Source: a virus. From it: 24,589 nucleotides of DNA. Made by a program: the position numbers and the translations under genes. The notes below the pieces were generated by a model that saw only the letters and a program-made list of their open reading frames with translations, did no database searches and was not told the DNA's origin. Below are positions 1-24,589 of the stretch, one piece after another (the first letter of the stretch is position 1; each line of letters opens with the position of its first letter). The stretch is taken from IMG/VR virus record IMGVR_UViG_3300030106_005110, positions 1 to 24,589 of that record; one strand, written 5' to 3'.

Positions 1-9
1 AAAAAAGCT

Positions 10-471
10 ATGGGTAAAGAAGATGAGAAGAGTGAGCAGTTAAAAGAAGCTATCAAGTCTATTATTAAAAAATCATTAAACGAAGATACTATAAATGAGG
101 CTGCTACAGCTGAATTAGCTGCTTTAGCTGATACGTATGGCGGGTATAAAGGTATGCAAGTAATATTAAATGATCTGCAGAATATAGTTACTGATGTAGA
201 ATCTTATCAAGCTAAGACCAAAGAAAAACTACAGAACGTTTTTAATAAAGTAGGCGATGTAGAAAATGAAGATGGTTTAAAAGTAGGAGCTTTTCTCGCA
301 CCTGCTATAGAATCTGCTTTTAATAAAGATTCTAGAAAAGTAGGAGGCAATAGATTAATGAAAGGAGTAGAAATACCTAAAGTTAAATTTATGCCTAAAG
401 ATATAGAAACTCCTCAAAACGAAGAATCCCCTAAACAAACCATATTCGCACCAGTAAAAAGATATTTTTAA
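10..471 (+). CDS. probable prohead core / head assembly protein upstream of the protease
   Basis: A 153-residue, highly charged protein predicted to be mostly alpha-helical (Lys/Glu-rich residues 1-30; Ala-rich helices around residues 28-80) with a Pro-rich, probably extended C-terminal tail (residues about 120-153). I do not recognise a domain. Its place one base before a gp21-type protease is where T4 has the small prohead core genes 67 and 68, so a core or internal head role is a positional inference. The frame stays open to the left edge (Lys-Lys-Ala precede the ATG), so the true start may lie outside the window. No Shine-Dalgarno sequence precedes position 10. Confidence 0.55.
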   Translation: MGKEDEKSEQLKEAIKSIIKKSLNEDTINEAATAELAALADTYGGYKGMQVILNDLQNIVTDVESYQAKTKEKLQNVFNKVGDVENEDGLKVGAFLAPAIESAFNKDSRKVGGNRLMKGVEIPKVKFMPKDIETPQNEESPKQTIFAPVKRYF

Positions 472-472
472 T

Positions 473-1051
473 ATGGCACAATTATTAGTAGACGTAACAC
501 CATTTAAACCTACCATTAGAGAAGCTAAAGGAAGACCTGGAGTATTCGAAGTTGAAGGTATAATGCAAAGAGCTTTAGCAGAAAATCAAAATGGTAGAGT
601 TTACAAAAAAGATTTATTAGCTAGAGAAGCTAAAAAGTATGTAGAAGACTTTGTAAAAAAAGGTAATGCATTTGGAGAATTGGATCATCCTGAAACTCCA
701 GTTGTATCATTAAAAAATGCTTCTCATGTTGTAAAAGACTTATGGTGGGATGGAAATGATCTTATGGGTAGAGTAGAACTGCTTAATACTCCTGCTGGTA
801 ATATAGTAAAAGAAATAATAAAAGCTGGTCATACTATAGGTATTTCATCTAGAGGTACAGGATCAGTTTCTCAAACTAACGAAGGACATTTAGAAGTACA
901 ACCTGATTTTGAATTAGTATGCTGGGATTTTGTATCTAATCCTTCTACTCATGGTGCTTTTATGAATCCTGTAGCACTTAATGAAGCTAAAGAAAAAGCC
1001 TCTAAATACTCAAGTTTAGACAATATCATAAACGATATTTTAAGAGCGTAA
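473..1051 (+). CDS. gp21: prohead maturation protease (T4 gp21-like)
   Basis: A 192-residue serine protease of the T4 prohead protease family, which cleaves scaffold and capsid proteins inside the prohead before DNA packaging. The family signatures are visible: GELDHPET around His72, with His72 the likely catalytic histidine, and GISSRGTGS at residues 123-131, where Ser125 or Ser126 is the likely nucleophile. A downstream FELVCWDFVSNPS block (residues about 146-158) is also typical. The length is close to T4 gp21 (about 212). It begins one base after the preceding stop with no Shine-Dalgarno, and is followed by scaffold and capsid genes in the T4 order 21-22-23. The catalytic residue assignment is by family knowledge, not alignment. 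Confidence 0.9.
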   Translation: MAQLLVDVTPFKPTIREAKGRPGVFEVEGIMQRALAENQNGRVYKKDLLAREAKKYVEDFVKKGNAFGELDHPETPVVSLKNASHVVKDLWWDGNDLMGRVELLNTPAGNIVKEIIKAGHTIGISSRGTGSVSQTNEGHLEVQPDFELVCWDFVSNPSTHGAFMNPVALNEAKEKASKYSSLDNIINDILRA

Positions 1052-1070
1052 CGGTTTCCAGAAAAAGTAT

Positions 1071-1081
1071 ATATTTATATA
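1071..1081 (+). promoter_or_regulatory. candidate late promoter motif (ATATTTATATA)
   Basis: An 11-base match (9 of 11) to the CTATTTATNWT-like motif found in the other long gaps of this window at 4057, 4410 and 10777. It lies 91 bases before the scaffold gene. Weakest of the four copies, in AT-rich sequence, so chance is possible. Confidence 0.25.
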
Positions 1082-1087
1082 AAGAAT

Positions 1088-1107
1088 ATGCAATCTATAT
1101 ATTGCAT
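1088..1107 (+). other. hairpin in the protease-scaffold gap
   Basis: Perfect 7-bp inverted repeat ATGCAAT / ATTGCAT around a 6-base loop (CTATAT). There is no following U-run, so it is not a standard intrinsic terminator. It could be an RNA processing, stability or regulatory element in the leader of the scaffold gene. Confidence 0.45.
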
Positions 1108-1129
1108 CTATTATTTTTATAATTCCTAT

Positions 1130-1149
1130 TACGATTCCTAATAATCGTA
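1130..1149 (+). other. second hairpin in the protease-scaffold gap
   Basis: Perfect 7-bp inverted repeat TACGATT / AATCGTA around a 6-base loop (CCTAAT), 22 bases after the first hairpin; ATTC (1122-1125) and GAAT (1150-1153) could extend it past a small bulge. No U-run follows. It ends 22 bases before the scaffold start. Confidence 0.45.
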
Positions 1150-1171
1150 GAATCACAACAATTTTTTTAAA

Positions 1172-2377
1172 ATGGCAAACAAAGATTTATTCAAGCAAGC
1201 TATTGCTGAAGCTAAATCCGTAAGAGAAGCCGCTATTGCTAACGCTAAGGAAGCTTTAGAAGAGTCTTTAACTCCTCATTTAAAAGATATGTTAGCTGCT
1301 AAACTTCAAGAAATGGATGATTCCAAAAACGAAGAAGCAGAAAACGTAAACGAAGAAGAGGTAGAAGAAGGAATGCATGACAAGAAGAAAGAAGAAGGAA
1401 TGCACAAGAAGAAGGACGAAGGAATGCATGACAAGAAGAAAGACGAAGCTAAACATGATAAAAAAGACGAATCAATAGAAGAATCTGAAGAAATTTCTGA
1501 AGAGGAAGCTATCGAGGAAGCACCTAAAGAAAAAGAAATAGAGGAAGATCTTGCAGAAGTAGAAGCAGAAGTAGCTGAAGCTGAAGTAGACGAAGCTGAG
1601 GATGATTCAGAAGAATCTGAAGACAAAGCTGAAGACCATGACGCTCCTGAAGGTGATGAAGATGTAAGCAATTTAACTGTTGATCAGTTTAAAGACCTTA
1701 TCAGAGACATCATAGCTCAAGAAGTTGGTGATGGAGCCGAAGGACCAGAAGACATGGATGCTGGAGATATCGAAGGTATGGGCGATGAGCCTGCTATCGA
1801 TGCACCAGTTGATGATGTTGAGGTCGAAGACGATGAAGAAATTGATTTAGATGAGTTACTTAAAGAGCTAGAAGCTACTACTGAAGTTAATGAAGCACCT
1901 AAAGATGACGAAAAATCAGAAGGTAAACATGACAAAGAAGTAGACGAGGTGAAAGAAGAAACTAAAGAAGAAGTAGTTAACGAAGAAGTTAAAACAGAAG
2001 AAAATGATGAGTTATCTCAAGCATTAGAAACTATTGAAACTTTAAAGAAAGAATTGAATGAAGTAAATATTCTTAATTCAAAACTTTTATATGTTAACAA
2101 AATCTTTAAATCTAATGACCTTTCAGAAAGTCAAAAAGTTAACATTATAGCTGCTTTCGATAAAGCAGAAACTGTTAAAGAGGTTAAATTAGTTTATGAA
2201 ACTGTTTCTGATAGCGTAGTTAGTAAAAAAGAAACTAGCAATACTATCAAAGAATCAAAAACTAAACTAGGCATGGCTTCTAAAGCAACAGGAACTACAG
2301 CTTCTAAACCAGAAGTAATTACTGAAGTTTCTGATACTGTTAGAAGAATGCAGAAATTAGCCGGTATAATTAAATAA
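1172..2377 (+). CDS. gp22: prohead core scaffolding protein (T4 gp22-like)
   Basis: A 401-residue, extremely acidic protein. The N-terminus (residues 8-48, AKSVREAAIANAKEALEE followed by LTPHLKDMLAAKLQEM) and the C-terminal part (LNEVNILNSKLLYVNKIF, then FDKAETVKEVKLVYE, and the end RRMQKLAGI) match the pattern I know for gp22-type scaffolds of marine T4-like phages. Between them lies a low-complexity Glu/Asp/Lys stretch with a GMHDKKK repeat block (1370-1471). The scaffold forms the core around which gp23 assembles and is then degraded by the protease; the many Leu/Ile-x-Glu sites suit that fate. It starts after AATTTTTTTAAA without a Shine-Dalgarno. It is longer than T4 gp22 (269) because of the acidic expansion. 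Confidence 0.8.
   Translation: MANKDLFKQAIAEAKSVREAAIANAKEALEESLTPHLKDMLAAKLQEMDDSKNEEAENVNEEEVEEGMHDKKKEEGMHKKKDEGMHDKKKDEAKHDKKDESIEESEEISEEEAIEEAPKEKEIEEDLAEVEAEVAEAEVDEAEDDSEESEDKAEDHDAPEGDEDVSNLTVDQFKDLIRDIIAQEVGDGAEGPEDMDAGDIEGMGDEPAIDAPVDDVEVEDDEEIDLDELLKELEATTEVNEAPKDDEKSEGKHDKEVDEVKEETKEEVVNEEVKTEENDELSQALETIETLKKELNEVNILNSKLLYVNKIFKSNDLSESQKVNIIAAFDKAETVKEVKLVYETVSDSVVSKKETSNTIKESKTKLGMASKATGTTASKPEVITEVSDTVRRMQKLAGIIK
1370..1471 (+). repeat. tandem repeat coding for GMHDKKK(D/E)E units
   Basis: Four consecutive in-frame units of 24-27 bases: 1370-1396, 1397-1420, 1421-1447 and a degenerate 1448-1471. They encode GMHDKKKEE, GMHKKKDE, GMHDKKKDE and AKHDKKDE. A related GKHDKEVDE recurs near 1921. 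The first three units use AAG for lysine far more than the surrounding gene does, suggesting recent duplication. Confidence 0.85.
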
Positions 2378-2407
2378 TTTTATTAACGAAACTTTAATTT
2401 TTTAAAA

Positions 2408-3997
2408 ATGGAAATTAACAACCTATTAGAGAGCTCGAACAACTACAAAAGTATGCTAGCTGACTCTCAAAAGTTAGCCAACAAATGGCAAGATTCAGGT
2501 TTGTTAGAAGGTATCGAAGATAACAGAGTCAAAAATAACATGGCAGTTATCTTGGAAAACCAAGCTAAACAAATCGTTGCTGAGGCTAACGTAACTGGAA
2601 CTGGTGGTACTTTTACTGCTGGAGAAGGTGAGCAGTGGGCAGGTGTTGCTTTACCTTTAGTTAGAAAAGTGTTCGCTCAAATCGTAGCTCAAGATTTCGT
2701 TTCTGTACAACCAATGAATTTACCTTCAGGTCTAGTATTCTATTTAGATTTTAAATATGGATCTAACCTATCAGGTAGAAGCGCTGGCTCAAATATGTAC
2801 GGTAATGTATCTTCAGCATCTAACAAAATGAGTGTTGATGAGGAAGTTTCTGGTGGTCTTTATGGCGCAGGTCAATTTGGATATTCAATGAAATCTGCTT
2901 CTGTCGCTTTTGAAGCTGACACAGGATCCGCTACTTCAGCATCTATCGCTTACAACGACGATCTAAACATTGATCACTTTAAGACAGTTACTAAATCATT
3001 ATCTGGTTTAAGTGCTGACTTAAAAGGTGTAAGAGCATTTAGATTCTTCTCTGGTTCAACAGACGTTACTTCACACCCTGAATTAACTACTGTATCTGGC
3101 GACAATGTAACATTTGTTATCACAGCATCAAATGTAACAGCAGCTAATGACGGTGGTATTACAGGATCTGTAATGTACTACAAGCAACCAGCTGACAACT
3201 CGAGAGGTGATTTTGAAGCAAGTTCTACTGCTGCAGTCGATACTTCAATCACAATCCCTAACGTAGATGTAAAACTAGCTAGTGAGGCTATCGTAGCTAA
3301 AACTAGAAAATTAAAAGCACAATGGACTCCTGAGTTCGCTCAAGATCTTAACGCATACCACAGCATTGACGCTGAGGCTGAGTTAACTTCTTTATTGAGT
3401 GAATATATCTCAATGGAGATTGATCTTGAGATCCTTGATATGCTTATTCAAGACGCAGTAACTACTGAGAGATGGTCTGTTAAATCAAACAGAATATGGA
3501 ATGGTACGGCATGGGCTAATTTAAGTCCTATCTTCTACAATACTCAAGGAGAGTGGTTCCAAACTTTAGGAACTAAAATCCAAAAAGTATCTAACAAGAT
3601 TCACCAGAAAACTCTTAGAGGTGGTGCGAACTTCATCGTTTGTTCTCCAAATGTTGCAACTATCTTAGAATCAATTCCAGGATATGCTGCTAATACAGAT
3701 GGTGATCAAATGGACTTCAACTTTGGTGTACAAAGAGTTGGAAACCTTGCAAACAGATTCAGAGTATATAAGAATCCTTATATGACTGAAAACATCCTAT
3801 TAATGGGATATAGAGGTTCACAATTCCTTGAAACTGGTGCGGTATATGCTCCATATGTACCATTGATGATGACTCCTCTAGTATATGACCCAGAAACCTT
3901 CACTCCAAGAAAAGGTTTAATGACTAGATATGCTAAGAAGATGATTAGACCAGAATTCTACGGAAAAGTATTTATCTCAGATCTTAACGATTTATAA
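2408..3997 (+). CDS. gp23: major capsid protein (T4 gp23-like)
   Basis: A 529-residue homologue of T4 gp23, the hexamer-forming HK97-fold capsid protein. The block from about residue 75 (LVRKVFAQIVAQDFVSVQPM, then LPSGLVFYLDF) is the recognisable N-terminal-arm region of the family, and the C-terminal half has typical features such as a membrane-free beta/alpha mix ending in FYGKVFISDL. Residues 1-59 probably form the propeptide removed by the protease, with the cut at QIVAE59|A60, similar in place and sequence to T4 gp23 (Glu65|Ala66). Codon use differs from neighbours, with many C-ending codons (AAC, ATC, TTC), as expected for the most abundant protein. A strong terminator follows. Confidence 0.93.
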   Translation: MEINNLLESSNNYKSMLADSQKLANKWQDSGLLEGIEDNRVKNNMAVILENQAKQIVAEANVTGTGGTFTAGEGEQWAGVALPLVRKVFAQIVAQDFVSVQPMNLPSGLVFYLDFKYGSNLSGRSAGSNMYGNVSSASNKMSVDEEVSGGLYGAGQFGYSMKSASVAFEADTGSATSASIAYNDDLNIDHFKTVTKSLSGLSADLKGVRAFRFFSGSTDVTSHPELTTVSGDNVTFVITASNVTAANDGGITGSVMYYKQPADNSRGDFEASSTAAVDTSITIPNVDVKLASEAIVAKTRKLKAQWTPEFAQDLNAYHSIDAEAELTSLLSEYISMEIDLEILDMLIQDAVTTERWSVKSNRIWNGTAWANLSPIFYNTQGEWFQTLGTKIQKVSNKIHQKTLRGGANFIVCSPNVATILESIPGYAANTDGDQMDFNFGVQRVGNLANRFRVYKNPYMTENILLMGYRGSQFLETGAVYAPYVPLMMTPLVYDPETFTPRKGLMTRYAKKMIRPEFYGKVFISDLNDL

Positions 3998-4026
3998 GAT
4001 ATAACTTTTAGAATTCAGTGATAAAG

Positions 4027-4054
4027 AGAGGTCCTAACGGGCCTCTTTTTTTTT
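4027..4054 (+). terminator. intrinsic terminator after the capsid gene
   Basis: 8-bp stem AGAGGTCC / GGGCCTCT (one G-U pair) with loop TAAC, followed by a run of T through 4054. Located 29 bases after the capsid stop codon. Confidence 0.9.
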
Positions 4055-4056
4055 GC

Positions 4057-4067
4057 CTATTTATTAT
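4057..4067 (+). promoter_or_regulatory. candidate late promoter motif (CTATTTATTAT)
   Basis: Lies two bases after the capsid terminator and 65 bases before the small membrane protein gene. Near-identical motifs occupy the same position after the next terminator (4410) and in the gap before the S74 fibre gene (10777). A single-transcript gene behind a terminator needs its own promoter, and this is the best candidate. Confidence 0.4.
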
Positions 4068-4132
4068 CATGGAATTCCTTTCTATTATAGAAGTCGGACA
4101 GTTATCTTTGTCTAACTAAAAACCAATTAAAT

Positions 4133-4369
4133 ATGGATTTTTTAAAGAAGATAGGCTCTTGGGCCAATCAATTAACTGAAATCGGTGTAAGTATAATTGC
4201 ACTGGGAGTTGTATTAGAAGTACTCTTTAAGGGTGCAGTAATACCATTCTGGCCAAATGTATCTGTGGTAGATAATATCATGGGGATATTAGGCGGATTG
4301 AGCAATGAAGGCTTACTTGGATTAGTAGGTGCCTTCGTCTTATACCATATTCTGAAAAAGAAAGGTTAA
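4133..4369 (+). CDS. small two-helix membrane protein of unknown function
   Basis: 78 residues with two hydrophobic segments: about 17-42 (VSIIALGVVLEVLF then a Pro/Trp-containing turn) and about 58-73 (LLGLVGAFVLYHIL), a charged start (MDFLKK) and a KKKG end. It is framed by terminators at 4027 and 4381, so it forms its own transcription unit directly downstream of the capsid gene. Possible roles are a holin-like pore, a head- or membrane-associated assembly factor, or a host-membrane protein. Holin-like size and topology fit, but no lysis gene is seen nearby and I do not claim it. No Shine-Dalgarno; AACTAAAAACCAATTAAAT precedes the ATG. Confidence 0.75.
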   Translation: MDFLKKIGSWANQLTEIGVSIIALGVVLEVLFKGAVIPFWPNVSVVDNIMGILGGLSNEGLLGLVGAFVLYHILKKKG

Positions 4370-4380
4370 GAATAACTAAG

Positions 4381-4407
4381 AAGAGGCTTTCGGGCCTCTT
4401 TTTTTTT
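4381..4407 (+). terminator. intrinsic terminator after the small membrane protein
   Basis: 8-bp stem AAGAGGCT / GGCCTCTT (closing T-G pair) with a TTCG tetraloop, running into a T tract to 4407. Starts 12 bases after the stop codon. Confidence 0.92.
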
Positions 4408-4409
4408 AA

Positions 4410-4420
4410 CTATTTATAAT
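4410..4420 (+). promoter_or_regulatory. candidate late promoter motif (CTATTTATAAT)
   Basis: Begins two bases after the T tract of the preceding terminator, exactly as at 4057. It also contains TATAAT (4415-4420). The next gene starts only 12 bases further on, so a transcript from here would have a very short leader. Confidence 0.4.
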
Positions 4421-4432
4421 AAAAAAGATAAG

Positions 4433-4855
4433 ATGGCTAATTTAAATTACTTTATCCAAGAGAGAGTTAAATTAAACGGAAAGGAAAGAGGTACAAGTTT
4501 TAACGTTGCTTTACCGTCTGCTAGTAATCATGATGAAAGAGTATTTAGTATAGCATCAGGATCATTTTCTGATGTGGTAGATTTTTCAAATACTGTAGGA
4601 GCAGGTCAGTTTGTAAGTAGTAGTTTAATGTATTTTAGATTTACTAATCACTCTACAGGTTCAGTAATATTACAAGTATCTTCTTCTACTGAAAACTTTA
4701 ATATAGCAGTAGCTGGTTCGGGAAGTTTCATGATTAATACTACTTCTTTTACTGGAAGTTTTCAAAATGTAACTACGTTTGATAATATTACTAAAATTAA
4801 AGCTACTCCAGTTGATACTACATCAATAGTAGAGTACTTTTTAGTATCTAAATAA
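4433..4855 (+). CDS. probable virion structural protein, unknown
   Basis: 140 residues, predicted beta-rich, with no charged low-complexity segments and no membrane segment. Ser/Thr/Gly/Phe-rich stretches such as SASGSFSDVVDF-like segments (residues about 41-52) and TSFTGSFQNV (about 104-113) resemble phage decoration or fibre proteins. It is the first gene after a terminator and promoter-like motif, and leads into the neck genes. I recognise no family. A head-decoration or head-tail role is only a positional guess. No Shine-Dalgarno precedes the ATG. Confidence 0.7.
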   Translation: MANLNYFIQERVKLNGKERGTSFNVALPSASNHDERVFSIASGSFSDVVDFSNTVGAGQFVSSSLMYFRFTNHSTGSVILQVSSSTENFNIAVAGSGSFMINTTSFTGSFQNVTTFDNITKIKATPVDTTSIVEYFLVSK

Positions 4856-4861
4856 TAAATT

Positions 4862-6067
4862 ATGGCTAATATAGCAATATATGATGGGAACGCTAACTTT
4901 ATAGCAGGAGAATCTACTCCTTTTGGTTTCTACGATGATGATTTAGAGTTTCAAAAAGATGCACCTAAGGTAGCTGAATACTGTGCAAAGAAACTAGGAT
5001 TTCCTATGATGGATGTAGAACTAAGTTCAGGTTCTTTCTTTGCTGCTTTCGAAGAAGCAGTAACATCTTACGGTAATGAAGTATATCAAGCAATAGCTGC
5101 ACAACAATTTTCAAATTTACAAGGTCAATCAGGAGCTGAAGCAATAAATACATTATTAGTTAAGCCTTCTTTAGAAAATATGATAAGAACCTCTCATCAA
5201 TACGGTATGGAAGCCGAAGTAGGGGGTTTTACTACAAAATATACTGGTTCTATAGCAGTAAATAAAGATCAACAGAATTATGACCTTAATCAATGGGCAT
5301 CTGACCAAGGAATAACCGGTGGAATAGAGATAAGAAAGGTATTTTATGAGGCTCCACCTGCTATACAGAGATTTTTCGATCCTTATGCTGGTACAGGTAC
5401 GGGTATACAGTCTTTAATGGATGCTTTTGACTTTGGTTCTTATAGTCCTGGTATTAATTTTATGTTAATGCCTATATCTTACGATATAGCTAAGATTCAA
5501 GCGATTGAATTAAATGATCAGGTAAGAAAATCAGCTTATTCATTTGAAATAGTCAATAATCAATTAAAATTATTTCCTATTCCTAAAGATACTGGTAGTT
5601 TATACTTCGAATACTACAAAAGAGAAGACAAACAGTTTATAGATGATAGTTTAAATATAGCAGCTGAAGCTACAGCTGGTGGTACCATAGGAGGAAGCGG
5701 AGCAGCTTACAATAATAATGGTATTATAACTAATTTATCTAACGTACCTACTGAAAATCCTAATTATTCTCAAATTAATTCAACTGGTAGACAATGGATC
5801 TTTAAATATACTGCAACTATTTGTAAAGAAATGCTTGCATATGTAAGAGGTAAGTATCAAACAGTACCGGTACCCGGCTCAGAAGCTACTTTAAATCAAG
5901 CTGACCTATTAGCTGATGTAAGAAGTGAAAAAGAAGGGTATATTACAGAACTAAGAGAGCTTTTAAACCAAGCCTCTTTAAATAATCAGTTAGAATTACA
6001 GGCGGCACAAACACAATTCTTAGGAGATGCGTTAAAAGGTGTGCCAATGGGAATATATATAGGATAA
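4862..6067 (+). CDS. gp13: neck / head completion protein (T4 gp13-like)
   Basis: 401 residues. The N-terminal segment at about 37-75 (VAEYCAKKLGFPMMDVELS followed by a FEEAVTSYGNEVYQ helix) has the same layout as the start of gp13 in marine T4-like phages, where a YC-RRLG-P-I-V segment is followed by an acidic helix. The C-terminal region is helical with many Gln/Leu. gp13 seals the filled head and joins it to the tail. It is longer than T4 gp13 (309). The identity is supported by the following gp14-like and gp15-like genes. It ends with a TAATG overlap to the next gene. Assignment is by remembered family pattern, so moderate confidence. Confidence 0.6.
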   Translation: MANIAIYDGNANFIAGESTPFGFYDDDLEFQKDAPKVAEYCAKKLGFPMMDVELSSGSFFAAFEEAVTSYGNEVYQAIAAQQFSNLQGQSGAEAINTLLVKPSLENMIRTSHQYGMEAEVGGFTTKYTGSIAVNKDQQNYDLNQWASDQGITGGIEIRKVFYEAPPAIQRFFDPYAGTGTGIQSLMDAFDFGSYSPGINFMLMPISYDIAKIQAIELNDQVRKSAYSFEIVNNQLKLFPIPKDTGSLYFEYYKREDKQFIDDSLNIAAEATAGGTIGGSGAAYNNNGIITNLSNVPTENPNYSQINSTGRQWIFKYTATICKEMLAYVRGKYQTVPVPGSEATLNQADLLADVRSEKEGYITELRELLNQASLNNQLELQAAQTQFLGDALKGVPMGIYIG

Positions 6068-6369
6068 TGAAACTACTTGATATATTAAGAGAACAAATAG
6101 ACTTTAAAACATACGAAGGTATGGTACAGGTTATATATGATGGTAGTGAAAATATCAATAATTTAGCCGAACTACTAAGAGCTTTACCAGGAGTTACTAC
6201 AGTTACTACTGCTTCTGGTGATGGAGATAACAGAGAAACCTTAAAAGTTAAATTAATATCCCAAAAAGAATCAGCTGAAGCATTTGAAGCTTTTAAAACT
6301 AATGCATTAAATAAGTATAATTTTATAAGTGCTATAGAAATAGCAGATAATACTATAGAAGAGAAGTAA
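6067..6369 (+). CDS. conserved-looking small protein between neck genes
   Basis: 100 residues. Alternating hydrophobic strands and helices (MVQVIYDG, then NNLAELLRALPGVTTVTT, then TLKVKLISQ, a helix EAFEAFKTNALNKY and a last strand FISAIEIAD) look like a small beta-alpha-beta ferredoxin-like fold. I do not recognise a family. It overlaps the stop of the gp13-like gene by one base and the start of the gp14-like gene by one base, so it is probably translationally coupled to both and made in the same amounts, which suggests a part in head-tail joining. Confidence 0.65.
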   Translation: MKLLDILREQIDFKTYEGMVQVIYDGSENINNLAELLRALPGVTTVTTASGDGDNRETLKVKLISQKESAEAFEAFKTNALNKYNFISAIEIADNTIEEK

Positions 6370-6869
6370 TGTTATTCGGAAGTAATAGAGATTTTGAATT
6401 ATTAGTAAAAGTTAATAGAGAACTACTAAAAGATATAGTAGAACAAGAGATTCTATACTATAAACTAAACCTAGAAGAGACTGATGCTAATATATACGGA
6501 GAAGCACTAACTAAAACCTACTTCGTCCCAGCTAAACTTAATTGTTTAATAACTAGAGGTGATCAAGTAGTTAGTATAGATGACTTTACTCTACCGGATC
6601 TACAAAGAGAAGCATCTTTTGCTTTTTTACGTCCTGATTTAGCTGATATTAGTGTAGTACCTGAAGTAGGCGATATAATAAACTGGCAAGAAGATTATTA
6701 TGTGGTAGATACTGTTAGAGAAAATCAATTAATGCTAGGAAGAGATAAAAGTTATAATTTAACTTCCTATGGAAATAAATTTGGATCATCTATATCAATT
6801 ATCTGTGATTGCCATATGACAAAAAGGGAATCAACTGGTATTGATTTTGAAGGAACTGCTTATTTATAA
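6369..6869 (+). CDS. gp14: neck protein (T4 gp14-like)
   Basis: 166 residues. YGEALTKTYFVPAKL (43-57) followed later by PEVGDIINWQEDYYVVDTV (98-116) and ENQLMLGRD corresponds to the gp14 pattern of a tyrosine/valine-proline segment, then a P-x-x-GDxI...(Y/F)-x-V strand pair. T4 gp14 (256) is longer and this protein would lack part of its C-terminus. With gp13, gp14 forms the neck to which the tail attaches. Its place directly before the gp15 homologue matches the T4 order 13-14-15. TAATG coupling to the preceding gene. Confidence 0.65.
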   Translation: MLFGSNRDFELLVKVNRELLKDIVEQEILYYKLNLEETDANIYGEALTKTYFVPAKLNCLITRGDQVVSIDDFTLPDLQREASFAFLRPDLADISVVPEVGDIINWQEDYYVVDTVRENQLMLGRDKSYNLTSYGNKFGSSISIICDCHMTKRESTGIDFEGTAYL

Positions 6870-6884
6870 TTAATAAAGTAAAAT

Positions 6885-7742
6885 ATGCCGGATATTAATA
6901 TAAACCCACCATCACAAGAAGAGTTATCAAGGGAAACTTTAAAACCCTATGGTGTAGAAAACTATAGTGGTTCAGTAGTTCCTTCTAATAATTTAAAAAA
7001 GAGAGAGCTTCAACGCTCAGTAAAGAATGATGATGTTAAAAAGTTTTCTGTTGGATTAAGAGACATAGATGAAGCTATTTTTTACTATTTTAAAGAAGTA
7101 ATCAAACCTTCTGTTATGCAAAATAGTAAGAAAAAAAGTGTTCCTGTACTCTATGGTTCACCTGAAAGATGGTCTGCAGTTCAAAAGAATGGATTTATAA
7201 GAGATAGGCATGGTAAAATACAACTACCTCTCATTATAGTAAAAAGAGATAGTATAGAAAAAAATAGAAACTTAGGAAATAAAATGGATGCTAATAATCC
7301 TAATAATTTCGGAGTTTTTGAAAAGAAGTATTCAAATAAAAATAGATATGACAGATTTTCATTACTTAATAATAGGAATATAGTCAAAGAATATCAAGCA
7401 GTTGTAGTACCAGATTATGTTAACTTAACGTACTCTTGTATTATTTTTACTGAATACATAGAACAGATGAATAAAATAGTAGAATCTATCAATTATGCTT
7501 CAGATTCTTATTGGGGTGATCCGAGTAAGTTTAAGTTTAGGGCAATGATAGATAATTATACTACGAATACTAATATAACTCAAGGTCAAGATAGAACAGT
7601 TAAGACTGATTTTCAAATAAACCTTTTAGGACATATAGTACCTGATAACTTTAATACTCTACCTCAAGGAGTTAGTAAGTATTTTAGTAAAGCATCAGTT
7701 AGTTTTGGAGTTGAAACAGTAAAAGATATAAATAATATATAA
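6885..7742 (+). CDS. gp15: tail completion / sheath stabiliser protein (T4 gp15-like)
   Basis: 285 residues, close to T4 gp15 (272). Matching landmarks in order: an early helix IDEAIFYYFK (61-70), VPVLYGSPERW (86-96; T4 has VPITYASKEHF), IQLPLIIVKRDSI (112-124; T4 ILPRINLHLVDFS), and IIFTEYIEQMNKIVE (186-200; T4 SIFTRYEDDMFQIVE). gp15 caps the tail tube and sheath and binds the neck. The first 50 residues are a charged extension not seen in T4. A TTATTTATAAT string overlapping the previous stop, 14 bases upstream of the ATG, resembles the promoter-like motifs but could be chance. Confidence 0.82.
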   Translation: MPDININPPSQEELSRETLKPYGVENYSGSVVPSNNLKKRELQRSVKNDDVKKFSVGLRDIDEAIFYYFKEVIKPSVMQNSKKKSVPVLYGSPERWSAVQKNGFIRDRHGKIQLPLIIVKRDSIEKNRNLGNKMDANNPNNFGVFEKKYSNKNRYDRFSLLNNRNIVKEYQAVVVPDYVNLTYSCIIFTEYIEQMNKIVESINYASDSYWGDPSKFKFRAMIDNYTTNTNITQGQDRTVKTDFQINLLGHIVPDNFNTLPQGVSKYFSKASVSFGVETVKDINNI

Positions 7743-7743
7743 T

Positions 7744-8169
7744 ATGCCTAGATATTCAACAACAAGAGCAAGTTCTAGAGGCATTAGATTTTTTGATCTA
7801 GCTGTCGACGGAGGAAAATTTGTACAACAAACAATAGAAGAAGCAATGAATAGCGAACAAAAAGCTTATACGGTATTAAACAACGCAGTAACAAGCACAG
7901 TTAAAACAGTTAACGTTGTAACAGGCTCAGCTTCTGTTTCCGCTTCACTAACCTGGGTATCAACTTCTTTAGCTACTATTCCTGACGGATTTCCTACTCA
8001 AAGTAAGAATGATTTCACGATATTTATTAATGGAGTAGCTGTTGAAAACGACGCAGTACATAGTGTAACTGGAAGCGGAGTAAATGTAGTAGTTACTTTT
8101 AGTAGTAGTCTAAATTATAGCATAGATACTACAGATGAATATATGTTAACTGGTAAAGTGAATGCATAA
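7744..8169 (+). CDS. probable small tail structural protein
   Basis: 141 residues. An Arg/Ser-rich start (residues 3-14) and short helix (VQQTIEEAMNSEQKAYTVLN, about 27-46) lead into a Ser/Thr/Val-rich beta region with TGS motifs (VVTGSASVSASLTW; FTIFINGVAV; VHSVTGSG). The TGS signature ties it to the fibre proteins downstream. Starts two bases after the gp15-like gene and its stop overlaps the next ATG by one base, so it may be an adaptor that connects the fibre to the tail. I recognise no domain family. Confidence 0.65.
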   Translation: MPRYSTTRASSRGIRFFDLAVDGGKFVQQTIEEAMNSEQKAYTVLNNAVTSTVKTVNVVTGSASVSASLTWVSTSLATIPDGFPTQSKNDFTIFINGVAVENDAVHSVTGSGVNVVVTFSSSLNYSIDTTDEYMLTGKVNA

Positions 8170-9980
8170 TGGCGTTAATTAAATGGAAACAGCTCAGTAA
8201 GGACTTATCTACCCATGCGAATCTAACCGGTTCGTTAAAGGTTACCGGTTCGATATTGTTAAATGGCGCAGCTGTAAGTACTGCACAAACAGCAACAGGG
8301 TCATTATTAACTACTGCTAGTGCAACTAATAACGTTATAACTTTTACTAAAGGAAATAATTCAACTTTTAACGTTACAGTAGCAACAGGCTCAGGTGGAG
8401 GAGGATCAAGTGACTTAGGAGCTCTTAATTCATTCTCAGCTTCAGTTAATACATTTACTGGTTCTATTGATGGAGAAGTAACTGCGTTAATGGCTGCTAC
8501 TAGTTCCTATTTAACTAGTATTAACTCTTCATCCTTTGCTTTACTTACCGGCAGCAATACTTTTTCAGGAAGTCAAATTATATCTGGTACTTTAGATTCA
8601 AATGCTAAAGGAAATAAAATAAGATTTCATTACGATAATTTAGCAGCATTACCTAATGCTACAGTTTATCATGGAATGTTTGCTCATGTACACTCTGAAG
8701 GAGCTGCTTATTATGCTCATGGAGGAGCTTGGGTAAAATTAATAGATGATAATAAAACAGGTTCATTTTTAACAAATGCAGATACTAGTTCTTTTTTAAC
8801 CGATGCTAGTACAGGTTCCTTTATTACTAATTCAGATACAGGATCATTTATAACTAACTCACAGACGAGTTCAATGTCAGTAGCATCAGCATCGTTTAAT
8901 CCAGTAGCTTATTTATCAGCTAGTACTACTCATTCATTAGAACATATTGAAGTAGCTGATTTTGATAATGATGTAGCTGTATCTTTTTCAGGCAATAGAT
9001 TAAAATTTGTTTTTGGTACTCCAACCTCACCATCTAGTTTAAATTTAGCTAGATCAGGATTTGCTACTAATAGGTTTAATAAAGTAAGTGATGCTTATAC
9101 TATAACTGCAACTTGGAATAACGGAGGTTACAATTTCGTAACTGCATCTATATTTACAGGTTCAGTATTATTAGCTGCATCATCAGGTAGTGGTACATCT
9201 TTATCAACAAATTTAACTACAACCGGATCACATGCTTACTCAGTTCAATATACTGCTAGTTCTCCTTTAGACGGTAGTATATTTACAGATAGTGATACAG
9301 TATCAGCTAATTTATCTAAAACTAACCCAGGTAATCCTTCCATTTCTGATACTGCAACTATACAGTTAGGAGATAGTAGTAATCAATTAGAGCAAGGAGC
9401 AACTGGTTCGATAGCCTTTACTGCTTCTTATGGAAGTTCAAACGATTGGGAACAAGTATCGTTAATAGTAAGTGCAGCAAGTGCAGCTGCTACTAACCCT
9501 GGTACGTTAAATGTAACTGGTGCTTTAACTGGTTCATCTAGTTTTACATTATTTGCATCAGCATCATATAGATCACCTGCAGGAGAAAATGATCCTCAGT
9601 TATTTATATCTAGAACTAGTACTACTACGTTCTCTAAGATAATAAGTTTAAGACATGGAGCTTCGGCTACAGCTGCATTTACTCAAGCACAGTACGAAAA
9701 TTTAGGAAGTTGGGATACTACTCTTAATGGTGATGTAGGTACTATAGTTAAAGGAGATGTTAACCCAGTTGGTAATACTATATCTATAACGTGGACAGGT
9801 GATAAGTATCATTATATAGTATATGATGGTTCAAGAAGTGATCTAGGAGGTATATCAACTAGTGGATTTGCAGTATTAGGTCAGTTTACAAAATCTACTG
9901 TAGGAGATTATAAGGTTTATAGAACAACTGCTTTACAAGCAGGTGGTAGTGGAACGACAATTGAATATGTATTAAGTTAA
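8169..9980 (+). CDS. TGS-rich tail fibre / adhesin protein
   Basis: 603 residues, rich in Thr, Ser, Gly and Ala, with more than ten TGS motifs. Layout: an N-terminal segment (LIKWKQLSKDLSTHANL, 3-19) shared with the S74 fibre at 10857; VTGSILLNG fibre repeats; a His-containing segment (about 150-190: H168, H173-V-H175, H184, ending HGGAW) of a kind I have seen in marine phage tail proteins; five nine-residue tandem repeats (196-240); then a long beta-rich part with Ig-like character and a compact end (about 540-603). No signal peptide or membrane segment. Probably a trimeric fibre. No catalytic motif seen. Function in host binding is inferred from composition and position. Confidence 0.75.
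   Translation: MALIKWKQLSKDLSTHANLTGSLKVTGSILLNGAAVSTAQTATGSLLTTASATNNVITFTKGNNSTFNVTVATGSGGGGSSDLGALNSFSASVNTFTGSIDGEVTALMAATSSYLTSINSSSFALLTGSNTFSGSQIISGTLDSNAKGNKIRFHYDNLAALPNATVYHGMFAHVHSEGAAYYAHGGAWVKLIDDNKTGSFLTNADTSSFLTDASTGSFITNSDTGSFITNSQTSSMSVASASFNPVAYLSASTTHSLEHIEVADFDNDVAVSFSGNRLKFVFGTPTSPSSLNLARSGFATNRFNKVSDAYTITATWNNGGYNFVTASIFTGSVLLAASSGSGTSLSTNLTTTGSHAYSVQYTASSPLDGSIFTDSDTVSANLSKTNPGNPSISDTATIQLGDSSNQLEQGATGSIAFTASYGSSNDWEQVSLIVSAASAAATNPGTLNVTGALTGSSSFTLFASASYRSPAGENDPQLFISRTSTTTFSKIISLRHGASATAAFTQAQYENLGSWDTTLNGDVGTIVKGDVNPVGNTISITWTGDKYHYIVYDGSRSDLGGISTSGFAVLGQFTKSTVGDYKVYRTTALQAGGSGTTIEYVLS
8754..8888 (+). repeat. five 27-base repeats coding for a nine-residue fibre unit
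   Basis: In-frame units 8754-8780, 8781-8807, 8808-8834, 8835-8861 and 8862-8888 encode KTGSFLTNA, DTSSFLTDA, STGSFITNS, DTGSFITNS and a diverged QTSSMSVAS. Codons differ between units while the protein pattern [TS]xSF(L/I)T is kept, indicating selection on the protein. Confidence 0.9.
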
Positions 9981-9986
9981 TAGATT

Positions 9987-10682
9987 ATGGCAATAACTTT
10001 ACCAGGAGGATTTAGTATAACAAATAACGAACCAGCAGATGCTAGGATTGCCGTAGCTACTAGTGCATCAAGGTTAACTTTATCTACAGCTAATGTATAT
10101 GAAGGTTTATTGTCTTTCGAACAAAGTACTGATCAATTATTTGTATTAAAAGATGCAACAGCTCCTAGTTCAACAGGTTCGTGGGAAGTAGTAAACATTT
10201 TTACTATTACCGGTTCTCAATACAATTCTCAATATAGTATAGGAATAACAGGTTCTTTAAATGTATCAAATTCATTAGTTATAACAGGTGATGCTACAAT
10301 TTCAGGAGATGCTACTATCTCAGGTGATTTAAAAGTTAGCGGAACTTCTTCAGCAGTTAATACTACTAACCTAACTGTTACTGATAAATTTATATTAGTT
10401 AACTCAGGTTCAAATACTGCATCAGATAGTTCAGGTCTTATTTTTGGAGGCTCTGAAGGAGCTTTATATTCTGGTTCATCATTATTCTGGAATGGAGCTT
10501 TCAATAGTAACGACGGAAGAGTAGCAGTGGGTAGTGGAGTAGCTTCAACAGCAACAACAGCCACACCTTCTTATTATATGGCTGGAGCATTTTCAGGCTC
10601 AGCTAATCAAGCAACAGGATCTCAAGTAGATCATTACGGTAATATAAGAATAGACGGCGGAGATATCTATATCTACGTATAA
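9987..10682 (+). CDS. fibre-like structural protein with GDATIS repeats
   Basis: 231 residues. An N-terminal globular-looking part (VYEGLLSFEQSTDQLFVLKDA, residues about 37-57, is a pattern common in marine phage tail proteins) leads to GSLNVSNSLVIT and the tandem GDATIS-GDATIS-GDLKVS (101-118), a typical repeat of fibre beta-stems, then a Ser/Gly-rich end with LIFGGSEGALYSGSSLFWNG. A terminator follows at 10708, so this ends a transcription unit that probably began at 4433. It has no chaperone domain; the S74 protein in the next unit could serve that role in trans only if the two assemble together, which is speculation. Confidence 0.7.
   Translation: MAITLPGGFSITNNEPADARIAVATSASRLTLSTANVYEGLLSFEQSTDQLFVLKDATAPSSTGSWEVVNIFTITGSQYNSQYSIGITGSLNVSNSLVITGDATISGDATISGDLKVSGTSSAVNTTNLTVTDKFILVNSGSNTASDSSGLIFGGSEGALYSGSSLFWNGAFNSNDGRVAVGSGVASTATTATPSYYMAGAFSGSANQATGSQVDHYGNIRIDGGDIYIYV
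10287..10340 (+). repeat. three 18-base repeats (GDATIS / GDATIS / GDLKVS)
   Basis: Units 10287-10304, 10305-10322 and 10323-10340, in frame. The first two give identical peptides with silent differences; the third is diverged. A six-residue period is typical of a fibre beta-helical stem. Confidence 0.85.
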
Positions 10683-10707
10683 GCAGGCACACATTTTATC
10701 TAGAAAT

Positions 10708-10730
10708 AAGGCACGATAAGTGCCTTTTTT
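10708..10730 (+). terminator. intrinsic terminator after the GDATIS protein
   Basis: 7-bp stem AAGGCAC / GTGCCTT with loop GATAA, ending in six T residues (10725-10730). Starts 26 bases after the stop codon. Confidence 0.88.
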
Positions 10731-10776
10731 AGTTTCATATTAGGCATTTTTAAATATTTTTATTATATTATAAGTA

Positions 10777-10787
10777 CTATTTATATT
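10777..10787 (+). promoter_or_regulatory. candidate late promoter motif (CTATTTATATT)
   Basis: Third clear copy of the motif, 46 bases after the terminator at 10708 and 69 bases before the S74 fibre gene. Same orientation relative to the downstream gene as at 4057 and 4410. Confidence 0.4.
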
Positions 10788-10794
10788 AGAAGCT

Positions 10795-10828
10795 TTATTG
10801 GCCCGAAAGGGAAGTGGGCTCTCAATAA
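10795..10828 (+). promoter_or_regulatory. structured leader upstream of the S74 fibre gene
   Basis: Two nested stems: TTATTG (10795-10800) pairs with CAATAA (10823-10828), and GCCC (10801-10804) pairs with GGGC (10816-10819), leaving bulge TCT. An alternative small hairpin is CCC-GAAA-GGG (10802-10811), a GNRA-type loop. There is no U-run, so it is not a terminator. It is GC-rich for this genome. A five-codon open frame ATG AGT AAC CAA CCG TAA (10828-10845) begins on its last base, just before the real start. Confidence 0.45.
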
Positions 10829-10856
10829 TGAGTAACCAACCGTAAAACTAAAAATT

Positions 10857-11417
10857 ATGCCGAATTGGAAAAAACTGATTACTTCGGGATCACACGCATC
10901 CCTAAGTTCTGTTACCGGATCTATTCTTCTTTCCGGTGATTTACAAGCAAATTCAAATAATATCTTAGGAGTAGCAAAAGTTGGAGCAGCCTCTAACGAC
11001 GAATATTTTGACTTCGGAACTGATGCAATGATTAAAGTTGCAATAGATAATGTCGAAGATTTTAGATTTGTTGATGGAGGAACGTTTCATGCTAATGCTG
11101 ATGTAGTCGCATTTTCTTCTACAGTAGCATCAGATGAAAAGTTGAAAACTAATATAGTTAGTAGTAAATATGGTTTAGATGATATATTAAAATTAGACGG
11201 AAAAGAGTTTGATTGGAAAAAACATTTAAATCAAAAGCATGATATAGGATTTATTGCACAAGACGTTCAAAAAGTAATACCTGAATTAGTAAAAGAGGTA
11301 GATGGATTGAATGGAGATGAATCACATCTTGCTGTAGACTATGCTAAACTAGTTCCTGTTTTAGTAAATGCTATCAAGGAATTAAAGAATGAAATAGAGG
11401 AAATAAAAAATAAATAA
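10857..11417 (+). CDS. short tail fibre with C-terminal S74 intramolecular chaperone
   Basis: 186 residues: a 91-residue passenger (WKKLI then SVTGSILLSGDLQ, a fibre-stem motif shared with the protein at 8169) followed by a peptidase S74 / endosialidase chaperone domain. SDEKLKTNI (92-100) gives the expected Ser92 and Lys97 catalytic pair; then FDW (118-120), HDIGFIAQDVQKVIPELV (128-145), LAVDYAKLVPVLVNAIKEL (158-176) and a terminal coiled-coil helix. In this family the domain trimerises, helps the fibre fold, and cuts itself off before the serine. The passenger would then be a very small mature fibre or tip. Starts after CGTAAAACTAAAAATT, no Shine-Dalgarno. Confidence 0.92.
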   Translation: MPNWKKLITSGSHASLSSVTGSILLSGDLQANSNNILGVAKVGAASNDEYFDFGTDAMIKVAIDNVEDFRFVDGGTFHANADVVAFSSTVASDEKLKTNIVSSKYGLDDILKLDGKEFDWKKHLNQKHDIGFIAQDVQKVIPELVKEVDGLNGDESHLAVDYAKLVPVLVNAIKELKNEIEEIKNK

Positions 11418-11425
11418 GTTATATT

Positions 11426-11977
11426 ATGGGTTTTATAATAAATGCAGATCTTGAGACGAGTCAAGGACCTACTCAAGAGTTATACATCAGAGTTGAAGGA
11501 TTTTCTTTCAACAAGGTTACAGCGGAATTAGGTTTCCAAATAACCTATTGGATAGATAGAGAACATGCTATTAAACATAATAGAGTCTATCTTGAACAAG
11601 AAGTTAAACCAATGGTGGGATTAGTACAAAATAAAATGATGTACTATGAACAGCCGGAGTATGATGGAGAAGAAATAGAATTTAAACATTACCTTAAAGT
11701 AGATGTTGCTGAAGAAAGAGAAGTTGAAATACCAATATTTGAAATGAAAGAAGTAACTGAAGAAGTTCCTTACGTTAGTTTCGATGAAAATGGAGACGAA
11801 GTAATAAAGCATAGAAAGGTAATAAAAGAAAAGAAAGTAGAAACTGGTACTTTTAAAGAAGTTAAAAGTGTAATTGATTTGAAAGCATTCGATAATATAT
11901 ACGGATACTGTTATAAAAGATTATATGAACATTTAATTAATATAGTACCTAAAGATAAAATTGAAACAGTAAAGTAA
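11426..11977 (+). CDS. conserved hypothetical phage protein
   Basis: 183 residues. The opening MGFIINADLETSQGPTQELY is a pattern I have seen in uncharacterised proteins of marine T4-like phages next to tail genes; I know no function. The middle (about 90-150) is strongly charged with alternating Glu/Lys/Val (EEREVEIPIFEMKEVTEEV and KHRKVIKEKKVETG), suggesting long beta strands, and the end is helical (YGYCYKRLYEHLINIV). Sits eight bases after the S74 gene and four before the next gene, so it belongs to the same transcription unit. It could be a fibre-assembly or baseplate-related protein. Confidence 0.65.
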   Translation: MGFIINADLETSQGPTQELYIRVEGFSFNKVTAELGFQITYWIDREHAIKHNRVYLEQEVKPMVGLVQNKMMYYEQPEYDGEEIEFKHYLKVDVAEEREVEIPIFEMKEVTEEVPYVSFDENGDEVIKHRKVIKEKKVETGTFKEVKSVIDLKAFDNIYGYCYKRLYEHLINIVPKDKIETVK

Positions 11978-11980
11978 ACA

Positions 11981-12436
11981 ATGGCTAGATTTACCTACGG
12001 TACAGGAGATATAAGTTACAGTACGTTTCCGTCATGGTCAAATGCGATAGCATCTAACCCGGCAGCTACTAATATATCTGCTTCTACAGCATTTAGCGAT
12101 TATCATCCTTCCCAAAGCTTTTCAGGATCAAATATACAAGTTACTAGTTTAACTGGTAGTAGTGTATTTTATGGTTCGATAGTGGCAGGGCCTGGAGGTA
12201 ATGTAGAAGTAACAGCTCCTTATACTGCTGGTTCATCTAATAATATTACAGTAAAAAATTTAAATATTACAGCTACATCTATTACATGTGTTGCAACTCC
12301 TACTTATCCAGCTACATTTAATTCATGGAGAACAGCAGCTAGTGGTAGCGGTGCTTCTATTAGTACCAATGCTACTTTAACTATTACAGATGGAGCAGTA
12401 GCAGATCATGAAACTTATTTTGCGTACTTTACTTAA
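11981..12436 (+). CDS. probable beta-sandwich structural protein
   Basis: 151 residues, Ser/Thr/Ala-rich and almost free of Lys, with a TGSS motif (SLTGSSVFYGSIV). The last 45 residues (PATFNSWRTAASGSG, ending TLTITDG and HETYFAYF) follow the W...G...TIT...YAxF layout of InlB-type B-repeats or similar Ig-like domains. It is the last virion-like gene before the glycosyltransferase cassette. Probably a fibre-associated or host-range protein; no enzyme motif seen. The family call is tentative. Confidence 0.62.
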   Translation: MARFTYGTGDISYSTFPSWSNAIASNPAATNISASTAFSDYHPSQSFSGSNIQVTSLTGSSVFYGSIVAGPGGNVEVTAPYTAGSSNNITVKNLNITATSITCVATPTYPATFNSWRTAASGSGASISTNATLTITDGAVADHETYFAYFT

Positions 12437-12454
12437 TAAGTAGTTTTAATTGTT

Positions 12455-13309
12455 ATGAAAATAATTTGGGTTTTAGAAAATATAAGGAAACGAAAGGATT
12501 TCTATAGTAGGCTTCACACACTACTTTTACTTTGCTCAGTTAAACTTTGGAAAAAGTTTTATCCTAATGATAACTGTGTACTGTATTGTGATAAAATTAC
12601 TAAAGAGTTTTTAGTAGATTTAAAAGTTGAATGCTTTTGGAATGAAATTATCATATTAGAAGATAATAAATCTATAGACAAAAAAACGTTTTGGGCAGCT
12701 TCTAAATTACAGGTCTTATCTATTCAAAAAGAACCAGTAATAATCTTAGATAACGATTTATTAGTATACTTTCCTATTAAACAATTTTTCGATAACGAAT
12801 CAATATATTTCCATCACTATGAAGATGGTAAAGGATACTACCCTGGTACATTAGATAAATATGTAAAGCAGTTAAGTTATAGAGCTAGATGGCAAACTGA
12901 ATCAGTTAACGTAAGTATTTTAAATTTACCTGATTATAAGTTTACCAACGAATATGCTAATCTTAGTTTAAAAATAATGGAAGAATTTACTGCTATGAAA
13001 GTACCTCACTCTCAATATTTGATATTTGCTGAGCAATTATTATTAAAACACCTTATAGATAAAAATAATATCAAACATAAAAGTATTATTTCTACTTATT
13101 GGAACTGTAAAGATTGGAAATGGGGGGATGATAATGATAGAGGAATATGGAACATCAACCAATCAGGTAGATACCTTAAACATTACGGACCTGAAAAAGG
13201 TTGGTTAGTAGATAATAAACCAGGATATAACTATAGTAATGAGATAAAACATTTGGAAAATTGCTTAAATTTTCCTATATTAGATTTATCTAAGATAAAA
13301 AGATTATAA
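12455..13309 (+). CDS. GT-A type glycosyltransferase-like protein
   Basis: 284 residues. KLWKKFYPNDNCVLYCD (30-46), then FWAASKLQVLS (79-89) and VIILDNDLLVY (95-105) with the metal-binding D99-N-D101 motif, fit the nucleotide-sugar half of a GT-A glycosyltransferase; similar uncharacterised proteins occur in Bacteroidota. Acceptor and sugar cannot be told. First gene of the cassette, 18 bases after the fibre gene with no Shine-Dalgarno. Its stop shares one base with the next ATG, indicating translational coupling to the methyltransferase. No signal peptide or membrane segment, so it acts in the host cytoplasm. Confidence 0.62.
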   Translation: MKIIWVLENIRKRKDFYSRLHTLLLLCSVKLWKKFYPNDNCVLYCDKITKEFLVDLKVECFWNEIIILEDNKSIDKKTFWAASKLQVLSIQKEPVIILDNDLLVYFPIKQFFDNESIYFHHYEDGKGYYPGTLDKYVKQLSYRARWQTESVNVSILNLPDYKFTNEYANLSLKIMEEFTAMKVPHSQYLIFAEQLLLKHLIDKNNIKHKSIISTYWNCKDWKWGDDNDRGIWNINQSGRYLKHYGPEKGWLVDNKPGYNYSNEIKHLENCLNFPILDLSKIKRL

Positions 13310-14070
13310 TGAGTATTTTAGACAAAGAATATATAAGACAGTTTATAACTAATGATGTAAAGTTAGATAAAGACTTAAATGGAGAAGAAATAAAAAAGTT
13401 CGATCCTGTAAAATATAGATGGACACATGGAGCATCAGATTATGATTTAGGAGATGGATTACTTCTTTATAGTATTATTCAATTAATGAGATATAAAATA
13501 TGTGTTTGTTTAGGTTCAGGAGGAGGCTTTATTCCTAGAATAATGACTCAAGCAAGATTAGACTTACACGGTCAAGGTATTTATCAAGGTAATAATGATT
13601 ATAACCATGGAGATATAGGAGTTACTTTTCTAGTAGATGCAGCTAATGGAGTTGGGGGTGAAATAAATTATAAAGAAAAAGAAAGCTTTTTTAGATATCA
13701 ATTTGTTCCTAGATTTATAAACGATACAACTGAAAATGCTTATTATAACTTTTTTGTAAAACAAGATATAAAAATAGACTTATTACACATAGATGCTGGT
13801 CATTCTTACGAAGATGTTAAAAAAGATTTTGAATTATATTCTAATATTATTAGCGATAACGGAATGATATCTATACATGATACTGATGAAAATTTTCAAA
13901 AAGAATTAATAATTACTGAAGATGAAAAAGAATATTATGAGTTTTTTGACGGTCCTCCTAAATTTATAAAAGAAATAGGACCTGAATGGAAACAGTTTAA
14001 TTTTTTTAATAACGGTAATTACCCTTCTAAACCAAGTTCAACCGGAATAACTTTATTACAACGTGCTTAA
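13309..14070 (+). CDS. class I SAM-dependent methyltransferase
   Basis: 253 residues. LGSGGGF (68-74) after a hydrophobic strand CVC is the SAM-binding loop. IDLLHIDAGHSYEDVKKDF (156-174), then DNGMISIHDTD (183-193), is the pattern of the Methyltransf_24-type and related sugar or small-molecule O-methyltransferases found in polysaccharide gene clusters. The HID/HDT histidines and acidic residues are kept. Given its neighbours, a likely substrate is a sugar or glycan, but that is inference. The 8-base overlap with the following GTG-started gene ties the two together. Nothing suggests a DNA methyltransferase: there is no DPPY or PC motif. Confidence 0.75.
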   Translation: MSILDKEYIRQFITNDVKLDKDLNGEEIKKFDPVKYRWTHGASDYDLGDGLLLYSIIQLMRYKICVCLGSGGGFIPRIMTQARLDLHGQGIYQGNNDYNHGDIGVTFLVDAANGVGGEINYKEKESFFRYQFVPRFINDTTENAYYNFFVKQDIKIDLLHIDAGHSYEDVKKDFELYSNIISDNGMISIHDTDENFQKELIITEDEKEYYEFFDGPPKFIKEIGPEWKQFNFFNNGNYPSKPSSTGITLLQRA

Positions 14071-14902
14071 TTTAATAACAGTCGTAGGAAGAAATACTCA
14101 TATATTACCTCATATGTTAAAGCATTATGAAAATATGGTAGATAATGTATATGTTATAGTTTATAGACAAGATACTAATGATGGTATATTAGAAGAAATA
14201 GAAGAATTAGGTATCAAACCTTTTTGGGTTACTACCGATAAAAAGTACCATTGGGAAAGAGTTACCGATTTATACAATACAGTAAGAGCAAAAAAACCAA
14301 ACGATTGGTGGATTATCTCAGACGATGATGAATTACAGAGTTACCCTACTGACCTTGACTATATCGTAAAACAATGCGAAAACAATGGTTATACGTTTGT
14401 CTCTGGAGGTTTTATAGACAGAATAGGTAAAGATGGTATATTTCCTAAAGTTGAGAGAGATACTAATATTTACAAAGAGTTTCCTCTAGGTGGATTTTTC
14501 CGATATCCTATGTCGGGAGCATGTCCTAATAAAGTAACATTAGCAAAGGGAAGTCAAAAAGTTACACCTGGACAACATTATGCTTTGTTTGATAACGGTA
14601 AAAATAGCTGGGGAGCTTATCATCCTAAGAGATTCCCTGTTGAAGAATGTTTTACTCAAGTACATCATTTTAAATGGGATAGTACTTGTATAGAAAGAAT
14701 AAAAGAAGTTGCTGATAATAATCAAGAATATTCGTATTCTGATGAATATATGAAAATGTATGAAGCAATTAAAAATTGCGATTGGAAAATTAATATAGAA
14801 AAAAATGAATATTTAGTTGAAAAATTGAAAAATTTTAACTATATTAGTTATAACGATTATAGCAATTGGAGTAAATTAATAAGTTTAATCATTAAAATTT
14901 AA
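14063..14902 (+). CDS. glycosyltransferase family 2 / DUF23-like protein
   Basis: 279 residues starting at GTG. LNLITVVGRNTHILPHMLKHY (2-22), then VYVIVYRQDTNDGI and WWIISDDDELQSYP (82-95) with D87-D-D89-E90 follow the GT2/GT92-like layout: N-terminal nucleotide-binding strands, then a DDDE metal site. The later HHFKWDS segment (residues about 195-210) resembles the C-terminal HxKW element of these enzymes. The substrate is unknown. Overlaps the methyltransferase stop by eight bases. The upstream bases lack a Shine-Dalgarno, so translation probably relies on coupling. Confidence 0.65.
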   Translation: MLNLITVVGRNTHILPHMLKHYENMVDNVYVIVYRQDTNDGILEEIEELGIKPFWVTTDKKYHWERVTDLYNTVRAKKPNDWWIISDDDELQSYPTDLDYIVKQCENNGYTFVSGGFIDRIGKDGIFPKVERDTNIYKEFPLGGFFRYPMSGACPNKVTLAKGSQKVTPGQHYALFDNGKNSWGAYHPKRFPVEECFTQVHHFKWDSTCIERIKEVADNNQEYSYSDEYMKMYEAIKNCDWKINIEKNEYLVEKLKNFNYISYNDYSNWSKLISLIIKI

Positions 14903-14906
14903 AATT

Positions 14907-15101
14907 ATGGCTACAAGAGTATCTGGAAAAGATGATGCTGCCGCACTTGAAGAAAGAAAAGTGAAAGCATTAGAAAAAATCGCTGCATCTGTTGACGCCC
15001 TTGCTTATTGGTTCGAAGATATCGATAAGACTGAGTGGAGTGAAAGAGCGCAATGGTATTTGACTGAGTACTACGAGAAGTACGTTGCAAAAGGAGAGTA
15101 A
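14907..15101 (+). CDS. small hypothetical protein of unusual composition
   Basis: 64 residues, helical, acidic with tryptophans (ALEKIAASVDALAYWFEDID at about 21-40; WSERAQWYLTEYYEK). No family recognised. By hand count it is about 41% G+C with many C- or G-ending codons (GCC, ATC, TTC, TAC), whereas the LamG part of the next gene is about 23%. It lies four bases after one glycosyltransferase and two bases before the GTG of the next, whose Shine-Dalgarno-like AGGAG lies inside this gene's last codons. Possible later arrival, or a strongly expressed accessory protein. A longer minus-strand frame overlaps it but has no support. Confidence 0.65.
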   Translation: MATRVSGKDDAAALEERKVKALEKIAASVDALAYWFEDIDKTEWSERAQWYLTEYYEKYVAKGE

Positions 15102-15103
15102 GT

Positions 15104-16492
15104 GTGGAGAGATTAGCTATCATAGTTCCTTACAGAAATAGGCAGGAGCAGTTAGATAAATTCACAACTTACATTCAGCAATATTTACAGAATAGGAAGT
15201 ATGATTACTACCTAGTAGTAGTTGAGCAAGATGACGATAAACCGTTTAATCGAGGTAAACTACTTAATATAGGCTTTCAAGAAGCACAAAGAAGGCGATG
15301 TGATTATATCGTATTTCATGATATAGACATGCTTCCTATAGATGTAAATTACGCTTATTTAGATTATCCTGTTCATCTAGCTACTGATGAATTACCTTTT
15401 GAGGAATACTTTGGAGGTATTACTTTATTTCCTACACCCGATTTTGAAAGAATAAATGGTTTTTCAAATAATTATTGGGGATGGGGATTCGAAGATGATG
15501 ACCTTATGTATAGATGTATTAAGAATAATCTTAAATTAAATACTATAAGAAAAGAAATTTTAACTCCTCCTAGAACTGATTTAAAGTTTAACGGAGCAAA
15601 TGCATATATAGAGTTATTAAATCCTATAGACATTAAAAATTCATTTTCTATTCTTATAGATTTTATACCTGAAAAGAATTTCTTCAATCATAGAGCTGAT
15701 TCTGATAAGTTTAGCTTATTCAGTATTCCTGGATATGACTTTTCTATATCTTATACTTCTTTTAATAGGTATAAGTTAGAGTATTTTGACTCCTTAAACG
15801 GATATCATCAAATATTCTCTGATATTAGTAATGTTAAAAACTTACCTACTAAAATTTTTGTTACTTATAATAAATCTGAAGAAACTTTATATTTTTATTT
15901 AAATAATAAATTAGTAGGTAAAAAAGAAGTTTCACAAAACTTTTTTAATTATAATGAAGAATCTAAAGCTTATATAGGATCTAGTAAAGGAACTGAAAGT
16001 TTTTTTAAAGGAACTTTAAATAATATTGCTTTTTATAAAAGTTATTTAAGTAAACCTCAACTAAACAGTATTTATGAAAATAAATATTATAGTTTATCTC
16101 AGGAATTTGAAGATTATAAAGATGCTCATTATTTAACTACTTATTACGATACTAAGTTTGTTAAAGATTATAAAACTATAGATTTATCCGGTAATAGTAA
16201 TCTTGGTAAAATTTATAATTGTGAAATAGTAAAAAGCGAAACTAAGTTAAGAGATGTACAGTTTATTCCTTATAGAAGACTTAGTAAAATAAAGCATCTT
16301 AAACATGATAGTAATGGATTCGAAAACGGTAATTGGAAAGATAAAATGACTAGATGGAATCAATTAAAGTTTCATAATGAAGTTTCTAAAGGTTTTCATG
16401 ATATAAAAAAAGATGGATTAAATTCTTTAGATTTTAAATTAGTAGATAGGACTGTGAAAGGAAAATATATCCATTTAAAAACAGAGTTATGA
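15104..16492 (+). CDS. GT7-family galactosyltransferase-like protein with an inserted LamG domain
   Basis: 462 residues, GTG start with AGGAG nearby. Landmarks of beta-1,4-galactosyltransferases in order: VPYRNRQ (8-14), FNRGKLLNIGF (48-58), FHDIDMLP (71-78; DxD = D73, D75), EYFGG (101-105), INGFSNNYWGWGFEDDDL (117-134). Residues about 155-388 then form a LamG domain (FNGANAYIEL; LYFYLNNKLVGK; AYIGSSKG; DLSGNSNLG at 360-368). After it come KHLKH (397-401) and DGLNSLDFKLVDR (437-449), which match the C-terminal metal-ligand and DGLNSL segments of animal enzymes. So LamG interrupts the catalytic domain. Transfers a sugar, probably galactose or a derivative, in the cytoplasm; acceptor unknown. 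The LamG part is poorer in G+C than the first third. Confidence 0.82.
   Translation: MERLAIIVPYRNRQEQLDKFTTYIQQYLQNRKYDYYLVVVEQDDDKPFNRGKLLNIGFQEAQRRRCDYIVFHDIDMLPIDVNYAYLDYPVHLATDELPFEEYFGGITLFPTPDFERINGFSNNYWGWGFEDDDLMYRCIKNNLKLNTIRKEILTPPRTDLKFNGANAYIELLNPIDIKNSFSILIDFIPEKNFFNHRADSDKFSLFSIPGYDFSISYTSFNRYKLEYFDSLNGYHQIFSDISNVKNLPTKIFVTYNKSEETLYFYLNNKLVGKKEVSQNFFNYNEESKAYIGSSKGTESFFKGTLNNIAFYKSYLSKPQLNSIYENKYYSLSQEFEDYKDAHYLTTYYDTKFVKDYKTIDLSGNSNLGKIYNCEIVKSETKLRDVQFIPYRRLSKIKHLKHDSNGFENGNWKDKMTRWNQLKFHNEVSKGFHDIKKDGLNSLDFKLVDRTVKGKYIHLKTEL
15566..16267 (+). other. LamG domain inserted in the first GT7 protein
   Basis: Residues about 155-388. Shows the usual order of a LamG/concanavalin jelly roll: opening FNGANAYIEL, IFVTYNKSEETLYFYLNNKL strand pair, IGSSKG and FKGTLNNIAFY strands, and the LSGNSNLG motif near the end. 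Hand count gives about 23% G+C over 15541-15960 against about 33% over 15121-15480. Domain edges are approximate. Confidence 0.72.
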
Positions 16493-17907
16493 AATTAGGA
16501 GTTTGTGTACCATACAGAAATAGAGAACTTCATATGCATGAGTTTATTCCAAGAGTAGGCAAATATCTCAAAAGCAGAAATATAGATTTTCAAATGTATT
16601 TTTGTCATCAAGTAGATGATAAATTATTTAATAGAGGGGCTACTAAAAATATTGCAGCTAAACATGCTTTTGAAGAAGGCTGTGACTATATAGTATGGCA
16701 TGATATTGATATGATACCTGAAGAAGGAGGAGGAGCTGACTACTCTTTTCCTACTGAACATCCTCGACACATCGCTACTAAAATATCTCAAATGGATTAT
16801 AAATTAAAATATCATGAATATTTTGGTGGTGCAGTAGTATTTTCTAAAGAACAAGTTGAAAATACAAATGGTTACTCAAATGATTATTGGGATTGGGGAA
16901 TGGAAGACGACGATTTATTTTGGAGATGTTATAAAGAAGGGTACACTAATGATACATATTTATTAGAAAAGGCTATCAAACAAAAATATTTATCTTTTAA
17001 CGGTTGCGATTCTTCAGTAATGATTCCTTATACTAGAGATATAAAAAGTATACCTTCAAGATCTCACACTATTTCTTTATTATGTAGAGCATATCAAATG
17101 CCTGAAAAGCAAAATATACATTTAATTGGTGATAATAAAGCTAAATATGTAGAGTTTCCTATTTTAAGAGTCCCAGGTTATGATTACGGTTTATCCTTTA
17201 ATAATTCAAGAGCTCTGTCTTTACAGTTTTGGAATATGTTTCATCAACATAACTATATGTGGGTTAAAAGATATGATGATCAATGGTCATGGATAACAGT
17301 AGTGATAGATGATATTAGTAAACAAGCTCACTTTTATCTTAATGGAACTGAAGTAGACTCTAAAGGAGGTTATGGAAGTCCATCACCGTTAGAATTTAAT
17401 GGTAGACTTTTAAAATACGATTCTAAACATATCTATTTAGGTTCTTCATTAAACGAAAAAGATAACAGTCCTAGTAAATACTTTAAAGGTGATATTGCAA
17501 GAGTTTATGGATGGAATAGAGCGTTATCTCCTAATGAAGTTGCTAATTTACATAAAGAATTACCTTTAGACGATATAGCTATTAACACAAATTTTAATAA
17601 AGGTATACCCTCAGATTATATCACTGAAAATATAGAATTAAAAGAAGAAAATATAAAAATACCTAATTCTATTTTACCTCATAGAGTAGAAGGAAAAATG
17701 AGATGTTTACCTCATAAAGACGAAGGATTAGTAAATGGCAAATGGGCTAAAGGAGAAACCACAGCTGCTAACGAAAGAAGGTATGTTTTAAAAATGCAGC
17801 AAGATAAACTAAATTATAAAGACGATGGTATCAAGCAAGTAAAGTACGAATTTATAAAAGAGACTAAATTTACTCCTTGGGCTAAAATGATAGATATAAA
17901 ATTATGA
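16489..17907 (+). CDS. second GT7-family galactosyltransferase-like protein with an inserted LamG domain
   Basis: 472 residues, starting four bases inside the stop of its paralogue (ATGA). GT7 landmarks: VPYRNRE (7-13), FNRGATKNIA (47-56), HDIDMIP (71-77), EYFGG (110-114), NGYSNDYWDWGMEDDDL (127-143; Asp135 replaces the usual glycine of WGWG). The LamG block spans about 165-398 (HFYLNGTEV at 281-289; IYLGSS; YFKGDIARVYGWNRALS at 331-347). The catalytic remainder follows: MRCLPH (404-409) at the metal-ligand position and DDGIKQVKYEF (445-455) as the DG-L segment. Same split architecture as the upstream gene but clearly diverged, so the duplication is old. Probably a different sugar or acceptor specificity. 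Confidence 0.8.
   Translation: MKLGVCVPYRNRELHMHEFIPRVGKYLKSRNIDFQMYFCHQVDDKLFNRGATKNIAAKHAFEEGCDYIVWHDIDMIPEEGGGADYSFPTEHPRHIATKISQMDYKLKYHEYFGGAVVFSKEQVENTNGYSNDYWDWGMEDDDLFWRCYKEGYTNDTYLLEKAIKQKYLSFNGCDSSVMIPYTRDIKSIPSRSHTISLLCRAYQMPEKQNIHLIGDNKAKYVEFPILRVPGYDYGLSFNNSRALSLQFWNMFHQHNYMWVKRYDDQWSWITVVIDDISKQAHFYLNGTEVDSKGGYGSPSPLEFNGRLLKYDSKHIYLGSSLNEKDNSPSKYFKGDIARVYGWNRALSPNEVANLHKELPLDDIAINTNFNKGIPSDYITENIELKEENIKIPNSILPHRVEGKMRCLPHKDEGLVNGKWAKGETTAANERRYVLKMQQDKLNYKDDGIKQVKYEFIKETKFTPWAKMIDIKL
16981..17682 (+). other. LamG domain inserted in the second GT7 protein
   Basis: Residues about 165-398. Strands SWITVVIDDISKQAHFYLNG (267-286), IYLGSS, FKGDIARVYGWNRALSPNEV (332-351) are typical of LamG. 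Edges are approximate. Sits at the same place in the GT7 fold as in the first paralogue. Confidence 0.72.
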
Positions 17908-19319
17908 CAGCTGAAACTTCAAAAATATCGTTTACTAATCCTGATTATTTAAATACTAAGAAGAAGTTAGATAAAGTAGGATGTGGTATGTGTCTTGCTA
18001 AATGGACTCAAGTTACTATCCACTTACAAATGGGTCAAACACATTCATGTCACCACCCTTCAACACATCATATACCAGTAGGAGAATTAAAAAGAAATCC
18101 TTCTGCGTTACATAATACTTTATATAAAAAGCAAAAAAGAAAAGAAATGCTGGAAGGTAAAAGACCAGCAGAATGTGATTACTGTTGGAATGTAGAAGAT
18201 AATTCTGAAAGATTTTCTGATAGAGTATTTAAGTCTAATGAAAGTTGGTCTGCTCCTCATTACGATGAAATAGTTAATTTAGGTTGGAGACAAGATTTTA
18301 ACCCTCGTTATGTAGAAGTAGCTTTTTCTAACAACTGTAACTTTAAATGTTCATATTGTGGTCCTTCTTTTTCTTCGGCTTGGGTTCAAGAAGCTAAAGA
18401 ACATGGACCATATCCAACTGATGATAGGTTTAACGATATAGAATATTTAAAAGCTAATAAAAAAATGCCTATACACCATAAAGAGTATAATCCTTATGTA
18501 GAAGCTTTTTGGAAATGGTGGCCTGAATTATATAGAGATTTACATACATTTAGAATAACAGGAGGTGAACCTCTTATGGCTAAAGATACTTGGAAAGTAT
18601 TAGATTATGTTATCAATGAACCTGATCCTAATAAAAATTTAAACTTAGCTATAAACTCTAATTTAGGTATTAATGATAAATTAGTAGATAGGTTTATAGA
18701 AAAGATAAAAAGAATAGAAGATGAGGATAGAGTAAAAGAGTTTATTATTTTTACTTCTGTCGATGGATGGGGAGAACAAGCTGAATATATTAGAAACGGT
18801 TTAGAGTTTAATAGATTTTGGGATAATATGAATAAAATATTAACCGCCTGTCCTAGAGTTAACCTTACTATTATGTCTACCTTTAACGGTCTTTCAGTTC
18901 CTAGTTATAGAAAGCTTATTGACGGAGTTTATACTTTAAAGCAAAATTATACTTCTACCGATAGATATTGGGCTTCAGCAGTATTTTTAGATTCTTCTTA
19001 TTTAAGATTTCCTACTCATCAAACTTTACAAGTTATTCCTTCAGTATGGGCTAACGAAGTTCTTTCTTTTGCTCAACATGCTGATTATTTAGGTATACCG
19101 AAATTCGATAATAAATTAGTAGGTTACTCTGATGTAGAAATTCAAAAATTAAAAAGAGCTTATGATTGGATGATTTCTGCTAGAGATCCTGAAAAACTAT
19201 TAAGGCAAAGATCAAACTTTGGTAGATACTTCCAAGCTCATGATCAAAGAAGAGGTACTGATTTTAAAAAGACTTTTCCGGAATTAGCTGATTTTTACGA
19301 TTATACTTTAACAATTTAA
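17904..19319 (+). CDS. radical SAM protein with extra cysteines
   Basis: 471 residues. The SAM-binding iron-sulphur motif C145-x3-C149-x2-C152 (SNNCNFKCSYCG) and FRITGGEPLM (216-225, GGEP) mark a radical SAM enzyme. Five further cysteines lie before the motif (C27-x2-C30, C49, C91-x2-C94) and could hold a second cluster in a twitch/SPASM-like arrangement placed at the N-terminus rather than the C-terminus. Proteins like this occur in marine phages with no known substrate. Starts with an ATGA overlap to the second GT7 gene and is followed three bases later by a LamG-like protein, so its substrate may be a peptide, a sugar or a glycan made by this cassette; that is inference. Confidence 0.82.
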   Translation: MTAETSKISFTNPDYLNTKKKLDKVGCGMCLAKWTQVTIHLQMGQTHSCHHPSTHHIPVGELKRNPSALHNTLYKKQKRKEMLEGKRPAECDYCWNVEDNSERFSDRVFKSNESWSAPHYDEIVNLGWRQDFNPRYVEVAFSNNCNFKCSYCGPSFSSAWVQEAKEHGPYPTDDRFNDIEYLKANKKMPIHHKEYNPYVEAFWKWWPELYRDLHTFRITGGEPLMAKDTWKVLDYVINEPDPNKNLNLAINSNLGINDKLVDRFIEKIKRIEDEDRVKEFIIFTSVDGWGEQAEYIRNGLEFNRFWDNMNKILTACPRVNLTIMSTFNGLSVPSYRKLIDGVYTLKQNYTSTDRYWASAVFLDSSYLRFPTHQTLQVIPSVWANEVLSFAQHADYLGIPKFDNKLVGYSDVEIQKLKRAYDWMISARDPEKLLRQRSNFGRYFQAHDQRRGTDFKKTFPELADFYDYTLTI

Positions 19320-19322
19320 AAA

Positions 19323-20048
19323 ATGAAAATAGGTTTTGATAATTCATACTTGTTTCCTGCAGGTAATAAAAATGGTTTAGTAAGAAATGAACCAGATGCT
19401 ATATGGACTAAAGACTGTACAGCTATGGTTAGATTTAAACCTGATAACGATAAATTTATAGAAGAATTAGGAGATGAATGGAGAAAAGCTGGCTGTGTTG
19501 TAGGTAAAAATGGAAAGCATATTGGTATATTTTACGCAGTTGGTAAATCAGGAGAAGAAGTAAGACATTTTATAGAATTTGAATATTGGTGCTTTAACGA
19601 AGAGAAAGGCGATGATGATATCAAAGCTATGGTATTCGATGTTACTGATATAAAAGATAGTGAATATTTCGATGTAGTTATAAAGAGAAGAGGTAATAAA
19701 TTTATTTTTAGATTAAACGGCGAAGAGAAAGAAGAAGTAGTAGAAAAATTAACTGATTATAGTTATAGTTTCTTATGGATCGGAGCTGCTACTAGAGTTA
19801 ATCCTGATCATAATGAAGTCTTTTATGGAGATATTCACAAGATGCACATTCAGTACGGATTAACTCCTGAAAGAGATATTGAATTATTTTTTAATAACTA
19901 TGAGGAATTTAATGATAAAACTAAATCTTTAACTAATAAAGATAATATATTTACATCTGATTTTAAAAATACTACTCAATATAAAATATTAGATCAATCA
20001 TTAAACGGTAATCACCCTATAAGATATAGTAAAGAATGGTTAGATTAA
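19323..20048 (+). CDS. free-standing LamG-like (jelly-roll) protein
   Basis: 241 residues, no signal peptide. FDVVIKRRGNKFIFRLNGEEKE (residues about 118-139) matches the IFVTYN...LYFYLNNKL strand pair of the LamG inserts, FLWIGAATR and YGDIHKMHIQYG match their IGSS and FKGxIxxIxxY strands, and the end (FKNTTQYKILDQSLNGNHPIRY, near 215-236) matches DYKTIDLSGNSNLGKIYN of the first GT7 insert. So this looks like the same domain as a separate protein. Probably a carbohydrate-binding or structural partner of the enzymes. Very charged (many Glu/Lys/Asp). Immediately follows the radical SAM gene and overlaps the next gene by 13 bases. Confidence 0.62.
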   Translation: MKIGFDNSYLFPAGNKNGLVRNEPDAIWTKDCTAMVRFKPDNDKFIEELGDEWRKAGCVVGKNGKHIGIFYAVGKSGEEVRHFIEFEYWCFNEEKGDDDIKAMVFDVTDIKDSEYFDVVIKRRGNKFIFRLNGEEKEEVVEKLTDYSYSFLWIGAATRVNPDHNEVFYGDIHKMHIQYGLTPERDIELFFNNYEEFNDKTKSLTNKDNIFTSDFKNTTQYKILDQSLNGNHPIRYSKEWLD

Positions 20049-20890
20049 ATTTTAAGACTTTATACGCTAACGGAGATAGTTGGACAGCAGGAGATATAGT
20101 AGATCCTGATTTATTTGGAGATGATTTATCTAAAGTAAATGATCCTAAAAATAAACCTTATAGACTTCCTAGAGTATGGCCTCATAAAATAGGAAAAGAA
20201 TTAGGAATAGAAGTTATAAATAATAGTCATGCAGGAAGTTCTAATGATAGAATATTTAGAAGCACAGTTAACGATATACTCGGTCTACTTTTAAATAATA
20301 AGCCTGAAGACTTGCTAGTAGTAATTGGATGGTCTTCTCCTGAAAGAAAAGACTTTTTCTATAAATGGCATAATGAAGATGGAGGGGAATGGGAATGCCT
20401 TTACCCAGCTGAACTAGATCACTGGACCTCTGAAAGAAAAGAGCTAATTGACTTTTATAAACTTTATGTAAAGAATCATTGGCATGCTGAAGAATTTATT
20501 ACAAGACACTGTATACATAATATTTCATTACATCATTTTTTAAAATCGTTAAATATTAAACATATATTTTTTAATAGTTTTTATGAGAATAAAGAAGATG
20601 TTCTTAATAAAGATTCACACCAGTTATTAGAGTCTCCTGAATTTGAAAACTATATTTCGGATTTTAATGACAGTACTGAATTTAATACTATTAAAAGATT
20701 AGAAATAAATAATATATTAAAAGAATATAAAAACGTATATAAAAATGTTTTTTATAAACAATCTTTTATATCATTTTTATTAGGATTAAATATAGAAGAT
20801 GAAGTACTAAATTATCACCCAACTGAGAAAGGACATCAATTATGGGCTAGTAATTTAGCTAAATATATTAGTAGTAAGTATGAATTATAA
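20036..20890 (+). CDS. SGNH-hydrolase-like protein 1
   Basis: 284 residues. G13-D-S15 (ANGDSW) is the block I serine motif; NNSHAGSSNDR (62-72) supplies the block II glycine; VVIGWSSPE (95-103) stands where block III has GxND, with Trp-Ser in place of Asn-Asp; NYHPTEKGHQLWA (259-271) is block V with His261, but Asn259 stands where an aspartate is usual. The fold is therefore SGNH/GDSL, with possible acetyl- or ester-removing activity on glycans, but changed active-site residues leave catalysis uncertain. ATG lies 13 bases inside the LamG-like gene. Overlaps the second SGNH-like gene by 11 bases. Confidence 0.65.
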   Translation: MVRLNFKTLYANGDSWTAGDIVDPDLFGDDLSKVNDPKNKPYRLPRVWPHKIGKELGIEVINNSHAGSSNDRIFRSTVNDILGLLLNNKPEDLLVVIGWSSPERKDFFYKWHNEDGGEWECLYPAELDHWTSERKELIDFYKLYVKNHWHAEEFITRHCIHNISLHHFLKSLNIKHIFFNSFYENKEDVLNKDSHQLLESPEFENYISDFNDSTEFNTIKRLEINNILKEYKNVYKNVFYKQSFISFLLGLNIEDEVLNYHPTEKGHQLWASNLAKYISSKYEL

Positions 20891-21626
20891 AGATTTATAT
20901 ATTAATGGATGTAGTTTTACGAAAGGACATGCTTTAAAACCTAAGGATACATGGCCTACAAAACTATCTAATCTTTTAAGTTTAAGATTAATTAATCATT
21001 CAAAAAACGCACAAGGATTAGAATCTATAGTTTATAATAGTATAGCTCATTTAAGCGAATTAGATCCAAAAGAAACCTTAGTAGTTATAGGTTTTACCTG
21101 GTTGGATAGATACCTAGTTCAGGCTTTTGGTTATAACTTTACGTTAACCGGTGGAGATTTAGCTAATGAAAGAACTCAATGGGGGCATAGATTAGGTGAT
21201 AGAGCATCATCTCCTTTTAGTATATATGAACATTATACTGAAAAAAATGAAAACTATTTTAGCGATGATATTAGAGAAAGACTCAATAATATATTAACGA
21301 AATATAGAGAGTACCTAAAAGAATTAATGACTGGAGATCCTGAGTATCTAAAACATGTTCAACTGAAAGGAGTTACTCTTAAAATAATGCTTCAGTCATT
21401 TTTAAAAGATAATAATTTTAATTATAGATTTATAGATTTCGCTGCCGATTCAGGTTTATATAGTAGAATTATAAAAACTAATCCTTCTATAAAAAATAAA
21501 TTAGATTATAATAAGATAATAGATATAGATTATAAAAAGTTTTGCGGTACACATCAAGACGGACATCCAACAGCTGAATGCTGTACTTATATAGCAGATA
21601 AGTTAAATAATGAATTTAAATTATGA
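20880..21626 (+). CDS. SGNH-hydrolase-like protein 2
   Basis: 248 residues. YINGCSFTKG (8-17) replaces GDS by GCS, a variant I know from marine phage SGNH-like proteins; INHSKNAQGLESI (38-50) is block II-like; VVIGFTWLDR (68-77) is block III-like without Asn; the end has D227-G-H229 (QDGHPTAECC), an intact Asp/His pair. Shares the order and spacing of the upstream gene, so they are probably distant paralogues. If active, the nucleophile is Ser12. It may add or remove acyl groups from a glycan. ATGA overlap with the following gene. Confidence 0.63.
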   Translation: MNYKDLYINGCSFTKGHALKPKDTWPTKLSNLLSLRLINHSKNAQGLESIVYNSIAHLSELDPKETLVVIGFTWLDRYLVQAFGYNFTLTGGDLANERTQWGHRLGDRASSPFSIYEHYTEKNENYFSDDIRERLNNILTKYREYLKELMTGDPEYLKHVQLKGVTLKIMLQSFLKDNNFNYRFIDFAADSGLYSRIIKTNPSIKNKLDYNKIIDIDYKKFCGTHQDGHPTAECCTYIADKLNNEFKL

Positions 21627-22903
21627 TTAGTTTAGAAGATAATTTTAATCAGGTCAGTTTGCATAATCCTTCAAAGGATATTCTTTCTATATATCAAGGT
21701 ATTGATGAAATACAAGAATATGATCCTAGAGGATATAAGATGGTTAGACCTTTATTTTCTCATTCTGATATACCTAGATTTTTAGGAGTAGATAAAATAA
21801 ACTATAATGAATTTGATTGGAATAAAGAATTTATATATCCAGTTGTATTACATCATAATAATAAACTGGCAGCTAAATACATAAGTTTAATTCCTATAAA
21901 AATTATAGAAAAAATACGTTCTAAACAGTGTAAATTAATTTTAGATAATACTATGGAAGGAGATAGAGTTAATAGTTTCTATACAGAATTATACCGCTCT
22001 ATAGATAAGCTAAAACTACCTGCTTCTCAGATATATTACGTTACTAATAGTTTAGTAGCCGAAACTGAACATGAAAAATGGAAAACTACTAATAACAGGC
22101 AGTTAAATAATATTAATGTTATATCTTTTATGTATAACGTAATGGATGTTCAACGGTTAAAAAAGCTAGGACATTTACCTGACAAAGTAAATATAGAAGA
22201 AGAAATACAATATAAAAGAGACAATTTTATTAATATAAAAGAATTTTTAAAAGTAAATAGAACTGGTAGACCTGAGCGTAATTTATTAATGTTCTATATT
22301 AATAAGAATAAATTATATGATAAATTTAATTTAAGTTTTCCTGATCTTCCTGATTATAATTACCCTAATATAAACTTTGGAGATCTACTATCAGCTGAAA
22401 ATATAAAAGAAGTAAAAGATAAATGCCCATTTGATATAGATTCTACTGATAGTACTAACCATGGAGAACCTGGTTTTGGTGAAGGTAAATTTAATGCTGA
22501 TCTACCTTTTTTACCTGTACATTATAGAAATAGTTTAATTAGTATAGTTATGTGCGCTTTTCCTTTCGTAGAAAATGCTTGCCATTTACATAGTTCAACT
22601 TTTAACCCTATATATTGCGGTCATCCTATTATACAGTTTGGTCCTTATAAGCATTTAGAAATATTAAAAAATAATGGATTTAAGACATTCGATAAATGGT
22701 GGGATGAAGATTACGATAACTTAACTGAAGGTTGGGATAGATTTAAAGGAGTATTGAGAAATATAGAAGAGTTAAATAAAAAATCTAAAAAAGAGCTGTT
22801 TGATATGTACGTAGATATGAAAGACGTATTACAACATAACTCAGATTTAATACAGAACTATAATGGTGATAATTTATTAAGACAGAGAATTATAAATGAA
22901 TAA
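21623..22903 (+). CDS. glycosyltransferase-like protein of marine phage type
   Basis: 426 residues. In the middle FLKVNRTGRPERNLLMFYI (208-226) and near the C-terminus HSSTFNPIYCGHPIIQFG (323-340), then GFKTFDKWWDEDYD (352-365), follow a motif set (F-x-NR...R, then T-x-x-PI..HP.I..G, then GFKTF..WWDE.YD) that I know from glycosyltransferase-like proteins of marine T4-like phages. The usual T-W-K-P is T-F-N-P here. Probably a GT-B-like sugar-transfer protein; the donor is unknown. The N-terminal 200 residues are diverged. Starts with ATGA overlap and its stop overlaps the next ATG by 8 bases. Confidence 0.55.
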   Translation: MISLEDNFNQVSLHNPSKDILSIYQGIDEIQEYDPRGYKMVRPLFSHSDIPRFLGVDKINYNEFDWNKEFIYPVVLHHNNKLAAKYISLIPIKIIEKIRSKQCKLILDNTMEGDRVNSFYTELYRSIDKLKLPASQIYYVTNSLVAETEHEKWKTTNNRQLNNINVISFMYNVMDVQRLKKLGHLPDKVNIEEEIQYKRDNFINIKEFLKVNRTGRPERNLLMFYINKNKLYDKFNLSFPDLPDYNYPNINFGDLLSAENIKEVKDKCPFDIDSTDSTNHGEPGFGEGKFNADLPFLPVHYRNSLISIVMCAFPFVENACHLHSSTFNPIYCGHPIIQFGPYKHLEILKNNGFKTFDKWWDEDYDNLTEGWDRFKGVLRNIEELNKKSKKELFDMYVDMKDVLQHNSDLIQNYNGDNLLRQRIINE

Positions 22904-23327
22904 CGATTTTTATAACAGTAAATATACTATTAGCGGGGATATAGATGATATAGATATTCCTTTCAATTTTGATGTATATCAAGGGGATTATAATTCCGTT
23001 TATATGCAAATAAAAGAATATGAATTAAATAATGATGAGTATTATAATGGTCATTTAATAGTTAATGATAAAAATAAACTAAAGAATATAAATTTAGATA
23101 ATATTAAACAGTATAAACTAACTCCTAATAATGTTTATTTTTGTAAAGTAGTCCATGACGGAATAGATTCAGCTTGTACAGTTAATGATGGTTTAATTTT
23201 ATGCAGTTCGTGGGTTTTACCTTTTATAGCTAATGAGTATAGAACTACTAATTCACTTTATGGTGATATGGCTTGCCATAGAATTGAAATGAAAGAATTA
23301 TATAATGAAGATAGCAGTTTGTATTAG
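22896..23327 (+). CDS. hypothetical protein in the glycan cassette
   Basis: 143 residues, acidic, Asn/Asp/Tyr-rich, with no recognised domain. ISGDIDDIDIPFNFDVYQGD (residues about 12-31) and YFCKVVHDGIDSACTVNDG suggest a beta-containing small fold. Four cysteines are present. Overlaps the previous gene by 8 bases and the next gene by 23 bases, so it is clearly part of the same translational chain. Not seen elsewhere in the window. Confidence 0.6.
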   Translation: MNNDFYNSKYTISGDIDDIDIPFNFDVYQGDYNSVYMQIKEYELNNDEYYNGHLIVNDKNKLKNINLDNIKQYKLTPNNVYFCKVVHDGIDSACTVNDGLILCSSWVLPFIANEYRTTNSLYGDMACHRIEMKELYNEDSSLY

Positions 23328-24084
23328 TGGTCAATTAAGAAAATGGAAAGTAGGACATCATAATCAAAAATGGTTTTGGTCTACTGCTAATTTTCCTGAC
23401 GTACAAGTAGATTATTTTGGTCATACCTGGACATATAGCGGAGATAGGAAAGGAGTATCTCAAGAGTATATTAATAGAGAGGTCGATAAAGAAGAGTTTT
23501 TAGAGTTTGCTAATGCATTTAAATTTAAAAAAGTTTTATTTGATGATAGAAGAACTCCTTTTTTCTATAATAATGATCATTGGAGTAGTTTATTTTTTAG
23601 TCTGAGTAAATCCTTAATGTTAAAAAGGGAGTATGAAATAGAAAATAACTTTACTTATGACGTAGTAGTTAAGTCTAGACCTGATGTGGTATTCGATCCA
23701 GGTAAACATTTTGAAATACCTCACTTATTTGATAACTGTATACATTCTACTCATGGCGGTACTATGCCTATGGAGTTTAATAAATTTAATTTTAACGATT
23801 GTGTATTTTTAGGAAATTCGTATACTATGGACCTTTTGACTAACCTTTACTTTTATAGACAAGCAGGTATTAATGAAAATACTAAAGGTAATAAAAATAT
23901 TCATCCTATAGGACCTGGTACCTTAATGATGGATTATTTTAGTGAATATGGAATTACTCCGTTTTTTGATTTATATTTTCAAGAAACATTATTAAAAGAA
24001 GGGTGTCCTGAAGGATTAAATTTGTTTGATAGAGCTGATTTTATGAAAATGAATCAATATTTTAGAGAGTGGTATACTAAATGA
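23305..24084 (+). CDS. glycosyltransferase-like protein
   Basis: 259 residues. KIAVCISGQLRKW (2-14) is a typical N-terminal strand and loop of a group of polysaccharide-associated transferase-like proteins, and VVKSRPDVVFD (121-131) with Asp127 and Asp131 looks like their SRxD metal or nucleotide site. Then HPIGPG (about 200-205) and a helical end. Substrate unknown. No signal peptide. The start lies 23 bases inside the preceding gene and the stop overlaps the next ATG (ATGA). Confidence 0.58.
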   Translation: MKIAVCISGQLRKWKVGHHNQKWFWSTANFPDVQVDYFGHTWTYSGDRKGVSQEYINREVDKEEFLEFANAFKFKKVLFDDRRTPFFYNNDHWSSLFFSLSKSLMLKREYEIENNFTYDVVVKSRPDVVFDPGKHFEIPHLFDNCIHSTHGGTMPMEFNKFNFNDCVFLGNSYTMDLLTNLYFYRQAGINENTKGNKNIHPIGPGTLMMDYFSEYGITPFFDLYFQETLLKEGCPEGLNLFDRADFMKMNQYFREWYTK

Positions 24085-24589
24085 AAAGGAAAATAGGTTT
24101 TTTTGTCTGTTCTAATGGATTAGGACATTTTAGTAGAGTATTACAGGTATCTAAATACTTAACGTCTGATTTTGATATAGATATTTACTGTGAAAAATTT
24201 CAATATGAAAAATTTAAACCTAATTTAAATGCTAATTTTCATTTTTATAAAATTAGTAACATAAGATGGGATGAAACATTAGTTAAAAATGAAGTAAACT
24301 TTGAAAGGTATTTAAAATGGTGTACTTTGTATGGGCCTGCTACTTTAAAATATGATATAGTAGTAAGTGATAATTTAGTAGGTTTAGCAAGATTTAGAAA
24401 CGACATAATATTATCAGGTTCGTTTTTATGGAAAGATGTTTTTTTTAATAAATTTAATAACAATAAACTTACAGATTTTGATAATGAATTACTAAATAGG
24501 TTTAACCCTTTAATTATTACTAATAAGTATGTTGAAACTGGTTCATTAAAAAATTATAATAATAAAAAAAGTTTCGGATGGGGTTGTTC
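24081..24589 (+). CDS. GT-B glycosyltransferase, N-terminal part (cut by window edge)
   Basis: Open from the ATG at 24081 to the right edge: 169 codons with no stop. The start reads MKRKIGFFVCSNGLGHFSRVLQ-like, with the GLGH-x2-R loop (residues about 13-19) typical of the first Rossmann domain of MurG/GT28-like and related GT-B enzymes, followed by helix and strand SKYLTSDFDIDIYCE. It overlaps the preceding stop (ATGA) and continues the chain of coupled genes. The C-terminal sugar-nucleotide half is outside the window, so the family is not fixed. Confidence 0.65.
   Translation, partial: MKRKIGFFVCSNGLGHFSRVLQVSKYLTSDFDIDIYCEKFQYEKFKPNLNANFHFYKISNIRWDETLVKNEVNFERYLKWCTLYGPATLKYDIVVSDNLVGLARFRNDIILSGSFLWKDVFFNKFNNNKLTDFDNELLNRFNPLIITNKYVETGSLKNYNNKKSFGWGC

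Follow-up and report, generated by a model that had tools for sequence, protein, structure and literature searches.

Tandem viral GT7-type glycosyltransferases with a LamG-like domain inside the catalytic domain

Enzymes of the GT7 kind make milk sugar in mammals, and the activity characteristic of the family is galactosyl transfer from UDP-Gal to GlcNAc, Glc or Xyl. The described animal members, B4GalT1 (PDB 1tvy, 1nf5, 2ae7) and B4GalT7 (4irq, 3lw6), carry a transmembrane anchor and a stem, and the flexible lid of their active site (residues 338-365 in human B4GalT1; PMC6198961) follows directly after the EDDD helix and a strand. Lactose synthase is composed of B4GalT1 and alpha-lactalbumin, the added protein changing acceptor specificity (PMC6198961). 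In other families acceptor choice is steered by a lectin domain, namely the C-terminal lectin of the ppGalNAc-transferases (GT27; PMC4432651) and CBM94 of MGAT4A/GT54 (PMC9296478, PMC12616123), each a separate C-terminal module on a linker. The GPI-GalNAc transferase PGAP4 has a GT-A fold, modelled and not solved, which is split by two transmembrane helices (PMC5785973).

Here we describe two neighbouring proteins of a marine phage, P1 and P2, encoded in a 24,589-nt window that covers positions 1 to 24,589 of IMG/VR virus record IMGVR_UViG_3300030106_005110 (Table 1). Their reading frames, order and coordinates agree with those given in a first-pass annotation, and the stop codon of P1 is overlapped by the start codon of P2 (ATGA). 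P1 and P2 have the whole catalytic fold in common with B4GalT1 and B4GalT7 (Z of about 26, 2.1 Å), including DxD, Trp loop, EDDD, metal-ligand His and DGLNSL tail, but are without the anchor and the stem. In contrast to the animal enzymes, they contain about 230 extra residues, a LamG domain, directly before the lid. This differs from the ppGalNAc-transferase and MGAT4 layout, as a different lectin-type fold is present between two GT7 pieces and not outside the catalytic domain. It also differs from lactose synthase, where the added alpha-lactalbumin is unrelated, is not joined to the enzyme and acts in trans, whereas the phage LamG is covalently built in, with a putative effect on acceptor choice. 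PGAP4 is similar in that its GT-A fold is interrupted by a module proposed to move the active site towards the acceptor; however, this module consists of tandem transmembrane helices in a different glycosyltransferase, and the insert in P1 and P2 is a LamG beta-sandwich. In the literature searched, which takes in few subscription papers, we found no glycosyltransferase with an inserted LamG or lectin domain, and a LamG-type domain at such a place is new as far as our searching goes. The earlier remark that no enzyme of this layout had been described therefore agrees with the literature searched, but the split GT-A fold of PGAP4 (PMC5785973) is a partial precedent.

Table 1. Positions of P1, P2, their parts and the conserved neighbouring genes in the window
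Feature	Position (nt)	Strand	Basis
DUF6734 protein, conserved neighbour	12455..13309	+	Pfam; in 43 related loci
Methyltransf_24 methyltransferase, conserved neighbour	13309..14070	+	Pfam; 74 loci
Family-2-type glycosyltransferase (Glyco_tranf_2_4), conserved neighbour	14063..14902	+	Pfam; 83 loci
P1, GT7 glycosyltransferase with inserted LamG	15104..16492	+	ORF, 462 aa, GTG start; Pfam; AF2
P1 N-terminal GT7 part, aa 1-150, donor-binding half	15104..15553	+	Profile; PDB phmmer
P1 DxD, aa 73-75	15320-15328	+	
P1 WGWGFEDDD, aa 125-133	15476-15502	+	
P1 inserted LamG/ConA-like domain, aa 156-384	15569..16255	+	Pfam Laminin_G_3; PAPP-A LamG superposition
P1 C-terminal GT7 part, aa 388-462	16265..16489	+	Profile; conservation
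P1 metal-ligand H401	16304-16306	+	
P2, GT7 glycosyltransferase with inserted LamG	16489..17907	+	ORF, 472 aa, ATG start; Pfam; AF2
P2 N-terminal GT7 part, aa 1-157	16489..16959	+	Profile
P2 DxD, aa 72-74	16702-16710	+	
P2 WDWGMEDDD, aa 134-142	16888-16914	+	
P2 inserted LamG/ConA-like domain, aa 164-392	16978..17664	+	Pfam Laminin_G_3 E 1e-10; PAPP-A superposition
P2 C-terminal GT7 part, aa 396-472	17674..17904	+	Profile
P2 metal-ligand H409	17713-17715	+	
Twitch-domain radical SAM protein, conserved neighbour	17904..19319	+	NCBIfam NF033640, 351 bits; 92 loci
Stand-alone LamG-like protein, same operon	19323..20048	+	Homologous over its length to the inserts

The two pieces of the GT7 domain

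Pfam matches Glyco_transf_7N, Glyco_transf_7C and Laminin_G_3 in both proteins, and the Glyco_transf_7C match breaks off at profile position 67 of 78 in P1 and 62 of 78 in P2, right where LamG starts. Against a GT7 profile that we made from 77 uninterrupted relatives, each protein matches in two pieces which are colinear and abut in the profile: residues 2-147 (hmm 3-159) and 389-455 (hmm 157-224) of P1, and residues 2-152 (hmm 4-155) and 398-463 (hmm 158-221) of P2. The N-terminal part of P1 matches B4GalT1 in the PDB with an E-value of 2.6e-33 (phmmer), and PF13733, the N-terminal GT7 region with the PYRNR and FNR motifs, is found in all 61 P1-type and all 49 P2-type relatives. The C-terminal part of P1 holds H401, the lid, the lid helix TRWNQL, DGLNSL (residues 437-442) and the last two strands, and that of P2 holds H409, the lid and DGIKQV; the DGLNSL of P1 and the xLxH histidines of both proteins thus lie after the insert, as had been claimed. 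The C-terminal tail scores above 10 bits against the GT7 profile in 186 of 188 relatives versus 2 of 3429 decoys, one of the two not being a true decoy, since genuine GT7 sequence remained in the excised piece owing to a long insert. By hhalign, the tail alone matches uninterrupted GT7 with a probability of 98.4 (E 7e-15, columns 154-225 of 238).

AlphaFold models of P1 (pLDDT 94.2, pTM 0.89) and P2 (pLDDT 92.4, pTM 0.85) agree with this division. Residues 1-462 of P1 superpose on B4GalT1 179-398 (208 aligned, Z 26.6, 2.2 Å) and residues 1-472 of P2 on B4GalT1 180-398 (215 aligned, Z 26.9, 2.1 Å), so that the two GT7 pieces together match the whole B4GalT1 catalytic domain as one domain. B4GalT1 is aligned across the insert, and the C-terminal residues pack on the GT7 core in both models, as the annotation had proposed; a C-terminus that did not pack there was named in it as a refuting outcome. 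The insert superposes separately on LamG and pentraxin folds with Z of about 18-22, the value for the PAPP-A LamG domain being 21.8 both for P1 residues 156-388 and for the P2 insert. In the alignment it replaces human residues ~331-333, directly before the lid. The insert, first put at about 235 residues, holds at that size and can be refined to a strict ~229-235 aa with short linkers; the median gap from one profile piece to the other is 244 aa.

It is therefore well supported by the split colinear profile matches and the superposed models that in both paralogues a LamG/ConA-like domain of ~230 residues splits the GT7 catalytic domain. An ordinary end-to-end fusion, a complete GT7 followed by LamG and an unrelated C-terminal domain, would account for the fact that the strong HMM matches come from the N-terminal piece alone and for the weak similarity of the tail to single PDB sequences (a tail-only profile finds B4GalT1 C-termini in 12 of 13 rows, at E 0.45-0.9; we do not rely on this search). 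However, neither Pfam nor the GT7 profile finds a complete GT7 before LamG, the finding named beforehand as refuting an insertion, and profiles, decoys, superposition and hhalign identify the tail as the missing GT7 C-terminus. The fusion is refuted at the level of sequence profiles and predicted structure and we consider it wholly improbable.

Catalytic residues and the inserted domain

DxD, the Trp-loop W, the catalytic-base D (P1 D131, P2 D140) and the donor-specificity Tyr (P1 Y102, P2 Y111) are kept in all 110 proteins (61 P1-type, 49 P2-type). The Tyr corresponds to the human Y285 position, matched by the motif YFGG (PMC6198961). The metal-ligand His is kept in 109 of 110 (H401 in 60 of 61 P1-type, H409 in 49 of 49 P2-type proteins). 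Invariant residues are D73, D75, W127, E130 and D131 in the P1 type and D72, D74, W136 and E139-D142 in the P2 type, and R417 of P1, equivalent in the lid helix to human R355, is kept in 61 of 61. Because all catalytic residues are conserved, a pseudo-enzyme reading is disfavoured. P1 and P2 are best explained as metal-dependent inverting GT-A enzymes that have the GT7 fold and retain catalytic competence, and they are probably beta-galactosyltransferases using UDP-galactose as the presumed donor.

PF13385 matches the insert in 55 of 61 P1-type and 49 of 49 P2-type proteins. Its predicted jelly-roll fold is that of LamG, pentraxin, PAPP-A N-terminal and sialidase lectin-like domains, with weak sequence similarity. 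Within the PDB, the P1-type insert is closest in sequence, again weakly, to an S-layer-domain protein and the sialidases NanB and NanC, whose matched regions are lectin-like domains N-terminal of the catalytic part. The stand-alone LamG-like protein of the same operon aligns by hhalign with P1-type inserts (probability 99.3, E 3.5e-20, 212 columns) and P2-type inserts (probability 97.2, E 3.4e-11), which suggests that the insert has the nature of a module. LamG/ConA-like folds also bind proteins or only serve as a scaffold. The insert may act as a lectin and bind the acceptor.

Distribution, selection and neighbouring genes

The search for proteins of the same domain order found the break in 249 protein entries, which form 50 clusters at 70% identity; some of the entries are one gene fetched twice. 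Of 213 viral matches, 202 were classed as split at the same place. Tandem pairs or triplets of split enzymes are present in nearly all loci. An assembly artefact or a frameshifted gene is ruled out by this recurrence and by intact frames and low dN/dS across many independent contigs. No P1 or P2 match was found by tblastn in 50,697 records of cultured phages, and PHROGs gave weak matches only. Among the best 80 matches in bacterial genomes, the split form is limited to three MAG contigs (L101-L103) which have the phage operon order and are therefore probably phage DNA. The layout is widespread in apparently uncultured marine viruses. Uninterrupted bacterial and viral GT7-like proteins (for example L018 3758-4657, L104, L176) belong to the same family by profile and have colinear N and C parts, but only 60-105 residues follow their EDDD helix versus ~320 in P1 and P2.

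On a tree of the N-terminal part, the presence of LamG changes 1-2 times (0 of 500 shuffles as low), so the insertion appears to be essentially ancestral, with a single gain and two gains of LamG both compatible with this tree, and no other insert was seen at this site among the viral GT7 examined. The dN/dS is 0.03-0.06 for whole genes and 0.045-0.08 for the insert; both GT7 halves and the insert are under purifying selection, the P2 inserts evolving faster than the GT7 halves. These observations show that a GT-A core can accommodate a complete folded domain after the helix with the catalytic base and ahead of the metal-ligand histidine, and that the LamG-split state can persist over large sequence divergence.

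Besides the genes in Table 1, the island holds SGNH-like, sulfotransferase, NeuB-like and nucleotide-sugar genes. Tail-fibre-like proteins are encoded at 8169-11417 of the window. It is located within the structural gene block, with head genes upstream in the window and a tail sheath gene downstream (L182:17095), which suggests late expression with the virion genes.

Possible role of the insert

On balance we favour P1 and P2 being active glycosyltransferases with an acceptor- or particle-binding module before the lid, encoded in an extensive glycan-synthesis island of the phage. The insertion would go back to an ancestral phage gene, in which a LamG-type domain entered a turn on the enzyme surface; this turn comes after the EDDD helix and the next strand and leads into the lid segment with the metal-ligand histidine. 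Both enzyme halves would still fold together. On this turn, LamG would border on the active site at its acceptor side. It may bind the acceptor, either an existing glycan or the protein of the virion or fibre that bears it, and would then confer specificity and processivity in cis; alpha-lactalbumin and the separate lectin domains of ppGalNAc-transferases play such a part for other glycosyltransferases. Together with the methyltransferase, GT2, radical SAM, LamG, SGNH-like, sulfotransferase, NeuB-like and nucleotide-sugar genes, P1 and P2 would serve in the synthesis of a glycan. Its most likely site is the virion, since the island lies between structural genes.

It is possible, though we think it rather unlikely, that the insert is a protein-docking module and not a lectin, which would hold P1 and P2 on a structural protein or on each other and so bring the active site to the tail fibre or capsid as it grows. 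The stand-alone LamG homologue could be the partner, the split enzymes occur in tandem, and B4GalT1 forms homodimers with segment 328-334, the insert site by alignment, near the acceptor of the second subunit (PMC6198961); the PDB relatives of the P1-type insert nevertheless lean to carbohydrate binding. Slightly less probable again is that P1 and P2 act during infection on the O-antigen or capsule of the host and not on virions, the remodelled surface for example blocking superinfection or adsorption to debris. Nucleotide-sugar, NeuB-like and sulfotransferase genes would serve just as well for making or modifying a glycan of the host surface, but the position of the island argues for expression with virion genes and no membrane anchor was seen by eye in P1 or P2. 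That LamG is a neutral passenger, with no catalytic or binding role, seems to us very unlikely: the site is a turn tolerating length and the P2 inserts evolve faster than the GT7 halves, yet the insert is essentially ancestral, constrained and retained throughout the 249 entries, with no other insert seen in its place among the viral GT7 examined.

More specifically, but only as a tentative extension of the binding-module reading, LamG might be an internal counterpart of alpha-lactalbumin, setting lid closure and acceptor choice by binding a glycan or virion protein, with tandem copies of different LamG specificities assembling stepwise a nonulosonate- or sulfate-containing glycan on marine phage particles. 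The split enzymes offer a direct handle on the control of lid movement and acceptor choice in the B4GalT fold. In a widespread, apparently uncultured marine phage group whose long glycan-synthesis operon holds multiple LamG-split enzymes, self-decoration of the phage particle becomes a testable proposal. P1 position 418, which corresponds to F356 of the human N-acetyl pocket, is occupied instead by W, K or E, and D replaces G in the P2 Trp loop in 47 of 49 proteins; donor or acceptor may therefore differ between the copies.

Division of the GT7 domain in P1 and P2

GT7 and LamG are both known domains. In the two adjacent phage proteins P1 and P2, Pfam detects Glyco_transf_7N, Glyco_transf_7C and Laminin_G_3, and the Glyco_transf_7C match ends at profile position 67 (P1) or 62 (P2) of 78, which is where LamG starts. 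The first-pass annotation had placed LamG inside the GT7 catalytic domain of both proteins; both open frames are present where it located them, and the Pfam order and the split profile match bear it out.

A search of 84,980 genomes of bacteria and archaea gave mostly uninterrupted relatives, in which the stretch beyond the EDDD-helix part is 60-105 residues long, compared with about 320 for the phage type. A GT7 profile was built on uninterrupted sequences: 76 encoded on genome contigs plus the protein of the viral locus L018, 77 in all. Instead of a complete GT7 domain ahead of LamG, this profile finds two colinear pieces on either side of it that abut in profile coordinates (P1 residues 2-147 at positions 3-159 and 389-455 at 157-224; P2 residues 2-152 at 4-155 and 398-463 at 158-221). 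The split class accounts for 202 of the 213 viral profile matches; its two pieces lie a median of 244 aa apart. The C-terminal GT7 part, or tail, scores above 10 bits in 186 of 188 real tails versus 2 of 3429 decoys (shuffled or LamG sequences), and one of these two held real GT7 sequence because of a longer insert. A tails-only profile aligns with the C-terminal columns of the uninterrupted-GT7 profile (probability 98.4, E 7e-15), and against the PDB it returns beta-1,4-galactosyltransferase 1 (B4GalT1) in 12 of 13 rows with the correct C-terminal segment, each match being weak (E 0.45-0.9).

AlphaFold2 models, built with alignments of 61 (P1) and 49 (P2) relatives, have a mean pLDDT of 94.2 and 92.4 and a pTM of 0.89 and 0.85, respectively. 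Superposition by VIA-align places B4GalT1 179-398 on the P1 model 1-462 (208 aligned, Z 26.6, 2.2 Å) and B4GalT1 180-398 on the P2 model 1-472 (215 aligned, Z 26.9, 2.1 Å). The N-terminal part can supply no more than its roughly 150 residues, so some 55 or more of the aligned residues must lie downstream of it, as far as the extreme C-terminus. The alignment thus spans both GT7 pieces, reaching P1 462 and P2 472, and the models show a split but complete predicted GT7 fold. Closed and ligand-bound B4GalT1 entries rank slightly higher than open ones. The insert superposes separately on the LamG domain of PAPP-A (Z 21.8), on 4dqa, a putative carbohydrate-binding protein of Bacteroides, and on pentraxins (Z ~18).

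The insertion site was placed by alignment of the N part to B4GalT1 and, for the C part, by the match of H401 to H343. In the P1-B4GalT1 alignment the insert takes the place of human residues ~331-333, a turn that links the post-EDDD-helix strand to the lid. The human enzyme has its lid at 338-365 and binds the metal through H343 and M340; W310 belongs to its Trp loop, and in a dimer model the 328-334 segment of one subunit approaches the other subunit's acceptor (PMC6198961). The common GT-A core takes in the xED helix and C-His, and its hypervariable regions are HV1 (beta3-alphaC), HV2 (beta6-beta7) and HV3 (tail from beta8) (PMC7185993); the insert separates the xED helix from C-His and may fall at the start of HV3. 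Lectin domains are already known at the end of glycosyltransferases (PMC4432651, PMC9296478), whereas here LamG sits inside the GT7 core, and a modelled GT-A precedent is split by transmembrane helices rather than by LamG (PMC5785973). No case of LamG inside the GT7 core was found in the literature searched, and in that scope this arrangement is what is new.

Distribution and history of the split form

Relatives of both types are abundant in marine viral contigs; for P2, the best 80 of 192 found were retained. Every viral protein found in the uninterrupted-GT7 scan is either continuous or split by 216-290 aa, with no different insert seen at the same site. The split form occurs in 249 entries, some of them one gene fetched twice, and in 50 after clustering at 70% identity. 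The P1-type and P2-type insert families are homologous (E 5.5e-30). On a tree of the GT7 N part the LamG label requires two changes, or possibly one, a number as low being reached in 0 of 500 shuffles. The insertion took place once or twice, followed by duplication to tandem pairs and sometimes triplets.

In some phages the pair is preceded by a third GT7-LamG copy, and several of these copies group as their own subclade. A P1-type subgroup (L029, L032, L053, L091; proteins of 430-433 aa) has a shorter insert, in which the helix region that follows the last LamG strand is missing. Three contigs assigned to Pelagibacterales and Flavobacteriales MAGs (L101, L102, L103) have the same phage operon and probably represent viral DNA caught in those bins.

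Catalytic residues and selection

Conservation was scored over 61 proteins of P1 type and 49 of P2 type. Neither type shows any change in the two Asp of DxD, the Trp of the Trp loop, the Glu and first Asp of EDDD or the Tyr equivalent to human Y285, and the metal His is conserved in 109 of 110 proteins. All 61 P1-type proteins have Arg where the human lid helix has R355, and the residue after it varies (W, K, E). The P2 Trp loop reads WDWG instead of WGWG, with D for G in 47 of 49 P2-type proteins, an unusual change within an otherwise strictly conserved donor loop. Since catalytic residues are kept while the lid-helix residue and the P2 Trp loop are altered, both enzymes are probably active but may differ in acceptor or donor. 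In pairwise comparisons dN/dS lies at 0.03-0.06 over the whole genes and at 0.045-0.08 over the insert, so purifying selection acts on every part, the insert included.

The glycan island and possible function

The virus record is 46.5 kb long, with T4-like-type head genes upstream of P1 and P2 within the window. Its closest cultured relatives by capsid protein are the Flavobacterium phages 'immuto' (69%), in which P1 and P2 were not found. The conserved operon order is DUF6734, methyltransferase, GT2, P1, P2, twitch radical SAM, LamG and SGNH-like genes, the last label resting on a GDSW motif read by eye. P1 stop and P2 start overlap in ATGA, as do P2 and the radical SAM gene, so the three are probably translated together. 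The stand-alone LamG-like protein could plausibly be the origin of the insert or a sister domain, and is possibly its partner. Past the window, further glycan-type genes continue for ~17 kb and end before the tail sheath gene; together with 12455-24584 they form a glycan-building island of ~29 kb embedded in the structural gene block.

Features of the P1-P2 region, of the glycan island and of related loci
Feature	Position	Remarks
Glycan island, window part	12455-24584	
Small unannotated open frame	14907-15101	64 aa; between GT2 gene and P1
P1	15104-16492 (+)	462 aa; insert 156-384, tail 388-462
P2	16489-17907 (+)	472 aa; insert 164-392, tail 396-472
P2 Trp loop	16888-16914	
Twitch-domain radical SAM protein	17904-19319	NF033640; two or three tandem relatives often in related phages
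Stand-alone LamG-like protein	19323-20048	no Pfam match; homologous over full length to inserts (prob 99.3, E 3.5e-20)
Glycan island beyond window	24590-41600 (L182:1-17000)	UDPG_MGDP_dh (nucleotide-sugar dehydrogenase-like), Sulfotransfer_2 (sulfotransferase), CTP_transf_3 (cytidylyltransferase), two NTP transferases (sugar nucleotidyltransferases), radical SAM/SPASM, aminotransferase, 2-hydroxyacid dehydrogenase, NeuB-like
Third GT7-LamG copies	L224:796-2280; L237:1210-2661; L013:1990-3570; others	

The analysis shows that the catalytic residues are conserved, that the insert is under selection and that P1 and P2 co-occur with glycan genes, and we consider it moderately likely that P1 and P2 are active enzymes whose LamG domain binds the acceptor or its carrier. 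Under this proposal they would transfer galactose or a similar sugar, in a metal-dependent manner, onto a growing glycan, LamG would hold this glycan or its carrier on the lid side, and the finished product would decorate the virion. The main rivals are that the insert is a protein-docking module and that the enzymes modify the host surface; both overlap partly with the acceptor-binding proposal.
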